A stretch of 64,000 nt of DNA from Terriglobia bacterium. Its GTDB lineage: Bacteria; Acidobacteriota; Terriglobia; Terriglobales; Acidobacteriaceae. The translations under genes and the position numbers were made by a program. Below the pieces are notes generated by a model, which saw only the letters and a program-made list of their open reading frames with translations, was not told the origin of the DNA and did not search any database. The stretch's first letter is position 1. Each line of letters begins with the position of its first letter. The stretch covers positions 62,001 to 126,000 of the forward strand of contig JAIQEU010000006.1 in NCBI GenBank assembly GCA_020073665.1. Reading direction: 5' to 3'. Positions 1 through 64,000 of this stretch are shown one piece after another.

Positions 1-17
1 GAATGGTGCTGAAAATC

Positions 18-54
18 AAAGGGCCATCATCCGTTTGCGGATAATGGCCCTTTT
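18..54 (-). terminator. Rho-independent terminator
   Basis: A 13-bp stem (21-33 against 38-50, one C-A mismatch) closes a 4-base loop. It is flanked by AAA on one side and TTTT on the other, so it could work in both directions. On the minus strand it lies just downstream of the small ORF at 83-199. Confidence 0.7.
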
Positions 55-82
55 CGAAAACTTTACAGTTGCGATGGCTACA

Positions 83-199
83 TCATCCGCTGAATCCTAA
101 GGGTGCAAGCACCAGGCCAAGAATGGCCACGCTAAGGGCGAGGAGACGCAGTCGCACCTCTCGTCTGATCCGCTTCGCGTTGCGCACCGATGGATTCAT
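83..199 (-). CDS. Possible small single-pass membrane protein (38 aa)
   Basis: This ATG-started frame encodes a basic N-terminal part (RNAKRIRREVRLR, from about residue 6) followed by one hydrophobic helix (LLALSVAILGLVLAPLGF) and then a stop. A basic stretch followed by a single helix is typical of small bacterial membrane proteins. A strong intrinsic terminator follows 29 bp after the stop, which supports a transcript ending here. No clear Shine-Dalgarno sequence is visible and I recognise no family. It could be a chance hydrophobic frame or the tail of a decayed gene; the overlapping plus-strand frame (69-326) is arginine-rich and looks non-coding. Confidence 0.28.
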   Translation of the reverse strand: MNPSVRNAKRIRREVRLRLLALSVAILGLVLAPLGFSG

Positions 200-497
200 A
201 TCCGTGAAAGCAGTCTCTGCAGGAATGTCGCTTACTTTAGACGATCAGCACAGGTCCGTCAACCATCAAGTTGGTGGGGCGACATTCAAATTAGTGCTTG
301 GCCGAATCAATATTCTCGATAGCTAAGAGCGGGAGGTTTGGTTCGATATCCCATGAGTCAGGGGTTGCACTTCCTCAGGTTGCGTCGCCCGATGCAGGCA
401 ACCGGCAGCGTACGATCCTTTGACATCTACACCCGCTAGGTCAAGGTAATCGGCTCCACCGCGCCACGGCAGAAGTTTCCTTTGCTTTTCGCCTGCC
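200..497. other. Intergenic region, no gene recognised
   Basis: I see no convincing ORF, RNA gene or repeat here. The stretch probably carries the promoter for the gene that starts at 498 and perhaps one for the minus-strand small ORF. Confidence 0.5.
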
Positions 498-2864
498 TTG
501 AATTTTAATGGTCATGCAGTGAGCGCGGGACAGCCACTCTCGATAACTATCCTCACATCCCTGAAGCTTCGGGCGATCCTGGTTCTCATCGGTTTCACGG
601 CCACCGTCGCGCAGATTGTTCTGATGCGCGAGCTGATGCTTATCTCTTATGGCAACGAGGTCTCGCTCGGAGTGATGCTGGCCAGCTGGCTTCTCTGGAC
701 TGCGATCGGCAGCAGCTTGCTCGGCCGGCTTGCGGCCCGAACATCGAAACCGACGCTGCTGATGGTAGCTTTACAGACGCTGCTAGCGCTCCTCTTTCCC
801 GCGACCGTCTTAGCGGTGCGCGCCAGCCGGAGCGTGGTTCACGCGCTTCCCGGAGAACTCCTCGGCCCCTGGCCGATCTTCCTTACCTGCTTGCTTACGC
901 TGAGCTGTTTCTGCGCCGCATCCGGCTGGGTGTTCGTCGCTGGAAGCCGGCTCCATGTCCATGAGTCCGGTTCATCGACTTCGGTCGCTGTCAATTCCGT
1001 ATATCTGCTCGAGGCTGCTGGATCGGCATTGGGGGGCATTCTAGCCGGCTTGATCCTGCTTCGCTCACTGAACTCCCTCCAGATTGCGTTCCTGGTGAGC
1101 ACGCTGAACTTCATGGCCGCCGCGACTCTCAGTCTGCGAAGACGATCGCATCAGTGGATCGCGGTCTCAGCCTTGCTGGTCGCCTGGGTACTTGTCGGCC
1201 TGCCGGAAGGCCGACGCTTGGAAACCGCCTCTCTGGCTCGCCTGTGGCCTGGCTTTCGCCTGGTGGACACTCGCAACTCCGTGTACGGCAATTTGGCGGT
1301 CCTGGAAGCAGGCGGAATCCGCAGTCTGGTTGAGAACGGGCTGTTGATGTTCAATGCGCCGGATCCCGCTACCGCAGAAGAAAGCGTGCACTTTGCCCTG
1401 CTCGAGCATCCCGCTCCCCGGAGCCTGCTTCTCATCGGCGGCGGCGCTGGCGGAAGCCTGCTGCAAGCGCTGCAGCATCCCAGTCTTGAGCGGGTGGATT
1501 ACGTTGAGCTCGATCCCACCGTGATCGAGCTCGCACAGCAATATTTCCGGGAACAGTGGGCGGCCGCGCAAGCCGATCCGCGCGTACATGTTCACCATGC
1601 CGACGGGCGGTTGTTCCTGAAAACCACCGACCAGGCGTTTGATGTAATCATTGTCAATCTGCCTGCTCCGCAGACCGCCCAGTTGAACCGCTTCTATACC
1701 TCGGATTTCTTTCGCGAAGCGGCGGAGAAGCTTGCGGACGGAGGAGTGTTCTCGTTTCAGCTGCACGCTGCGGAAGAGTACCTGAGTCCCGACCTGAGTG
1801 CCTTCCTGCGCTGCGTGGTTAAATCGCTGCAGGAAGCATTTCCGGTAGTACGAACAATCCCCGGCGACACCGTACATTTCTTTGCCGCAAAGAGGGAGGG
1901 TGTGCTGGCGGCCGATCCCATCGAGTTGCTGTCTCGCTTGCGATCCCGGCACCTGCAAACCAGCTACGTCCGCGAATACTACATCCCCTTTCGCGTGATG
2001 CCCGACCGGGTGGCCGATCTCGAGCAGAAAATCCATCCTGGGCCCGACACGCCCGTCAACCGTGACCTGGCGCCGATCGCGTACTACTTCGACGTTGCCC
2101 TGTGGAGCACGCAGTTCAATCGCGAATATCAATACATCTTCGAGTCTATAGCCAAGGTGCGATTTGGGCGGTTGGTGGCGCTGGCAGCTGCACTACTCTT
2201 CGCCATGGCCATGTTCATTTGCTGCTGGGCGCAGCCCACCGGCCAGGTGCGCGCGAGTGCGGGTTTCTGCATCGCTCTCGCAGGTCTGACCATGATCAGC
2301 CTTGAGGTGCTGCTCCTGTTGGGCTTTCAAGCCATCTATGGATACATTTACCACGAACTCGCGATCCTGATTGCACTGTTCATGACGGGCATGGCCCTGG
2401 GCAGCTGGTGGCGTTTGCGTTCGGCCACCCGCTTGGCACGCGCGCTGACTTCGCGTGCAGGTTTAATGCAGTTAGCGGGTCTCCAGGTTCTGGCTGCGAT
2501 GTCTCCAGTTTTGCTGTATCTCTTGTTAAGTTCTCTCGCTGGAATCAGAAGCTCGGGCATACTGGCCTTCGTGAGTCAGATTGTCTTTCCGGCAATGGCT
2601 CTGCTGGCGGGCCTGCTCGGAGGATATGAGTTTGCGCTTGCCACAGAGGTCTTCTTTGCAGGCTCACCAGCACCGCAGGCAAATATGGGGATGTTGTACG
2701 GGATCGATCTGCTGGGAGCGTGCGTCGGCACCCTGGTGTTGAGTGCGTTTCTGCTCCCGCTCTTTGGTTTTCTCAGGGCAGCTATATTTATCGCGGTGGT
2801 GAACCTGGCACCCGCTGTCCTGGCCGTGTGGGTGAGTCGGTCCAAACTGGAATCTCTGGCGTGA
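498..2864 (+). CDS. Membrane-embedded spermidine-synthase-like protein
   Basis: The 788-residue protein has hydrophobic helices at about 25-235, a class I methyltransferase/aminopropyltransferase fold at about 255-470, and more helices from about 555 to the end. The nucleotide-binding loop (LLIGGGAGGS, about 311-320) and the acidic ribose-binding strand (VELDP, about 336-340) are clear. The position that normally holds the aminopropyltransferase general-base Asp is Asn (VIIVNLPAP, N387), so classical spermidine synthesis is doubtful. Membrane-fused spermidine-synthase-like proteins are common, but their function is mostly unknown. The annotated start is TTG at 498; GTG at 519 is an alternative in the same frame. 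The 3' end overlaps the convergent gene at 2788-4380 by 77 nt. Confidence 0.82.
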   Translation: MNFNGHAVSAGQPLSITILTSLKLRAILVLIGFTATVAQIVLMRELMLISYGNEVSLGVMLASWLLWTAIGSSLLGRLAARTSKPTLLMVALQTLLALLFPATVLAVRASRSVVHALPGELLGPWPIFLTCLLTLSCFCAASGWVFVAGSRLHVHESGSSTSVAVNSVYLLEAAGSALGGILAGLILLRSLNSLQIAFLVSTLNFMAAATLSLRRRSHQWIAVSALLVAWVLVGLPEGRRLETASLARLWPGFRLVDTRNSVYGNLAVLEAGGIRSLVENGLLMFNAPDPATAEESVHFALLEHPAPRSLLLIGGGAGGSLLQALQHPSLERVDYVELDPTVIELAQQYFREQWAAAQADPRVHVHHADGRLFLKTTDQAFDVIIVNLPAPQTAQLNRFYTSDFFREAAEKLADGGVFSFQLHAAEEYLSPDLSAFLRCVVKSLQEAFPVVRTIPGDTVHFFAAKREGVLAADPIELLSRLRSRHLQTSYVREYYIPFRVMPDRVADLEQKIHPGPDTPVNRDLAPIAYYFDVALWSTQFNREYQYIFESIAKVRFGRLVALAAALLFAMAMFICCWAQPTGQVRASAGFCIALAGLTMISLEVLLLLGFQAIYGYIYHELAILIALFMTGMALGSWWRLRSATRLARALTSRAGLMQLAGLQVLAAMSPVLLYLLLSSLAGIRSSGILAFVSQIVFPAMALLAGLLGGYEFALATEVFFAGSPAPQANMGMLYGIDLLGACVGTLVLSAFLLPLFGFLRAAIFIAVVNLAPAVLAVWVSRSKLESLA

Positions 2865-4380
2865 GGGCGCGCGAGGCCTCGGATTCCCCGAATACGACAG
2901 CCGTGAACATGAAAAGGTCTGCGTCTTTGTCGCGCCAGGCTTTGGCCGGCAATCCTGCCTTCATCGCGGTCTCGTCCAAAAGAGTGTTTCGATCCCAGTG
3001 TTGCTCGAGCGCGACTTGGGGAAGCAACACCCCGCGGTAGCGGCCCTTCTTGATCATGAGCCCATGCTCTCCTACCTTGATGCGATTTAGGTCCATCACC
3101 CGCCGCATGGGCGACAGGACGGAAATCTCGTACTTCAACTGGGGTAATTCGCTGACCGTCACCGGCCGGAAGCGCGTGTCCTGTAACGCGGCAAACCCGG
3201 CCACATCTCGGACCGTCTGTGCCAGAGGTTGTATGGCTGCCATGTACCCGATGCAACCACGAAGGTCGCCATTTTCCTTGAGGGTGACGAAGGCTCCGCG
3301 GTCTCGCATCAAGCTCGGAGGCAGGTTCGCGGGAAGCTCATAGAGTTTGTTGTCCTTCACCGCAGACTCGACGGATTTCCTGGCTATGTCCAACAGTTGC
3401 CGCCTCTCGCCTGAGGTTAGGGAGAACTTCGGAGTTTCTGTGCCTCGACCCTCGTCCTGAAACAACGCCACCGCGCTGTAACCGACAACGCGGCCCCGGT
3501 CGCCCGTCACATCGCCCGAGTTGGCATACTTGATCACCTGGGCGCGCGTAGCGCCAAGTCGCTCGGCGGCAATCATCGCGGCCACGATGGGGCCACCCCC
3601 ACAGGCTTCCCACGTCCGGTTTTGGAAGTTGTCAGAGAGCGTGAGGTAATCCCATTCCCCTACCGCGTTCAGGGTCTTGCCGTCCAGAGCGACGGCTTGC
3701 TCGTAGGGGTGGTAATGAGACAGGTCGGAACTGGCCACAATCAGTGTATCCGTCCCGCGAATGAGTTCTGCGAGTGCGACTCCCAGGGCGCGGCTCGCTT
3801 CATAGCTCTGCTCTCCCATGATGATGGGCACGAGTTCGAAATCCGAGAGCGTCCGCTGCAGGAACGGCAGTTGTACTTCGAGAGAGTGTTCCGCCCCGTC
3901 TGGAGAAGGAACATGGCCACGGCTGGAGAGTTTGAATTCCGGGTTGGAGCGCGCCAGCTTCCGGGCGAACTCCTTGTCCACGGCGATTGTTCCGAGGGGA
4001 GTAGCATAAGCGTCGCCCTCGTAGACCGAGGCAAACGGGAACGCCTCATAGTGGGAAGGTGCGATCACGACCACTCGATGCGTTGGCCGACCTTTCAATA
4101 AAGCATAGCTATGCGCCGCTACCGCGCCGGAAAAGGGGTAGCCCGCGTGGGGTGCGATCAACGCAATGATGTGCCCTTTCTGCGCGGGCACACCGGCTCG
4201 AGCTAGGAACCCATCCACGGTGGCTGCCAGTTCCTTGGGGTCTGCAGGATAAAAAGTTCCCGCCACGGCTGCTTGCCGGACCTGCTCGCCCGGTCCCGCT
4301 CGCGGGCTCTTGGCAATCACTGTCCATGCTGCCAACAAGGAAATCGCGATCAGCAGCGTGACTCTGATTCTGGCACTCAT
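2788..4380 (-). CDS. amrB/amrA: AmmeMemoRadiSam fusion: Memo (AmrB) + AMMECR1 (AmrA), exported-type
   Basis: The 530-residue protein joins a Memo domain (about 35-310) to an AMMECR1 domain (about 322-500). Memo metal-site candidates are H78 in APHAGYPFSG, H110 in APSH, H222 in SSDLSHYH and C260 in the CGGG segment. AMMECR1 shows its hallmark LRGCIGYM (about 373-380). Family knowledge: Memo is a metal-binding dioxygenase-like fold and, with AMMECR1 and a radical SAM enzyme, forms the AmmeMemoRadiSam system of unsettled function. The first 23 residues (MSARIRVTLLIAISLLAAWT) look like a signal peptide or membrane anchor, which is unusual. The radical SAM partner ends 24 nt upstream on the same strand, so the two form one operon. 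The C-terminal tail is encoded in the overlap with the convergent gene. Confidence 0.9.
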   Translation of the reverse strand: MSARIRVTLLIAISLLAAWTVIAKSPRAGPGEQVRQAAVAGTFYPADPKELAATVDGFLARAGVPAQKGHIIALIAPHAGYPFSGAVAAHSYALLKGRPTHRVVVIAPSHYEAFPFASVYEGDAYATPLGTIAVDKEFARKLARSNPEFKLSSRGHVPSPDGAEHSLEVQLPFLQRTLSDFELVPIIMGEQSYEASRALGVALAELIRGTDTLIVASSDLSHYHPYEQAVALDGKTLNAVGEWDYLTLSDNFQNRTWEACGGGPIVAAMIAAERLGATRAQVIKYANSGDVTGDRGRVVGYSAVALFQDEGRGTETPKFSLTSGERRQLLDIARKSVESAVKDNKLYELPANLPPSLMRDRGAFVTLKENGDLRGCIGYMAAIQPLAQTVRDVAGFAALQDTRFRPVTVSELPQLKYEISVLSPMRRVMDLNRIKVGEHGLMIKKGRYRGVLLPQVALEQHWDRNTLLDETAMKAGLPAKAWRDKDADLFMFTAVVFGESEASRALTPEIPVWTDSPTRPGQRVPGSPPR

Positions 4381-4404
4381 AGAAACTCCGATCCCCTCGC
4401 CTCC

Positions 4405-5673
4405 TCAACTCCAAACACCCGGAATCACATGTTGGCAATACTCGCACTTTCCTTTGCGAATATGGTTCTGCGTGATCGTGAACCCAGCGCGCTCGATGAG
4501 CAGGCGGCGACACTTGGGGCAGCGCGTGTTCTCGGCGGGATGCCCGGGCACATTCCCGATATATGTGAACTGCAATCCTTCGGCGTCAGCGATCGCTTTG
4601 GCCCGTTCCAGGGTTTCGACCGGCGTAGGAGGCAGGTTTTTCAGCAAGTACAACGGATGAAAGCGCGTGAAGTGGATCGGAACATCAGTTCCCAGATTGG
4701 TTTTGATCCATCGCGCAAGATCGCGAAATTCGGTATCGCTGTCATTCAGTGTCGGAACGACCAGGTGCACGATCTCCATCCACTTGGCTTCCTTGCGGGT
4801 TGTGACCAGCGTATCCAGTACAGGCTGAAGTTCGGCATTCACCACCTCGCGGTAGTACTTCGCGGAGAATGCCTTCAGATCGATCTTGATGGCATCAACG
4901 TGCCGGCAGAGCCGTTTCAGCGGTTCTTGCTGAATAAAGCCGTTCGACACCACGACGGCCTTCGTTCCTTGCGCCCGGGCCGCGTCCGCAGCGTCGGTCA
5001 CAAACTCGTTGAACACGGTCGGCTCGCTGTACGTGAAAGCTACCGCCGGACACTGGTTCTGTTTCGCCAGCGCCGCCACGTCTGCGGGCGGCATATACCG
5101 GGCCGGCAGATCCTCCGGCATGGCCTGCGAGATTTCCCAGTTCTGGCAAAATTTGCAGTTCACGTTGCATCCGGCCGTGGCTACGGAGAACGCCAGAATG
5201 CCTGGATGGAAATGGAAGAATGGCTTCTTCTCGATCGGGTCGATATGAGCCGCACACACCCGCGAGTGGACCAGCGAATAGTAGGTCCCACCCCGGTTTT
5301 CGCGGACACGACAATGCCCGCGCTGCCGGTCTCCAACCACGCAGCCGCGCGGACACATCTTGCACCGGACGTTCTTTCCCGGCAGCTTTTCGTAGAATCT
5401 GGCCTCCACGCGAAAACGGGCATCATCTTCTGGCAGGGAGGGCGCCCCGAGAGCAACCGCCGGGCTGGTGTGAAGGCAGGCTGCGGCGCAAGCTGCTAGG
5501 CAGGGAAGCGTGGTGGCCTTCAAGAACGTTCTGCGATCCGGCGGTGGGCTAGTGATCGCCGATTGTGGGATGGAAAATCCCAGATCGGAACCGCGATCCA
5601 TGGACTCATGCTCTTGGTGAAGACCCTGCAGCAAGGAGCGGCACAGGGCGCGGGTGGCATTCGCGGTGTCCAT
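4405..5673 (-). CDS. amrS: AmmeMemoRadiSam system radical SAM enzyme
   Basis: The 422-residue protein carries the radical SAM cluster motif CNVNCKFC (C169, C173, C176), which binds the [4Fe-4S]-AdoMet centre. Before it lies a family-typical Cys region, CKMCPRGC (about 104-111) with further Cys to about 121. A zinc-ribbon-like C-terminus (CPKC, then CEYC) follows. An upstream twin-arginine-like segment (DRRTFLKA, about 46-53) and the hydrophobic, Cys-rich LPCLAACAAACL suggest Tat export or a lipoprotein, although radical SAM enzymes are normally cytoplasmic. The ATG at 5673 is preceded by GGAGGTG at good spacing, which supports this start; ATG at 5601 would put the twin arginines nearer the N-terminus. 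It is the first gene of the operon with the fused Memo-AMMECR1 gene. Confidence 0.92.
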   Translation of the reverse strand: MDTANATRALCRSLLQGLHQEHESMDRGSDLGFSIPQSAITSPPPDRRTFLKATTLPCLAACAAACLHTSPAVALGAPSLPEDDARFRVEARFYEKLPGKNVRCKMCPRGCVVGDRQRGHCRVRENRGGTYYSLVHSRVCAAHIDPIEKKPFFHFHPGILAFSVATAGCNVNCKFCQNWEISQAMPEDLPARYMPPADVAALAKQNQCPAVAFTYSEPTVFNEFVTDAADAARAQGTKAVVVSNGFIQQEPLKRLCRHVDAIKIDLKAFSAKYYREVVNAELQPVLDTLVTTRKEAKWMEIVHLVVPTLNDSDTEFRDLARWIKTNLGTDVPIHFTRFHPLYLLKNLPPTPVETLERAKAIADAEGLQFTYIGNVPGHPAENTRCPKCRRLLIERAGFTITQNHIRKGKCEYCQHVIPGVWS

Positions 5674-5970
5674 GAGTCCACCTCCGCGCGAAACAATTAC
5701 TTATATTCTTTTACCACTTGGCGACCGGATTTGCAGTGACAGAAACGGTATCGCCTGCGCAGGGCTATCCCAACAATGCGCCCGGCACGCGGAGAGTTCT
5801 GTCTTGAGCATCAGATCTATCCTGACTCTGCGTGACAGCGAGAACCTGAAAGACAAGTTTGAATCCCGCGACGTAACCACAAGTCATAGGACAACGTGAC
5901 TTATGTCACAGCCGTTTGCCGCCTGGGCACATAACGTTAGCTGTGGGCATGTCGGTCACGGGGCGGAACC
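5674..5970. other. Divergent intergenic region with promoters
   Basis: This 297-bp gap separates the AmmeMemoRadiSam operon (minus) from the eight-gene electron-transfer operon (plus). Apart from the CRP-type palindrome at 5895-5910, I see only AT-rich promoter-like sequence near 5695-5720. No ORF is supported. Confidence 0.5.
5895..5910. promoter_or_regulatory. CRP/FNR-superfamily operator (CGTGA-N6-TCACA)
   Basis: CGTGA CTTATG TCACA matches the CRP consensus TGTGA-N6-TCACA at nine of ten positions and contains a perfect GTGAC-N4-GTCAC palindrome. It lies 60 bp before the GTG start of the Fe-S flavoprotein that opens the electron-transfer operon. Similar sites precede three other operons in the window. 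Confidence 0.6.
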
Positions 5971-7869
5971 GTGGATGAACCACGCTACAAGGTCCGAGTA
6001 GCGGACCGTGAGTACTGGCGCGAACAGATCAAGTGTCAGTATGCCTGTCCGGTGCACACCGATGCGCGCGGCTATATCCGTGCAATTGCCACAGGGGATT
6101 ACGAACAAGCGTATCTGATTGCCCGCGGCCCGAACCCCCTGGCCTCCTTGTGTGGACGCATCTGCGGCGCACCGTGCGAGGCGGCTTGCCGTCGGGGGAC
6201 CATCGATCAACCGATTTCCATCCGTGCGCTCAAGCGCTTTGTTTGCGAGAAGTTCGGCAGTGATGTTCGCCGTGATCCAGGCTACGAGCTGTTCCCCTAC
6301 CTGAAGAGCAAGAACGAACCGCGCCAGTGTGACGATCTCGATGAACTCAGCCACTTGCTGGAGTTTCTCGCGAACGCCGAGTTTCCCAAGCCCACAGGAG
6401 AGCGGATCGCGATTATCGGCTCCGGACCAGCGGGGCTAGCTGCCGGGCATGACCTTGCCCTGATGGGGTTCCGTCCCACGATCTTTGAGATGGAGCCGCA
6501 GCCCGCTGGCATGCTCTACACCGGCGTCCCCGGCTATCGCTTGCCGCGTGAGCTGATCCGTGCAGAAGTCGCGGTGATTCAGTCCCTCGGCGTCGAGATT
6601 CGTTGCAACATTCAGGTTGGGAAAAATGTCAGCTTTGCCGATCTTCGCCGGGAGTTTGCCGCCGTCATCATCGCCTGTGGCGCCAAGCGCTCGCGGGCGC
6701 TGCCGATTCCCAACGCCGACGCCATCGGCGTGATGGGCGGCGTCGATTTTCTGCGGGATGTATCGCTGGGCAAGGAAGTTTCGCTGGGGCAGCGAGTGAT
6801 CGTGATCGGTGGAGGCAACGTTGCCTATGACGTTGCCCGTACGGTCCTGCGCCAGGAGGAATACGACGTGTCGCGCACCGCAGCCCGCATCGCCGGTGTG
6901 CGGCAGGTGAACCTGGTCTGCCTGGAGTCGCTCGAGGAAATGCCGGCCGATACCGTGGAAATCCTCGAAGGCCAGGAAGAGGGAGTCACCCGCCACAACA
7001 GTTGGGGGCCCAAAGAGGTACTGGTAGACGAGCGGAATGGTCAGAAGTTCGTGCGCGGAGTCAAATTCGTGCGTTGTACCCAGGTGTATGACGAAAATAA
7101 GCGCTTCGCTCCGAAGTTTGATGAGTCCGTCAAAACCCAGATCGAGGGTGACACGGTGCTTCTTTCCGTTGGGCAATCTGCCGATCTGAGCTTTATCGAT
7201 GCGCAACGCGATGGGATCGAGATGCGCTCGCTACAGCAGATCGTGAACGACCCGGCAACCTGCACGACCTCGGCGCCGGGAGTCTTCATCGCCGGCGATA
7301 TCGCGTACGGGCCGCGGCTCATGATTCATGCCATTGCCAGCGGCAAGCAGGCGGCCCGCTCGGTCTATCGTTTTTTGCGCGGCAAAGAGATCGCGCCGGA
7401 AGAGGTCCAATTTCATTTCCCCGTTGAGCACTATCAGCGCGAAAAACACTACGAGCGCCGCTTGCGCCTGCACATCCCCACACTCTCTGCGGAAGAGCGC
7501 ATGAAAAGCCCAAACGCACTCGTCGAGATCGGCTACGCGGAAGAACAGGCTCGCGCAGAGGCCGGTCGCTGCCTCGATTGCGGCATCAACACCATCTTCG
7601 ACGGCGAGCGCTGCATTCTGTGTGGAGGCTGCGTGGATGTCTGTCCCACCGTCTGCCTGAAACTGGTGACGTTTGACCGGCTGACGCTTTTGCCAGAACT
7701 TGAGACAGCAGCTCGAGAGTTGGGCCTCGAACCCACTGATCTCTCCGCCATCATTAAAGACGAAGAACGCTGCATCCGCTGCGGCCTGTGTGCCCAGCGA
7801 TGTCCCACCACCGCCATCACCATGGAGAAGTTTAGTTTTGCCAAGGAGTGGAAGCCATGTCCCGTCTAG
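5971..7869 (+). CDS. GltD-like FAD/NAD(P) oxidoreductase with C-terminal 2[4Fe-4S] domain
   Basis: The 632-residue protein has the N-terminal Cys-rich Fe-S domain of the glutamate-synthase small-subunit family (about 20-95: CQYACPVH, CGRICGAPCEAAC). An FAD site follows (IIGSGPAGLAAG, about 148-159), then an NAD(P) site (IGGGNVAYD, about 277-285), and a C-terminal ferredoxin segment with CILCGGCVDVCP and CIRCGLCAQRCP. It should pass electrons between NAD(P)H or ferredoxin and another carrier. As the first gene before Rieske and cytochrome b, it is a candidate electron entry or exit module of that complex; this role is inferred. No large GOGAT subunit is nearby, so glutamate synthase is unlikely. 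The start is GTG, and the gene overlaps the Rieske gene by 13 nt. Confidence 0.85.
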   Translation: MDEPRYKVRVADREYWREQIKCQYACPVHTDARGYIRAIATGDYEQAYLIARGPNPLASLCGRICGAPCEAACRRGTIDQPISIRALKRFVCEKFGSDVRRDPGYELFPYLKSKNEPRQCDDLDELSHLLEFLANAEFPKPTGERIAIIGSGPAGLAAGHDLALMGFRPTIFEMEPQPAGMLYTGVPGYRLPRELIRAEVAVIQSLGVEIRCNIQVGKNVSFADLRREFAAVIIACGAKRSRALPIPNADAIGVMGGVDFLRDVSLGKEVSLGQRVIVIGGGNVAYDVARTVLRQEEYDVSRTAARIAGVRQVNLVCLESLEEMPADTVEILEGQEEGVTRHNSWGPKEVLVDERNGQKFVRGVKFVRCTQVYDENKRFAPKFDESVKTQIEGDTVLLSVGQSADLSFIDAQRDGIEMRSLQQIVNDPATCTTSAPGVFIAGDIAYGPRLMIHAIASGKQAARSVYRFLRGKEIAPEEVQFHFPVEHYQREKHYERRLRLHIPTLSAEERMKSPNALVEIGYAEEQARAEAGRCLDCGINTIFDGERCILCGGCVDVCPTVCLKLVTFDRLTLLPELETAARELGLEPTDLSAIIKDEERCIRCGLCAQRCPTTAITMEKFSFAKEWKPCPV

Positions 7870-8321
7870 ATCCGCCCCGCATCAACCGGCGCAGCTTTCT
7901 GAGTCTCGCGTCGCTGGGAAGTTTCTTTGCGGCTCTGGGCACGGCCGCTGCCGGAATCTTCCGACTCCCCAACCCAGCAGTGTTGCCCGGCCCGGTGCGC
8001 CGCTTCAAACTTGGTCCGCCGGAGCAGTTTTCCGCTGGAAGTGAAACTGCTTTTGGCGAGCAGAACCTGGTGCTCTTCCGCGACGACGATGGTTTCTACG
8101 CGATTTCCAGCACATGTACGCACCTGGGCTGCACCGTCGCGCGGTCAAAGGATGGGTTCGCTTGTCCCTGTCATGGCTCACGTTTCGACAGCAAGGGCAG
8201 CGTGATTGGCGGACCAGCTCCGCGCCCTTTGCCCTGGCTGGAGGTCAGCCGCGCCGCCAACGGCGACCTGGTGGTAAATGCCGACAACGAGGTCCCGGAG
8301 GGCACGCGTTACCGCGTGTAG
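7857..8321 (+). CDS. Rieske [2Fe-2S] protein of a bc-type complex
   Basis: This 154-residue protein has a twin-arginine signal anchor (NRRSFLSLASLGSFFAALG) followed by a Rieske fold with both cluster-binding boxes, CTHLGC and CPCHGSRF (two Cys and two His in total). It would sit on the periplasmic face and move electrons from quinol at cytochrome b to a cytochrome c. ATG at 7857 is chosen because AAGGAG lies 8 nt upstream; an upstream in-frame GTG at 7848 has no such signal. Its place directly before cytochrome b fits a quinol:cytochrome c oxidoreductase. Confidence 0.94.
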   Translation: MSRLDPPRINRRSFLSLASLGSFFAALGTAAAGIFRLPNPAVLPGPVRRFKLGPPEQFSAGSETAFGEQNLVLFRDDDGFYAISSTCTHLGCTVARSKDGFACPCHGSRFDSKGSVIGGPAPRPLPWLEVSRAANGDLVVNADNEVPEGTRYRV

Positions 8322-8331
8322 GAGGTACACC

Positions 8332-9873
8332 GTGGCAGAGACCGCAACCCGAGAATTCCTGCACAACCTGCACGAACTCCCCCACACCGTGAAGGATGCC
8401 TGCTTCCGCCTGGGCAAGACGCCTGAATCGGAGCGGGAGGAATCGCAGGCTACGTTTCACAACCTGTTCCTGCACATCCACAGCGTCCGGGTTCACGTGC
8501 GCACCCTCAAACCCACGCTTACCTTCGGTCTCGGCTTGATGGCTACGGCCAGCTTTGTCATCACCATTATTACGGGCGTTCTTCTGATGGTTTACTACAA
8601 GCCCTCGACTGATCTGGCCTATCAATCCATCAAAGATATCCACTTTACGGTTTCCACGGGACGCTTCATTCGCAATATTCATCGCTGGTCCGCGCAGCTA
8701 ATGGTGTTGACTGTGCTGCTGCACATGGCGCGGGTGTTCTTCACGGCCAGCTACAAAAAGCCGCGCGAATTCAACTGGCTGGTTGGACTGGGACTGATGG
8801 TCATTACCCTGGCCCTGAGCTTCACCGGCTACTTGCTGCCCTGGGACCAGCTGGCCTATTGGGCGATCACTATCGGCTCCAACATCGCCAACTCTCCGCG
8901 CGAGCTCACGGACGCAATTGGGATCACAAAATTCTTCGATCCCGGTGGTTTCCAGAAACGTCTCCTGCTGGGCGCCAACTACGTGGGCGAAGACGCGCTG
9001 ATTCGCTTCTACGTTCTGCATGTGTTCGTTCTTCCGCTGACCCTCGTAACCCTGCTGGGGGTGCATTTCTGGCGAATTCGAAAGGACGGCGGCCTGGCCA
9101 AACCCGAAGATCCCATGGGCGGACTCGCGGAATGGGGCGGAGAGCGTCGCACCGTGTTCCAACCCCTGGCCACAAAGACCTATGGTCTGATGGCGCTGGT
9201 AAAGGGTAAGCGTCCACCGGTAAATCGCGGCCCCGAAAACACGGTGATGAGCTGGCCGCACCTGTTCTGGGCGGAATTGTCAGTGTTCATGATCACGGTG
9301 GCCACCACACTTATTCTTTCTTTCTACTCGGATGCGCCACTCAAAGAGCTTGCCAATCCCGCAATTCCTGAGAATCCGGCTAAAGCTCCATGGTACTTCC
9401 TTGGGATTCAAGAGTTGGTTTCATACTCGGCCTTCACCGGCGGCCTGCTGATCCCCGTGATCGTGGTCGTCGGATTGGCATTGATCCCGTTCCTCGACCG
9501 CCGGCCGGGAGGCGAGGGCACCTGGTTCGGCACCAAGAGCGAGCGGTCTGTTTTCTGGCAGTCCTTCTTCTTCGCTCTAGCGGTGAGCGTGGGGATGTTG
9601 GCATTCACAGTCAACTACGGTTGGCTGCGCAGCTGGTTCCCGAACATTCACCAGCTTTGGATCATCGCCATCAACCCCGGATCGTTGCTGGTGCTGATTT
9701 TCGCAGCCTGGTCCCTGTTCATCCTCAAGCGGAAGGACTCAGTCCGCCTGGCGGCCGTTTCGCTGTTCACCTGTTTTCTGGTCGGATTCACGATTTTGAC
9801 TTACTTCGCGACTGTCCATCGCGGGCCTAACTGGCATTTCTACTGGTGGCCCTCGCAGTGGCCGGTGCACTAG
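8332..9873 (+). CDS. Cytochrome b (fused b6/subunit IV type) of a bc-type complex
   Basis: The 513-residue membrane protein has the four-helix haem-b core. His pairs are visible in IHRWSAQLMVLTVLLH and in LHVFVLPLTLVTLLGVH, with the Qo-side GYLLPWDQLAYWA between them. The subunit-IV-like C-terminal half carries PWYFLGIQEL in place of the classical PEWY, then further helices. It should oxidise quinol and pass electrons to Rieske and to two b haems. The start is GTG at 8332, with GGAGG at 8321-8325; the longer frame to 8278 lies inside the Rieske gene. It follows Rieske by 10 nt and precedes the hexaheme cytochrome c by 11 nt. Confidence 0.93.
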   Translation: MAETATREFLHNLHELPHTVKDACFRLGKTPESEREESQATFHNLFLHIHSVRVHVRTLKPTLTFGLGLMATASFVITIITGVLLMVYYKPSTDLAYQSIKDIHFTVSTGRFIRNIHRWSAQLMVLTVLLHMARVFFTASYKKPREFNWLVGLGLMVITLALSFTGYLLPWDQLAYWAITIGSNIANSPRELTDAIGITKFFDPGGFQKRLLLGANYVGEDALIRFYVLHVFVLPLTLVTLLGVHFWRIRKDGGLAKPEDPMGGLAEWGGERRTVFQPLATKTYGLMALVKGKRPPVNRGPENTVMSWPHLFWAELSVFMITVATTLILSFYSDAPLKELANPAIPENPAKAPWYFLGIQELVSYSAFTGGLLIPVIVVVGLALIPFLDRRPGGEGTWFGTKSERSVFWQSFFFALAVSVGMLAFTVNYGWLRSWFPNIHQLWIIAINPGSLLVLIFAAWSLFILKRKDSVRLAAVSLFTCFLVGFTILTYFATVHRGPNWHFYWWPSQWPVH

Positions 9874-9884
9874 GGGAGGATGCG

Positions 9885-11369
9885 ATGAGAGACCCCTCAC
9901 GAATTTATCGCTGGCTCCTGCTGGTGGCCAGCCTGTTGACCGTCGGTTACTTGGTGGGTGCGGCGGTGCGCGAGAACTACCGGGCGCAATGGAAGGTCGT
10001 GCAACGCCAGTACCAGGACATCCTCCGCCAGAAAGCCACAGACGATCGTGGCCGCGAACTGCTGGCCAAGTTCCGCATCGATATGAAGCAGGCCAGCATT
10101 CCGGCGCTGGGCGCAGTGGACCGATGCGTCACCTGCCACAACGGAATCGACGATCCGCGCATGACCGATGTTGAGCAGCCGCACCGCACCCATCCTGGGC
10201 ACATCCTCGACAAGCATCCCGTAGACCGCTTTGGATGCACCGTGTGTCACCACGGGCAAGGCGCGGCCTTGACGTTCCGCGAGGCCAAGGCCGACGACGT
10301 GTTTTGGGATTACCCGCTGCTGCCGCCTGAGATGACCGAGGCTGCCTGCGTTACCTGCCACGACGCCGAAAAACTCCCACCCGATCAGATTCCACTGCTG
10401 ACCGCGGGCATGACGCTCTACCAGGAGAAGAGTTGTGGGTCCTGCCACAAGCTGGGCGGGCGCGGCGGGGCGCTGGGTCCAGCGCTGGACAACGAAGGCG
10501 CAAAGACCAAGCACCAGCTCATCATGACCAGTCTGAAGCCGCCGCACACCACGTGGAACTGGCAGTTGGCGCACTTCCGCGACCCGGGCAGCGTGGTTCC
10601 CGACAGCCTGATGCGGAATCCAACCGTGACCAGGCGACAGGCGCTCGCACTCACCGTCTATGTGCTTTCTCAGTGGAAGCGCGACGTCCCAGAAAGCTAT
10701 CTCGCCCCCGACAAGATTGAGCAGAAATACCGTGCGTTGCATCCCACGCCACTGACCGGCGAGCAGGTATACCAGCAGTATTGCGCTGCCTGCCACGGCA
10801 ATGGCACGTACAGCCGGTGGGACAAGAAGTTCAACCGTTTCGTTCCTGCCATTCGCGGGGTCTCGCTGGTATCAACCGCGACTCGCGAGTATCTGCAGGC
10901 GAACATCGAGCAGGGACGGCCCGGCACCCAGATGCCGGCGTGGGGACCGCATGCCGGCGGACTGCTTCCCGAAGAAATTGCGGGGGTGATCGAATATCTT
11001 CGCTCGGGCGCTTCCGCGCCTCCTGCAATGACGGTGCTGACTATGCGCGGTGACCCAAACCACGGTCTTTCTCTTTTCCTGAGGAACTGCGCCGGCTGCC
11101 ACGGCATGAATGGCCGCGGTGGACTGGGTCCTGAGATCGGCAACCCGGTGTTCCGACGGGCCGCCAGCGACGAATTCATCATCCGCACGATCCGCAACGG
11201 TCGCATCGGAAGCGCAATGCCCGCCTTTCAGCGGAAGGAGGCACCGGCGCTGGGCGATCAGGACATCGCCGACTTGCTCGCCTTTTTGCGGACACTGGGA
11301 GAACAAAGAGGGCAGAAACCCATGGCGCAGAACGTGACGACATCTGCTCCCTCCGGAGGGAGACCATGA
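9885..11369 (+). CDS. Membrane-anchored hexaheme c-type cytochrome
   Basis: The 494-residue protein has an N-terminal signal anchor (WLLLVASLLTVGYLVGAAV) and six CxxCH haem motifs: CVTCH, CTVCH, CVTCH, CGSCH, CAACH, CAGCH. The first three fall in a compact multihaem region; the last three resemble class I cytochrome c domains, with candidate Met ligands such as MPAW and MPAF. It is the natural electron carrier between the bc-type complex and the exported molybdoenzyme encoded next. The ATG at 9885 has GGGGAGGA 4 nt upstream and is preferred over the longer frame starting inside cytochrome b. The stop overlaps the start of the alpha subunit by 4 nt, indicating translational coupling. Confidence 0.92.
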   Translation: MRDPSRIYRWLLLVASLLTVGYLVGAAVRENYRAQWKVVQRQYQDILRQKATDDRGRELLAKFRIDMKQASIPALGAVDRCVTCHNGIDDPRMTDVEQPHRTHPGHILDKHPVDRFGCTVCHHGQGAALTFREAKADDVFWDYPLLPPEMTEAACVTCHDAEKLPPDQIPLLTAGMTLYQEKSCGSCHKLGGRGGALGPALDNEGAKTKHQLIMTSLKPPHTTWNWQLAHFRDPGSVVPDSLMRNPTVTRRQALALTVYVLSQWKRDVPESYLAPDKIEQKYRALHPTPLTGEQVYQQYCAACHGNGTYSRWDKKFNRFVPAIRGVSLVSTATREYLQANIEQGRPGTQMPAWGPHAGGLLPEEIAGVIEYLRSGASAPPAMTVLTMRGDPNHGLSLFLRNCAGCHGMNGRGGLGPEIGNPVFRRAASDEFIIRTIRNGRIGSAMPAFQRKEAPALGDQDIADLLAFLRTLGEQRGQKPMAQNVTTSAPSGGRP

Positions 11370-14131
11370 CCGACAAGAACAAGCCCCAGAAGCCATTTTC
11401 GCGGCGCAGTTTTATCCAAACTGCAGCCATGACCGCGGCTACCTTGGCTTTGCCCGGCTGCTCCCGCAAAGAAAAGCCGGTACTGAGTACGCTGACGGGA
11501 GATTTCGATCCCCTGCGCTCCTACCCGTATCGCGGCTGGGAGGATTTTTACCGCAAAATCTGGACCTGGGACAAAGTGGTCCGCTCCACGCACTCGGCGA
11601 ACTGCACCGGCTCCTGTTCTTGGAAGGTATACGTGCGCAATGGCGTGATGGTGCGGGAGGAGCAGGCCGCCGACTATCCACGCATCAATGCAGATCTTCC
11701 CGACTACAATCCGCGCGGCTGCCAGAAAGGCGGATGCTTCACCGAGTTCGTGTACAGTCCGCAGCGCCTGCGTTACCCGCTGATCCGCACCGGCGAGCGT
11801 GGCGAAGGCAAGTGGCGGCGCGCCACTTGGGACGAAGCCCTGACCCTGGTCGCCGAGAAGTTGCTCGATAACGTTTACAACTACGGTCCTGACACTAACT
11901 CTTTTTTCAGCGTTATCCCAGCCATGAGCCCGGTCAGTTTCTGTGCTGGATCGCGGCTGGCCCATTACATTGGCGGCGTTTTTCTCTCGTTCTACGACTG
12001 GTACTGCGATCTGCCGCCGGGCGAGCCTCTGACTTGGGGCGTGCAGACCGAAGCCTGCGAGTGCGCGGACTGGTTCAACTCCAAGTACATCGTGCTCTGG
12101 GGTTCCAACATTTCGCAGACACGCATCCCCGATGCGCACTTTGCCTACGAAGCCCGCTACAACGGGGCCAAAATCGTCTGCATCTCGCCCGACTACAATG
12201 CCAGCGCCACGCATGCGGACCTGTATTTCCGCATCAATCCCGGCACTGACGGCATTCTTGCGTTGGGCGTGGCCAAGCTGCTTATCGACCAGGATCTGAT
12301 CGATGCCCCGTACGTCAAGGAACAAACCGACCTGCCGCTGCTGGTGCTTGCTGGCACAAAACGCTTCCTGCGCGAGTCCGATCTGAAGTCCGGAGGTAAG
12401 GAAGACGTCTTCTATTTCTGGGACACGAAGCAGCAGCGCGCGGTCCCCACGCCGGGTTCGATGGGGTCGGATCAAAAGACCATCCAACTCAGCGGAGCTG
12501 ACCCCGCGCTAACCGGGACATTCCAGGTGCAGCTTGCGGGGGACAAGACCGCCGAAGTCACGACAGTATTTGAACTGCTGAAGAAGGAACTGAGCCAATA
12601 CACCCTGGACAAAGTCGCCGTACGCACCGGCCTTCCGGCCCACGAGATCGAACTCTTCGCCAGGGAATTGGGCACACGCAAGCCCGCCATGATCATCCAT
12701 GGCGCGGGCACCAACCACTGGTTCCACAACGATTTGATCAACCGCTCGTTCATCCTGCTGGTAGCTCTGACGGGAGACATCGGCAAGAACGGAGGCGGAT
12801 TCAATCACTACGTGGGCCAGGAGCGCATCTGGCCCGAGCAAGGCTTCTTCAAACTTGCTTTCCCGGAAACCCGCAAGAAGCAGCGTTTCCAGAACACTAC
12901 GTTGTGGAGTTACGTTCACTCCACCAACAAAGATCCGCACCTCTACAACGGCAAGCCCATCGAGTGGTACATCCAGGAATCGGTCAAGAACGGATGGATG
13001 CCGCTGTGGCCGAAGAATGGCAAGAAGCCGCGCGCCTTCATCGTGTGGCGAGCCAACTACCTGAACCAGGCCAAGGGTAACGAGATTCTCGAATCTTCAC
13101 TTTGGAAAGACCTCGATCTTATCGTCGATATCAACTACCGCATGGACACTACCGCTCTCTACTCCGACGTGGTGCTGCCCGCGGCCAGCTACTACGAAAA
13201 AGTGGACATCAACTCCACCGATTGCCACAGCTACATTCATCCCTTTGGCAAGGCTTGTGAGCCGTTGTTCGAGAGCAAAACCGATTGGGACATCTTCCAC
13301 GCGCTGGCCGAGAAGATGGCCGATGTCGCCACCAGGAAAGGGCTCAAGCCCTTCCACGATGACGCTTTCGACTGGAACCGCGACTTCACCCAACTCGCAC
13401 ACGACTGGACTGGCAAGGGAGCGATCCAAACCGACGAACAGGCGGTCAACTTCATTCTCGGAAACGCGGAAGAAACCAAGGGGATGACATACCAGCAAAT
13501 CCAGCAGAAGCCCCTGAGATTTGTCGCCACGGATCCCGAGTCCTGGAACAGCGACATCGAGCCAGGCGTCGCATACACACCCTTCAAGCACCAGGTCGAC
13601 AAAAAGCGTCCGTGGCGCACGCTCACCGGGCGCCAGCAGTTTTACATTGACCATCCCTGGTACATCGAGTTGGGCGAGGAACTGCCAACCTTCAAGGAGC
13701 CCGTTGCGGAGAAATACCCGCTCTACTGGAATACGCCGCACGGACGCTGGTCGATCCACTCCACCTGGCGCGACCACCGCGCCATGTTGCGGCTACAGCG
13801 CGGCGGACCCATCGTCTACATGCATCCCGACGACGCCCGCAAACGCGGTCTGAAAGACAACGACTGGGTGCGCATCCACAACGAAGTAGGCCAGTGCGTT
13901 TGCCGCCTTCAAATCCTCCCCGGTGAGAAGCCTGGGCGCGTGACCATGTACCACGGCTGGGAGAAATATCTGGGATTCAAGCAGGGCGGATGGCAGTCGC
14001 TCACCTACATCAAGATCAAGCCAACACAGCTCATCGGCAAGTATGGCCACGTGAATTTCCGCTTGAACTACTGGGGCCCGACCGGCAACAACCGCGACAC
14101 CAAGGTGGATGTGGAGAAGGCCAAGGTCTAA
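11366..14131 (+). CDS. Type II DMSO-reductase-family molybdoenzyme, catalytic alpha subunit (NarG/SerA/ClrA-like)
   Basis: The 921-residue protein starts with a Tat signal (SRRSFIQTAAMTAATLALPGC; it also has a lipobox-like end), so it acts outside the cytoplasm. The FS0 cluster ligands have the type II pattern H76-x3-C80-x3-C84 with C119. The Mo ligand is Asp211 in SFYDWYCDLP, the same motif as in NarG. Length, export signal and the companion beta, gamma and chaperone genes match the soluble periplasmic SerABC/ClrABC/DdhABC/EbdABC group better than membrane NarGHI, whose alpha subunit is about 1240 residues. The substrate cannot be read from the sequence: nitrate, selenate, chlorate, or a dehydrogenase substrate are possible. 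The adjacent bc complex argues for a reductase fed by quinol. Confidence 0.9.
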   Translation: MTDKNKPQKPFSRRSFIQTAAMTAATLALPGCSRKEKPVLSTLTGDFDPLRSYPYRGWEDFYRKIWTWDKVVRSTHSANCTGSCSWKVYVRNGVMVREEQAADYPRINADLPDYNPRGCQKGGCFTEFVYSPQRLRYPLIRTGERGEGKWRRATWDEALTLVAEKLLDNVYNYGPDTNSFFSVIPAMSPVSFCAGSRLAHYIGGVFLSFYDWYCDLPPGEPLTWGVQTEACECADWFNSKYIVLWGSNISQTRIPDAHFAYEARYNGAKIVCISPDYNASATHADLYFRINPGTDGILALGVAKLLIDQDLIDAPYVKEQTDLPLLVLAGTKRFLRESDLKSGGKEDVFYFWDTKQQRAVPTPGSMGSDQKTIQLSGADPALTGTFQVQLAGDKTAEVTTVFELLKKELSQYTLDKVAVRTGLPAHEIELFARELGTRKPAMIIHGAGTNHWFHNDLINRSFILLVALTGDIGKNGGGFNHYVGQERIWPEQGFFKLAFPETRKKQRFQNTTLWSYVHSTNKDPHLYNGKPIEWYIQESVKNGWMPLWPKNGKKPRAFIVWRANYLNQAKGNEILESSLWKDLDLIVDINYRMDTTALYSDVVLPAASYYEKVDINSTDCHSYIHPFGKACEPLFESKTDWDIFHALAEKMADVATRKGLKPFHDDAFDWNRDFTQLAHDWTGKGAIQTDEQAVNFILGNAEETKGMTYQQIQQKPLRFVATDPESWNSDIEPGVAYTPFKHQVDKKRPWRTLTGRQQFYIDHPWYIELGEELPTFKEPVAEKYPLYWNTPHGRWSIHSTWRDHRAMLRLQRGGPIVYMHPDDARKRGLKDNDWVRIHNEVGQCVCRLQILPGEKPGRVTMYHGWEKYLGFKQGGWQSLTYIKIKPTQLIGKYGHVNFRLNYWGPTGNNRDTKVDVEKAKV

Positions 14132-14143
14132 GGAGAGGCAGCC

Positions 14144-15145
14144 ATGTCGAAACACCAATATGCAATGGTGATGGACCTGAATAAGTGTCTGGGCTGCCAG
14201 ACCTGCACCATCGCGTGCAAGAAGCTGTGGACCGACCGCGACGGCACCGGCTACATGTACTGGAACAATGTCGAAACCCGTCCCGGCCTGGGCTATCCGC
14301 GCCAGTGGGACCGCATCGGCGGCGGTTGGAAAGATGGCACTCTTCAGCCCAGCCCGCTGCCCCCCATGGACGATTACGGCCACGCCTGGGAGTACAACTA
14401 CGAGCAACGTTTGTACGAAGGCAAGAAACAACCGGTTATGCCCTCTCCCGAGCCCCAGTCCGGCGTGAACTGGGACGAAGACGTGGGTGGCATGAACGCG
14501 GACGAGAACTACTTTTTTTATCTCCCGCGCATTTGCAATCACTGTACTTATCCCGCCTGCCTGGAAGCCTGCCCTCGTAAAGCCATCTACAAGCGCGACG
14601 AGGATGGCATCGTTGTGATTGATCAAGAACGCTGCCAAGGATACCGCTACTGCATCAAGGCATGTCCTTATAAGAAGATTTATTTCAACGAGGTCACGGG
14701 AAAATCAGAGAAGTGCATCTTCTGCTACCCCCGTCTGGAGAAGGGTGAGGTCAACGCCTGCGCGGCGCAGTGTCCAGGCCGCTTGCGGTTTGTCGGACTG
14801 CTCGACGATCCGGAATCGCCGGTGCACAAACTCGTGCTCGTCCACAAGATCGCGTTGCCCCTCTTCCCGGAGAAGGGAACCCAGCCCAACGTCTTCTATG
14901 TCCCACCGTTCAATCCTCCGAAGAGAGAAAACTACGGCAAAAGCATCCTGGAAGACCCGCGGGTGCCGCTCGACTACCTGGTGTATTTGTTTGGTGCCGA
15001 GGTGAAGGATGTGATCACGCGGCTGGAGGCAGAACTCAAGAAAGCGCAGGAAGGCGGGCGCAGCGAGGTCTTGCAGTTGCTCATCGGCCGCGACGCGGAA
15101 ACGCGTTTTCACGTCCGACCGCAGTTGGTGCAGATCCAGGTTTAG
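14144..15145 (+). CDS. Fe-S beta subunit of the type II molybdoenzyme (NarH/SerB-like)
   Basis: The 333-residue ferredoxin-like subunit carries four cluster motifs: CLGCQTCTIAC, CNHCTYPACLEAC, CQGYRYCIKAC and a C-terminal set (CIFC, then CAAQC). In the third, Tyr stands where a Cys would be expected, which fits the [3Fe-4S] cluster typical of type II beta subunits. It relays electrons between the catalytic subunit and haem b of the gamma subunit. There is no signal peptide; it is presumably exported with the alpha subunit by the Tat system. A strong AGGAGAGG precedes the ATG, 12 nt after the alpha gene. At 333 residues it is in the SerB/ClrB/DdhB range and much shorter than NarH. Confidence 0.93.
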   Translation: MSKHQYAMVMDLNKCLGCQTCTIACKKLWTDRDGTGYMYWNNVETRPGLGYPRQWDRIGGGWKDGTLQPSPLPPMDDYGHAWEYNYEQRLYEGKKQPVMPSPEPQSGVNWDEDVGGMNADENYFFYLPRICNHCTYPACLEACPRKAIYKRDEDGIVVIDQERCQGYRYCIKACPYKKIYFNEVTGKSEKCIFCYPRLEKGEVNACAAQCPGRLRFVGLLDDPESPVHKLVLVHKIALPLFPEKGTQPNVFYVPPFNPPKRENYGKSILEDPRVPLDYLVYLFGAEVKDVITRLEAELKKAQEGGRSEVLQLLIGRDAETRFHVRPQLVQIQV

Positions 15146-15154
15146 GAAGAAGCC

Positions 15155-15889
15155 ATGAGAACTCATCTACTGATGCTCATTATCGCAACTTTATTGCAAC
15201 CCTCGGCTCCGATCTGGGCGCAGACGGGTGCAAAACCAGTTGCCGGCCAGAGTTTGTCCGTGACTGCTTCGTCAGCCGGCATTGACACCCTACTCACTGG
15301 CGGGCCGGCTGCATGGAACCAGATTGTGGCGAAGCGTGTCGCCCTCAACCGCACGCCTCCACTTTATGATACAGACGAGCCCGCGGCGGTCGAGATTCCC
15401 ATGCTTGACGTGCGCCTCGTTCGTGCGGGTGGCAAGTTGCTTGTGTGCCTCAGCTGGCGCGATACAACGCATGACGCCGCCACACTCGCGGCGGTCCCCA
15501 ACACGCCGCCGGAAACCCGCTTCCGCAAAGTTCCGACGGAAGCCGATGACCGCTTCTTCGACGCGGCCGCTGTCATGTTTCCCGAAAAGTCCGGCGGCGG
15601 CGCGATTGCGCCGTCGCTGCAGATGGGAGACGCCGAGCATCCGGTTGAAATCTACTACTGGAATGCCACGCGCGGGGCGATGCTGATGCAGGCGCAGGGG
15701 CGGAGTACAACCAAGCGAACCGGGCAAACCTTCCCGGCGAATGGCACCTACCAAAACGGCCAGTGGAACGTGACCTTCGAATTGCCCGATCTGCCCGCGG
15801 GAACGACCGTGGCCTTTGCCGTCTGGAACGGGAGTCAGAAAGATCGTGACGGCCGGAAATATTTCTCGGTATGGCAGGTGTTGGAGTAG
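15155..15889 (+). CDS. Haem-b gamma subunit (ethylbenzene-dehydrogenase gamma-like)
   Basis: The 244-residue protein has a cleavable signal peptide (MRTHLLMLIIATLLQPSAPIWAQ) and a beta-rich body typical of the haem-b-binding gamma subunits EbdC/SerC/DdhC. The order alpha-beta-gamma-chaperone and the length of about 240 residues fit this. In the family, a Met and a Lys bind haem b; I cannot assign them here with certainty. It would exchange electrons with a periplasmic cytochrome c, here probably the hexaheme protein. AGGAAG precedes the ATG, 9 nt after the beta gene. Confidence 0.8.
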   Translation: MRTHLLMLIIATLLQPSAPIWAQTGAKPVAGQSLSVTASSAGIDTLLTGGPAAWNQIVAKRVALNRTPPLYDTDEPAAVEIPMLDVRLVRAGGKLLVCLSWRDTTHDAATLAAVPNTPPETRFRKVPTEADDRFFDAAAVMFPEKSGGGAIAPSLQMGDAEHPVEIYYWNATRGAMLMQAQGRSTTKRTGQTFPANGTYQNGQWNVTFELPDLPAGTTVAFAVWNGSQKDRDGRKYFSVWQVLE

Positions 15890-15917
15890 AGAGCCGGCTC
15901 TAAGGACAGGAGTAGTC

Positions 15918-16547
15918 ATGGCAACCATCACCGCGGAGCACGAAACGACAGGCTCGATCGATTGGCAACAGACCGACCTCTACCGGTTCTTTGCTCTCAT
16001 TTTCGCGCCACCCACGCAGCAGTGCTTCAACTTCCTATCACAGACTTCTGCGCGGATGGCGCTCTGCGACCTATGGAAACGCCTTGAGTGTCCGGGTGGG
16101 TTCCCGGGATTTGAATGGTTCACCACCTACGACCTGTACGAGTCGGCGTATATTGCGCTGTTCGATGTCGGTGTTCCCGAGCCGCCGGTACCCCTGTTCG
16201 AGTCAGCCCACGACAAATCTCATCCTGCGCAAGAGATTGCGCTGGAGAATACTTACTTTTACGAGGTTCTCGGGCTCAAGTCGGACCCCAGCTGCGCCGT
16301 CCCAGACTACCTGATCACCCAACTGGAGTTCCTTGCCGCGCTCCACTACACCAGCGAGAACGCGTCGGAAGAGGCCACAGCGGTTGCGCTTGCGAGAGCG
16401 GAGAATGAATTTCTTGAACGCCACCTATTGAACTGGATCCGCATCGCTAAGACAAAGCTGGACCTGACCGGCGCCCCTGGATTTCCAGCGCTGATGGCGT
16501 TGTTGGTCCAGTTCCTCAGCAACAGGCACGCTGGACGGGCGTGTTAG
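15918..16547 (+). CDS. NarJ/TorD-family molybdoenzyme maturation chaperone (delta subunit)
   Basis: This 209-residue, mostly helical protein has no signal peptide. Its context (last gene after alpha, beta and gamma) and features such as LYRFFALIFAPP near the N-terminus and a central DLYESAYIALF match TorD/NarJ-type chaperones. These bind the Tat signal and apo-catalytic subunit and hold export until the Mo cofactor is inserted. ATG at 15918 follows an AGGACAGGAG sequence; the longer frame from 15816 would overlap the gamma gene without a better start signal. It is probably the end of the eight-gene operon; no clear terminator hairpin is visible in the 153 bp before the convergent pca genes. 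Confidence 0.8.
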   Translation: MATITAEHETTGSIDWQQTDLYRFFALIFAPPTQQCFNFLSQTSARMALCDLWKRLECPGGFPGFEWFTTYDLYESAYIALFDVGVPEPPVPLFESAHDKSHPAQEIALENTYFYEVLGLKSDPSCAVPDYLITQLEFLAALHYTSENASEEATAVALARAENEFLERHLLNWIRIAKTKLDLTGAPGFPALMALLVQFLSNRHAGRAC

Positions 16548-16700
16548 AACCAAGGTGCCGCCAAACGTCTTACCCGTACACGCTTCAAGAACCCAGATTG
16601 TGCCATGACATCCGCTGTGAGCAGGCTGCGGTGGGCTACCTATGACAGACTCGTGGGTCTTTCGGGAATCTAAGCTAGAGGCCGGAGAAGTAACGTACGG

Positions 16701-17867
16701 TCAAGCATCTTTATTGATCTGTTCAGTCGCGATGTGAAATCCAGTGTTCGCTACCGGAACTCCCGCATACACCGCGGTCTGCAGGAGCACCTCTTTCAGA
16801 TCGCACAGCTCCAACTCATTCGCCAGGCCGGCGCGCACGTGGAGTGCGAACTCTTCCCACCTGCCAAGAGCCGCCGTCACCGCCAACACTAGCAGTCGCC
16901 GGGTTCGCCAGTCCAGTTCAGGTCGAGTCCAGATCGTTCCCCACGCGTAGCGGGTAATCAGTTCTTGAAACGCGCGTGTGAATTCGGTCGTGGCGGCGAT
17001 TGCTTTATCGACGTGAGCATCGCCGAGCACCGCCCGACGCACTTCGAATCCCGCTTGCAGTGGATCCATCCCCCCCATATCCGGCTGCGGTCTTAGGAAC
17101 TCGAGCAGAGCTGCTGTGAACGACCTGGGCCGCTCAATATTGGAAAGATGCGCCGTCGCCAAGTGAAGGACTTTCGCTCCGGGAATCTCCCGCACCAGGA
17201 CCTCGCCATGCCCGCTCCATGGGGTCGAAACATCACGGTCACCAACAATCACTAGAGTTGGAGTTTCGATCCGACGCAACAGGTCCTTGTGATCCGCGTC
17301 GCGAAGCGCGGCACAGCAACCTGCGTATCCAACTGGATCGGTACCTAGCAATACGGAGCGGATCGAAGCAGCCTGCGGATGCTCGTTTGCCAGAGTATTG
17401 GGTGAGAAAAATCGCTGCATCGCCATATCGACGATTGCGGCCATCCCATCCTTGAGCACCGCCGCAATGCGCGTCTCCCAGTTGCCGCGAGGCCCGAACT
17501 GGGGCGAGGTGTTGGCCAGCACAAGATGTGTCACACGCTCGGGCGCATGAGCTGCAACAAACTGGCCGACGGCCCCACCCAGGGACAAGCCACAAAAGGC
17601 GAAGTGCGAGATCTTCAAACTATCCGCGAGGCCGAGAATGTCCCGCCCCAGCGTCTCAATTGAATATTCGCCTGGAGGTGCGTCCGAGGCCCCCTGGCCG
17701 CGCGTGTCGTACCGCAGAACTTGGAAGTAGGGAAGCAAGTCCGCGACTTGCGGGTCCCACATAGCATGGTCGGTACCGATCGAGTGCGACAGGATCAGGA
17801 CGGGCCGTCCCGGGTTTCCCTGCAGACGGTAAAACATTCGCGCATTCTGAATGGTTGCGAAGGGCAA
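16701..17867 (-). CDS. pcaL: 3-oxoadipate enol-lactonase / 4-carboxymuconolactone decarboxylase fusion
   Basis: The 388-residue protein joins an alpha/beta hydrolase (about 1-260; nucleophile elbow GLSLGG with S95, late acidic GDRD, His in ATAHLSNIERP) to a carboxymuconolactone decarboxylase domain (about 268-388). Together they turn 4-carboxymuconolactone into beta-ketoadipate in two cytoplasmic steps. The pcaD-pcaC fusion is known as PcaL in actinomycetes and occurs elsewhere. It starts 1 nt after the pcaB stop codon and ends the pca operon. The CoA-transferase and thiolase that complete the pathway (pcaIJ, pcaF) are not in this window. Confidence 0.93.
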   Translation of the reverse strand: MPFATIQNARMFYRLQGNPGRPVLILSHSIGTDHAMWDPQVADLLPYFQVLRYDTRGQGASDAPPGEYSIETLGRDILGLADSLKISHFAFCGLSLGGAVGQFVAAHAPERVTHLVLANTSPQFGPRGNWETRIAAVLKDGMAAIVDMAMQRFFSPNTLANEHPQAASIRSVLLGTDPVGYAGCCAALRDADHKDLLRRIETPTLVIVGDRDVSTPWSGHGEVLVREIPGAKVLHLATAHLSNIERPRSFTAALLEFLRPQPDMGGMDPLQAGFEVRRAVLGDAHVDKAIAATTEFTRAFQELITRYAWGTIWTRPELDWRTRRLLVLAVTAALGRWEEFALHVRAGLANELELCDLKEVLLQTAVYAGVPVANTGFHIATEQINKDA

Positions 17868-17868
17868 A

Positions 17869-19221
17869 TCATTGCTCCTGGTCAGATTTCGAGATTAGAG
17901 CTTTTCGAAAAGCTTCTGCAGAGCCAAGATATTGTTCAGGTGTTTCCAATTGCTTGAGTTCGGTGGGGTCCAGATGGGCGGTCACTTCAGGAATCCCAGC
18001 GAGCACCTCGGCGAGATGTCTGCCCTCGATAGCGCTCTTCTTCGCCGCAGCCTCGAGGACCATGTGAGCCACGTCTCGGCCTAGTTTTGGTGCGAGCAGC
18101 AGCATCGCCCGTTCGGCGAAAATAACCCCGTTCGTCCGCTCGATATTCGCTCGCATCCGCGCGGTGTCGACGGTGAGGCCTTCCGCCACTTCAGCCATGG
18201 AATTGACTGCCAACCCGGTCGACTGAACCACTGCCGCTACAACGGGCCACTCCGCTTGCCATCCTCCGACACCGCGTTCGTGCTCCTGCACCATGGCCGA
18301 GAGAAACGAAGCGACCAGTCCAGGAAGGCGATGCGCCGCTGCCAGTGTGAGCGAACAGGCAGTCGGATTGTGCTTGTGTGGCATGGTTGACGATCCGCCG
18401 CGGCCGCCTCCTGCAGGCTCGGCTGCTTCGCCAACTTCGTGCTGCATTAGCAGACTGATGTCTCGTGCCATCTTGCCCAAAGATCCGGTCAGCACTCCGC
18501 AAGCGCAGATCAGCGTTGCCAACTGGTCGCGTTGTGTGTGCCACGGCGCTGGCGGAGGAGTCCCTAGCCCGAGCTCTTGGGTGAGAGCTTCAACGACAGC
18601 CCGTCCGCGGTCGCCAAGCGATGCCAACGTGCCGCTGGCTCCGCCGAACTGAAGTATCGCCGCAGCATGGAAGCCGCATTGTAAGGCCTGCTTTCCTCGG
18701 TGAACCGCGCCCAACCAGCCCGCGGCCTTGAGACCTAACGTCACCGGAGGAGCCGGTTGCAACAGGGTTCGCGCCAGCATGACAGTTTTCCCATGCTGCT
18801 CCGCCAATCGAGCAAGCGCCTGCTCCAGCTTCGAGAGATCATTCGTAACCATCGGCTCCGCGCGCTTTAGCAGCATTGACATCACAGTATCCGCGACGTC
18901 CTGGCTGGTCGCTCCCCAATGAACAAAGCCCGCCACTTCCGGATTCGTCTTTCTCACCCGTTCGGTCAGCGCTTTGACCAGGGGAATGGCCGGAGTGCCC
19001 GCGCGGAGCGTGGCATGCGCAAGAGTTGCCGCGTCGAAGTTGCAGGATTTTGCAGACACCGCGATCGCATCGGCCGCTGCCGCTGGGACAATGCCGGTTC
19101 GAGCTTCGGCGCGGGCAAGCGCCACTTCAAAATCCAGCATGGCCTGAAGGACCGACTCGTCGGAAAACAGCTCCGCCAAGGGGGGTGTGGTCGCCAGGCT
19201 GTCAATTAGGCGCACGCTCAT
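17869..19221 (-). CDS. pcaB: 3-carboxy-cis,cis-muconate cycloisomerase
   Basis: The 450-residue protein belongs to the fumarase/aspartase superfamily. It carries the signature loop GGRGGSSTMPHKHNP (about residue 270) and the conserved GATSQDVADT segment near residue 105. In the protocatechuate branch it converts beta-carboxymuconate to gamma-carboxymuconolactone. The identity is supported by the neighbours pcaHG upstream and the pcaDC fusion 1 nt downstream. GGAG precedes the ATG. Adenylosuccinate lyase is the main look-alike but does not fit the context. Confidence 0.93.
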   Translation of the reverse strand: MSVRLIDSLATTPPLAELFSDESVLQAMLDFEVALARAEARTGIVPAAAADAIAVSAKSCNFDAATLAHATLRAGTPAIPLVKALTERVRKTNPEVAGFVHWGATSQDVADTVMSMLLKRAEPMVTNDLSKLEQALARLAEQHGKTVMLARTLLQPAPPVTLGLKAAGWLGAVHRGKQALQCGFHAAAILQFGGASGTLASLGDRGRAVVEALTQELGLGTPPPAPWHTQRDQLATLICACGVLTGSLGKMARDISLLMQHEVGEAAEPAGGGRGGSSTMPHKHNPTACSLTLAAAHRLPGLVASFLSAMVQEHERGVGGWQAEWPVVAAVVQSTGLAVNSMAEVAEGLTVDTARMRANIERTNGVIFAERAMLLLAPKLGRDVAHMVLEAAAKKSAIEGRHLAEVLAGIPEVTAHLDPTELKQLETPEQYLGSAEAFRKALISKSDQEQ

Positions 19222-19293
19222 GAAAGGCTCCGCATCGGAACCTGCGTCGCGCCGGACTTCTGGTTACACGCGCGGCTGATCATCTTGGAGTGA

Positions 19294-19866
19294 TTACACA
19301 TCGAAAAAAACAGTTTCACCTTCTCCACAGAGTCGGACTTCGAAAATCCACCCACCAGCACGAGTTGGATCGGGCTGGGCAAGCAGGGTAGGGCGACGAT
19401 TTTCCGGTATTAACGCCAGGACGGGATCGCTGGCGTTCCCTGGCTCGCCTGCGAAGTAAGCTCGGGTAGACAATCTCTTCAATAGACCCCGTGCCATGAT
19501 CGATACGTTGATGTGCGGCGCCTGAATCGTATCGCCCGGTCCTGGCACGGGTCCCGGCTTGACCGTTTCAAAACTGCACGATCCGTCTTCGGCGGTCGGC
19601 ATGCGTCCGAAGCCGCGAAACGACCCATCGACCGTCGAGTTCCCGTGACCCTCAGTCCCCTTATAGTTACCTTCAGAGTCAGCCTGCCACAGTTCAATCA
19701 TCGCGTCCGGCACAGGCACGCTGTCGCCATCCAGCACGCGAAAGGTTAACCACACGCGCTCGCCCTTTACCCCCTTGCCGGCGATGCACGGAACCGATCC
19801 CGTATCGGTGAGCCCGAGGTGCAAATAAGGGCCAACCGTCTGCGACGGAGTTGGAGTCAGGTCCAT
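19294..19866 (-). CDS. pcaG: Protocatechuate 3,4-dioxygenase alpha subunit
   Basis: The 190-residue protein starts MDLTPTPSQTVGPYLHLGL, the typical PcaG N-terminus, and contains the beta-sandwich core of intradiol dioxygenases (IELWQADSEGNY, GRMPTAEDGS, APHINVSIMARG). Alpha subunits lack a complete iron site, as here; with PcaH it forms the Fe(III) enzyme that opens protocatechuate to beta-carboxymuconate. ATG at 19866 lies 1 nt after the pcaH stop; the longer frame extends into pcaH and is not the start. A 72-nt gap separates it from pcaB. Confidence 0.94.
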   Translation of the reverse strand: MDLTPTPSQTVGPYLHLGLTDTGSVPCIAGKGVKGERVWLTFRVLDGDSVPVPDAMIELWQADSEGNYKGTEGHGNSTVDGSFRGFGRMPTAEDGSCSFETVKPGPVPGPGDTIQAPHINVSIMARGLLKRLSTRAYFAGEPGNASDPVLALIPENRRPTLLAQPDPTRAGGWIFEVRLCGEGETVFFDV

Positions 19867-19867
19867 G

Positions 19868-20608
19868 TTATCCCTCAAACAGCGTTGCTTCGCGCCCACG
19901 CAGCACGATGTTGAAACGATAGCTCAGGGCCCATTCCGGCTTGGTGGTTTCCAAGTCAAATTTCGAAATCAGGCGCTGCCGGGTCCTTTCGTCGGGAACC
20001 GATTGCAGAATGGGATCATAAGCAAAAAGTGGGTCGCCAGGAAAATACATTTGGGTGACCAGTCGCGTGACGAAGGCCGGTCCGAACAAGGAAAAGTGGA
20101 TATGCGCCGGGCGCCACGCATTTTCGTGATTGCGCCAGGGATAGGCGCCCGGCTTGATGGTCACAAAACGATAAAATCCGTTCGCATCGGTCAGGGTTCG
20201 TCCCGTACCGGTGAAGTTCGGGTCGAGTGGCGCTGCGTGGTTGTCTTTCGCGTGCGCATACCGTCCCGCTGCGTTTGCCTGCCAGATCTCAACCAGGCTG
20301 TTCGACACCGGACGACCATCACCATCCATCACTCGCCCGCTCACCACGATGCGCTCTCCCAGCGGTTCCCCGGGATGTTGAACGGTGAGGTCGTTGTCGT
20401 TGGGATGAATGTCGGAATGGACGAAGATTGGACCCGTGACCTCCGAAAGCGTATGCGGGAGGAAAATCAGCGGCTGAGACGGGGCTCGGCGCCTAGTCGC
20501 GCGATAGGCCGGATAGAGGTATTCCGGCTGCGTCCCGGGTTCGTGGCGCCGGAAGGGAACGACCGACGCCGGTAGCCTGTTGCCCTTGTTTTGCAGCGAA
20601 GACGACAT
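19868..20608 (-). CDS. pcaH: Protocatechuate 3,4-dioxygenase beta subunit (catalytic)
   Basis: The 246-residue intradiol dioxygenase subunit carries the Fe(III) ligands: one Tyr in AAGRYAHAKDNH, one in KPGAYPWRN, and the two His of RPAHIHFS. It cleaves protocatechuate between its two hydroxylated carbons. It begins the pcaHGB-pcaL series, 59 bp downstream of the LysR regulator on the same strand, with AGGTG before the ATG. Together the cluster predicts growth on protocatechuate or compounds channelled to it, such as 4-hydroxybenzoate or vanillate. Confidence 0.95.
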   Translation of the reverse strand: MSSSLQNKGNRLPASVVPFRRHEPGTQPEYLYPAYRATRRRAPSQPLIFLPHTLSEVTGPIFVHSDIHPNDNDLTVQHPGEPLGERIVVSGRVMDGDGRPVSNSLVEIWQANAAGRYAHAKDNHAAPLDPNFTGTGRTLTDANGFYRFVTIKPGAYPWRNHENAWRPAHIHFSLFGPAFVTRLVTQMYFPGDPLFAYDPILQSVPDERTRQRLISKFDLETTKPEWALSYRFNIVLRGREATLFEG

Positions 20609-20667
20609 GTCACCTCAGGTACACGTAATGGTTAATGTACTTGAATGTTCTGCACAGCTAGTCTTGA

Positions 20668-21570
20668 TCAGTGCCGAGCAAGTTCGAACACTCTGCGCAC
20701 AGAATCAAGGAAGGCGACCACTACGGCGGACTCTTCGTCCTTTCGCCAGGCGGCATAGACTTCTATCTTGGCGTCGGGTTCATTCAATTGCACCGTTGAT
20801 ACCTCTACCCCTGAGACTGAGCGGGTTACGATGGCGCCAACCCCGATATAGATGCCCTTACCCGACGCCACCATAATTGTCCCACCTTCCTCGTGGGCTT
20901 CTGCGTGGGTGACCGTGAGATGGGGAGTGTAGCCGCGCTTGCGGTACAAGTCCAAGATCCTCTCATACAACCCGCTGGATATATTCCGGTTGAAGATGAT
21001 CAGGGGCTCGTCGGCGATATCCTTGAGCCGCAACGCCCTGCGCTTTGCCAAAGGGTGTGTTTTCGGCAGGACCACTACGAACCGTTCCTCGAACAGCATC
21101 TCGGAATTCAAATTCAGTTGATCGACAGGTGGACGCAGGAATCCAACATCAATCTCGCGTTTGCGCAACGCCTCGTTCTGAATGGTCGAGAAGATATCTC
21201 GGCACTCGATGTCGACCTCCGGAAATCGCTGGCAATGATCGGCCACGATGCGACCCACCACTCCGCCCAGCCCCGAGGCAATCCCAATCTTGATGATTCC
21301 GCTTTCGCCCTTCTGGGCTCGCCGGGCTACTTCCGTCGCGTGTCCCGCCTGAAGGATCAATTTTTTCGCTTCCTCCAGAAAAACCCGGCCTGCGTTGGTC
21401 AGTTCCACTTGCCGCTTGGTACGCACCAGGAGCTGGACTCCGATGTCGTCCTCCAGTTGCCGGATCTGGCGGCTCAGCGGTGGCTGGGCAATGTGGAGTT
21501 GCGAGGCGGCTCGGCTGAAGTTGAGCTGCTCGGCGACCGCGATGAAATATCGGAGATGGCGAAGTTCCAC
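20668..21570 (-). CDS. LysR-family regulator of the pca operon
   Basis: This is a standard-length 300-residue LTTR. The N-terminal winged helix-turn-helix begins at the usual ELRHLRYFIAVAEQ (about 2-15) and continues through SRAASQLHIAQPPLSRQI. A periplasmic-binding-protein-like effector domain spans about 90-290. I prefer the GTG start at 21570, which gives the family's normal N-terminus, over an ATG at 21594 that would lie inside a near-perfect LysR-type box (21584-21598). Position next to pcaH suggests a PcaQ/CatR-like activator responding to a pathway intermediate; the effector is not readable from sequence. Confidence 0.88.
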   Translation of the reverse strand: MELRHLRYFIAVAEQLNFSRAASQLHIAQPPLSRQIRQLEDDIGVQLLVRTKRQVELTNAGRVFLEEAKKLILQAGHATEVARRAQKGESGIIKIGIASGLGGVVGRIVADHCQRFPEVDIECRDIFSTIQNEALRKREIDVGFLRPPVDQLNLNSEMLFEERFVVVLPKTHPLAKRRALRLKDIADEPLIIFNRNISSGLYERILDLYRKRGYTPHLTVTHAEAHEEGGTIMVASGKGIYIGVGAIVTRSVSGVEVSTVQLNEPDAKIEVYAAWRKDEESAVVVAFLDSVRRVFELARH

Positions 21571-21583
21571 AGCTCGAATTGTA

Positions 21584-21598
21584 ATACCTGACAAGTAT
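21584..21598. promoter_or_regulatory. LysR-type operator box (ATACCT-N3-AAGTAT)
   Basis: ATACCTGACAAGTAT is a near-palindrome with the T-N11-A core of LysR-family sites, placed 13 bp upstream of the preferred regulator start. A sibling copy with similar flanks lies at 23541-23555. Confidence 0.55.
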
Positions 21599-21649
21599 CA
21601 ACCGTGTTTTGGCCAAATGAAATGCGCATCAGACGATCCGACGGTGTCC

Positions 21650-23257
21650 TCAAGGTGCACTTACCTTGTCGGCGTCGCCCTGCTGTACCGGCTCCCCATT
21701 CTGCGTTTGCAGCGCTCGTAACTTGAAACGCTGAAGCTTCCCGGTCGCGGTTTTGGGGAGCTCGGCAACGAAGTTGATCCAGCGCGGTCGTTTGTAACCG
21801 GCCAGCCTTTGGGCGACCCAGTCGCGAAGGTCTCCAGCCAGCTTGTCGGTGGGATGAAAATCCGGATTAACCACGACGTAGGCCGCAGGCTTGAGAAGAC
21901 GGTCTGCATCCTCGCGTGCCACCACTGCCGCTTCGCGCACCGCGGGGTGCGCAATCAATGCGCTCTCAACCTCGGTGGGACTAAGCCAGCGCCCATTTAC
22001 CTTGAAAAGATCATCGGAACGCCCCGCATGCCAGAAGTAGCCGTCGGGATCCTGGTAGTACTTGTCCCCGGTACGGTACCAGTGGCCCTCAATCGTGTCC
22101 TTGGTTTTTTCGTGCTGGTTCCAGTAGGTCGCGCAGATGGAATCACCCTTCACCAACAGATTGCCGATTTCGCCCTGAGCAACTGGCTTCCCATCCTCAT
22201 CGACGATCTTGGCCTCGTAGCCGGGGACTATTTCGCCACTCGACCCCGGCCTGACGGCACCCTGGCGGTTGGACAGGACCATTTGCAGGGATTCGGTCGA
22301 GCCCACGCCATCCAGAATCTCCACGCCGAATCGCTGCTTGAAACGCTCAAACAGGGTCGCAGGGAGGGCTTCGCCGGCGGAGATGGCCAGTCGCACACTG
22401 GAAAGATCAAACTCAGTTCCGTCCGCGCGGTGGTGGGCCAGCAGTGCTGCATAGTTAGTGGGAACCGAGAAAAACAAGGTTGGGCGGTAACGCTCGATAT
22501 TGGCGTAGATGCCTTCGGGGGTCGGACGGACGGTCGACAGTATGCTGGTGGCGCCGAATGCCAAGGGGAAATAGCCGGCGTTCCCCAGCCCATACGCAAA
22601 GAACAGCCGGGCGACGCTGTAGCAGCGGTCCCGTTCATCCATCCCCAGAACGCCTTTCGCGTACAACTCTGAACACACCACCATATCGTGATGCAAATGG
22701 ACACAGCCCTTGGGGAATCCGGTGCTCCCCGAGGAGTACAGCCAGAATGCGGCGTCGTCCTTGCTGGTGGGCGCGGGGTCGAGTTCGGGGGACGAGTGTG
22801 CGATAAGGGTGCTGAAGTCAATAGACCCCTCGTCCCCTTGCCCAATCACCACGATTTTCTGCAAATACCGGAGGCGCTCTCCAGGAATCAGCCGCAACTG
22901 CGGCAACAGTGTGTCGCTCACCAGGGCTACGCGCGCGCGGGTATCGTTCAACAGGTATTCATAGTCTCCAACATTCAGGAGGGTATTGGTGGGCACCGCC
23001 ACTGCACCGATCTTGATCGCGCCGAAAAAACAGTACAGAAATTCGGGGATGTCTTCGAGCAACAACAGGACGCGTTCTTCCGGGCGCACATCTAGGTTAA
23101 GGAGCGCGTTACCCACCTGATTGGTTTCTTGCAGCAGTTGCTGATAGGTGACCTGCCGGTCGCCACACTCGATCGCGATTCTTTGTCCTCTGCCCTGAAG
23201 GACATTGCGATCCACAAAATACGTGGCGACATTGAATGTTTCGGGCAGGATAATCAA
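21650..23257 (-). CDS. Benzoate-CoA-ligase-family acyl-CoA synthetase
   Basis: This 535-residue ANL-superfamily enzyme has the P-loop-like motif YSSGSTGFPKG (about 174-184), the adenylate motif YRTGDKYYQDPDGYF (about 405), and the C-terminal catalytic Lys in PKTATGKLQR (about 508). Early segments (FNVATYFVDRNV, PEFLYCFFGAIKIGAVAVPTNT) are those of the benzoate/4-hydroxybenzoate-CoA ligase group. It activates an aromatic acid with ATP and CoA. It stands upstream of the LysR and pca genes on the same strand, which is odd because the beta-ketoadipate branch itself does not use ring-CoA esters. It may feed a separate CoA-dependent route encoded elsewhere, or process a phenolic or cinnamic acid side chain. 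Confidence 0.85.
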   Translation of the reverse strand: MIILPETFNVATYFVDRNVLQGRGQRIAIECGDRQVTYQQLLQETNQVGNALLNLDVRPEERVLLLLEDIPEFLYCFFGAIKIGAVAVPTNTLLNVGDYEYLLNDTRARVALVSDTLLPQLRLIPGERLRYLQKIVVIGQGDEGSIDFSTLIAHSSPELDPAPTSKDDAAFWLYSSGSTGFPKGCVHLHHDMVVCSELYAKGVLGMDERDRCYSVARLFFAYGLGNAGYFPLAFGATSILSTVRPTPEGIYANIERYRPTLFFSVPTNYAALLAHHRADGTEFDLSSVRLAISAGEALPATLFERFKQRFGVEILDGVGSTESLQMVLSNRQGAVRPGSSGEIVPGYEAKIVDEDGKPVAQGEIGNLLVKGDSICATYWNQHEKTKDTIEGHWYRTGDKYYQDPDGYFWHAGRSDDLFKVNGRWLSPTEVESALIAHPAVREAAVVAREDADRLLKPAAYVVVNPDFHPTDKLAGDLRDWVAQRLAGYKRPRWINFVAELPKTATGKLQRFKLRALQTQNGEPVQQGDADKVSAP

Positions 23258-23803
23258 CGTAATCTCTTATGGCTTCTACCGCCTCGAACAGAGGCTTGGC
23301 GCGTTCCCCGGATCAACCGGGCTATCGGGAGCGGGAGTATAGCACGGTTCAATTCGCTTACTTTCGATAGCACCGGGTTCGGAGAGGTCGACCAGGGTAC
23401 GAAACGAAATTGCACTTTCCACGGATTTCAAGCACGTGCCAGTAGGCTGCACATCGACAACAGCCTCTTTCTTCTTTGAATTGCAGGGGTGCGCTCCAAA
23501 AGCCGGAGCGGCCGGGAGGGCTCGCTGCTTCGGAGAATTAATACCTAGGAAGTATCACTGTTTGACCAAAGATGTATTGGACAGTATTTTCGTTCCGCTC
23601 CATGCTCTCGCGGCAATGGGGAGAGGTCCACGCAGCGGTCCTGTATAAGTTCTCGCAACTCAGACTGCCGCCGTACGTTGCGCGGCGAGGACGGCTGTAG
23701 TCACGTAAGAATCACAATCGGGGATGAATGCACGGATAGAGTTGCCGGTTCTTTGTTTCGCGTGTGGATTCAGAGTCGGTACGACCGTCGCAAGAGGAGC
23801 CCT
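23258..23803. other. Divergent intergenic region
   Basis: This 546-bp stretch separates the CoA ligase (minus) from the TonB-dependent receptor (plus). Besides the LysR-type box at 23541-23555 and AAGAGGAG before the receptor ATG, I see no gene, hairpin or repeat. It is long enough for two regulated promoters. Confidence 0.5.
23541..23555. promoter_or_regulatory. Second LysR-type operator box (ATACCT-N3-AAGTAT)
   Basis: ATACCTAGGAAGTAT shares both half-sites and the T-N11-A core with the box at 21584-21598, and both are preceded by GAATT within a few bases and followed by CA. It is 283 bp upstream of the CoA ligase and 248 bp upstream of the TonB-dependent receptor. Confidence 0.5.
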
Positions 23804-26800
23804 ATGAAATCACTTCGGTATTTGGCCGGTTTGATTCTCGCGGTGATTGCTTGTTTTGGTGCGCAGGCCTTCGCGCAGGTGGGCACCAGCTTCGCCCAAC
23901 TCAACGGAACCGTCACCGCTCCCAACGGCGACACGATTGCCAAAGCCGCCGTGACCCTGCGAGCCGTAGAAACCAACCAGGTCTATTCCGCGGTCTCCAA
24001 CGACTCCGGATTCTTCATCGTGCCCAATCTCCCTCCGGGCCCCTATGAGTTGTCTGTCGAATCTCCCGGCTTCGCGAAATCGGTGCAGACCGGAATTGTT
24101 CTGAGGGTAGGTCAAACGGCTACGGTCAACGTGCCACTGAAGATTGCGACCTTCAAGGAAACCGTGGAAGTCAGTACTGAAGTACCGCCCATCGAACCCA
24201 CGCGCAGTGAGGTAAGCCAGGTGGTGGAGACCCAGCAGATCCAGTCGCTCCCCATCAGCGGGCGGTTATTCACGGACTTTGCCCTGTTGAGTCCAGGCGT
24301 CACTACGGGTCGAATCAGCCTACAGTCTACATTTACCGATCCCAGCACCACTCGTATATCCTTTGGCGGCCAGCGGGACTTGAGCAATTCAGTGACCGTG
24401 GATGGCGCCGACAACATTAACACCGCAACCGGTTCTCAGCGGGCAACGCCTTCGCAGGAAGCAGTGAGCGAGTTTCGTGTGGTAAACAACAGCTTCGGCG
24501 CTGAATACGGACGGGCGCTCGGCGGCATTGTAAACATCGTTACCAAGTCGGGCACCAACACCCTGCATGGCTCGGTCTATGAGTATTTCCAGAACAACGC
24601 TCTCAACGCCAAGTCCATCCTGACGCTGCCCGGCTTCGACACGCTCCGCCAGAACCAGTTTGGCGCGACCCTGGGCGGGCCGATCCAGAAAGACCGAACT
24701 TTCTTCTTCATTAACTACGAAGGGCAACGGCGCGCTCAATCGCCAACCTATCCGGCCGCGCTGGTCGCCAACCTGAATAGCTCGGCGATTCCGGGATTTC
24801 CCAATCCGTGTGTGGTGAATGGAGTTCCCATCGCCAGTTGCGGCATCAACCAGATGAAGGAGAGCCTCGGCATTGCTCCCGAGAACCTGAACGTTCTGAA
24901 GACCGCCGACTACGACGAGGGTTTGGTTAAAGTCGACCGCGAGTTGAATGCCAAAAACCGGCTCAGCGTCCGTTATTCGATTGAGGATTCGACTGCTCTG
25001 AACATGCTGGTCGGCGACACCCTCGACGGAGGCGGTATCGGCGCACCCAGCAGCGGCCGTAACGGATTTCTGCGCGACCAATCGCTGGTTGGTACCTGGA
25101 CGTCCACCATTAAGCCCTCGATTGTTAATTCCATGCTGTTTCAGTATGCTCGCCGCAACTATGCGTTCCCCGGCGTCACTGGGCAGCCCAACCTTGATGT
25201 ACCGAACACGCTGCTCTTCGGTCACAATTTCGGCGCCTTTGATCGTTACAACGAAAGCCGCGTGCAGTTCTCGGACACGCTGGCTTGGGTGAAAGGGAAG
25301 CACTATCCCAGGTTTGGCTTTGACACCAATTACATTCGGAACTTCGTGATTTGGCCGGGATTCACCCCGGCCCGCATCATCTTCCCCAGCCTCCCCGAGC
25401 TGCTGGCGTCCTCTTTGAGTAACATTCAGGCTGGCGCTCCGTGTCCGCCCCCGCTCCCGTCCATTCTTCCCGCTCCCTGTATTGCGGCGTTCTTCTGGGG
25501 GGCTCCCATTCCTCCCGGCCCGATTGATCCGAACCAGCCCTCACCCCCAATCTCGACCAGTTGGCAAAACGCCTTTAATCCGAACCTGGCACAGAACTTC
25601 TTCGTGCATTTGAACCACAGCTACTACGGCATGTTCGCGCAAGACCAGTGGCACATTACTCCGCAGCTCACGCTGAACTACGGCTTGCGATATGACTTCG
25701 AGACGGGGCTCGGTTTCTTCGTCGACCCGGATCATCGTTCGTTCCAGCCACGGGTGGGCATCGCTTACTCGCCCGATTCGAAGACCGTTATCCGTGCGGG
25801 GTACGGAATATTTTTCGACAAATACAGCCTCACGTTCTTCTTTGTCCCAGCGCCCCAGCGGCAGCCGGCGATCATCGGCTTGCCGAAGGCGAACAACCAG
25901 CAGACTGGGTCGTATATCCTGAGCAGCGCATTTCTGGGGGCCTGCGCGCCCTCATTCCTCGGGGTAGGTCCGCCGTGTCCCTCGGGGACGGTTCCCGTCG
26001 ACATTATTGATACCGACTTTGTGAACTTCATTACCCAGGGTGTGTTTCCCAACAACGCGCCTTATTACCAGGGCGGAACCTCGGTGGACAGGCACTTGCG
26101 TGAGCCCTACTCCGAGCAATCGAGTCTGGAGATTGACCGCCAGATCACGAAAGGTCTAACCGTCAACCTGGGATATCTGTTTGTGGCCGGACACAAACTG
26201 GTTCGGCCGATTGATCTGAACGTGGCGCCGCACGTGGGAACAGTCAACGGCAAAGACGTGTACAACTTCGCCATCCCGGACCCCAACATTCCGGCGCCTC
26301 CCGGCGGGTCCAACGGCACCAACGGGATCTTCTACTACACGGATTCGAGCGGGAACTCGGTGTACCATGGCGTGACCCTGCAAGTGACGGAAAAGGCCGG
26401 TCAGTATCTAAAGCTCAACGCCAACTACACCTTCTCGAAGACACTCGATGATGGCACCTTCGTGACCTTCGTCAGCACCCCGCAGTCGAACGACCAGCGG
26501 AATCTCGAACGGGCCTACTCCAACCAGGATGCCCGCCACCGGTTTGTCGCCAATTTCGTGGCCGACGGCCCGCAGAATACATTCCTCAGGAATTTCGAAC
26601 TCAGCAGCATCATCACTCTCCAGTCCGCCAGACCATTCACCATCTTCGTGGGTTTTGATGCGAACAGCGACGGCAATCCCGTCACTGACCGAGTAGGATT
26701 GTCGCCGCGCAATAGCTATCGTGGCGATAGCCTGAAGACTGTGGACATGCGGCTTTCCCGCACCTTCCATTTAGGGGAAACCCGGCAATTGCAGCTGATT

Positions 26801-26998
26801 GCGGAGTCGTTCAACCTGTTCAACCGGGCGAATGTGGACGAGGTGTTTAGCGTCTATGGCGCCCCGGACTTTGTTGGACCCGTGCCTCAGCACTATCAGG
26901 ATGGCATCACCAACGTGAATCCGGGTTTCCCGTTTGGCACTCCGAGAACAACATTCAACCCGCGGCAGATTCAGTTTGCGGCCAAGGTCACATTCTAG
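23804..26998 (+). CDS. TonB-dependent outer-membrane receptor, Oar/carboxypeptidase-regulatory type
   Basis: The 1064-residue protein has a Sec signal peptide (ending ACFGAQAFAQ), a carboxypeptidase-regulatory-like beta-sandwich at about 28-110 (TVTAPNGDTIAKAAVTLRAV), a plug with GRALGGIVNIVTKSGTN (about 230), and a long beta-barrel ending in the outer-membrane Phe (AAKVTF). Large transporters of this architecture are greatly expanded in Acidobacteria. The ligand is unknown; position across from the CoA ligase and pca cluster makes an aromatic or lignin-derived ligand conceivable. ATG at 23804 is chosen because AGAGGAG precedes it and a signal peptide follows at once; the longer frame lacks both. 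Confidence 0.92.
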   Translation: MKSLRYLAGLILAVIACFGAQAFAQVGTSFAQLNGTVTAPNGDTIAKAAVTLRAVETNQVYSAVSNDSGFFIVPNLPPGPYELSVESPGFAKSVQTGIVLRVGQTATVNVPLKIATFKETVEVSTEVPPIEPTRSEVSQVVETQQIQSLPISGRLFTDFALLSPGVTTGRISLQSTFTDPSTTRISFGGQRDLSNSVTVDGADNINTATGSQRATPSQEAVSEFRVVNNSFGAEYGRALGGIVNIVTKSGTNTLHGSVYEYFQNNALNAKSILTLPGFDTLRQNQFGATLGGPIQKDRTFFFINYEGQRRAQSPTYPAALVANLNSSAIPGFPNPCVVNGVPIASCGINQMKESLGIAPENLNVLKTADYDEGLVKVDRELNAKNRLSVRYSIEDSTALNMLVGDTLDGGGIGAPSSGRNGFLRDQSLVGTWTSTIKPSIVNSMLFQYARRNYAFPGVTGQPNLDVPNTLLFGHNFGAFDRYNESRVQFSDTLAWVKGKHYPRFGFDTNYIRNFVIWPGFTPARIIFPSLPELLASSLSNIQAGAPCPPPLPSILPAPCIAAFFWGAPIPPGPIDPNQPSPPISTSWQNAFNPNLAQNFFVHLNHSYYGMFAQDQWHITPQLTLNYGLRYDFETGLGFFVDPDHRSFQPRVGIAYSPDSKTVIRAGYGIFFDKYSLTFFFVPAPQRQPAIIGLPKANNQQTGSYILSSAFLGACAPSFLGVGPPCPSGTVPVDIIDTDFVNFITQGVFPNNAPYYQGGTSVDRHLREPYSEQSSLEIDRQITKGLTVNLGYLFVAGHKLVRPIDLNVAPHVGTVNGKDVYNFAIPDPNIPAPPGGSNGTNGIFYYTDSSGNSVYHGVTLQVTEKAGQYLKLNANYTFSKTLDDGTFVTFVSTPQSNDQRNLERAYSNQDARHRFVANFVADGPQNTFLRNFELSSIITLQSARPFTIFVGFDANSDGNPVTDRVGLSPRNSYRGDSLKTVDMRLSRTFHLGETRQLQLIAESFNLFNRANVDEVFSVYGAPDFVGPVPQHYQDGITNVNPGFPFGTPRTTFNPRQIQFAAKVTF

Positions 26999-27073
26999 CG
27001 GGCGGGTTACAGGCGGGAACGATCGAGCCTCCGCAGCCACTCGCAGAGGTCAGAATTGGCCTCGCAGATGCCA

Positions 27074-27991
27074 CTAGGCGCCGTTCCCGCGTGGCGCGAA
27101 TGCGGGTGCCGTCTGAGCGGAGAATAGTCCTGACTTCAGCATCAGCATGAGCAGGGAGAAGTCTCCGGTCAGTTCACATCCGGCGATCACCAGCGACAGC
27201 TCTCGCGCCTGCCATTGCAGTTGAACCAGTGAGAGCATCAGAGTCGCAATCAGTCCGACCGCGACGATCAGCCCCAGGAATACGCGAGCGTATTTGCCCT
27301 TCACCCACATCCGAACGGTTTCCCGCGCAGCCGGTGTCCAGTGCGACATGCGCAACAGATACACGCAGAGCAACATGAAGTTCGCGATCAACAGATAAGG
27401 CTCGGCTTTTTCAAGCCACCCAGCTTCCCGGCTCCCATGGCCCTGCAGAGCGCCCAGCGTAAGGGTGAGTGTGGTGCCGCCCAACGTGGCGTACATGAGG
27501 ATCAACAACGGCAGAAGCTGCGTGTTCCAGAAAGGGATGGCGGCCGAGTGGTTCATCACGAAGCCGTCGTAGAACATAATGAAGAGGCCGGAAGCGATGG
27601 CGATCGCCTTCGCCGCGGTCGCCAGGCCTCCTGTAACTTGCCACTCCGAACCCAGAATCGCAGGCAACAGCAGCAGTCCACCGCTCAACGCGAACAACCC
27701 GCTCGCCCAGATTCCGCGCGCGATCCAAGAGCGGTCGGGACGCATGGCCGCACGCCAAAAGCGCTCCGGACGGCCAAGATACAGCAGGTGTGCGCCGTTC
27801 TTGCCCACGACCACAACCAGGTATCCCACGATCATTCCGAGCCGCAGCCCGGTGGCCAGCGATATCAGGAAAAAGCCGGCTCCCAGGCCTCCGCAGAAAA
27901 ATGCGGTACCGATCAACCAGTTCCACCAGGCCTGGCGATAAAAACCATATGCAAATCGGTGCGGAGCGACGGTAACGAATGATGTCGTCAT
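27074..27991 (-). CDS. NrfD/PsrC-family membrane anchor subunit
   Basis: The 305-residue protein has about eight to nine hydrophobic helices (for example WLIGTAFFCGGLGAGFFLIS and TLTLTLGALQGHG) in the NrfD/PsrC/DmsC pattern. Such subunits lack haem, hold the quinone site and pass electrons to or from a four-cluster Fe-S partner, here the protein encoded just upstream (28060-28674). It is the last gene of the four-gene molybdoenzyme operon. The combination anchor + FeS + Mo subunit matches polysulfide/thiosulfate reductase-like enzymes and phenylacetyl-CoA dehydrogenase (PadBCD). Confidence 0.87.
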   Translation of the reverse strand: MTTSFVTVAPHRFAYGFYRQAWWNWLIGTAFFCGGLGAGFFLISLATGLRLGMIVGYLVVVVGKNGAHLLYLGRPERFWRAAMRPDRSWIARGIWASGLFALSGGLLLLPAILGSEWQVTGGLATAAKAIAIASGLFIMFYDGFVMNHSAAIPFWNTQLLPLLILMYATLGGTTLTLTLGALQGHGSREAGWLEKAEPYLLIANFMLLCVYLLRMSHWTPAARETVRMWVKGKYARVFLGLIVAVGLIATLMLSLVQLQWQARELSLVIAGCELTGDFSLLMLMLKSGLFSAQTAPAFAPRGNGA

Positions 27992-28059
27992 GGTTGAACC
28001 TCAGGGTTCCGAGCCCTTGTTTCCAAAATTCCGCCGATCCAGGAACCAGCTGCAGCGTG

Positions 28060-28674
28060 CTACTCGTCCAGATAGAACACGCTGGGCTTGGTGTTGCACT
28101 CAGGCAACAGCGTCCATCCCTTGCGCTCGCGAATCAGTTGCTGCAACTTGCCGTCCTCCGGCTCCAAATCGCCAAAGATTCTGGCGTCGGTAGGACAGGT
28201 GATTACGCAAGCCGGCTCCAACCCTTGATCCACACGAGGCGCGCACATAGTGCATTTCGTCATGGTGCCCTCTTCGAACTCGGCGAATTTGATAGCTTCG
28301 TAAGGGCTCAGCTCATCGGCGCTATATCCATGTTCGAGCAACCCCTTCTCGATGAAGTGGCGGTTCATATAAGGACACGCGACTGCGCAGGCGCGGCAGC
28401 CGATGCACTTCTCGCGGTCCACCATGACCAGGCCGTCGTCACGGATCCAAGTGGCTCCTGAGGGGCAGGCTTGCGCGCAGGGTGCATCGTCGCAGTGATT
28501 GCATAGCACGGGCAGGAAGGTGCGCTTGGTCTTGGGATAGGTGCCCACCTCGCGCGTGATGACGCGCGCGTAATGCACACCTTCCGGCGTGCCATTCTCC
28601 TGCTTGCAGGCGAGGGTGCAGGCATTGCATCCAATGCAACGCTTCAGATCAATCACCATTCCCAGTCTTGCCAT
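28060..28674 (-). CDS. Four-cluster [4Fe-4S] electron-transfer subunit (PsrB/DmsB/PadC-like)
   Basis: The 204-residue protein carries four cysteine sets: CIGCNACTLAC near the N-terminus, CNHCDDAPCAQAC, CIGCRACAVAC, and CTMC with a later CVITC. It lacks a signal peptide. It would link the catalytic Mo subunit to the NrfD-type quinone anchor. GGAGG followed by GGAG precede the ATG, and it lies 10 nt after the MoaD-like gene, so the four genes form one operon. Confidence 0.93.
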   Translation of the reverse strand: MARLGMVIDLKRCIGCNACTLACKQENGTPEGVHYARVITREVGTYPKTKRTFLPVLCNHCDDAPCAQACPSGATWIRDDGLVMVDREKCIGCRACAVACPYMNRHFIEKGLLEHGYSADELSPYEAIKFAEFEEGTMTKCTMCAPRVDQGLEPACVITCPTDARIFGDLEPEDGKLQQLIRERKGWTLLPECNTKPSVFYLDE

Positions 28675-28684
28675 GAGTGCTCCG

Positions 28685-28972
28685 CTACCCTCCGTGCAGA
28701 TGGCGCAGGATCGCCATGGTGACGACCTCTTCGCCGCCCTGCAAGGGCTTGGTTAGTTGATCGGACTTGAGACTCAGACCGTTCACCACAATCGCAAAAT
28801 CGCCGCGCAACCTGCCCTCACACACCAGGTTGTCGTAGAGGCTGCGCCCGTCCGCGGTCTGCAGCGAGCGCAACAGGTCGGCGACCGTCGCGCGTTCGAA
28901 CTCCACAGTGCGCCGGCTGAAGCCCAGCATCTTGCGTGTCGCCCCCAGAGCCGAGATGTTGGCGGCTGGCAT
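28685..28972 (-). CDS. MoaD/ThiS-like beta-grasp sulfur-carrier protein
   Basis: This 95-residue protein ends in HLHGG; the terminal Gly-Gly is the site adenylated and thiocarboxylated in MoaD and ThiS. The body has the expected beta-grasp pattern (RRTVEFERATVADLLRSL, FAIVVNGLSL, EEVVTMAIL). MoaD delivers sulfur to molybdopterin. Its start codon overlaps the stop of the Mo subunit gene by one base (TGATG), so it is translationally coupled to it, which suggests a dedicated cofactor supply for this enzyme. A longer frame in the same phase (to 29593) lies inside the Mo subunit gene and is a shadow. Confidence 0.82.
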   Translation of the reverse strand: MPAANISALGATRKMLGFSRRTVEFERATVADLLRSLQTADGRSLYDNLVCEGRLRGDFAIVVNGLSLKSDQLTKPLQGGEEVVTMAILRHLHGG

Positions 28973-31488
28973 CAGATTCTCTCCACCCGAACGCGCGCGC
29001 TCGATTCCAACCCGCCGGTTGCGCTGTCGGTGTAGCGCATGGAACCAGTCAGCAGCCGGTTGAAGTGGCTTCCCCTTTGCTTTTGCCTGTCGTTGGTAAC
29101 GAAACTGCGCGTGATCGCATTGCTCACACCGAATACTTCGGGATGAATACCTTCTACGACCTGGGCTTGCCCCTCGATGCTGCCTGCAGGCGATGTCAAC
29201 CGGATTCGGGTCCCGGTCTGGAGTTCGAGTTTTGCCGCCGTAATCGGATTTACCAGGATTCCACCGTGGACGGCATCCTTCTCGCTCACTTCGGAAAGCC
29301 ACGGCATGACCACCGTGTCGGCAAAGGTGTGCAGGCTCTCTTTGAAGGTGATGGCATAAAACGGATATCCGGCCTTGCCGTCTTCGATCACCTGCGAAGT
29401 TCTCCAAAAGGGAAGCGGCTGGTAGTTGTCGAGCGGCCAGTCCTTCATCCCCACCTGCTCGAATTTCTGCTTCATCTCGTCGCCCACCTGCTTGATGAAT
29501 TCGAAGTAGAACGGAATGCGCAGCTCGCCGTACGGCATATAGGTCTCTTCCGGAGTGCGGTAGCGAACCGCGTGGCCGTGCTGTTTGAACCATTCCAGCC
29601 CCTTGTCGTCGCCGTAGATCGAGCGGGCATAGCGGTCCCAGAGTTCCTCTACGCTGTAGCGCTTCTCGGGATCGAGCAGGTATTTCGGGCTGGCGGTGAA
29701 GCCGGTGACTACGTTGAGCAGGTCATTCCAGTCATCTCGGAAGCCTAGGCGCTCGGCAATCTCGGTCAGGATGTCGTAGGCGTCCTTGGTGTCTCCGACG
29801 GGTTCGACCACCGGCTGCCGCAAGGAGTGGCCGGTCACAGCCGGCGGCTCCAGGCAGTTCAGCAGGTACGACTCTAGATAAGTATGGTCCGGCAGGAAGA
29901 CATCGGCCCACTCGGTAGACTCGGTCCGCTGGATATCAATGGCAACGACGAACTTCATCCGCGCCATGATCTTCTCGACTTTGTCCGTCTCCGGCATATT
30001 CCAAAGCGGATTCGAGTGATACATGAGCATGGCTTCGGGTGAGTAATTCAGGCCGAAGCGCTCCGGATCGAGCAGCGTCTCGGTGTTGAGTTGGCCGGCG
30101 TCGAAGCCGATCGGAAACCATTCCATCAGGTGGGTCGAATCCGGCGGATACTTAAACGGAGGCGCGGGATGCAACTGGTGCGGCTCGGGCTTCAGCACTC
30201 CATCTTCGCCCTCGTGAATGAAGAAGCCGCGGTGGTCGAGCGGCACGCCCAGGTGCCCTCCGGGGACGTCGATGTTCCCCACCAGCATGTTGAACATCTT
30301 GTAAGTAAGGTTGTCGAAAAGTCCGTTGGCGTGCGATTGCGAGCCGCGGTAGTAATTGAGCGCCGCCGGACGGAACGGGTAGGTCTTGCCTTCGATCTGG
30401 ATGGTCGCACCAATCTGCGCCGCCTCGACAAACTCGCGGGCAATTCTCCGGATAGCCTCCGCCGGAACCGTGCAGATCTCCGACATGCGTTCCGGGGTGT
30501 GGTCCCGCAGCTGATCGGCCCAGACTTGAAATCCGGTACGCACCCGCATGCCGGCAAATTCGTATGCGCCTTCGAGCCCCATATCGGCGGCGGCAACGGC
30601 GTTCCATGGTTGCGGAGCGGCGAGTTGCGCGTCCCACACCATGGCGCGTCCCTGCTGGTCGCGCAGCAGGTATCCGTCGTCTTTGACCAGGTATGGCGCG
30701 TTGGTGCAGTCGCGGAGGAATTCGCGGTCATACTTCTTCAGCTCATGAATGAGCACATGGGCCATGCCCAGGACGAATGCGCGGTCGGTGCCGGGCAGGG
30801 TCGGAATCCACTCGTCCGCCTTGGCGGCGGCAACCGACATCCGCGGGTCGAGCGTCACTACCCTCATTCCCCGCATACGGGCGTCGGCCATTCGTTTAGC
30901 GCTTCCCGAAAGATGCAGGTGCGAGGAGAAACCGTCTCCGGAACCGATCTGGATCCAGTAGTTGCAGTGATCGTAGTCATTGATGGCGGCAAACGAGCCG
31001 TCCACGGAGCCGTTCACGGGATGGTAGGACCCGCCGCAGTAGTTCCCCAGCGAAGTAAAGAAATTCGGCGAGCCGAACACCGCTGGCCATCCCCAGAGCA
31101 GAATGCGCTGGAAGTCACCGATGGCGCACAGCAGTTTGCGGGGATCGTCGGCCCGCACCTTGCCCAGTTCGCGGGCGACGATGTCGTAGGCTTCGTCCCA
31201 CGAGATCTCCACCCATTTCGGATCAATGCCGGGGCCCTTCTGTGGATTCGTCCGCTTCATGGGATGGAGCACGCGGGTGGAATCGTACAGGCGCGACAGC
31301 CCCGCATTGCCCTTGGGACACAGCTTGCCGAGATTGTCGGGATTGGTCGGATCGCCCTCGATTTTGAGCGCGACCCCATCACGAACCTGCACCCGGATTC
31401 CGCAGCCATGCAGGCACATGCCGCAGGTACTGAGGATCCAGTCGGATTGGGCGGGTACAGCTTGCGCCACAGCCATGGGAACCCCCAC
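28972..31488 (-). CDS. Molybdopterin oxidoreductase catalytic subunit, PsrA/PhsA/PadB-like
   Basis: The 838-residue DMSO-reductase-family protein has an N-terminal [4Fe-4S] set (C22, C25, C29 in CGMCLHGC, then C57 in LCPKGNAG), bis-MGD-binding regions and a likely Mo ligand Cys151 in LGNYCGGSYH. There is no twin-arginine signal, so a cytoplasmic-facing enzyme is predicted; typical Psr/Phs reductases are exported. A cytoplasmic enzyme of about this size with a four-cluster FeS subunit and an NrfD anchor resembles phenylacetyl-CoA:acceptor oxidoreductase (PadBCD), and the aromatic genes upstream make that a reasonable but unproven idea. Thiosulfate, polysulfide or other substrates remain possible. 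A CRP-type site lies 43 bp upstream of the start. Confidence 0.88.
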   Translation of the reverse strand: MGVPMAVAQAVPAQSDWILSTCGMCLHGCGIRVQVRDGVALKIEGDPTNPDNLGKLCPKGNAGLSRLYDSTRVLHPMKRTNPQKGPGIDPKWVEISWDEAYDIVARELGKVRADDPRKLLCAIGDFQRILLWGWPAVFGSPNFFTSLGNYCGGSYHPVNGSVDGSFAAINDYDHCNYWIQIGSGDGFSSHLHLSGSAKRMADARMRGMRVVTLDPRMSVAAAKADEWIPTLPGTDRAFVLGMAHVLIHELKKYDREFLRDCTNAPYLVKDDGYLLRDQQGRAMVWDAQLAAPQPWNAVAAADMGLEGAYEFAGMRVRTGFQVWADQLRDHTPERMSEICTVPAEAIRRIAREFVEAAQIGATIQIEGKTYPFRPAALNYYRGSQSHANGLFDNLTYKMFNMLVGNIDVPGGHLGVPLDHRGFFIHEGEDGVLKPEPHQLHPAPPFKYPPDSTHLMEWFPIGFDAGQLNTETLLDPERFGLNYSPEAMLMYHSNPLWNMPETDKVEKIMARMKFVVAIDIQRTESTEWADVFLPDHTYLESYLLNCLEPPAVTGHSLRQPVVEPVGDTKDAYDILTEIAERLGFRDDWNDLLNVVTGFTASPKYLLDPEKRYSVEELWDRYARSIYGDDKGLEWFKQHGHAVRYRTPEETYMPYGELRIPFYFEFIKQVGDEMKQKFEQVGMKDWPLDNYQPLPFWRTSQVIEDGKAGYPFYAITFKESLHTFADTVVMPWLSEVSEKDAVHGGILVNPITAAKLELQTGTRIRLTSPAGSIEGQAQVVEGIHPEVFGVSNAITRSFVTNDRQKQRGSHFNRLLTGSMRYTDSATGGLESSARVRVERI

Positions 31489-31530
31489 GGTGAACTGGGG
31501 GGATCTTCGGCCAGATGGTCACATTGGGTC

Positions 31531-31546
31531 AGTGACATAGGTCACC
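31531..31546. promoter_or_regulatory. CRP/FNR-superfamily operator (AGTGA-N6-TCACC)
   Basis: AGTGA CATAGG TCACC contains a perfect GTGAC-N4-GTCAC palindrome, the same as at 5896-5909, and lies 43 bp upstream of the ATG of the PsrA/PadB-like gene. The rest of the 267-bp gap 31489-31755 shows no gene. Confidence 0.6.
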
Positions 31547-31755
31547 AGCCCTTGTGACGTGCGGTCCGGGCCCGGGCGGGGCCACCGGGAGCGGTCGCTT
31601 CCGTCAGGACGTCTGTGCGGGAGTTGGCCCGCCCCGGTACCCTAACGAGAGAAATCAAAGGGACGATGGGATGGAAATCGGGCAGATCACTCTATGAAGA
31701 TCCGAAGCGTGCGGAAGGCAATCGGCTCGATGACCGACCAACCAGCGCGCAGCCT

Positions 31756-33402
31756 TTATTCCGGGCTTGGCTTGCGCCTTCCGACTTGGCTGAGGATTCG
31801 ACGAACCTTCTTGGGTGAGATCGAGAGCCGGGCGGCCACGCGCGAGACTTTGCGACCTTCGCGCTCCCAAACTTTGGGAATGATGAGCGTCGCAAATTCC
31901 TCGGTGATCTGCTGGAAAGTTTTGTCCCCGACTGATCCCTGCGACCAGGCCCGGAGGGTGGGGTCGACGGTGCCCTTGCGGAGGATCTTGGCCTTCAGAA
32001 TCTGCATGTCGTCCCAGGTGCTGTCGGGATTGTCACCCTTCGAGACGCCCACAGCGAGATCGTAGGAACGGCGTGCGGCATCAATATCACCGAAAAAGCT
32101 GTTGGCATAAGTGAGGCCTTGCCAGATATAGGCGTCGGCCAGAAGACGGCGATCCTGGGTGTGCTTGACCAGCTCAACGGCATCCTGGGCGCAATCCTGG
32201 GCTAGACGGGCATGGTTTCCGGGCTCGGCCCCAGCACCGATTTCCTCTTCCACCCTGGCGTTCTCGATCATGCATTGCAGAAGCCGCGCCCGCGCCATGA
32301 GGATGTAGTCTTTCTTCTGTTCGCCCAGTGCAAAGGCGGTGGCGGCTTCGGTATCTGCGCGCTCCACATCTCCGTTATCCAGGTGCAGGTAGCCGTAGTT
32401 CAAATGCACGCTGCCGATGCCGTGGTAGTTTGGGTACTGTTCGTAAATGGCCGCAGCTTCGTTCAGCGCAGCAAAGGCCTCATCACGCAATTGCTCGAAG
32501 CGGGTTCGATGTTGTGCCCGTGCGGCACGGCCGTTCGAACCGCCGCGGGCAGCCGCCTTGCGATGGCGAACTACGTCCGCGTCAATCTTCTTGCGAAGTT
32601 GTAGAGCAATCAGCCGCTTCACATACGCCATGTTGGCGAGGGAGCGGGCTACGTTGCGGTGCTGGGGATCGCGCTGCTTGTACTCGGCGATGGCGTCGGC
32701 AAAGTGCTCGATGGCATGCTGATATCGACCTTCCCGACGCGCGATTCGTCCGTAGGAAGAATGAATGTTGCCCAAAGTCACATGATCGTCGGTCTTTCGC
32801 AGAACTGCTTCGGCTTCACGCAAGATGCGCACGGCTTCCTTGGACTTTCCTCTTTGAAAAAAGAGCCAGCTTTCCAGCACTCGCATCACTGCCGCCATCG
32901 GCTGGTAGCCCGCCTCCATGGCAATATCCCGGCCGGCCGTGGTGAAGGCCAAGGCTTCGTCGTATTCGCCCTTCATGCGCAGGCAACGGCCTTTCCAGAA
33001 GTTCGCAATGGACAGCAGCACCGGATCACCGACTTCATCCTTGAAAGCCAGAACAAAGTCAAAATGCGGAATGGCGATTTCGGTGGCTTGTTCCGCCATA
33101 GCCACCATCCCCTCGGCCAGCCGGAGATGCACGTAGTCTCGCAGGGGAAGTTGCGCGTGCGCCGGCTTCGGAAACCGAGCCAGGACGTCCTTGACCAGCC
33201 CTGGCCGCTGAAAGCCGATATCCACCCAGAGGGCTAAGTGCCCGATAAAAACCCCGGCGTTGTTATGGGAGGGATCGAGTGAGGTTAGCAGAGACAGGCG
33301 CTCTTCCAGGCGTGCCATTCCACGTCCCAGGCGGCGGCAGACCAGATCTTCCTTCAACTGCGCCAGAAAGTCATCTGACAATTCAGGGGGTCGGTTGCTC
33401 AT
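31756..33402 (-). CDS. TPR-repeat protein with C-terminal Fis-type helix-turn-helix
   Basis: Most of the 548 residues form helical pairs typical of tetratricopeptide repeats (for example HVTLGNIHSSYGRIARREGR, IGSVHLNYGYLHLDNGD). The last 45 residues (VWEREGRKVSRVAARLSIS, PKKVRRILSQVGR) look like the Fis-type HTH found at the end of NtrC-family activators. No AAA+ or receiver domain is present. It starts 26 nt after aceB and may be co-transcribed, so a role in controlling the glyoxylate shunt or a carbon-source response is plausible. I do not recognise a named family. Confidence 0.7.
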   Translation of the reverse strand: MSNRPPELSDDFLAQLKEDLVCRRLGRGMARLEERLSLLTSLDPSHNNAGVFIGHLALWVDIGFQRPGLVKDVLARFPKPAHAQLPLRDYVHLRLAEGMVAMAEQATEIAIPHFDFVLAFKDEVGDPVLLSIANFWKGRCLRMKGEYDEALAFTTAGRDIAMEAGYQPMAAVMRVLESWLFFQRGKSKEAVRILREAEAVLRKTDDHVTLGNIHSSYGRIARREGRYQHAIEHFADAIAEYKQRDPQHRNVARSLANMAYVKRLIALQLRKKIDADVVRHRKAAARGGSNGRAARAQHRTRFEQLRDEAFAALNEAAAIYEQYPNYHGIGSVHLNYGYLHLDNGDVERADTEAATAFALGEQKKDYILMARARLLQCMIENARVEEEIGAGAEPGNHARLAQDCAQDAVELVKHTQDRRLLADAYIWQGLTYANSFFGDIDAARRSYDLAVGVSKGDNPDSTWDDMQILKAKILRKGTVDPTLRAWSQGSVGDKTFQQITEEFATLIIPKVWEREGRKVSRVAARLSISPKKVRRILSQVGRRKPSPE

Positions 33403-33428
33403 CTTGTGGGCGGGTCGTTATGCCCGTC

Positions 33429-34973
33429 TCAGTCGATGTAATCATAAGCCACCAGGGTCAGGAATTCGGGGAAATCCGGACTGGTCATCATTTGATCGTA
33501 AATCTTTGCCGCGGTGTCCATCCGCGCGCCGCCCAACTTGTTCTTCTGCTCCGCGATCACCCGCTGGACCAGTTGCCGAGTGACCTGGCTCCCATCGCTG
33601 AGCGTGGCGCCATGCTTCACCCATTGCCATACTTGTGCGCGGCAGATTTCTGCGGTAGCAGCATCTTCCATCAGGTTGTAGATGGGCACGCAACCCGATC
33701 CTCGCAGCCATGACTCCAGGTACTGCAATCCCACATCAATGTTCCAGCGCAGGCCGTCGAGAGTGATTTCTCCTTTGGTCACCGCACACAGGTCCTGAGC
33801 GGTGACATGCACGGGTTTCCCGGCACGGGAGATCTGGTTGGCTTCCTTCATGTGCGCGTCAAAGATCTCCTTCGCAACCGGAACCAGGCCGGGATGCGCG
33901 ACCCAGGTGCCATCGTGTCCGGCGCGTACCTCGCGCAGTTTGTCCTGGCGCACTTTCTCCAGCGCTTTCTCGTTGGCCACGGGATCGCTCTTGATGGGTA
34001 TCTGCGCGGCCATGCCGCCCATGGCGTGAATGCCCCTGCGGTGGCAAGTCTGAATCAGCAGCTCCACATATGAGTTGAGGAAATGCTTCTCCATGGTCAG
34101 TGTGGCACGGTCAGGCAGCACGAACTCCGGCCGGTTACGGAATTTCTTGATGAAACTGAAAATGTAGTCCCAGCGGCCGCAGTTCAGTCCGGCAGAGTGT
34201 TCCCGAAGCTCGTAGAGGATTTCGTCCATTTCAAACGCGGCCAGAATGGTCTCAATGAGGACGGTGGCGCGGATGGTGCCTCGCGGGATTCCAAGCTCGT
34301 CTTGCGCCAGGCAGAACACATCGTTCCACAGGCGTGCCTCCAGATGGCTTTCCAGCTTGGGCAAGTAAAAGTAAGGTCCGGTGCCTTTCTCGATCAGACG
34401 CCCGGCATTGTGGAAGAAGTAAAGACCGAAATCGAACAGGGATCCGGAAATAGGTTTTCCATCCACCAGGAAGTGGCGCTCGTTCAGATGCCAGCCCCGG
34501 GGCCGAACCATCAGCGTGGCCACGGGAGGAGCCAGTTCATAGAGCTTGCCTTCCGGGCTGGTATAGCGAATGGTCCCGTTCACGGCCTCGCGGAGGTTGA
34601 GCTGTCCCTCCACGTTATTTTGCCAAGTCGGCGAATTGGAGTCCTCAAAGTCAGCCATGAACACGCTGGCGCCGCTGTTCAGGGCATTGATGATCATCTT
34701 CCGGTCCACTGGGCCGGTAATCTCCACCCGCCTATCAAGCAGGTCCTTGGGGATGGGAGCCACCGTCCACTCTTTTTGGCGGATGCCGGCGGTCTCCGCG
34801 AGGAAATCGGGCATTTTGCCATGGTCGATTTCCTGCTGCCGGACGCGCCGTCGGGCCAGGAGCTCCTGGCGGCGTGCCTCGAACTGTCGCGCCAGCTTGG
34901 TCAGAAAGGAGCTGGCTTCCGGGGTGAGAATCTGGGCTTCGGCGGCGGTGTGGGCGGATACGGCTGTGCTCAT
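33429..34973 (-). CDS. aceB: Malate synthase A
   Basis: At 514 residues this is close to the usual length of malate synthase A (about 530). Diagnostic segments are [33 protein letters not shown] (about 120), [20 protein letters not shown] (about 250) and [10 protein letters not shown] (about 308). It condenses acetyl-CoA with glyoxylate to malate in the cytoplasm. It is divergent from isocitrate lyase across a 155-bp region, so the two shunt enzymes probably share control. The pathway allows growth on acetate, fatty acids and the acetyl-CoA released by beta-ketoadipate. Confidence 0.96.
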
Positions 34974-35034
34974 GACCTAACCATAGTACGGCGGAAGGAA
35001 TGTATGGCGAAAGGAGTTTGCCCTCCAAGTAGGT

Positions 35035-35062
35035 CGGACCGGACAACTAGTCCGATACGGAC
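35035..35062. promoter_or_regulatory. Cluster of CGGAC half-sites between aceB and aceA
   Basis: Within 28 bp there are four CGGAC copies: 35035-35039 and 35040-35044 (direct), 35050-35054 (inverted, GTCCG) and 35058-35062 (direct). The pair 35040-35054 makes CGGAC-N5-GTCCG, and AGGTCG (35031) / CGACCT (35067) bound the region. Its place midway between the divergent glyoxylate-shunt genes suggests an operator; the regulator is unknown. Confidence 0.4.
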
Positions 35063-35128
35063 GACCTTGTTTGCCAGGGCCGGCGGGAGCGGCTTTACTA
35101 GGTACTGATCCCACGGAGGGGACCAGTA

Positions 35129-36538
35129 ATGATGCGCAATTCAACAGCTCTTGAAATCGCCAATCAGTGGCGTTCCGAAGCCCGCTGGAGAGGTATCCAG
35201 CGGCCCTATCGCAGTGAGGATGTAGTCCGGTTACGCGGCTCCCTCCAGATCGAGCACACTCTGGCCCGGCAGGGCGCAGAGCGCCTTTGGGACCTCTTGC
35301 ACACCCAGTCGTACGTACCAGCCCTTGGAGCCATGACCGGCAACCAGGCCATCCAGCAGGTGAAAGCCGGGCTGCAGGCCGTCTACGTGAGCGGCTGGCA
35401 GGTGGCGGCAGACGCCAATGACTCCGGGCAGATGTATCCCGACCAGAGCCTCTATCCCGCCGACAGCGTGCCCAATCTCGTGCGCCGTCTCAATCAGGCG
35501 CTGACCCGGGCCGACCAGGTCCATCATGCGGAAGGCAAGAACGGAATCCACTGGTTTGCGCCCATGGTTGCTGACGCGGAAGCCGGCTTCGGTGGCAATC
35601 TGAATGCCTTCGAATTGATGAAAGCGATGATCGAGGCCGGTGCGGCTTGTGTCCACTTTGAAGACCAGCTTTCGTCAGCGAAGAAATGCGGTCACTTGGG
35701 CGGCAAAGTCCTGGTGCCGACCATGGAAGCCATCCAGAAACTGGTGTCGGCACGCTTGGCTGCCGACGTAATGGGCGTGCCTACACTCATCATGGCCCGG
35801 ACCGACGCCGACAGCGCCCACTTGCTGACCAGCGATATTGATCCCCGCGACCGCGAGTTCCTTACCGGCGAGCGGACGGTCGAAGGCTTCTTCGGCATTC
35901 GCGGTGGGTTGGATTCGGCCATTGCGCGCGCCATTTCCTACGCACCGTATGCTGACTTGCTGTGGTGCGAGACTTCGCATCCCGATTTGGACGAAGCGCG
36001 GAAATTTGCCGCAGCCGTGCACGCCAAGTATCCCGGCAAGCTGCTCGCGTACAACTGCTCGCCGTCGTTCAATTGGAAGCAGAAGCTGGACGATGCGACC
36101 ATCGCTCGTTTCCAGACCGAACTGGCGGCCATGGGGTACAAGTTCCAGTTCATCACCCTGGCGGGCTTCCACGCCTTGAACCTGGCCATGTTCGAACTGG
36201 CGCGCGGGTACAAAGTCTCGGGCATGACGGCCTATTCCCGGCTGCAAGAGAAGGAGTTCAGCCGCGAGTTTACTCACGGATACGAGGCGGTCAAGCACCA
36301 GCGCTTCGTGGGAACGGGGTACTTCGACACGGTCACGCAGGTGATCGCGGGCGGGACTTCATCCACCACGGCGCTCGCGGGATCCACCGAGGCCGAGCAG
36401 TTCGCGCAGATGAAGCCCCAAATACGCCCGGAAAGCGGTCCGGATGCGGCTTGCATGCCGATCCTCGGCGATTGCCCGCAGGTACCACTGACGGAGATTG
36501 CGATGCCTCCAGAGGAGCTATTACCTTCTGGAGACTAG
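35129..36538 (+). CDS. aceA: Isocitrate lyase
   Basis: The 469-residue protein has the catalytic KKCGH motif (C187 as general acid). Other family segments are [16 protein letters not shown], the Mg-binding region [12 protein letters not shown] (about 148) and [14 protein letters not shown] near the C-terminal third. It cleaves isocitrate to glyoxylate and succinate. A strong GGAGGGG sits just before the ATG at 35129; a second ATG follows directly. The length is that of the short bacterial form (E. coli 434). The stop overlaps the convergent PPTase stop by 4 nt. Confidence 0.97.
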
Positions 36539-37350
36539 ATACCTGTAAGTGTTAGCAGGATCGGCGGAGCCGGAGGCGGAGCGGCGACGATAGTCCGCAG
36601 GAGGCTCCCGGTCTGTTGCCACCAGCCGGAGAAGATCTGGCCGGCGGTATAGCGAACCTGCAGAGGGCACCAGGTATTCAGGCCGTATGACAGCGGAAAG
36701 GTGAAAGCGGAATCTTCAAGACATTCGTCTCCGCTTTCGCCTTCCCCCGGTAACGAATCCCAGGGGCTGACCCTCACACAGCGAGTGTCGAGCCGAAGCC
36801 CTGCTCGTAGCGCCTTGAGTGCGCTTTCCTTCCCGGTCCAGAGCAGAGTCAAGAGCCGCGGCCTTTCGGTCGCGGACGCTTGTGCAACCAGAGCCTGTTC
36901 TTCAGGTGTGAAGTAATCAGCGACAAACGCGTCGCTTCGCGGCTCGATCACTTCCAGGTCGCAACCCAATGCCACCGTGGACCGGGCGACGGCGCACACA
37001 GCGACCCCGGTGCAGTGACTGAGTGAAATAGTAACGGCCGCAGGTTGGTTGGCGATGAAGACCTCGGGCGCGCCGCACGTCGCTGGGCGTATTTCTATGC
37101 CAGCAAGAGCTTGGGGACGACAGAATTCATTCAAGCATGCAGCCACGGCAAGTTTCGCTGTCCAGCGACCCAGCCGCCAGTCAGCGCGGCGCTTGGCAAA
37201 GCGCATGCTGTTCAGGCGATCGGCTTCGCTCGCGCCGAGCCAATCATTTTCCACCGGCACATCCGCTTCGGATTGTTGCAGCCAGTACACGTCATGAAGC
37301 TTTGGCGGTGTCCTGAACCTCTCCGATCGCGTAGATATTGTCTCTGGCAT
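36535..37350 (-). CDS. 4'-phosphopantetheinyl transferase (Sfp/HetI type)
   Basis: The 271-residue protein carries the three hallmark motifs of Sfp-type PPTases: LGCDLEVIE (Mg/CoA-binding Asp and Glu), FTPEEQALV, and [11 protein letters not shown] with the catalytic Lys and Glu. It transfers phosphopantetheine from CoA to carrier domains. It is the last gene of the lipid-synthase operon, so its natural target is probably the four-ACP synthase encoded two genes upstream. ATG at 37350 gives the roughly 20-residue HetI-like lead before VYWLQQ and a 59-nt overlap with the carboxylase gene; GTG at 37290, 1 nt after the carboxylase stop, is the alternative. Longer starts lie deeper in the carboxylase. 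Confidence 0.88.
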
Positions 37351-40300
37351 TCTGGGTTTCCAGTTTCTCGGACTCCAATTTCTCGTCTCTCTCAATGCCG
37401 CGTTCGACCGCATGGATGAGGTAAGGACGAAGGTTCGAGGGCGGAATGATCTGGTCTAGCGCGCCCACTTTGAGGGCGCGATGTACGCTATGTATGCGGT
37501 CAAACTCGTCCGCCAGTTCGCCCAGTTTCTCGGAGTGGACGATTTTGAAGAGTTCGTCCCACAGGGCGCGCAAGCGGCCTTTCTCCACATTGTCGGCCTG
37601 AGCCATGGCTTGGCTCAAGGCTTGAAGGCGTGGGTCCTTGCGGGCCCTGGCATCGACCTCACTGGCGAAAACAACGGCGGCTGCCGGCGCGCCGCCAATG
37701 ACCGAGGCGTAGGTGCCTTCCAAAGCAACCACTTCCAGTTGCTGGTTCAGCGCCCGTGAGAAGACCACATAAGCGCCGCCGTGGTAGCGGGAGATAACGC
37801 AAAAGATCATGGGGCCTTTGAAGTTCACCACCGCCCGCCCGATCTCGGCGCCGTATTCCAGTTGGAGCTTGCGCATGGATTCCGGCGAGCCATCAAAGCC
37901 CGACAGGTTGGCCAGGATTACGACCGGCCGGTTGTGGCTGGCCGCGTTGATGGCGCGAGCTACTTTCTTGGACGAAAGCGGGAAAAGCGTACCCGCAGTC
38001 CATTGGTCCGGCCCGTCGGCGGGTACGAATCCTAGCCGCGGCACCGGCCGGGATTCGATGCCGATGAGGCAAACGGGATAGCCTCCCAAATGGGCGTCCC
38101 AGATCACAGCGATTTCCGCGGCTCGCATGCCGGGCCAGCGCTCCAGCGGAGCATGGTCCTGGTCGACCACCGCCATCATCACTTTGCGAATGTCGAAGGA
38201 TTTCTTCCGCGCGGGGTTGGTCTGGTCTGAGAAGATCTCACCCACTCGCGTAAATCCGTTGTCCTGCCCATTTCCGTGGGGATGGACTTGGACGTCACGG
38301 TCGAGGGGATCGATAGTCGCTGCCCGCCGAGGAAAGCGCTCGCCCGGGGCCAGGTAGGTGTGCTCATAGTGGCGCATGAGAATGTGGCAGGCTTCATCAA
38401 TGTCTCGGGCCCAGTATTGCGCCTGGCCGTTGAGACCCATGATGCGATCGTATCCGCCGATGCCCTGGTTGTCCTCGGCCGAGATGCTGCCCGAGTATTC
38501 CAGGGCGCGCTTGCCGGTCAGCACCATCGCGGCTTTGGGCGTCATCACCAGTATGCCGCGGGTGTGCATGAGCATGGTGGCCTCGGCGTTCCAGTAGGGC
38601 TGCGCCCCGACGTTGATCCCGTTCACTAACAGGTTCACTTCGCAGCCCGCCTGGGTGAACTCGATCAAACGACGCAGAACGCGGGCAATCCAATCCATGT
38701 TCTCCACGCCACTTTCCATGGAGATTTTCGCCCCAGCGGAGATGGGGAACCATTCCAGCGGCACACCCATCTCTTCCGCCAGGTCCAGGGCTGCGATGAT
38801 GCGCTGGCATTCGGGTTCGGCGAGGGCGCCCAGGTCCTTACTTGGGTCGCCGAGCAGCATGACCCGCATCATGCCCTCGGGATACTTGGTGGTGAAGTTG
38901 CGAATGACGCCGACGATGATGTTGGCTTTGTTTTGTCCATAGGGACGGTCGACGGGAACCAGGTGGCCCTCGGGGTCAAGGTCGTGCTCAACGAAATCGC
39001 CCGGGGGAAATTCGGCCCGCGTGTCGTCCAGGGCCGGGGTGAGCATCTTGATGATTTCGTAAGGGTAGATGAGTCCACGCTGGCGCATGCGGACGACTTT
39101 CTGGTCATATTCGGCCAGCGGTTTGAGTGGTTGTAGCTTGCTGGCGGGACGGAACGTCATGAGCAGGCCAGTGCCGCCCGGACTGGAGATGCGCACCACC
39201 ATATCGCGCAACTCGCCGGTTTCCGGACTGGGAATGCGGGCCCGCACCGCCACTTGTTCCAACCCCAGTCCTTCGGTGGCCGGGGCCAATTTGTGCACGA
39301 TATCGTGCAATTCATCCGGCTTGAGATTGAGTGGGGGCCACACGTACAGCAGGACCCGGTTCCAGTGGAGGCGCTCCTGGGGCCTTCGCCGTGATTGAAA
39401 CAGCCGAATGCTGGCCAGCGCTTCCATCAACATGCGCTCCAGGTGCGGCAGTTGCACGATGCGGCCCGCCTCATCCCGCACCGGTGTCAAATCGCGCACT
39501 TCCGCACAAGCGAACAGACGCTCATCCTTCGGGTTGTCGTGAGCGACGCCACGGAGCAGGTAGACGTCTTCGACCGAGGGCAGACGCTCTATCTTGAACT
39601 GGTTGAGCCTCCACAGGTGCAACCGTTTCCCTATCATCGGGTGCAGTCCACGGTAGAGCTTCTCTTCTTCATACGTGGTCCCACTGGGGCGATAGGTGAA
39701 ATGCTGCATGCCGCCTGTGCCTTGGCCGTGACCAGGGCTGGCGACGGCAACCACGATGCGCCGAATCGGGCGAGGGAAGGCGGCCTGATCGAGCATGGAT
39801 TGAACCTCCCGCTGCGTAGCCTCCGGATCGCCCAGAGAGCGGGCATGCCCAAGGTAAAGATCGATGACGATGTCATGATCCGCCGGTACTTCTGCGATCA
39901 AAGGAAATATCGCGCGCGCGGCCTCCACCAGTTGCGGGTATTCAGCGTGGGTAGTGAACACGTGGATGCGCTTGCCCTCATGGTCGTATTCGGCCGAGGC
40001 ATAGCAATGCCCGGCCAGCGTCAAGGTACGGAAACTCACCAGGGTTCGAATCCGATAGTATCGCCAGGTAAGCACCTCCAACATCAATTGCTGCAAAGCG
40101 GGACCCGCGGCTTCGAAACGGCCGGCGAACAGGCTCACCAGCGGCTGCGGGCATTCGACCAGAGCCCGTACTCGCTCGCGGCAGTCCGGGGCCTCGGGAT
40201 TGGCGGCCAGATAGGCCAAATCGTCTTCCACTTGTGCGTAGACCTGTTTGCGCGCCCGCTCAAACAGCGGTTGGTCGAAGTAGCGATATCGCACCTCCCG

Positions 40301-42943
40301 GGCCAGGTCGCTGACCGCGGGAAACAGCCCGCGAGTCATGGAGATCATCCGGTCCAGAAGCTTGCGGAACGACTCCTCGGCTTGGGGCGCCAGGGCTTCA
40401 ACCCGCCGCAAGCGCCGTTCGAGCACTCCCAGAATCGGGGCTACTTGCTGCTCCACTCGGTGGTGTGATTTGTAGATCCACAGCAAACTCTCTTCAAGTT
40501 CAGGGGTGCGATCCAGGGTCCGTACGCCGTAATGAGCCAGCGCGCGCCCGAGCGCGTCGACCATAGTTGGCGGCAGTTCCTCGCCGCGCGTCTCCAACGT
40601 ACGCAAGTACGACAAGTAAGAGAAGAGGTAGGCCTCGGCGCTGGGCGCTTCCGCGCTGTTCGGATCGTCCACTTCAGGCTGGCGGTGAAACAGAGAGCAG
40701 ATATCCACAAAGATGTTCAGGATCTGGTCTTCGCCTTTTCTTAGGTCATCACTGTCGGCGGGGCACTGCTGGCTCCATTCGTTGAATCGTCGCGCGGTGC
40801 TGGCGGGGTCTACATCAAAGCCCAGCATGAGTTGGTGTAGCTCTTCGAGGCTCTGGCGGCAGCGAGAATGCGGGGACGCGCCGTCCTGGTTAGAAACCAG
40901 AGAAGCGCCAAAGACCACCCTCTCCGCGGCCACCACCGAATCTTCCGCGGCCGGATCGATCTGCACCAGTGGAGCGCCGGTGTCTACCTGCACATTAGGG
41001 ATGATCATCACCGACCGGACTTTTCCGGCAAATGGCGCGACCACTTCCATCTCCATCTTCATGGCTTCCAGAACCGCCAGGCGGTCCCCAGCCGCAACCG
41101 TATCGCCCGGCTTCACGGTGACGGAAACGACTACGGATGGCGAAGGCGCGTGCACCACCCCACCGTCATCGCGATCGATCCCATGCGAGACGCCATCCAC
41201 TTCGATTCGGTAATTCAGTCCTTGGACCACGGCGACGACGTGGAAGCGCTGACCAAATCCGGTGAGCCAATACTCAAACTGGCCCAGGCGGTCGATGTGG
41301 GCATCGATACGCGATCCCTCTGCCTGCACGCGATAGTGCCGGGGGCCAAGGCGATAAGTTCTAAGCGAGTAGGCGTGCCCGCGATAGCGCAGTTCCACGG
41401 TCCGGCCTACTTCGCCCCGGACGCGCGGGCGCCCGCGTGCGGCCGACGCGTAGAACTGCGTCTGCTCCACCGCCAGCTCGGCGTCGTAGGCCTCGATTGC
41501 TGCTGCCACCAGGGCAACATCCGCATAGCGGTGCGAGATGTGCTCGCCGCTCGCTGCCAAACGATCCAGCCACCCCACATCGACTGTCCCCTGCTGCATC
41601 TCGGGGCGGTTCAACAGTTCCAGAAGAAAGGACTTGTTGCTGGCTCCACCCTTGATGACGACCACGCTCTCGCGCAGCGCCCGCTGGAGCCGGGAGAGCG
41701 CTTCGTTTCGGGTCTGACCCCAGGCGATGATCTTGGCGATCATGGAGTCAAACTCCGCCGGTACGACATCGCCTTCGGCTACGCCGGTGTCAATGCGCAC
41801 TCCAGGCCCGGTCACAATGCGAAGACGCTCAATGGTGCCGGGGGCGGGAGCGAAGCCGTTGTCCGGATCCTCGGCATTCAGACGCACCTCGATGGCGTGA
41901 CCGGTGGTGTGTGGTGGTGCCCCTTCAAGGCGGCCGCCGCGCGCCACGTGAATCTGAAGCTTGACTAGATCGAACCCGGTGGTGCATTCGGTCACCGGAT
42001 GTTCGACTTGCAGCCGGGTATTCATCTCCATGAACGCTAAGCGCTGGGTTTCCGGCTGGTACAAGAACTCTACGGTGCCGGCATTGTGATAGCCCGCAGC
42101 TTGGCTCAAGCGCACCGCGGCTTCCCGCAAAGCCCGATCCTGCTCAAGAGAGAGTGCCGGCGAGGGCGCTTCTTCAAGAATTTTCTGGTGGCGTCGCTGG
42201 ATTGTGCAGTCGCGTACGCCCGCGGCCCACGTGGTGCCGTATTGGTCAGCGATGATCTGGACTTCGACGTGGCGCGCGTCACGCAGCAGTTGCTCCATGA
42301 AAACGGTAGGGTTCCCGAAGGCCTTGAAAGCTTCGGCGCGGGCTCTCTCGAAGGCTTCCGCGAGCTGGTTGGCGGAGCGCACGAAGCGAATCCCGTGACC
42401 GCCGCCTCCAGCCGTAGCCTTGACCAGGAGCGGATAGCCCAGGCGCTCGGCATGGTGCTCCGCGTCCGCCAGGGTTTCCACTGGCCCGCCGCTCCAGGGT
42501 ACGACTGGTATCTGGGCCTGTTCCGCCAGGAGTTTGGAACTGATCTTGTCGCCCAGTCGCCGCATCACATCGGCATCGGGACCGATGAACACGATGCCGA
42601 TCTCGCGGCAAAGGTCCGCGAATTCCGCGTGCTCGGCGACAAAGCCCCATCCCACCCAGACCGCGTCCGCACGCGCTATCACCAACGCCCGTTCGAGCCG
42701 GCCATAATCGACGTAACTGCTCTTGGTTTGGTGGCTTTCTGGATCGTTGAGCAGGGCGGCGCCCAGAGATACCGCTTCGTCTGCCTCACGGACAAACATG
42801 GCATGGCGGTCGGGCTCGGTGTAGAGCGCGATGGTGCGCAACGATAACCCGTGTTCCTGATTGAACTCGCGTGCTGCGTGGATGAAACGCATGGCAGCTT
42901 CACCGCGATTGACGATGGCCACACGCTGAAATTCGTGCTGCAT
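37292..42943 (-). CDS. Single-chain, eukaryote-type acetyl-CoA carboxylase (BC-BCCP-central-CT)
   Basis: The 1883-residue protein contains a complete biotin carboxylase (about 8-470: ATP-grasp loop ATAGGGGHGIRF, then LQVEHPVTE), a biotin carrier domain with EAMKMEM (Lys629 biotinylated), a long helical central region (about 690-1240) and a carboxyltransferase (about 1280-1830: WDAHLGGYPVCLIGIESR, NLSGFDGSPESM). This is the layout of eukaryotic ACC rather than the usual bacterial four-subunit enzyme. It makes malonyl-CoA (or a related extender) and lies 42 nt downstream of the giant synthase, so it probably feeds it. ATG at 42943 is chosen because GGGGGGC precedes it and the frame then starts MQHEFQRVAIVNRGE; an upstream GTG at 42979 is also possible. 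Confidence 0.9.
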   Translation of the reverse strand: MQHEFQRVAIVNRGEAAMRFIHAAREFNQEHGLSLRTIALYTEPDRHAMFVREADEAVSLGAALLNDPESHQTKSSYVDYGRLERALVIARADAVWVGWGFVAEHAEFADLCREIGIVFIGPDADVMRRLGDKISSKLLAEQAQIPVVPWSGGPVETLADAEHHAERLGYPLLVKATAGGGGHGIRFVRSANQLAEAFERARAEAFKAFGNPTVFMEQLLRDARHVEVQIIADQYGTTWAAGVRDCTIQRRHQKILEEAPSPALSLEQDRALREAAVRLSQAAGYHNAGTVEFLYQPETQRLAFMEMNTRLQVEHPVTECTTGFDLVKLQIHVARGGRLEGAPPHTTGHAIEVRLNAEDPDNGFAPAPGTIERLRIVTGPGVRIDTGVAEGDVVPAEFDSMIAKIIAWGQTRNEALSRLQRALRESVVVIKGGASNKSFLLELLNRPEMQQGTVDVGWLDRLAASGEHISHRYADVALVAAAIEAYDAELAVEQTQFYASAARGRPRVRGEVGRTVELRYRGHAYSLRTYRLGPRHYRVQAEGSRIDAHIDRLGQFEYWLTGFGQRFHVVAVVQGLNYRIEVDGVSHGIDRDDGGVVHAPSPSVVVSVTVKPGDTVAAGDRLAVLEAMKMEMEVVAPFAGKVRSVMIIPNVQVDTGAPLVQIDPAAEDSVVAAERVVFGASLVSNQDGASPHSRCRQSLEELHQLMLGFDVDPASTARRFNEWSQQCPADSDDLRKGEDQILNIFVDICSLFHRQPEVDDPNSAEAPSAEAYLFSYLSYLRTLETRGEELPPTMVDALGRALAHYGVRTLDRTPELEESLLWIYKSHHRVEQQVAPILGVLERRLRRVEALAPQAEESFRKLLDRMISMTRGLFPAVSDLAREVRYRYFDQPLFERARKQVYAQVEDDLAYLAANPEAPDCRERVRALVECPQPLVSLFAGRFEAAGPALQQLMLEVLTWRYYRIRTLVSFRTLTLAGHCYASAEYDHEGKRIHVFTTHAEYPQLVEAARAIFPLIAEVPADHDIVIDLYLGHARSLGDPEATQREVQSMLDQAAFPRPIRRIVVAVASPGHGQGTGGMQHFTYRPSGTTYEEEKLYRGLHPMIGKRLHLWRLNQFKIERLPSVEDVYLLRGVAHDNPKDERLFACAEVRDLTPVRDEAGRIVQLPHLERMLMEALASIRLFQSRRRPQERLHWNRVLLYVWPPLNLKPDELHDIVHKLAPATEGLGLEQVAVRARIPSPETGELRDMVVRISSPGGTGLLMTFRPASKLQPLKPLAEYDQKVVRMRQRGLIYPYEIIKMLTPALDDTRAEFPPGDFVEHDLDPEGHLVPVDRPYGQNKANIIVGVIRNFTTKYPEGMMRVMLLGDPSKDLGALAEPECQRIIAALDLAEEMGVPLEWFPISAGAKISMESGVENMDWIARVLRRLIEFTQAGCEVNLLVNGINVGAQPYWNAEATMLMHTRGILVMTPKAAMVLTGKRALEYSGSISAEDNQGIGGYDRIMGLNGQAQYWARDIDEACHILMRHYEHTYLAPGERFPRRAATIDPLDRDVQVHPHGNGQDNGFTRVGEIFSDQTNPARKKSFDIRKVMMAVVDQDHAPLERWPGMRAAEIAVIWDAHLGGYPVCLIGIESRPVPRLGFVPADGPDQWTAGTLFPLSSKKVARAINAASHNRPVVILANLSGFDGSPESMRKLQLEYGAEIGRAVVNFKGPMIFCVISRYHGGAYVVFSRALNQQLEVVALEGTYASVIGGAPAAAVVFASEVDARARKDPRLQALSQAMAQADNVEKGRLRALWDELFKIVHSEKLGELADEFDRIHSVHRALKVGALDQIIPPSNLRPYLIHAVERGIERDEKLESEKLETQNARDNIYAIGEVQDTAKAS

Positions 42944-42985
42944 AAGCCCCCCGAGCAACCGAGCGTCACGGGTGATCACGCTGCA

Positions 42986-45900
42986 TCACGCCGTGACGGC
43001 TAGTAGTGACATGGCTTCTTGCAGTGCCTTCAAGGGTTCGGCATCTACGCCGTTGAGCAGAGCTACGGTGTGGTAGCCGCTGAGATGTAAGTAGTGGTTT
43101 CCCTTCGAATCGACAACCTCCGCATCGAAGGTTCCGTGATCAGGATACGGAATAACCACAGCATATAACCGGCCTTCAGCCAGATCCGGTGCGCGGAACA
43201 AGCGGACTTGATCAACGTGCAGCGGCAGGCCCATCCGGCCTTGCACACCCATCTCCCAGAGACCGGCGGTTTGAAAGCAAAGCTCGACCAGACGCGGCGC
43301 CAAAAGTGTCGGCTGCTCAGATGGGTGATGATTTGCGGGCAGGCCTTTGGCGAACAGGCCGACCACCCGGTTTCCGTCCCACCACGCCCGCTCCACCACC
43401 TGGTATGCGGGTCCGTGGAAGTAGAGGCGATAGATGTCGGCAGCTTCGATGATGGTTCCCGCCGGCGTGCCCAGTACCGCCGCAGCCACCGCTTTGGGCG
43501 GCTGTTGAGTGAGTCGCACGCGGGCTGTGAAGTGCGTGGTGATTTGCGGCTCCGCTTGATTCGGCAGTGAACGGTGGCCGGTCAAGCGGCAATCCGCTAC
43601 CAGCGCATCCCCTTGCGGACGAAACACCACTTCAACCGTCACCGCGCGTGGCTCGCTCCGGTAGAACTTGAACGGCGCCAGGAAGTTTACGTCGTTGATC
43701 GACTCGACATGCCAGCCGGGAATAATGCATTGAGCGGCTTCTGCAAAAGCCTCGATGCCCATCACACCGGGCAGCACCGGGGTGCCATCGATTTGATGAT
43801 CGTGCAGAAATGGTTGAACGGCGGGGTCAAGCGTGGCCTCGATGGTGAGGCCCCGGTCAAGGCGCATGCCGGTCAGCTTACCGAGCATCGGTCCTCTCGC
43901 CGTTAGCAGCGTTGCGCCGGAAGTCGCGGAGGTATCCAGCCCGCCGGTGGTGTCCCACTCGTTCAATAGGGCGCCAAGGCGCAGGCCGATGACAATCTCG
44001 CCCCGGGTCGCGCCGGTGGTGAGTTCCCGGCGGATTAAGGGAACGCCCGCTTCGGGCGGCAGCATGTCTATGCCAGCCAGTTCCATCATTTTGGGGATGG
44101 AACCGCGCGTGGCCATCCCAATGCCACCCCACGCTGTCCAGTCGATGGCGATGCCGCGGGTAGCCGGCCGGGTGGTGCGGAAGCTGGAAGTGATCTTGCA
44201 CAACAGGTCGTTGGCGGAGCTGTAGTCCGCTTGTCCTCCATTGCCGAAGCGGCCGGCGATGGAACTGAATGCCACGGTCGCTCCGAGAGGCATGTCGCCG
44301 ATGGCATGCAGAAGGTTGAACCAGCCGTCGCTCTTGACGTCGAAGACCAGATCGAATTCGCGCGGGTCCTTGTCCGGCAGGAAGTGACTGCGCTCCATGC
44401 CGGCCGCGTGCAGCAGCACGTCGATGCGCCCGCTGCGCTCGCGCACCTGGTTGATTACTTTGGCCACACCGTCGGCATCGGTGAGGTTAACGCTGCAGTA
44501 ATGCGCCGTGCCGCTGGCTGTCTGCACGGCCTGGATCGCGGTCTTAGCGGCATGCGCCCGCTCCAGGGCCGCCAGTTCCTTTTCCACCAGTGCTGGAGTG
44601 GCTCGCTCGCCGCGCGCCTGAATGCGCGCAAACAGGTCACGCTTGAGGCCGTCTTTGTCGTCGACGAAGCGATTGAGGTCGGGATTATTCGGGTCCGGCT
44701 CGGGCACCAAGTCAAGAAGGTAGAAGGTGCCTCCGGAGGCGGCTGCCAGGTCGGCGGTGATGGCGGAGACGATGCTTCCCGCCGCACCAGTGATCAGAAA
44801 GACAGTGTTCTGGTCCAGTTCGAGGCCGGGATGGCCGTCGGCCGCAGGCTGTTCTTCGAGGCCGATCGTCCAGCGCAGCCCTGCCTTGTAGCCGACCTCA
44901 ATCGCACCGGTGTCGCGCAGGGTTTCCTGGATGAGTATCTCGGCAAGATGGCCAGGCTTTTGCTCCACCTCGAAATCAACCACCTTGACGACGGCTTCCA
45001 TCCTCTCCCGCTTGTATGCCTTGGTGAAGCCCACGACCGCACCACCCAACGGAGCGACTGCCCCGGCTTGGTCGTAGCCGTGTTGCCCACCTAGCCGTGT
45101 TGCCGACACAAGAAATGTGCCCGGCGCGGCGATCTGCTCGTACAGGATTTGCATGGTCGTGTAAAGCGACTTAACACGGACTCCCAGAGCCTCATGCCAA
45201 GTTGACAGGTCCATGTCGCGCAGGCTTCCTTCCTGATCAAGCGCAGGCAGCCAGTAGATGCCGTGTATCGGGCCTGCTGCCATCCAGGTCTTGAGTTGTT
45301 GGGCGAGCTTGTGCCTGTCGGAGATGTTTTCAACGACGAGAACTTCCAGGCCCATCGCCTCCAGAAGCTCTGCCAATGTATCGGCGACTCCCCCTAGGTC
45401 AGGAACGACGACTACGCGGCGGCCGGCGCTCAGAGTCACTCCGGTTGGCTTGCAGATACTGAGGGCGGGACGCAAGGTCGGTACCGGCACACGGCGCGGA
45501 ATACGGTTCGCCGCATCAAAACTCGCAAGGACGGGACGCGGGCGCGCAATCGGTACCGCGACCGATGGTTGGGCCGCTGGCCTTTCCGTGGTCGCAGATT
45601 GTGTCTCCTGCGCCGCTGTGGGTGTGGGAATAGCTAGCGCAATTGAACCTGGCCGCCGGTCGCGTGCGAACTTGATCACCGATGCCAGGGTCGGGAAGTC
45701 GCGCAGCTTCATGTTTTCGTCGCGCGGAATGTTGTACGCGGCTCGCACCGCCGCGAACATTTCTGCCTGTTTGACGGTGTCGATGCCCAGGTCGGCTTCC
45801 AGGTCGAGATCCAGGTCCAGCATGTCTTTGGGATAGCCCGTCTTTTCGGCCACGATCTCCAGCACCTTCTCCTTAATACTGTCGTCCGTAATCACTTGGG

Positions 45901-48900
45901 CCACCGCGGGCACGGCTCCGGAGACGGGCACAGTTGCAGGAGCGGGGACTGGAGTAGTTGCGAGTATTTCGCTGCTCTTCGGCGGCGCTGGGGCCGCGCC
46001 CGCCAAATCAGGACGCTTCTCATACACGAATCGAATGACGTGTGCCAATGTTGGGTAATCGCGCAACTTGCGGTTCTCGTCACGCGGAATGTTGTAGATC
46101 TCACGAATGGCCGCAAACATCTCGGCCTGCTTGACGGTGTCAACGCCGAGGTCGGCTTCCAGATCGAGATCCAGATCCAGCATATCTTTGGGATAGCCGG
46201 TCTTCTCCACCATCAAGGCCAGGATGCGTTCTTTCACAGCGTCGCCGGCGCCTTTGGCAGCAGGAGTCACGGCAGGAAGCGGGGTGGTCAGTTTGATTTC
46301 TGGCTTCGCCTCTACTACCACCGGGACCGAAGTCGCAATCGCTAGGTCGGGGCGCTTCTCATACACGAAGCGAATGACGTGCGCCAACGTGGGATAGTCA
46401 CGCAACTTGCGGTTCTCGTCGCGTGGAATGTTATAGATCTCGCGGATAGCCGCAAACATTTCCGCCTGCTTCACCGTGTCGACCCCGAGGTCAGCTTCCA
46501 GGTCGAGATCCAGGTCCAGCATGTCCCTGGGATAGCCGGTCTTCTCCACCATCAGGGTCAGGATGCGTTCCTTTACAGCATCACCAGCGTCTTTCGCCAT
46601 TGCCACGGCAAGAGGTGGCATGAGTTTAATCTGTGGCTTGGTCTCTGCTACCGCCGGGGCTGAAGTCGCAACAGCCAGGTCGGGACGCTTTTCATGTACG
46701 AACCGGATAACGTGCGCCAGCGTGGGATAGTCACGTAACTTGATCTTGTCGTCGCGCGTGATGCCATACGCCTCGCGGATGGTAGCGAACACCTCGGCCT
46801 GCTTGACCGTGTCTACACCTAGATCTGCTTCGAGATCCAAATCCAGATCGAGCATGTCGACCGGGTAACCGGTTTTCTCCGCCACCAGGGCAAGTATCCG
46901 TTCTTTCACTGGATCGCCACCCGTAGCCGCCTTTGGTGGCGCGGTGGCTGCGGGCTCTACGACTGCAACCCTCACGCTCAATTCCGCGGCTGGGGGCGCT
47001 GGCCGCGCAGGTTTTGTCTCCATAACGGTCGTGGCCGCCGGAGCCGCCGGCACAACGGGCGCTGGCGCTGCGGTCCTCACCTCGACCACCGGTGAGGGTG
47101 CCGGCGTTGAAACCCGTGCTGGTGCCGGACGCACATCCTGCGCAACCTGGGCGGCTCGCGCCGCCGCCACTTGATCTTTCACTCGCAGGGTGCGGTGGAC
47201 GACTTCCAGATCGGCGACCGGGTGACCGGCCATTCGCTCTAGCCAGGCGTTCCAGGCGTTCGTATCGGCAATGCGATAGGAATAGCCCAGGGCGTTGGGG
47301 CTGCGACGGACTCCATCTTTCGTTTTGACCCAACGCAACAGCGTCATGCTGATCTGGGAACCGAACCCGGCACCCAGGTGCAATGCGTACTCGACGGGAT
47401 AGGCGCCCCCCTTCGATAAGTTCAAAGGGCCCAACTCGGGATCGATTTCCTTGAAGTTGGCTACTGGCGGCACACATCCAGTTTCCAGCGCCTTTACCGC
47501 CACGACATCTTCGATCCCGGTCGCCATGGCGTGACCAGTGAAGCCCTTGGTGTTGGCGATCACGATGCGGTCGGCGACGTCGCCGAAGACACGGCGCAGC
47601 GCGTGGATCTCGGCGGAAGCACTGCCACCGCGGGCGGGAGTGTAGGTTTCGTGGGAAACGAAAACTGTCTGCGGTGCGATCTGCCGGCGTGAAATCCCGT
47701 TGCGCGCCTCCGCTTGGGCGATCAGGTTCTCCATCACCTGGCCGATGTGCTGGACATCGAGACGCGTGCCGTGAAAAGCGCTATTCGCGGTCACCGAACT
47801 CAACACCTCGCAGATCGGCTGGATTCCGCGTTCGCGCGCCGCCTCCGCGCTCTCCACCACCAACGCCGCGGCACCCATGCCAATGATCAAACCGTGCCGT
47901 CGGCGATCGAAGGGGATGGCAGCCTCTTCGACTACTTCGTCGGTAGCGGCTGCTCCGCTGGCCAGGAAACCGGCGCCCATCCATTCCAGCAGATGGTCCG
48001 AGGTCACGTCGTCGGCGGAGATCACGATCACTCGCCTGCACCGCCCGGCGTGGATCCAGTCTTCCGCCAGCGCGATGGCCTGGGTGGTAGTGGCGCAAGC
48101 GGAGTTGATTTGCGAATTGGGGCCACGGGCGCCAATAAATTCGGCAAACTGAGAATGTCCCATCGCCAAGGTTCTGAGCAGGAAGCGCCGCTCGAAGACG
48201 TACGGTTCCTTCTCGATGGCGAGGCGCACCTCGTTGATGCGGCGGTCGATCTCCTGCACCAGGGTGGAATGTCCATTGCTCTCCACCACCCGGGCACGCA
48301 CGCTTTCCAGCGTGGCCAACTGCTCGCGGCGGGCGTGGTCGGCGTAGTAGCGCCCCATCTCATCCGCGAACGAGTCGAGACCGGGGAAGGCCGAGGCAAA
48401 AATCACTCCGGTGTCGTCGCGCATGGCGTCGGGCAATCCCCAGCGATCCGGCAGCTGTGTACCTTTGCTCGTAGTCTTGTAGCGCATCACCAGCGGGACG
48501 CCGGCATCGCGTAAGGCGTCGATACCCGCCGCGATCGCCAGTTGAGTAACGCGGTCGAGAGCGGCCAGGCGATCCGCGGGAACTCCGAACTCACTTTCCA
48601 GATCGAAGATACCTCCACGCCCCGCCAGTTTGATGACGTCCGCCAGGCTGCTGAGGGACTCAAATGTGGGCCCTCCGTTGTCGCTCTTGACCAGGCGGGT
48701 GATGTGTTTGTCGAGCATCGCGCTGCGGAATCGTGTTGGAATCGCATCGATGAACTGCTCGCCCCGCAGGATACGGCTTACGTTGTCATCATCGAAGATG
48801 CGTTCAGTTCCCGGCAGACCCAAAGCCGCACCGGTAATCACCACTGGCAGCTTATTTGTCCCGTCGTTCTTGCCGTGGTAGATCTGCCAGCCGCGTTCGA

Positions 48901-51900
48901 GGACATCGGCGAACATGCGGCCGAGCTCGGCGTAGCGATCGCCAGTGAGGGCTGCGGCGGGCGTGCGGGGCTCGGCTGCCGCAGCGGCCACGACCGTAAT
49001 TGGTTTGAAAGTTTCGGCCGACAAGGGAACTGCGGACACAGAAGTCACCGGTTTGGCCGGGACCTCGGCGACGCCGCGGCCCAAACCCGCGGCATAAAGC
49101 GCGCACAGCGCCTGGTTGAATGCGGGGATGTCGCCGACCTTGGGGTGATTCGTGAAGAGCGAAACCACATCACCGTGTTCGCTGAGCACATCTTCAGCAA
49201 ATCCCTGCAGCGCCTTCTTCGGACCGACTTCAACAAAGACGCGTGCGCCCGCCTCATACAGCGTTCGCAGACCCTTGACGAATTGCACAGGAGATGCGAC
49301 CTGCTGGGTGAGGATGTCCAACATCTGGGGCACGACATCCGGCCCCATGGGATAAAACTCACCATTCACATTGGCTACGATCGGCAAGCGAGGCGATTGC
49401 AGATGCAGGCGCTCCAGTTCCTTGCGCAGCGGCTTGCTGGCGCCCGCGACGATAGAGGTATGGAAGGCGTGACTGACCGGGATTGCCACCGGGTCATAGC
49501 CGGCCTTTTGGAAGCTTTCCATGGCTTGTTCGACCGCCTGGCTGGCGCCGCCGATAACTCCCTGGCCGTTGCTGTTGACGTTTGCGATCACGACGTAACC
49601 GTCGATGGTCTTCAGGATTCGCTCGATTTCTTGCAGCGGTGCAAACACGGCCGCCATCTTGCCGTTGTCTTTCATGGCCACGGCGGTCATGCCGCGACCG
49701 CGGGCGCTGACCGCCTCCAACGCGTCATGGAAGGGAAGAGCGCCGGCAGCGACGAGGGCTCCGTATTCGCCCAGGCTGTGCCCCATTGTCATGTCGGGCA
49801 CGACGCCGTAAGCGGCGAGGAGGCGGGTGAGCGACTCGTCGGTAGCTAGGACGGCTGGTTGAGTAATTTCGGTCTGGCGCAGATCTTCTTCGGCCTTAGC
49901 CACCGCGTCGGGGTCGGCCTGGTCAACAAAAATAAAGTCGGTGAGCGGTTTGCGAAGCAGAGGTGTCATAATTCGATCCGCTTCGGCAAAAGTCGTAGCT
50001 ACAATCGGCTCAATGGCGCGAAGGGGCTCGAGCATGTTCACGTACTGCGAACCTTGGCCGGTATAAAGGAATGCCACCTTGGGCGCCAGACCGTGACCGC
50101 GGAAGATGCCTTGCGCGCGTAGAGCCTTCCAGATTGGCGCTTGGTCTGCCGCCAGGGCTTTGAGCGCTTTGGCGGACTTGTCCGCCAGGTCCGCGGCGTC
50201 GGCATAGTCGATCACCAGGCGCTCGGGGGCGCGCAGATCCGCCTCAGTTGGTGCAGTTGGTGCGGGTGCAAGGCCCTTCTCGGCAGCCTCGTGCACCGAG
50301 CTTAGACGCTCAGCCAGAGCGGCCCCGGAGTTGCTGCCGATTACCAGCGCGCCGCGCAACGGCGCCTTGCCGGAATAACCTGCAGGCGCAGTGTGAGAAC
50401 TTTCCATGGCATTCATGCTTCCCTCGTGTACCACTGCGGGCGGTATTTCGCCGACCGCGATCGACCGTTTGCCGTTTCCGTTCAGCTTGTGCGGAATGTA
50501 TTCCTCGAGTACGGCGTGGAAGTTGGTGCCGCCAAAGCCGAACGCGCTGGCGCCGGCGCGCCGCACGCCATCCGCTGGGACGATCCAGGGCTTCAGTTCG
50601 GTGTTGACGTAGAGCGGGGAGTGGGCAAAGTCGATATCGGGGTTGGGATGCTCGCAATGGACGCTGGGTGGCAGCACCTTGTCGCGCAGTGCTAGTGCGG
50701 TCTTCAGCAATCCGGCAGCGCCAGCGGCCCCTTTGAGATGTCCGATATTCGACTTGACCGAACCCAGTGCCACCGAACCGCCAGGCAGATGGAAGCTGCT
50801 GAGCACATCCGTCATGCTTTGCACTTCCACGACGTCACCCACGCGGGTTGATGTGCCGTGGCCTTCAATCATGGTGACAGTAGCAGGCGACAGGCCGGCA
50901 TTCTCCCAGGCGCGCTCGATGGCCAATTTCGGACCGACGGGGTTGGGTGCGGTGATGCCTTTTCCTTTGCCGTCGCTCGACCCGCCCATGCCTCGCAGGA
51001 CGGCGTAAATCTTGTCACCGTCGTGCTCGGCGTCGGCCAGACGCTTAAGCACAAAGATCGCAGCGCCTTCACCCATGACGAAGCCGTCGGCTCCTTCGGC
51101 ATAAGGACGAGTGCCGGTTGCCGAGAGCGCACCGATCTTGCTGAACTTGATGAAGGTAGACGCGCCCATGTTGCGGTCAATGCCGCCGCTGATGGCCACG
51201 TCAAACTCGTGGGCCACTAACCCTTCGATCGCTGAGCTCATGGCGGCCATCGCCGACGCGCAGGCGGCGTCGACCACGTAATTGGGGCCGTGAAAATTGA
51301 AAACGTTGGCGATGCGGCCGGCAATGCAGTTGGCCAATTCGCCGGGCATGGTGTCTTCGGTGACTTGGGGAAGACGCATGCCCATCCGATCATGCAATTC
51401 GCGGGTGATCTCGCGGCGCACCGCCGCTGGCAGCGCAATGAAACTGGCACTCTCCTCCAGTTCATGGGCGTATTCGGGAAAGTACAGTCGCAATATGGTG
51501 AAGTAATGTTTTTCTCCACCCATGGCATTGCCCAGGATCACTGCCGTGCGATCGGTGTTCAGCGGCCGCTGCGGATAGCCGTAGTCCTGCAAGGCTTCGC
51601 GGGTACACGCGATGCCCCATTTTTGTGAGCCGTCCATGCCCTCGACCACGCGCGGCGGGATCGGCAAGTGCCATGCCATGGGGTCCCACACGTGCTCGCG
51701 CACCCAGCCGCCAATCTTGGAGTAGGTCTTGTCCGGCGCGCTGTGATCGGGATCGTAGTAATACGCGGGGTCCCAGCGGTCCGGCGAGACCTCGCTGATG
51801 CTGTAACGGCCGTTCTTCAGGTTTTCCCAGAAGGCGGCTACGTTCGGGGCGTCGGGCAGCACAGCTCCGGCCCCCACGATCGCAATTGCTCGATGAGCTG

Positions 51901-51910
51901 TGTTTTCCAT
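42986..51910 (-). CDS. Iterative PfaA-like lipid/polyketide synthase, KS-AT-KS-ACPx4-KR-DH
   Basis: Domains of the 2974-residue protein: KS1 about 8-475 (C217 in DAACAS, H351 in GHGTST, H391 in SNIGH); malonyl-type AT about 610-940 (S712 in GHSLGE, HAFH at 814-817); atypical KS2 about 1020-1530 (C1272 in SACATTT, H1420, H1460 in FTGH); four ACPs about 1668-1750, 1780-1857, 1893-1970 and 2013-2095; KR about 2370-2610 (S2550, Y2563 in ADYSSAN); hot-dog DH about 2695-2960 (H2705 in HQIDGTPVLP). No enoyl reductase or thioesterase is present. KR-site segments such as SSIAGRFGNGGQADY resemble PUFA-synthase PfaA. In every ACP the attachment residue is Thr (LGVDTVKQ or LGIDTVKQ). AGGAG precedes the ATG. 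The product is probably a long, partly unsaturated or hydroxylated acyl chain. Confidence 0.93.
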   Translation of the reverse strand: MENTAHRAIAIVGAGAVLPDAPNVAAFWENLKNGRYSISEVSPDRWDPAYYYDPDHSAPDKTYSKIGGWVREHVWDPMAWHLPIPPRVVEGMDGSQKWGIACTREALQDYGYPQRPLNTDRTAVILGNAMGGEKHYFTILRLYFPEYAHELEESASFIALPAAVRREITRELHDRMGMRLPQVTEDTMPGELANCIAGRIANVFNFHGPNYVVDAACASAMAAMSSAIEGLVAHEFDVAISGGIDRNMGASTFIKFSKIGALSATGTRPYAEGADGFVMGEGAAIFVLKRLADAEHDGDKIYAVLRGMGGSSDGKGKGITAPNPVGPKLAIERAWENAGLSPATVTMIEGHGTSTRVGDVVEVQSMTDVLSSFHLPGGSVALGSVKSNIGHLKGAAGAAGLLKTALALRDKVLPPSVHCEHPNPDIDFAHSPLYVNTELKPWIVPADGVRRAGASAFGFGGTNFHAVLEEYIPHKLNGNGKRSIAVGEIPPAVVHEGSMNAMESSHTAPAGYSGKAPLRGALVIGSNSGAALAERLSSVHEAAEKGLAPAPTAPTEADLRAPERLVIDYADAADLADKSAKALKALAADQAPIWKALRAQGIFRGHGLAPKVAFLYTGQGSQYVNMLEPLRAIEPIVATTFAEADRIMTPLLRKPLTDFIFVDQADPDAVAKAEEDLRQTEITQPAVLATDESLTRLLAAYGVVPDMTMGHSLGEYGALVAAGALPFHDALEAVSARGRGMTAVAMKDNGKMAAVFAPLQEIERILKTIDGYVVIANVNSNGQGVIGGASQAVEQAMESFQKAGYDPVAIPVSHAFHTSIVAGASKPLRKELERLHLQSPRLPIVANVNGEFYPMGPDVVPQMLDILTQQVASPVQFVKGLRTLYEAGARVFVEVGPKKALQGFAEDVLSEHGDVVSLFTNHPKVGDIPAFNQALCALYAAGLGRGVAEVPAKPVTSVSAVPLSAETFKPITVVAAAAAEPRTPAAALTGDRYAELGRMFADVLERGWQIYHGKNDGTNKLPVVITGAALGLPGTERIFDDDNVSRILRGEQFIDAIPTRFRSAMLDKHITRLVKSDNGGPTFESLSSLADVIKLAGRGGIFDLESEFGVPADRLAALDRVTQLAIAAGIDALRDAGVPLVMRYKTTSKGTQLPDRWGLPDAMRDDTGVIFASAFPGLDSFADEMGRYYADHARREQLATLESVRARVVESNGHSTLVQEIDRRINEVRLAIEKEPYVFERRFLLRTLAMGHSQFAEFIGARGPNSQINSACATTTQAIALAEDWIHAGRCRRVIVISADDVTSDHLLEWMGAGFLASGAAATDEVVEEAAIPFDRRRHGLIIGMGAAALVVESAEAARERGIQPICEVLSSVTANSAFHGTRLDVQHIGQVMENLIAQAEARNGISRRQIAPQTVFVSHETYTPARGGSASAEIHALRRVFGDVADRIVIANTKGFTGHAMATGIEDVVAVKALETGCVPPVANFKEIDPELGPLNLSKGGAYPVEYALHLGAGFGSQISMTLLRWVKTKDGVRRSPNALGYSYRIADTNAWNAWLERMAGHPVADLEVVHRTLRVKDQVAAARAAQVAQDVRPAPARVSTPAPSPVVEVRTAAPAPVVPAAPAATTVMETKPARPAPPAAELSVRVAVVEPAATAPPKAATGGDPVKERILALVAEKTGYPVDMLDLDLDLEADLGVDTVKQAEVFATIREAYGITRDDKIKLRDYPTLAHVIRFVHEKRPDLAVATSAPAVAETKPQIKLMPPLAVAMAKDAGDAVKERILTLMVEKTGYPRDMLDLDLDLEADLGVDTVKQAEMFAAIREIYNIPRDENRKLRDYPTLAHVIRFVYEKRPDLAIATSVPVVVEAKPEIKLTTPLPAVTPAAKGAGDAVKERILALMVEKTGYPKDMLDLDLDLEADLGVDTVKQAEMFAAIREIYNIPRDENRKLRDYPTLAHVIRFVYEKRPDLAGAAPAPPKSSEILATTPVPAPATVPVSGAVPAVAQVITDDSIKEKVLEIVAEKTGYPKDMLDLDLDLEADLGIDTVKQAEMFAAVRAAYNIPRDENMKLRDFPTLASVIKFARDRRPGSIALAIPTPTAAQETQSATTERPAAQPSVAVPIARPRPVLASFDAANRIPRRVPVPTLRPALSICKPTGVTLSAGRRVVVVPDLGGVADTLAELLEAMGLEVLVVENISDRHKLAQQLKTWMAAGPIHGIYWLPALDQEGSLRDMDLSTWHEALGVRVKSLYTTMQILYEQIAAPGTFLVSATRLGGQHGYDQAGAVAPLGGAVVGFTKAYKRERMEAVVKVVDFEVEQKPGHLAEILIQETLRDTGAIEVGYKAGLRWTIGLEEQPAADGHPGLELDQNTVFLITGAAGSIVSAITADLAAASGGTFYLLDLVPEPDPNNPDLNRFVDDKDGLKRDLFARIQARGERATPALVEKELAALERAHAAKTAIQAVQTASGTAHYCSVNLTDADGVAKVINQVRERSGRIDVLLHAAGMERSHFLPDKDPREFDLVFDVKSDGWFNLLHAIGDMPLGATVAFSSIAGRFGNGGQADYSSANDLLCKITSSFRTTRPATRGIAIDWTAWGGIGMATRGSIPKMMELAGIDMLPPEAGVPLIRRELTTGATRGEIVIGLRLGALLNEWDTTGGLDTSATSGATLLTARGPMLGKLTGMRLDRGLTIEATLDPAVQPFLHDHQIDGTPVLPGVMGIEAFAEAAQCIIPGWHVESINDVNFLAPFKFYRSEPRAVTVEVVFRPQGDALVADCRLTGHRSLPNQAEPQITTHFTARVRLTQQPPKAVAAAVLGTPAGTIIEAADIYRLYFHGPAYQVVERAWWDGNRVVGLFAKGLPANHHPSEQPTLLAPRLVELCFQTAGLWEMGVQGRMGLPLHVDQVRLFRAPDLAEGRLYAVVIPYPDHGTFDAEVVDSKGNHYLHLSGYHTVALLNGVDAEPLKALQEAMSLLAVTA
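45626..46909 (-). repeat. Four tandem acyl-carrier-protein repeats inside the synthase gene
   Basis: Four units of about 240 bp are separated by Ala/Pro/Val-rich linkers. Units 2 and 3 (centred near 46.45 and 46.11 kb) differ at only two of 77 residues, which points to recent duplication or gene conversion. All share LDLDLDLEADLG followed by V/I-DTVKQAE. Confidence 0.9.
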
Positions 51911-51987
51911 GATGACGCTCCTGCCTTTTCTGAGAAGGGCACCTGGCTCCTGGGAGAGAGCCAGACGCCGGCCAATATCGGTTAAGG

Positions 51988-53667
51988 TCAGGCGACTGAC
52001 TTCAATTGCTTCGCCACGCGGTTGTAAAGTACGTCGGCTACGTAATCCATGTCGGAAATCAGACCGGCCTGGGCGCGGTGGATGGCAGGCAGCCCCAAAC
52101 TAGTTTCAAACGCCGCCATCTCCGCATCGCTTACGGCACTGGCCCCAGCGACCCAGCGCAGACCTTCTTCGGCTACCTTGAGCGCCGCCTCGCGGGCGAA
52201 GATTCGGCCCAATGCGGCCAGTGCCGTCGCGTCGAAACGCGTGCTGGCTTTTGGGTTGAGCTTGCCTTCCGCCATCAGCCCAGCACGGCGCGACAAACTG
52301 CCGGCGCACTCCGCGTACGCGATCAACTCGCCCAAGCGCAGGAGAATGTGCTGGTGGCGGGTCAGGTGCGCAAGCCGCGCCTTCTCCATTACTTCGGCCA
52401 GGGCGTGCAAGCTCAGTGCGGCCATGTTCGCGCCCACGTCCGGATGCTGCGCGTGCAGCGCCTCGAACTTGCGCGCTTCCTCGTGATAATGCTGCCCGCG
52501 GGTTTTCAGGTGGAACTGCCAGCGGTCGCGGCTGATGGTCATCTCCATAATTTCGGAGGTGCCTTCGTAAATGGTGGTGATGCGAACATCTCGGCTGATC
52601 TTCTCCACCATGTACTCGTGGGTGTAACCATAGCCACCAAGCGCCTGGATGCTGGCCTCAGCAGCGGCATTGCCCGCCTCAGTCGCCATGTACTTGGCGA
52701 TGGCGCCTTCGGTGTTCAGGCTCCCTTCAGCTCCACCATCGATACGCTCAGCCGTCTCTTCAATGTAGGCGCGGGCGGCTTCCAGGTGGGCGACGTGCGG
52801 GACGATGAGCTTGTGCGTGTACCCCTGTTTTTCCGAAAGCGGCGCCCCGGCCTGAATACGCTTGGTGGAATAAGGAATTGCGCGGTCGAGCGCGGCCCAG
52901 CCTGCCCCGAGGCCAAATGCCGCCACCATCAGGCGGGTGTACCCGAACACGGCCTGCGCCTGGTTCAATCCCTGGCCTTCTACTCCGCCGATGAGCCGGT
53001 CAGCGTCCACATAGACGTCACTAAACGCAAGCGCCGCGGTGTTGCTGAGCCGAATGCCATGCTTGTCTTCCGGTTCGTCGTGGTTGAAACCCTTTGCGCC
53101 CTTCTCCACTACGAACCAACTGGGGCCGCTGGGTGTGTTAGCCAGAACCGTATAGAGGTCAGCGATCCCGCCATTGCTGATCCATTGTTTATTGCCATTG
53201 ATCTTGTAGCCGACGACTTTTCCGTCCTGCATGACTCGGTCCGCCGTCGTTCGAAGGGCGCCCAGGTCGCTGCCCGCTTCCGGCTCGGTTGCGCCGTAGG
53301 CGAACAACACTCCTTCGTCCGCGATGCGACTTAACCAGAGTTTCTTTTGTTCCGGCGTGGCCCCAACCGTGATTGGGTCGCTACCTAGGAAGGTGGCTAG
53401 CACCGCCGTGGCCACGCCGAGGTCGATATGCGCCATTTCTTCGCAAATGCAGTAGACGTCGAAGGCGCCGCCACCCATTCCGCCGAACTCTTCGGGAATG
53501 AACAGCAGCTGAATGCCCAGCTTGTCGGGGCTGCACATGTGCCGCACGATCTCGAGCGGGCATTCGTCGCGTTCATCCAGTTCGATCAGGGTTTCGTCCG
53601 GCAGACGTTTCTTGGCGAAGTCCCGGAGCGACTTCAAACTTAACTTGAGTGTCTTGGGAGCAATCAT
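51988..53667 (-). CDS. Acyl-CoA dehydrogenase family flavoprotein (long form)
   Basis: The 559-residue protein has the ACAD fold: the FAD/substrate loop [13 protein letters not shown] (about 120), [20 protein letters not shown] (about 335) and the IYEGTSEI segment (about 360), where the catalytic Glu of many ACADs lies. A helical extension of roughly 180 residues follows, as in long-chain-type and ACAD9-like enzymes. It should oxidise an acyl thioester and hand electrons to the ETF encoded directly upstream. ATG at 53667 is chosen because GAGGA precedes it; a GTG at 53682 overlaps the etfA stop. It is followed 77 nt later by the synthase, so it probably acts on that product or a precursor. 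Confidence 0.9.
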
Positions 53668-53678
53668 TGGCGGTGTCC

Positions 53679-54665
53679 TCACTTTGCTGAAACGGTTCGC
53701 ATTTCGCGGACTTTGTTGGTGAATTCCGGTAAGAACTCCAGCAGGTCGTCGACAATTCCGACATCGGCCACCTGAAAGATCGGGGCTTTGGGATTCTTGT
53801 TGATGGCGACGATGAAGGGGTTGCCCTTAATTCCGGCTAAGTGCTGGAACGCGCCGCTGATGCCGCATGCCAGATAAACCTTGGGTTTAACAGTTTTTCC
53901 CGATGTTCCCACCTGGCGGGACTTCTCCAGCCACTTGGCGTCGACCACCGGTCGAGAGCAACTCACAGCGGCACCAAGCGCCTCCGCCAGTTCTTCGGCG
54001 ATGGCGACGTTGTCTTTCTCCTGAATGCCGCGGCCGATAGAAACCAGGACGTTGTGCTTGGTGATGTCTACATCCCCAGCTTCGGCGACGACGGTTTCCA
54101 GATAGCGTCGTCCAGCGGCTAGCACACCAACGTCGGACGACATGTCGACCACAGATCCTTTGACAGGTGCAATCTCCAGTGGCTTGAATGCGCCAGGACG
54201 TATGGTGATTACCGCGCCAGAAGAAATGTCACAGCGGACATGCGCGCTTACCTGCCCACCAAATTCCTGGCGGACTACTTTGAGGTGGGAACCTTCGACT
54301 CCGTCAATGCCCAACACGTCGGAGACGAATGCCGACTTCAGCTTGATGGAAAGGCCCGGGGCCAGATCAATTCCGAAGTGCTCATGGGAAACCAACAAGA
54401 TGCTGCCTTGCGGCAGGACCTTTACCAGCGCTTTCCGAACCAGTTCGGCGTTGGGGTAGGCAAAGGCTTCGTTGGCGATCTTCCAGACCTCACTATAGGA
54501 AGCGCGGAGGGTGCTGCAAACGGCATCAAGGTCCGCACCCCAGCCGGTGACGATGGCGGTAAGGGACGCGGCGGAATCAATCTTGCTGGCTGCGGTCAAC
54601 AACTCAGCCGCAGAATCGTCGGCCACGCCGGCCTTATGAACGATGTAGGCGAATATGCGAGCCAT
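53679..54665 (-). CDS. etfA: Electron transfer flavoprotein, alpha subunit
   Basis: At 328 residues this is normal for EtfA. The C-terminal FAD domain signature [16 protein letters not shown], followed by [11 protein letters not shown] and VADVGIVDD, is clear. With EtfB it takes electrons from the acyl-CoA dehydrogenase and passes them to the membrane oxidoreductase encoded first in the operon. The ATG overlaps the etfB stop by one base and GGAGG precedes it. Confidence 0.96.
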
Positions 54666-55456
54666 TATTTCAACCCTCCTTTGGCTGCTACGAGCTCGAC
54701 TAGTTTTTCGATGATCTCTTCCCGGCTGCCTTCCAGCATCTCGGCTCCCTTGCCCAGCGCAGGCACGAAGTAGTCCACCCGCTTTACTTTCGCGGCAGTT
54801 GTTCCTACCGAGCCTGGGTCAACCCCCAGGTCGGACGCAGCGAAAGTTGGAATGGGGACCGAGGCCACTTGCCGGATGCCCCGCATGCCCACATAACGCG
54901 GCTCGTTGATGCCAGTCTGAATCGAGAGCACGCAGGGAAGATCGATTTCACTGATCTCCTTGTTGCCGCCGGCGATTTCCCGGCTGATCTTCAACTTCTT
55001 GCTGTCCAGGACTTCAATGGAGTTGACCAGCGAAGCGAACGGGTAGTCGAGCATCGCCGCCAGCATTCCACCCACCTGGGCGCCGCCGTCTTCGGCTTGG
55101 ACTCCGGTCAGGACCAGGTCGTAGTGCCCCTTCCGCACGAAGGCTGCCAGGATGGTTGCGATACCCCTGCCGTCCGAGCCGCTGAAGGCGTCGTCGGAAA
55201 TCAGCACGCCGTGGGTCGCGCCCATGGCCATTTCCCGGCGCAAGATTTCTTCGTCGTCTTCGCCGCCCACCGTAACCACCGTGACGTTTCCACCGACTCG
55301 GGCGACAATCTGAAGGGCCTCTTCAACCGCATAGTTGTCCCACTCATTGATCGAATACACCAGGTCGTCGCGCTCGATGTCGTTTCCCGCGCTATTGAGT
55401 TCGATCTCGTTTTCCGAAGTGTCGGGTACTCTTCTGGCACAAACTAGAATCTCCAC
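54665..55456 (-). CDS. etfB: Electron transfer flavoprotein, beta subunit
   Basis: The 263-residue protein starts VEILVCARRVPDT, the usual EtfB N-terminus, and contains NEWDNYAVEEAL and the AMP/FAD-loop region LVLTGVQAEDGGAQVG. The GTG start at 55456 has GGAGG 8 nt upstream and lies 2 nt after the stop of the membrane oxidoreductase gene; a longer frame to 55495 runs back into that gene. No features that would mark it as a bifurcating EtfB can be asserted from sequence alone. Confidence 0.95.
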   Translation of the reverse strand: MEILVCARRVPDTSENEIELNSAGNDIERDDLVYSINEWDNYAVEEALQIVARVGGNVTVVTVGGEDDEEILRREMAMGATHGVLISDDAFSGSDGRGIATILAAFVRKGHYDLVLTGVQAEDGGAQVGGMLAAMLDYPFASLVNSIEVLDSKKLKISREIAGGNKEISEIDLPCVLSIQTGINEPRYVGMRGIRQVASVPIPTFAASDLGVDPGSVGTTAAKVKRVDYFVPALGKGAEMLEGSREEIIEKLVELVAAKGGLK

Positions 55457-55458
55457 GT

Positions 55459-57708
55459 TCAACCTCCGCGAATTGTTGTTGGTTCCAGTGTCCACTCTCG
55501 GTGCGCAACCTTATTCGGTTGCTTGGATGAAACCGTGACGGGTTCTTGGCGGACGATGTGTTGGTCGACCAGTTCCGCCAGGTCAATGGCGGTCATTTTT
55601 CCTTCCAGGCCTGCGACCTTGATGGCATCTTCCATATTCGCCAGGCAAAACGGACAAGCCGTCACCATCACATTGGCTCCCGCCTCGGCGGCCATCTGCA
55701 CTCGCTTGACTCCCATCCGCTCATCCTCTTTGGGTTCATAAAACAGCATCAGTCCACCGCCGCCACAACAGAACGAGCGATCGCGAGACCGCTTCATCTC
55801 AACCCTCTTTAAACCGGGGATCGCGTCGAGCACATCGCGGGGATCGTCGTAAATCTGGTTGTGGCGGCCCAGGTAGCAGGGATCGTGGTAGGTGTAGACG
55901 TCGGTCTCGTTTTCTACCCGGTTGAACTTGATGTTCCCGGCCTTCACTTCCCGGGCGATAACTTGGCTGATGTGCTCCACCGGCGGCACATCCTTATAGT
56001 CATGTTTCAGCGCGTTGTAGGCGTGGGGGTCGGCGGTTACAACCCGCTGAACTCCGGAGCTTTTGATGGCATCTATATTGTGGTCGCGCAAGGCCATGAA
56101 CAGCATTTCTTCGCCGAACCGCCGGACTTCATGGCCGCTATCTTTTTCCGCCGCTCCCAGGATCCCGAAATTCTCGCCGACGTGGTCGAGAATCCTCGCG
56201 GTGGCTCGAGCAATCGCCTGCATCCGGTCGTCGTAGGAAGTGATGCTGTCAACAAAATACAGAGTGTTTGCACTCAGGTTTCCGTCCAGGATCTTGACGT
56301 CGCAGGATTGCTGGAACTCTTTGACCTTGGCCCAGTCGGCCTTTTTCTTTTCCATCTTGCCGTAGGGGTTGCCTCGGCTCTCCAGCGCCTTCAGCGGCTT
56401 TTGCAGGCCTTGAGGTACATTGCCTTCGTCGATCAGGCCGCGCCGCAAGTCGACGATCTTGTCGATGTACTCGACCAGTAGCGGGCATTCCTCTTCGCAC
56501 GCGCCGCAGGTGGTGCAAGACCAGATTTCGTCCTCGGAATAAATCCCGCCGATCAAGGGCGTGCCGTTGGTCGGGCTGCCGAGGATCGGGTAGTGCTGGA
56601 AACTGTAATCTCGCGCTTTGATGGTGAGGAATCTGGGCGACAACGGCCTGCCCACGGCATTGGCCGGGCAGTTGTCTGAGCAGCGTCCGCAGTCGGCGCA
56701 AGAATAGAAATCGAGCATGTGCTTCCAGGTGAAATCTTCGAACTTCTTTACTCCGAAAGATTTCAGCGTATCCAGGTGCTCATCGCTCACGCCCCACCGC
56801 ACCGGCTTTAGTATTTCCCGGTCCAACTTCGCGAAATAAACACTGAACAGGGAGGTTTCCACGTGGAACTGTATTCCGAAGGGCCGATAGCACAGCAAGA
56901 AGTAAAAGGTCACTTCGTGGAGTAGATAGGCGCCCAGACGAACATTCCAGAGCGTGGGCAATGAAGTCGTGATCAGAGCGCTCTTCAACATCCAAGGCAG
57001 CGACAGTGCAGCCAGCAATTCAGTAGTCTGGCCCTGCTGCGCAAGACCGGCAGCGCTGGCGGCGGCAAACAGGCTGTCGGCCACCATCAGCACCGCGATC
57101 AGCGCTAAGAGGAAGACAGCGTCGCCCATGTGGCCCTTGCCGTACCTCGCCGGGACTGCGTACCGCGCGGGTTTGAACACCACCCGGCGAATCGTGGCGA
57201 CCACCATGCAAAGGAATACGACGGTTGCGGCGTAGTCCGTGACGATGTCGTATGCTTGGCCAGCCCACCCCGGAAAGCCCGGCATCGCGAAGTTGTCGGC
57301 GACACTGAAGCTGAGCAGGGCAAAGGCACGAATCACCAACAGAACAAAACCGGCAAAAACCAGGATGTGAATGGTTCCTGCGGTGCGGTAGCGCGGATGT
57401 TTCCACTGTCCCAGCCAGAATTGCAGGACTTTTCCCAGCCGGAGCCATGGCCGGTCAAAACGAACATCAGGGTTGGCGCGAAGCATTGGCGCGATGCGTT
57501 TTGCCACAATGTAGGCAAAACATGCAACACCCAGAAGATGAATGGCCAGGAACAGGATTCGCCACTGCACCAGCCAGTAGGCTACGTGCGCGGGGGAAGG
57601 TAGGTCTTCCAACCCAAAGCTCGACAACGCCTGCTGAGCGAAGCCCATGAACCAATTCACACTTAGTCCCAGGGTTTGGTGCTCGAGCCCTACGACGGCG
57701 GCAAGCAT
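55459..57708 (-). CDS. Membrane Fe-S/haem-b ETF:(methyl)menaquinone oxidoreductase (EMO-like)
   Basis: The 749-residue protein has an N-terminal NarI-like membrane region (about 40-300, several helices with His candidates for haem b). Two [4Fe-4S] motifs follow (CADCGRCSDNCP, CTTCGACEEECP, about 335-430), then a heterodisulfide-reductase-type Cys-rich half with DPCYLGRHN, FCCGGGG and ACPFCLANM. The first of the usual two CCG units appears degenerate. This architecture is that of the membrane enzyme that links ETF to menaquinone (EMO) in fatty-acid-oxidising bacteria, and its position before etfBA fits. It gives the operon a direct route to the respiratory chain. It is probably the first gene of the transcript. 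Confidence 0.9.
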   Translation of the reverse strand: MLAAVVGLEHQTLGLSVNWFMGFAQQALSSFGLEDLPSPAHVAYWLVQWRILFLAIHLLGVACFAYIVAKRIAPMLRANPDVRFDRPWLRLGKVLQFWLGQWKHPRYRTAGTIHILVFAGFVLLVIRAFALLSFSVADNFAMPGFPGWAGQAYDIVTDYAATVVFLCMVVATIRRVVFKPARYAVPARYGKGHMGDAVFLLALIAVLMVADSLFAAASAAGLAQQGQTTELLAALSLPWMLKSALITTSLPTLWNVRLGAYLLHEVTFYFLLCYRPFGIQFHVETSLFSVYFAKLDREILKPVRWGVSDEHLDTLKSFGVKKFEDFTWKHMLDFYSCADCGRCSDNCPANAVGRPLSPRFLTIKARDYSFQHYPILGSPTNGTPLIGGIYSEDEIWSCTTCGACEEECPLLVEYIDKIVDLRRGLIDEGNVPQGLQKPLKALESRGNPYGKMEKKKADWAKVKEFQQSCDVKILDGNLSANTLYFVDSITSYDDRMQAIARATARILDHVGENFGILGAAEKDSGHEVRRFGEEMLFMALRDHNIDAIKSSGVQRVVTADPHAYNALKHDYKDVPPVEHISQVIAREVKAGNIKFNRVENETDVYTYHDPCYLGRHNQIYDDPRDVLDAIPGLKRVEMKRSRDRSFCCGGGGLMLFYEPKEDERMGVKRVQMAAEAGANVMVTACPFCLANMEDAIKVAGLEGKMTAIDLAELVDQHIVRQEPVTVSSKQPNKVAHREWTLEPTTIRGG

Positions 57709-58220
57709 GGTGGTGCCTTTCTAGACTATGAACGGTCGAGGTTCGTACGGCAGAACCCTACGGACCGGACCCTGCGGGACTCCCGTGCAATTCCTAAGAG
57801 TCCCAAAAGAAAGGTGAGCGACTTGGCACCGAGTCGTGCCCGCATGACAACCGATGGACTCCCGCCGCCTAGTTGCGAAGTGATCTCTGTAATCGTTCCG
57901 GCGATCGCGGAGAATGGGAAACGCACCAAGTACAACTGCGCCACAGACCATGTGCGGGCTGCCTCCTCGCTCAACGGCAGCACCCCTGGGGAGGTGCTCC
58001 TGACGGTTGCAATTGGAAGTAGCGACCCGGGAGCCGAGTAGCATTCCACCCGGCTTATCGTACTTTCAAATTATGCTTTTACCGACCGGCTATAGTCTGT
58101 GAGGCGCAGCGGTATCGGTTGTGAGGCACATCACACGCAGCAGTGGCAGCAGGCGTCCATTCCTTCCGACTGCGTATTAGACACCGCGCAAATTGTTTTT
58201 CGCCGGATTGGTGAAACCAG
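57709..58220. other. Intergenic region, probable promoter of the synthase operon
   Basis: In this 512-bp gap I find no supported gene. It contains a CRP-type site at 58120-58135 and a second TGTGAGGC word at 58099-58106. Short frames on both strands look non-coding. Confidence 0.5.
58120..58135. promoter_or_regulatory. CRP-type operator (TGTGA-N6-TCACA)
   Basis: TGTGA GGCACA TCACA matches the CRP consensus exactly. It lies 411 bp upstream of the oxidoreductase ATG at 57708 and 85 bp after the end of the GMC gene, so it is distal if it serves the ETF-synthase operon. Confidence 0.5.
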
Positions 58221-59924
58221 TTATCTCATCTCCGACTCTAAGGCTGACTGACTCGCGGCCGAGTCGTTCCAATGCGCCTCTGAAGCCGGTGGGATGAAAC
58301 TCATGGCACGTTCTGCGAGCGCGGTAATGGTGAGGCTGGGATTGACGCCGAGATTGGCGGCGACCACTGATCCGTCGCAGACGTATGCGTTCTTGTAGCC
58401 GAACAGGCGGTGGCGATCGTCCACCACTCCGTGCTCCGGAGAGGCGGCAATGACACAACCTCCCAGACAGTGAGCAGTGCCCGGAATGTTAAAGAGGATC
58501 TCCGGGATCATGCTCATGGCGGTGCCCCCCGTGAGCCTGGCAAAAGTCTCGGCAAACTCGTTGGCGCGCGGGATGTAGGTGGGCACCTTTTTACCGTGGC
58601 TGGCAAGAGACTTGGAGAACGGCCAGAACCACGGACGTTGCCAACGCATCTGGAGGTCGCCTTCCACGGCCTGCATGCACAGCAGCACCACATTCTCTCG
58701 GGCCCAACCGAAGGGCTGCAACACACGCAGGGTCCGGAAGGGATGGCGCAGCAGCGCAACCGCGAGATTCCTGAGCCAAAGGGCGATGCGCTCGGGTCCG
58801 GGAACACCTCCAGTCAAGATAGTGGTGAGCATGCTCATGGTGTCTGAGCCACTGGGGTAGCGAACCGCTTCGATGTGGGTGTGTTCATCTACGTAGATAC
58901 CGGAACCAATGGCCACCCCTTTTGACAGGTCCTCTCGGCTCCCCGGTATCCGCACTGCGAGCAACGACTCGGAGTTAGTGCGGACATGGTTTCCGAGTTG
59001 ATCGCTGATGAGCGGCAGAGAGCCTTTCTCTTTCAGGTGGAAGAGCAACTCGGTCGTTCCCAGAGAAGATCCGGAGAACACTACCCCGCGGCAGGTGAAT
59101 CGCCGTGGCTGCTGGTTGAACCAGGCAGTTGAGCGGACAGTATGCACCTCGTATCCGTCAGCGCCATCGGCCGCGTCATTCAGTGGTTTCACATCCACGA
59201 CTTTGGTTTCTGCAAAAACCCGGGTGCCCCACTTTTCCGCCAGGTAGAGGTAGTTCAGGTCCAGCGTATTTTTCGCCCCATGCTGACACCCCATCATGCA
59301 GCCACCGCAGGCGATGCAGGTGGTTCGGGCGGGGCCTTCTCCACCAAAGAACGGGTCAGGGAAGGTCTTGCCCCCGGCCTCTCCTTCGGGCGCTTGGAAG
59401 ATGGCAACGCTGGTGCGGTAGAACGTGTTTCCAACTCCGACTTCTTCGGCGGCTGCTTTTAGCAGATGGTCGGCGGGGCCGAGAATGGTGTTTTCAATGA
59501 CGCCGAGCATCCGGGAAGCGGCGTCGTAGTGCCGTGGCATCTCCGATTTCCAGTCGGCCAACCCGGCCCAGGGTCCAGTCTGCCATACTCGCTCGGGTGG
59601 CCGAAGCAAAGTGGTCGCGTAGGTAATCGATCCGCCGCCGACGGCGCAACCATGCAGGATGGTGACATGCCGGAAATATCGTATGTTGAAAAAGCCGCGC
59701 AGGCCGAGCCTGGGGCGCCAAAACCAGCGGTGGAGGGACCAACTCGTGCGTGGCAGGTTCTCGGGTGTCCAGCGGCGGCCCATTTCCATCACCGCAACTC
59801 GGTAGCCCTTCTCGGCTAGCCGGTACGCCGCCACACTGCCCCCGAAGCCGGAGCCGATGACGACAAAATCGAAATCAAATTGTTTGTCCTGGGACACGAC
59901 GCCGGCGTTCCACTCTGCTGGCAC
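58221..59924 (-). CDS. GMC-family FAD oxidoreductase with ferredoxin-like Cys motif (cholesterol-oxidase-like)
   Basis: The 567-residue protein has the N-terminal FAD loop VIGSGFGGSVAAYRLAEKGY (about 22-41), a GMC segment HGCAVGGGSITYA (about 91-103) and a C-terminal GTAHCLGGCVIAA with NPSLTITALAERAM. At about 209-222 it carries CIACGGCMMGCQHG, a Cys pattern that could hold an Fe-S cluster. Related proteins include ChoD-like putative cholesterol oxidases and hydroxyl-lipid dehydrogenases. It follows the WS/DGAT gene by 1 nt, so the two are co-translated; a lipid alcohol or sterol-like substrate is likely. The start is GTG. Confidence 0.82.
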   Translation of the reverse strand: MPAEWNAGVVSQDKQFDFDFVVIGSGFGGSVAAYRLAEKGYRVAVMEMGRRWTPENLPRTSWSLHRWFWRPRLGLRGFFNIRYFRHVTILHGCAVGGGSITYATTLLRPPERVWQTGPWAGLADWKSEMPRHYDAASRMLGVIENTILGPADHLLKAAAEEVGVGNTFYRTSVAIFQAPEGEAGGKTFPDPFFGGEGPARTTCIACGGCMMGCQHGAKNTLDLNYLYLAEKWGTRVFAETKVVDVKPLNDAADGADGYEVHTVRSTAWFNQQPRRFTCRGVVFSGSSLGTTELLFHLKEKGSLPLISDQLGNHVRTNSESLLAVRIPGSREDLSKGVAIGSGIYVDEHTHIEAVRYPSGSDTMSMLTTILTGGVPGPERIALWLRNLAVALLRHPFRTLRVLQPFGWARENVVLLCMQAVEGDLQMRWQRPWFWPFSKSLASHGKKVPTYIPRANEFAETFARLTGGTAMSMIPEILFNIPGTAHCLGGCVIAASPEHGVVDDRHRLFGYKNAYVCDGSVVAANLGVNPSLTITALAERAMSFIPPASEAHWNDSAASQSALESEMR

Positions 59925-59925
59925 A

Positions 59926-61563
59926 CTACACCCCCACGGTTGCCGGAAGCGGGTTCTCCTCTTGTGGTGTTGTTATGGGCGCGCGGACAGATTTCGGTTG
60001 AATTCGGCCGTCCGGCGCCGCGAGCAGCGGTTCCGGTTTAGGTGCGGGGGGTGGGATGGGCTCGGTTCTTGCCTTGGCGGCGGCACGCCTTCGTCGCTGG
60101 GGTCGGCAGCCTACAGCTCTGCTCAGCTTGGCAAAGCTTGTGGTCAGGAACTTCTCCAGGCGTCCGAGGTCTGGCGCAGCATGCACGTCGCCAGTGAACC
60201 CGAAATACGCGGTTCCGTTGTAGGTCAGGACGGCGCAGTTGATCCCCAGGTCGCCGCCGATCGGTACGTAAGGGTAACAGCGCAGCATCTTGTGACCAAG
60301 CAGGTACAGCGGATCCGTCGGACCCGGGACATTGGTGAAAATGAAGTTGCACAGGCCGAGCGGAACTTGGCTCACAATGGGACCGGCCAGCTCCTGCGCG
60401 GCGGTGGGAATCGTTCCCAGCATTGTGCCAAAAAGGCCGACGCATTCGGCCACATGTACACCTTTCAAAAAAATGGTCCGCTCGCGGACCGCAGCCACCA
60501 GTTTGCGAGGACTACGAATATCGAGCGGGATGGTAACCGGGACGAAGGTGATGCGATTTCCCAAGTCGCCTGCGTTCCCGTTACCGCGCACATTCACCGG
60601 AACCACAATCCGCAGCAGCCGGCCCGTGATGCGCACGCCCCGCAACTCGGCGTAGTGCTGAAAGGCCGAGGTCACGAGGGTGAGGGCAACATCGTTGACC
60701 GTCACGCCGCAGGCATTTTTTACTGCTTTGATGTCTGCCAGTGGGATCTCAGCCCAACGGAAGTTTTGGGGCCCGCGACAAATGATGTTGAAGGGCAATG
60801 GCTGGGTGGCGGCAGTGAGTTCCGGCATGAATCGTGCGAGTTGCTCAACTGACGGAATGTGCGCCGCAGAGTGGGGGCCCGCCGGCTGGACGGAAGTGGA
60901 CGGTTCGGACTGCGGTGCGGCCGCCGCCAGGATCTGCTGCAAGACCTGGAACAACTCCATCTGCACGGAGAGAACTTTTTCCGCGACAGAAACCGACGAG
61001 TTGAGCAGTTCGTCCAGGAATGCGCGAGCCGGGGCTTGAGGTGGGGCCTGAAAACGCGCCCTGCGTCTGGGCAGCGGGAGAACTTCGGGGCTGGGATCCA
61101 TCAGCACATTCATCAGGCTTACCCCGGCCAGTCCGTCAGCAAGACAATGGTGCATGCGCGTGACGACACCGGTGCGGTCACCTTTCAGACCGTGCACCAG
61201 CGTGAAGTCCCAGAGCGGTCGCTGCCGGTCCATCACCTTGCTCAAGATGTTTCCTGCAACCGCCTTGAACTCGGCGTCCGTCCCGCGCGTGAGCGTGACC
61301 TGGCGAACGTGGTTGCGTACAGCGAAATCGGGATCGTATTCCCAGGTGGGAAGGCCGATGTTGAACGCCGGGGCCACAACCCGCTGGCGATAGCGCGGAA
61401 TCAACGGAAGCTTCGATTCGATGAACCGGCTGCATGCTCGCATTGATATCACACCCTCAAACACACTGACCGACGCGACATTCAGCGGCATGCCTTCGCG
61501 CTCGAGATAGAGGAAAAGAGCATCTCCTGAGGAAAGACGATTATGATCTCGAGGATGCCGCAT
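59926..61563 (-). CDS. Wax ester synthase/diacylglycerol acyltransferase (WS/DGAT family)
   Basis: The 545-residue protein starts LSSGDALFLYLEREGMPLN, typical of the family, and has the catalytic HHxxxDG motif (MHHCLADG, H138-H139-D143). The C-terminal domain shows NVPGPTDPLYLLGHKM and INCAVLTYNGTAYFGF. It esterifies acyl-CoA to a fatty alcohol or diacylglycerol. It is somewhat longer than usual because of a basic, Pro-rich C-terminal tail. ATG at 61563 has AAGGAGGG 7 nt upstream; the longer frame to 61659 has no such signal. Together with the GMC oxidoreductase it suggests neutral-lipid metabolism next to the lipid-synthase operon. Confidence 0.92.
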   Translation of the reverse strand: MRHPRDHNRLSSGDALFLYLEREGMPLNVASVSVFEGVISMRACSRFIESKLPLIPRYRQRVVAPAFNIGLPTWEYDPDFAVRNHVRQVTLTRGTDAEFKAVAGNILSKVMDRQRPLWDFTLVHGLKGDRTGVVTRMHHCLADGLAGVSLMNVLMDPSPEVLPLPRRRARFQAPPQAPARAFLDELLNSSVSVAEKVLSVQMELFQVLQQILAAAAPQSEPSTSVQPAGPHSAAHIPSVEQLARFMPELTAATQPLPFNIICRGPQNFRWAEIPLADIKAVKNACGVTVNDVALTLVTSAFQHYAELRGVRITGRLLRIVVPVNVRGNGNAGDLGNRITFVPVTIPLDIRSPRKLVAAVRERTIFLKGVHVAECVGLFGTMLGTIPTAAQELAGPIVSQVPLGLCNFIFTNVPGPTDPLYLLGHKMLRCYPYVPIGGDLGINCAVLTYNGTAYFGFTGDVHAAPDLGRLEKFLTTSFAKLSRAVGCRPQRRRRAAAKARTEPIPPPAPKPEPLLAAPDGRIQPKSVRAPITTPQEENPLPATVGV

Positions 61564-61753
61564 GGCAGCCCTCCTTCGACGGACAGGCGGTTGTGCCCCA
61601 TCTTCGCGGGGCATTTCCAACCAGCGGGGACGCGTCACGGAAAACACATTCCCACTCAAGGTTAGGCAGACGGCAACACGGAATGCGGTGATGCCTGACT
61701 ACTATGTCTGTGACGTTGCGAGGGGAGGTCGATCACGGAACCTGCTCGTGGTT

Positions 61754-62134
61754 CTAGGCGTAGTCGATCGGGTGCCTTTCCAGCCAGTGCTCATCGCGTA
61801 CCTTGTCGATGTTCTTCAAAGCGCTGGAAACGACGCTCGCACTCAGGAAACGGCTTTTCCACGCGACGGCTGCGCCAAAACCGAGTACGCCACCAAAGAA
61901 ACCGTAGGCCAACGCTCGGCTTGCAGAATTGTGGCGGCGTCCAGGACGGGCACTCAACAGGCCGAGGCAAACTCCGATGGCGGCGGGTTTCAAGGCATGG
62001 CGAACGGACTCGCTAAGAAAAGGAGTCAGGGACCTGCCATGGAGAAAAGATTCTCGCCCGGAACGGGCTCCTTCCAGTCCTGAGTCCAGGAGCTTTCGGC
62101 CGTAATCCACGTTGGAGTGCTTGTGATGGTTCAT
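61754..62134 (-). CDS. Small hypothetical membrane protein
   Basis: The 126-residue protein has a hydrophilic N-terminal half and two weakly hydrophobic stretches (LKPAAIGVCLGLLSA, ALAYGFFGGVLGFGAAVAW). GGTGAG lies before the ATG. I recognise no family. It lies 190 nt upstream of the WS/DGAT gene on the same strand and could be its first operon partner or a stand-alone gene. Confidence 0.6.
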   Translation of the reverse strand: MNHHKHSNVDYGRKLLDSGLEGARSGRESFLHGRSLTPFLSESVRHALKPAAIGVCLGLLSARPGRRHNSASRALAYGFFGGVLGFGAAVAWKSRFLSASVVSSALKNIDKVRDEHWLERHPIDYA

Positions 62135-62243
62135 AGGGTCTTCTCACCAACCGATGTGGAGTAGTGCATTCGACTCCGGGCACGGTCATCAACCGTACCA
62201 ACATCTATTCCCTCTTAGACTACTTCCCGAGCTGGATGAAAGC

Positions 62244-62259
62244 TGTGATTTGGGTCACG
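62244..62259. promoter_or_regulatory. CRP/FNR-superfamily operator (TGTGA-N6-TCACG)
   Basis: TGTGA TTTGGG TCACG matches the CRP consensus at nine of ten positions. It lies 98 bp before the gene at 62358 and 109 bp before the divergent gene at 62134, so it could act on either. Confidence 0.5.
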
Positions 62260-62357
62260 GGCGTTGGGGCAGCTCGACGGCGCCGCTCGGCTGGTAGCGA
62301 GGTCGACTTGACAAGGGGATACCCACGGACGACGATTCGGACAGGCCCCCGATTCCT

Positions 62358-63155
62358 ATGGCGAAAACTGCCAAAGTGGTGCAGCTGAAACCGCAGACCC
62401 TGCAGGCTTTTGCTGACTACGTTCGCGAGGCCGAAGGAGAAATGGAGCGGACGCTGGGCGGCGATGTCCCATTCCTGTGGTCTGAAGCCAGTTCCGAGAG
62501 GGCACATCTGGTTCGTGAAGGCCAGGTCGTGGCGCAGTTCTGGTCGGGGAAAGGGCCAGTCAAGGTGGCGGGCGGCCTGATCCATGACTGGATCGGGGCT
62601 GCATTCGTACCGGCCACAACCATCGCACAGACCCTGGCCCTTATCCAGGACTACGACAACCACAAGAATATCTACCAGCCCGAGGTGATTGGCTCAGCGC
62701 TGCTGAGCCGCCACGGCAACGATTTCCAAATCCGCTTGCGACTTCTCAAGAAGAAAGTCATCACCGTGGTCCTCGATACCGACCATGACGTGCACTATCG
62801 TTCCCTGGATCATGCCCACTGGTGTTGCCGCTCTTACACCACGCGGATTGCTGAGGTGGAAAACCCTGGAAGCCCGCAAGAGAAGGTTCTGCCCCCCGAC
62901 ACCGGGTACGGTTTTCTGTGGCGTCTATATTCTTACTGGCGATTCCAGGAGAAGGACGAGGGTGTGTACGTGGAGTGTCGAGCCATCTCGCTGACGCGCG
63001 ACGTGCCCTTTGGCCTGGGATGGGTGATTGAACCGATCATCCAGAACCTGCCCAGAGAGTCGCTGATGAACACTCTTGAAGCGACGCGAAAAGCCCTGCT
63101 GGGAGGGCGCTCGCTTACTCGCAGGCGCCGCAAGAGCCGTAAAGCTAGAGTCTAG
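62358..63155 (+). CDS. Conserved hypothetical protein, START/SRPBCC-like
   Basis: The 265-residue protein has no signal peptide or membrane helix. Alternating beta-strands and a closing helix (VAGGLIHDWIGAAFVPATTI, IRLRLLKKKVITVVLDTDHD, TRIAEVENPGS, LESLMNT-like end) recall the START/SRPBCC lipid-binding fold. It ends in a basic RRRRKSRKARV tail. Neighbouring lipid genes make hydrophobic-ligand binding plausible, but the function is not known to me. The stop overlaps that of the convergent small gene by 4 nt. Confidence 0.72.
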   Translation: MAKTAKVVQLKPQTLQAFADYVREAEGEMERTLGGDVPFLWSEASSERAHLVREGQVVAQFWSGKGPVKVAGGLIHDWIGAAFVPATTIAQTLALIQDYDNHKNIYQPEVIGSALLSRHGNDFQIRLRLLKKKVITVVLDTDHDVHYRSLDHAHWCCRSYTTRIAEVENPGSPQEKVLPPDTGYGFLWRLYSYWRFQEKDEGVYVECRAISLTRDVPFGLGWVIEPIIQNLPRESLMNTLEATRKALLGGRSLTRRRRKSRKARV

Positions 63156-63340
63156 GGCAGAACCGCTTCCTCGTCTGGCGCATCCTCCTGCGGTTGCAGG
63201 GGGTCGTAAGAAGAACTAGCCAGGCCATTGTTGACCAGGTGATCGATCAGTTCCTCCATCCACCCAAATTCCTCTTGGCGGAGTTCTTCCTGCCACTCCG
63301 CTTCCTCGTCCACACTCCATGGCCACTTGTCAGAACTCAT
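63152..63340 (-). CDS. Small acidic Trp-rich protein (62 aa)
   Basis: This 62-residue product is strongly acidic with three Trp near the N-terminus (KWPWSVDEEAEWQEEL) and an EEFGWMEELIDHLVNN helix. GGAGGG stands 8 nt before the ATG at 63340, the best start signal in this frame; the longer frame upstream looks non-coding. Function unknown. Confidence 0.6.
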   Translation of the reverse strand: MSSDKWPWSVDEEAEWQEELRQEEFGWMEELIDHLVNNGLASSSYDPLQPQEDAPDEEAVLP

Positions 63341-63446
63341 CGCGGTACCCTCCGGCAACAGGGTGAAATGGCGAAGCCAGCATACGCGCTTCCCAGCAGG
63401 AATTCTGTGATGGCGTACACAAGCGTGAGTGATGATGCAGGATGGC

Positions 63447-64000
63447 TTATGCGGGCGAAGTGGCCTCGGCCAGACGCTCGGCAATGACGGTATACGCGGA
63501 GGGATTGAAAACCAGTCCCACGTGGGTACCGGGAACCTCGAAGTCGATGTCACGGTCTCCGGTCCGGCAATATCGCCAATCCACGATTCCATCGTCACAG
63601 GTGTAGATGGCGGTCAGGGCAATCGATTTCGGCATGTTGCAACGCAGGGAACTGAGAAAATTGCAGGTACAACGTGGGGTGTAGCAGTCCGGGAGCACTC
63701 CGGCACCATGCTCGTGCAAGATCTGGGTGCGAACCACCTTGGCCGCATTCAGGACAGAAGGATGCATGACCGTGCCCCGGATGGGGGCCCCGAGCGTTAT
63801 CACCGAGGCAACGTCCTTCGGGCGTTGGGCAGCTACCGAGCGGGCAATGATTCCTCCCAGGCTATGGCCGATGAGGTGGATCTTGCGCCCCGTGTCTTTG
63901 AGGGCCTTGTCAATGGTCGCCGCTAAACGGTATCGGATCAGCAAGTTCGGACATTCCGCATTCAAACCGATGCCGGAAAGGTAGGGCCGGTAGCCGATGC
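63447..64000 (-). CDS. Alpha/beta-hydrolase lipase/esterase, 5' end outside the window
   Basis: The frame is open to the window edge, so the N-terminus is missing. At least 184 residues are seen, including GYRPYLSGIGL near the cut, the lipase nucleophile elbow GHSLGG (IHLIGHSLGGIIARSVAAQ), CDDGIVDWR with a candidate Asp, and GTHVGLVFNP with the likely catalytic His. Several Cys (CYTPRCTCNF) may form a small cluster. It resembles bacterial triacylglycerol lipase-like proteins. The apparent internal start near 63965 (TTG) is not the real one. Confidence 0.82.
   Translation of the reverse strand, partial: IGYRPYLSGIGLNAECPNLLIRYRLAATIDKALKDTGRKIHLIGHSLGGIIARSVAAQRPKDVASVITLGAPIRGTVMHPSVLNAAKVVRTQILHEHGAGVLPDCYTPRCTCNFLSSLRCNMPKSIALTAIYTCDDGIVDWRYCRTGDRDIDFEVPGTHVGLVFNPSAYTVIAERLAEATSPA

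What the first reader, a model, noticed from the sequence alone, without database searches (positions are those of the whole stretch)
45626..46909. All four carrier domains have Thr at the phosphopantetheine site
PfaA-type carrier domains read LG-x-D-S at the attachment site. Here all four read LG(V/I)DTVKQ, with Thr at residues 1701, 1812, 1925 and 2045. Four independent losses are unlikely, and the KS, AT, KR and DH active sites are intact, so the synthase is probably active. Either Thr is modified by the PPTase of the same operon, or the chain is carried in another way.
Basis: partly seen in the sequence, partly recalled or inferred. Interest (0 to 1): 0.85.

Follow-up and report, generated by a model that had tools for sequence, protein, structure and literature searches.

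The report
Fatty-acid synthase carriers with threonine
A bacterial enzyme that builds fatty-acid-like chains appears to hold the growing chain on a threonine where the carrier domains of related enzymes use a serine; its relatives share this, so it looks like a real and old variant of a very basic piece of biochemistry that has not yet been tested at the bench.

Summary
The 2974-residue synthase at 42986-51910 (-) has four carrier domains, all LG(V/I)DTVKQ, with Thr at the phosphopantetheine position. It is not decay. In a census that did not require Thr, 39 loci had only Thr carriers (124), 16 had only Ser carriers (39), none was mixed. Every Thr codon is one base from Ser, yet no reversion was seen. 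Thr goes with Gln at +3 and Ala at +4 (117 of 117); Ser goes with Arg and Val/Ile/Leu/Thr (39 of 39). An actinobacterial orthologue has one carrier, with Thr. KS1, AT and DH-His residues are kept in 23 of 23 full-length Thr synthases. The PPTase coded beside the synthase is found in the same 17 of 399 class genomes as the synthase and in none of the other 382. The cluster fits 'Type R' secondary lipid synthases (2011), product unknown; threonine is not mentioned there. Best reading: the cognate PPTase puts 4'-phosphopantetheine on Thr. That is inference: E. coli ACP S36T is reported as not modifiable, so a specialised PPTase, or no modification, must be told apart by mass spectrometry.

The parts
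42986..51910 (-). PfaA-like iterative synthase, 2974 aa: KS-AT-KS2-ACPx4-KR-DH
   Evidence: Pfam/NCBIfam (TIGR02813 omega_3_PfaA 1005.9 bits, just under its 1010.1 cut-off); ORF
46676..46927 (-). carrier domain 1, Thr1701 (codon 46808-46810 ACG)
   Evidence: PF00550 35.4 bits
46343..46594 (-). carrier domain 2, Thr1812 (codon 46475-46477 ACG)
   Evidence: 26.4 bits
46004..46255 (-). carrier domain 3, Thr1925 (codon 46136-46138 ACC)
   Evidence: 26.7 bits
45644..45895 (-). carrier domain 4, Thr2045 (codon 45776-45778 ACC); the AlphaFold model starts a helix at this Thr
   Evidence: (30.4 bits)
50501..51892 (-). first ketosynthase KS1 (C217, H351, H391), limits approximate
   Evidence: conserved 23 of 23
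49178..50071 (-). acyltransferase AT (S712, H817)
   Evidence: 23 of 23
47096..48688 (-). second KS-like domain (limits approximate), with C1272, H1420, H1460 kept
   Evidence: 22 of 23, the exception being the distant L077; the position called CLF in the Type R description
44126..44569 (-). ketoreductase KR (Y2563, N2567)
43049..43891 (-). dehydratase DH (H2705, E2876)
36535..37413 (-). 4'-phosphopantetheinyl transferase; the ORF overlaps the carboxylase end and homology begins near residue 40, so the true start is probably downstream
   Evidence: PF01648
37292..42979 (-). fused biotin carboxylase / biotin carrier / carboxyltransferase, between synthase and PPTase
   Evidence: an ACC gene is reported between the pfaA and pfaE homologues of Koribacter
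51988..53682 (-). acyl-CoA dehydrogenase-like protein, also beside the synthase in Nonomuraea
53679..54665 (-). electron transfer flavoprotein, FAD-binding (alpha-type) subunit
54665..55495 (-). electron transfer flavoprotein, beta-type subunit
55459..57708 (-). 4Fe-4S / cysteine-rich (CCG) protein
58221..59924 (-). GMC oxidoreductase
59926..61659 (-). wax ester synthase / diacylglycerol acyltransferase

Best explanation
This is a Type R-like secondary-lipid (PfaA-like) synthase whose carriers have switched, probably once and long ago, from Ser to Thr as the attachment residue. The PPTase of the same cluster transfers 4'-phosphopantetheine from CoA to that Thr, giving O-phosphopantetheinyl-threonine carriers. 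Malonyl units, perhaps supplied with help from the adjacent carboxylase, are loaded by the AT and condensed by the KS; KR and DH act on the tethered chain as in other PfaA synthases. Shown here: the Thr, its fixation, the coupled T-Q-A motif, the intact catalytic residues, and the PPTase co-occurrence. Inferred: the chemical modification, its donor, the direction of the switch and the product. A further inference is that Thr (one extra methyl) goes with the smaller Ala at +4, one helix turn on and at a position reported to matter for Sfp, so that carrier and PPTase fit each other and the other PPTases of the cell are kept off.
For: Fixation: 124 Thr against 0 Ser in 39 Thr loci; 39 Ser against 0 Thr in 16 Ser loci; no mixed synthase. 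Codons ACC 58, ACG 57, ACT 7, ACA 2, each one base from Ser. On a KS tree of 25 Thr synthases the last carrier's codon needs at least 8 changes, all synonymous. The label Thr/Ser changes once on a KS1 tree of 41 rows (support 89) and once on a PPTase tree (40 labelled of 43 rows, support 97). T(0)-Q(+3)-A(+4) in 117 of 117 Thr carriers with a full segment, S-R-[V/I/L/T] in 39 of 39 Ser carriers. The Nonomuraea orthologue has a single carrier, with Thr. KS1 C-H-H, AT Ser/His and DH His 23 of 23. PPTase (E <= 1e-15) in exactly the 17 of 399 class genomes with the Thr synthase, and present on a different contig in G051 where the contig with the synthase shows none. Carrier model: a helix begins at the Thr, and the 50 listed solved matches have TM (by query) 0.65-0.84. 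Invariant Thr/Tyr side chains of Thr carriers other than the site are also invariant in Ser carriers.
Against: E. coli ACP S36T is described as unable to receive 4'-PP and non-functional (PMC3340395, passages). The PPTase co-occurrence is partly trivial because the genes are usually neighbours, and 'this PPTase' is defined by a score threshold: the PPTases of the distant Thr synthases score only 2e-11 to 4e-15. Ser loci also carry related, more distant PPTases (7 of 16). The Nonomuraea PPTase lacks the His of the S-x-(S/T)-H motif. One L024 carrier lacks the site. G090 gave no PPTase match (81% complete). The KS1 tree is a quick one with long branches and no root. No direct chemical evidence.
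Confidence: 0.72

Rival explanations
1. The Thr carriers are never modified. They keep the ACP fold as docking or structural units, and the chain is carried as CoA thioester or on a Ser-type ACP acting in trans (the genome has several free AcpP-like ACPs).
For: E. coli ACP S36T is not modified. The genome holds free Ser ACPs (C11, C21, C10:460357). The cluster has an acyl-CoA dehydrogenase/ETF set that would normally act on CoA esters.
Against: No Ser carrier lies in the window. A docking unit would not need the attachment residue kept through at least 8 synonymous codon changes, with no drift to Ser, Ala or Gly in 124 carriers. A PPTase is kept with it. Copy number 1-6 per synthase fits a working carrier array.
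Confidence: 0.13
2. Thr carries something other than 4'-phosphopantetheine, for example a phosphate, a different CoA-derived arm or an O-acyl group, so the chain is held by a different chemistry.
For: The co-changing +3 and +4 residues alter the surface next to the site.
Against: The KS, AT, KR and DH active sites are the ordinary ones for thioester-bound chains, and the PPTase keeps the G-x-D-x-E and W-x-x-K-E residues (alignment, read by eye; motifs recalled).
Confidence: 0.05
3. Ordinary variation: PPTases of this subfamily accept Ser or Thr alike, and Thr is a neutral founder substitution with no functional meaning.
For: Only one change of label is needed on the trees, so the trait may have a single origin and could be inherited passively.
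Against: Thr to Ser is a single-base change from every Thr codon, yet 0 of 124 carriers show it; Thr goes with Q+3 and A+4 in 117 of 117.
Confidence: 0.1

Closest known systems
Type R secondary lipid synthase cluster (Shulse and Allen 2011, PMC3098273; section 8 and found passages read)
   Same: KS-MAT-CLF-ACP(3-6)-KR pfaA homologue followed by a PPTase gene; Acidobacteria among the hosts; in Koribacter an acetyl-CoA carboxylase gene lies between the two, as here.
   Different: Thr is not mentioned ('threonine' 0 and 'serine' 0 occurrences in the main text). Here the CLF position keeps C-H-H, a DH follows the KR, and an ACAD/ETF/FeS/GMC/WS-DGAT set lies upstream.
PfaA omega-3 PUFA synthase (TIGR02813)
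   Same: Tandem ACPs after KS-AT, then KR; the carriers share TGYP and E-A-D-L-G-x-D with Ser carriers of PfaA-like synthases.
   Different: Scores 1005.9 against a cut-off of 1010.1; a second KS stands before the carriers; carriers have Thr-x-x-Gln-Ala instead of Ser-x-x-Arg-Val.
Sfp-type PPTases
   Same: PF01648, with G-x-D-x-E and W-x-x-K-E (motifs recalled).
   Different: No solved structure matched by sequence (E <= 0.01); tracks Thr carriers; these carriers have Ala at +4, the TycC3 PCP M49 position, where Ala was expected to hamper Sfp (PMC11744666, passages).

Membership tests
Type R secondary lipid synthase | one pfaA homologue KS-MAT-CLF-ACP(3-6)-KR | tested here: met
   with the reservations that the CLF position has an intact C-H-H triad and that a DH follows the KR
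Type R secondary lipid synthase | PPTase gene downstream, P1b' motif hShxH | tested here: met
   window PPTase has ISLSH; gene order synthase, carboxylase, PPTase
Type R secondary lipid synthase | groups with named Type R members in a KS tree | tested here: inconclusive
Omega-3 PfaA (TIGR02813) | curated score cut-off | tested here: not met
   1005.9 against 1010.1 bits
Carrier protein (PF00550) | fold, and score over cut-off | tested here: met
Carrier protein (PF00550) | Ser as phosphopantetheine attachment residue | tested here: not met
   Thr in 4 of 4 window carriers and in 124 of 124 carriers of the 39 Thr loci whose site could be scored; one more (L024) lacks the site
Carrier protein (PF00550) | is phosphopantetheinylated | not testable with these tools
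   needs mass spectrometry

The most novel reading that the evidence does not exclude
O-phosphopantetheinyl-threonine is a natural protein modification: a whole lineage of iterative synthases in at least two phyla, with its own PPTase subtype, runs on Thr-anchored carriers that are chemically and sterically orthogonal to the Ser carriers of the same cell.
Probability: 0.65. Interest if true: 0.85.

Novelty: new variant of a known kind. Interest (0 to 1): 0.72.

Why it matters
Ser is taught as the attachment residue of acyl, peptidyl and polyketide carriers (general knowledge), and Ser to Thr has been used in E. coli as a dead-carrier control. A natural lineage that uses Thr would show that PPTase chemistry can move to a secondary alcohol, would break motif-based annotation (carriers scored as inactive for lack of Ser), would offer an orthogonal carrier/PPTase pair for labelling and synthase engineering, and would give a handle on a lipid synthase type listed with uncharacterised product in 2011.

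Tried and rejected
Decay or pseudogene: rejected (open frame; conserved catalytic residues). Sequencing or assembly error: rejected (39 loci). Non-standard code: ACG/ACC/ACT/ACA are Thr in the table used and the frame is ordinary. Another residue taking over: over the stretch compared by position (-34 to +13) the invariant Thr/Tyr/Lys side chains of Thr carriers besides the site are T-21, Y-19 and K+2, all also invariant in the 39 Ser carriers; the C-terminal Thr (T69 of alignment A2) is invariant in both kinds. A Ser carrier elsewhere in the cluster: none by PF00550 in the window. The Thr motif in viral contigs: 0 matches.

Papers: seven searches aimed at Thr carriers or the motif showed no title or abstract start reporting a Thr-anchored carrier; one search listed 20 of 110 papers and these were seen as listings only, apart from the papers named. 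Three more were on the synthase family; one search listed 10 of 1502. The library holds open-licence papers only. The E. minutum genome paper is not held.

Reach: taxa beyond Acidobacteriota were seen only through the plasmid collection. Of 4 records two were opened, and of 44 three more (L055, L082-L085: one Thr, four Ser); the rest were not opened. The single genome-contig scan returned 7 loci, with titles naming Acidobacteriota groups only.

A result that looks contrary: in the alignment of 23 full-length synthases the four window carrier columns hold a few gaps and three cells that are not Thr (A, R, R). Arrays of 1-6 copies do not align column by column; the domain-wise census has Thr at every site that could be scored. 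I did not trace those three cells.

Failed for plain reasons: wrong frame; wrong file name, nothing printed; one sequence given.
Full report
OBSERVATION. The ORF at 42986-51910 (-) codes for a 2974-residue synthase. Pfam finds two KS stretches, AT, PP-binding, KR and DH. Its four carriers read LG(V/V/V/I)DTVKQ with Thr at 1701, 1812, 1925 and 2045, codons ACG, ACG, ACC, ACC, and there is no LGxDS. Each carrier alone passes the Pfam PP-binding cut-off, and the Thr falls on the Ser of PigH and bacterial ACPs.

SURROUNDINGS. On the same strand lie a fused biotin carboxylase/carrier/carboxyltransferase (37292-42979) and a PPTase (36535-37413) downstream; upstream are an acyl-CoA dehydrogenase, two ETF subunits, a 4Fe-4S/CCG protein, a GMC oxidoreductase and a wax ester synthase/DGAT. 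The four genes acyl-CoA dehydrogenase, synthase, carboxylase, PPTase stand in this order in the window and nine other loci (L022-L025, L055, L063, L115, L117, L118), Nonomuraea (L055) included. In others the stretch fetched is too short, or the PPTase follows the synthase with no carboxylase between (for example L056, L058, L059, L061, L062). The seven relatives found with the whole synthase are Acidobacteriota by title.

CENSUS NOT REQUIRING THR. Homologues were found with the KR-DH end only, which holds no carrier: 26 of 297 phylum genomes and 27 of 399 class genomes, the two samples overlapping. Of 60 loci, 56 had at least one carrier hit: 39 Thr only (124 carriers), 16 Ser only (39 carriers), none mixed, and one (L070) with a carrier cut before the site; one further carrier, in L024, lacks the site. 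The four without a hit were L027, L074, L080 and L129. Thr loci include orthologues at 49-78% KR-DH identity and three more distant synthases (29-33%; L073, L075, L077) with DT(I/V)KQAQ; Ser loci lie at 25-33%. Counting distinct 84-residue segments, there were 107 Thr and 38 Ser (which left out the window and two loci).

SELECTION. Thr codons are ACC 58, ACG 57, ACT 7, ACA 2. All are one base from a Ser codon. On a KS tree of 25 Thr synthases the codon of the last carrier needs at least 8 changes, all synonymous. If changes fell evenly over the three codon positions, about two thirds would alter the residue; eight of eight synonymous would then have a chance near (1/3)^8, about 0.00015 (my arithmetic, rough, ignoring mutation bias). 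The Thr site does not vary alone: positions 0, +3, +4 are T, Q, A in 117 of 117 Thr carriers with a full segment, and S, R, V/I/L/T in 39 of 39 Ser carriers.

ONE ORIGIN. On a KS1 tree of 41 synthases the Thr/Ser label needs one change (support 89; quick tree, L073 and L077 on long branches, root unknown). On a PPTase tree of 43 rows (40 labelled) it also needs one change (support 97). So a single, old switch without reversal fits this sample; its direction is not shown by the trees and is inferred from Ser being the general state.

THE SINGLE-CARRIER ORTHOLOGUE. Nonomuraea gerenzanensis (Actinomycetota) has an orthologue, 52.5% identical in KR-DH, with one carrier only, LGVDTVKQ, followed by the carboxylase and the PPTase. 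There is no spare Ser carrier in that protein by this HMM; a carrier in trans is not excluded.

PPTASE. In the same 399 class genomes the Thr synthase (E = 0) is in 17 and the PPTase (E <= 1e-15) in the same 17, none of the other 382. The ten weaker synthase hits are Ser synthases in nine cases; in the tenth (G614, L129) no carrier was found. In 33 of 39 Thr loci a PPTase is in the stretch fetched. Of the six others, G601, G562 and G051 hold it on another contig, G069 on its other contig (L080), G090 gave no match (81% complete), and L026 is a contig that ends too early. In G051 the contig goes on past the carboxylase, by my estimate about 5 kb, with no PPTase, so there it seems unlinked yet present. 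The PPTases of the distant Thr synthases are weaker matches to the window's (2e-11 to 4e-15) but fall on the Thr side of the PPTase tree. Of 16 Ser loci 7 have a more distant PPTase hit (E 4e-34 to 5e-8 with the profile). The window's genome has three PF01648 genes in all. The link is partly expected from gene order and is not proof of specificity.

ACTIVITY. KS1 C-H-H, AT Ser and His, and DH His are identical in 23 of 23 full-length Thr synthases. KS2 C-H-H is kept in 22 (L077 has A, R, R), KR Tyr/Asn in 22 (exception L073), the KR Ser in 20 (L058 Cys, L077 Ala, L073 gap) and the DH acidic residue is Glu in 21 (L077 Asp, L073 Pro). So the exceptions lie in the two distant synthases, apart from one KR Ser. 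The carrier model (mean pLDDT 86) begins a helix at the Thr; the best solved matches are ACPs, apo and holo (best E 2.3e-4).

MECHANISM. Most likely the cluster's PPTase transfers 4'-phosphopantetheine to Thr. The steric idea (Thr plus Ala at +4 instead of Ser plus Val) is my inference: a paper names TycC3 PCP G42, L46 and M49 as crucial for Sfp (counted from its Ser45, recalled, these are -3, +1, +4) and expects Ala at the M49 position to hamper it (PMC11744666, passages only). Thr carriers keep Gly at -3 and Val/Ile at +1 but have Ala at +4. Against a general ability: E. coli ACP S36T is said not to be modifiable (PMC3340395, passages).

KNOWN OR NOT. The cluster fits Type R of Shulse and Allen (PMC3098273; section 8 and found passages read), including the carboxylase gene between the two in Koribacter. 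The words threonine and serine do not occur in its main text. Searches for Thr-anchored carriers or the DTVKQ motif found none, in an open-licence library only. So the family is known, its product was listed as uncharacterised, and the Thr attachment site appears undescribed in what I could search.

SCORES. The sequence fact is solid. The chemical claim is likely but untested.

Noticed in passing
window 47096-48688: The domain at the position called chain length factor in the Type R description keeps a full Cys-His-His triad here and in 22 of 23 full-length Thr synthases, the window included, so it may be a second condensing enzyme rather than a CLF; in the distant L077 the triad reads A, R, R.
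   Followed up: partly
window 51988-61659: Upstream acyl-CoA dehydrogenase (best NCBIfam model acryloyl-CoA reductase, below its cut-off), ETF subunits, CCG iron-sulphur protein, GMC oxidoreductase and wax ester synthase suggest reduction in trans (no ER domain was found in the synthase) and a wax-ester or similar neutral lipid as product.
   Followed up: partly
L024, fourth carrier of the synthase: One of five carriers lacks the stretch around the attachment site: either a natural site-less carrier or an assembly collapse in the repeat.
   Followed up: no
L055 PPTase (near 22322, +): The Nonomuraea PPTase has SLTD where the others have S-x-(S/T)-H or similar; the usual His is missing.
   Followed up: no
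L057, L064, L066, L067, L070, L071, L113: Contigs begin or end inside the carrier array, so carrier numbers from draft genomes are lower limits.
   Followed up: partly
window 33429-36538: Malate synthase (-) and isocitrate lyase (+) lie next to the cluster; a glyoxylate-cycle pair beside a lipid cluster.
   Followed up: no
own genome contigs C26, C31, C43: Several NRPS-like carriers of the GGHSL type with Ser, with another PPTase on C26: a Ser-carrier system in the same cell against which orthogonality could be tested.
   Followed up: no
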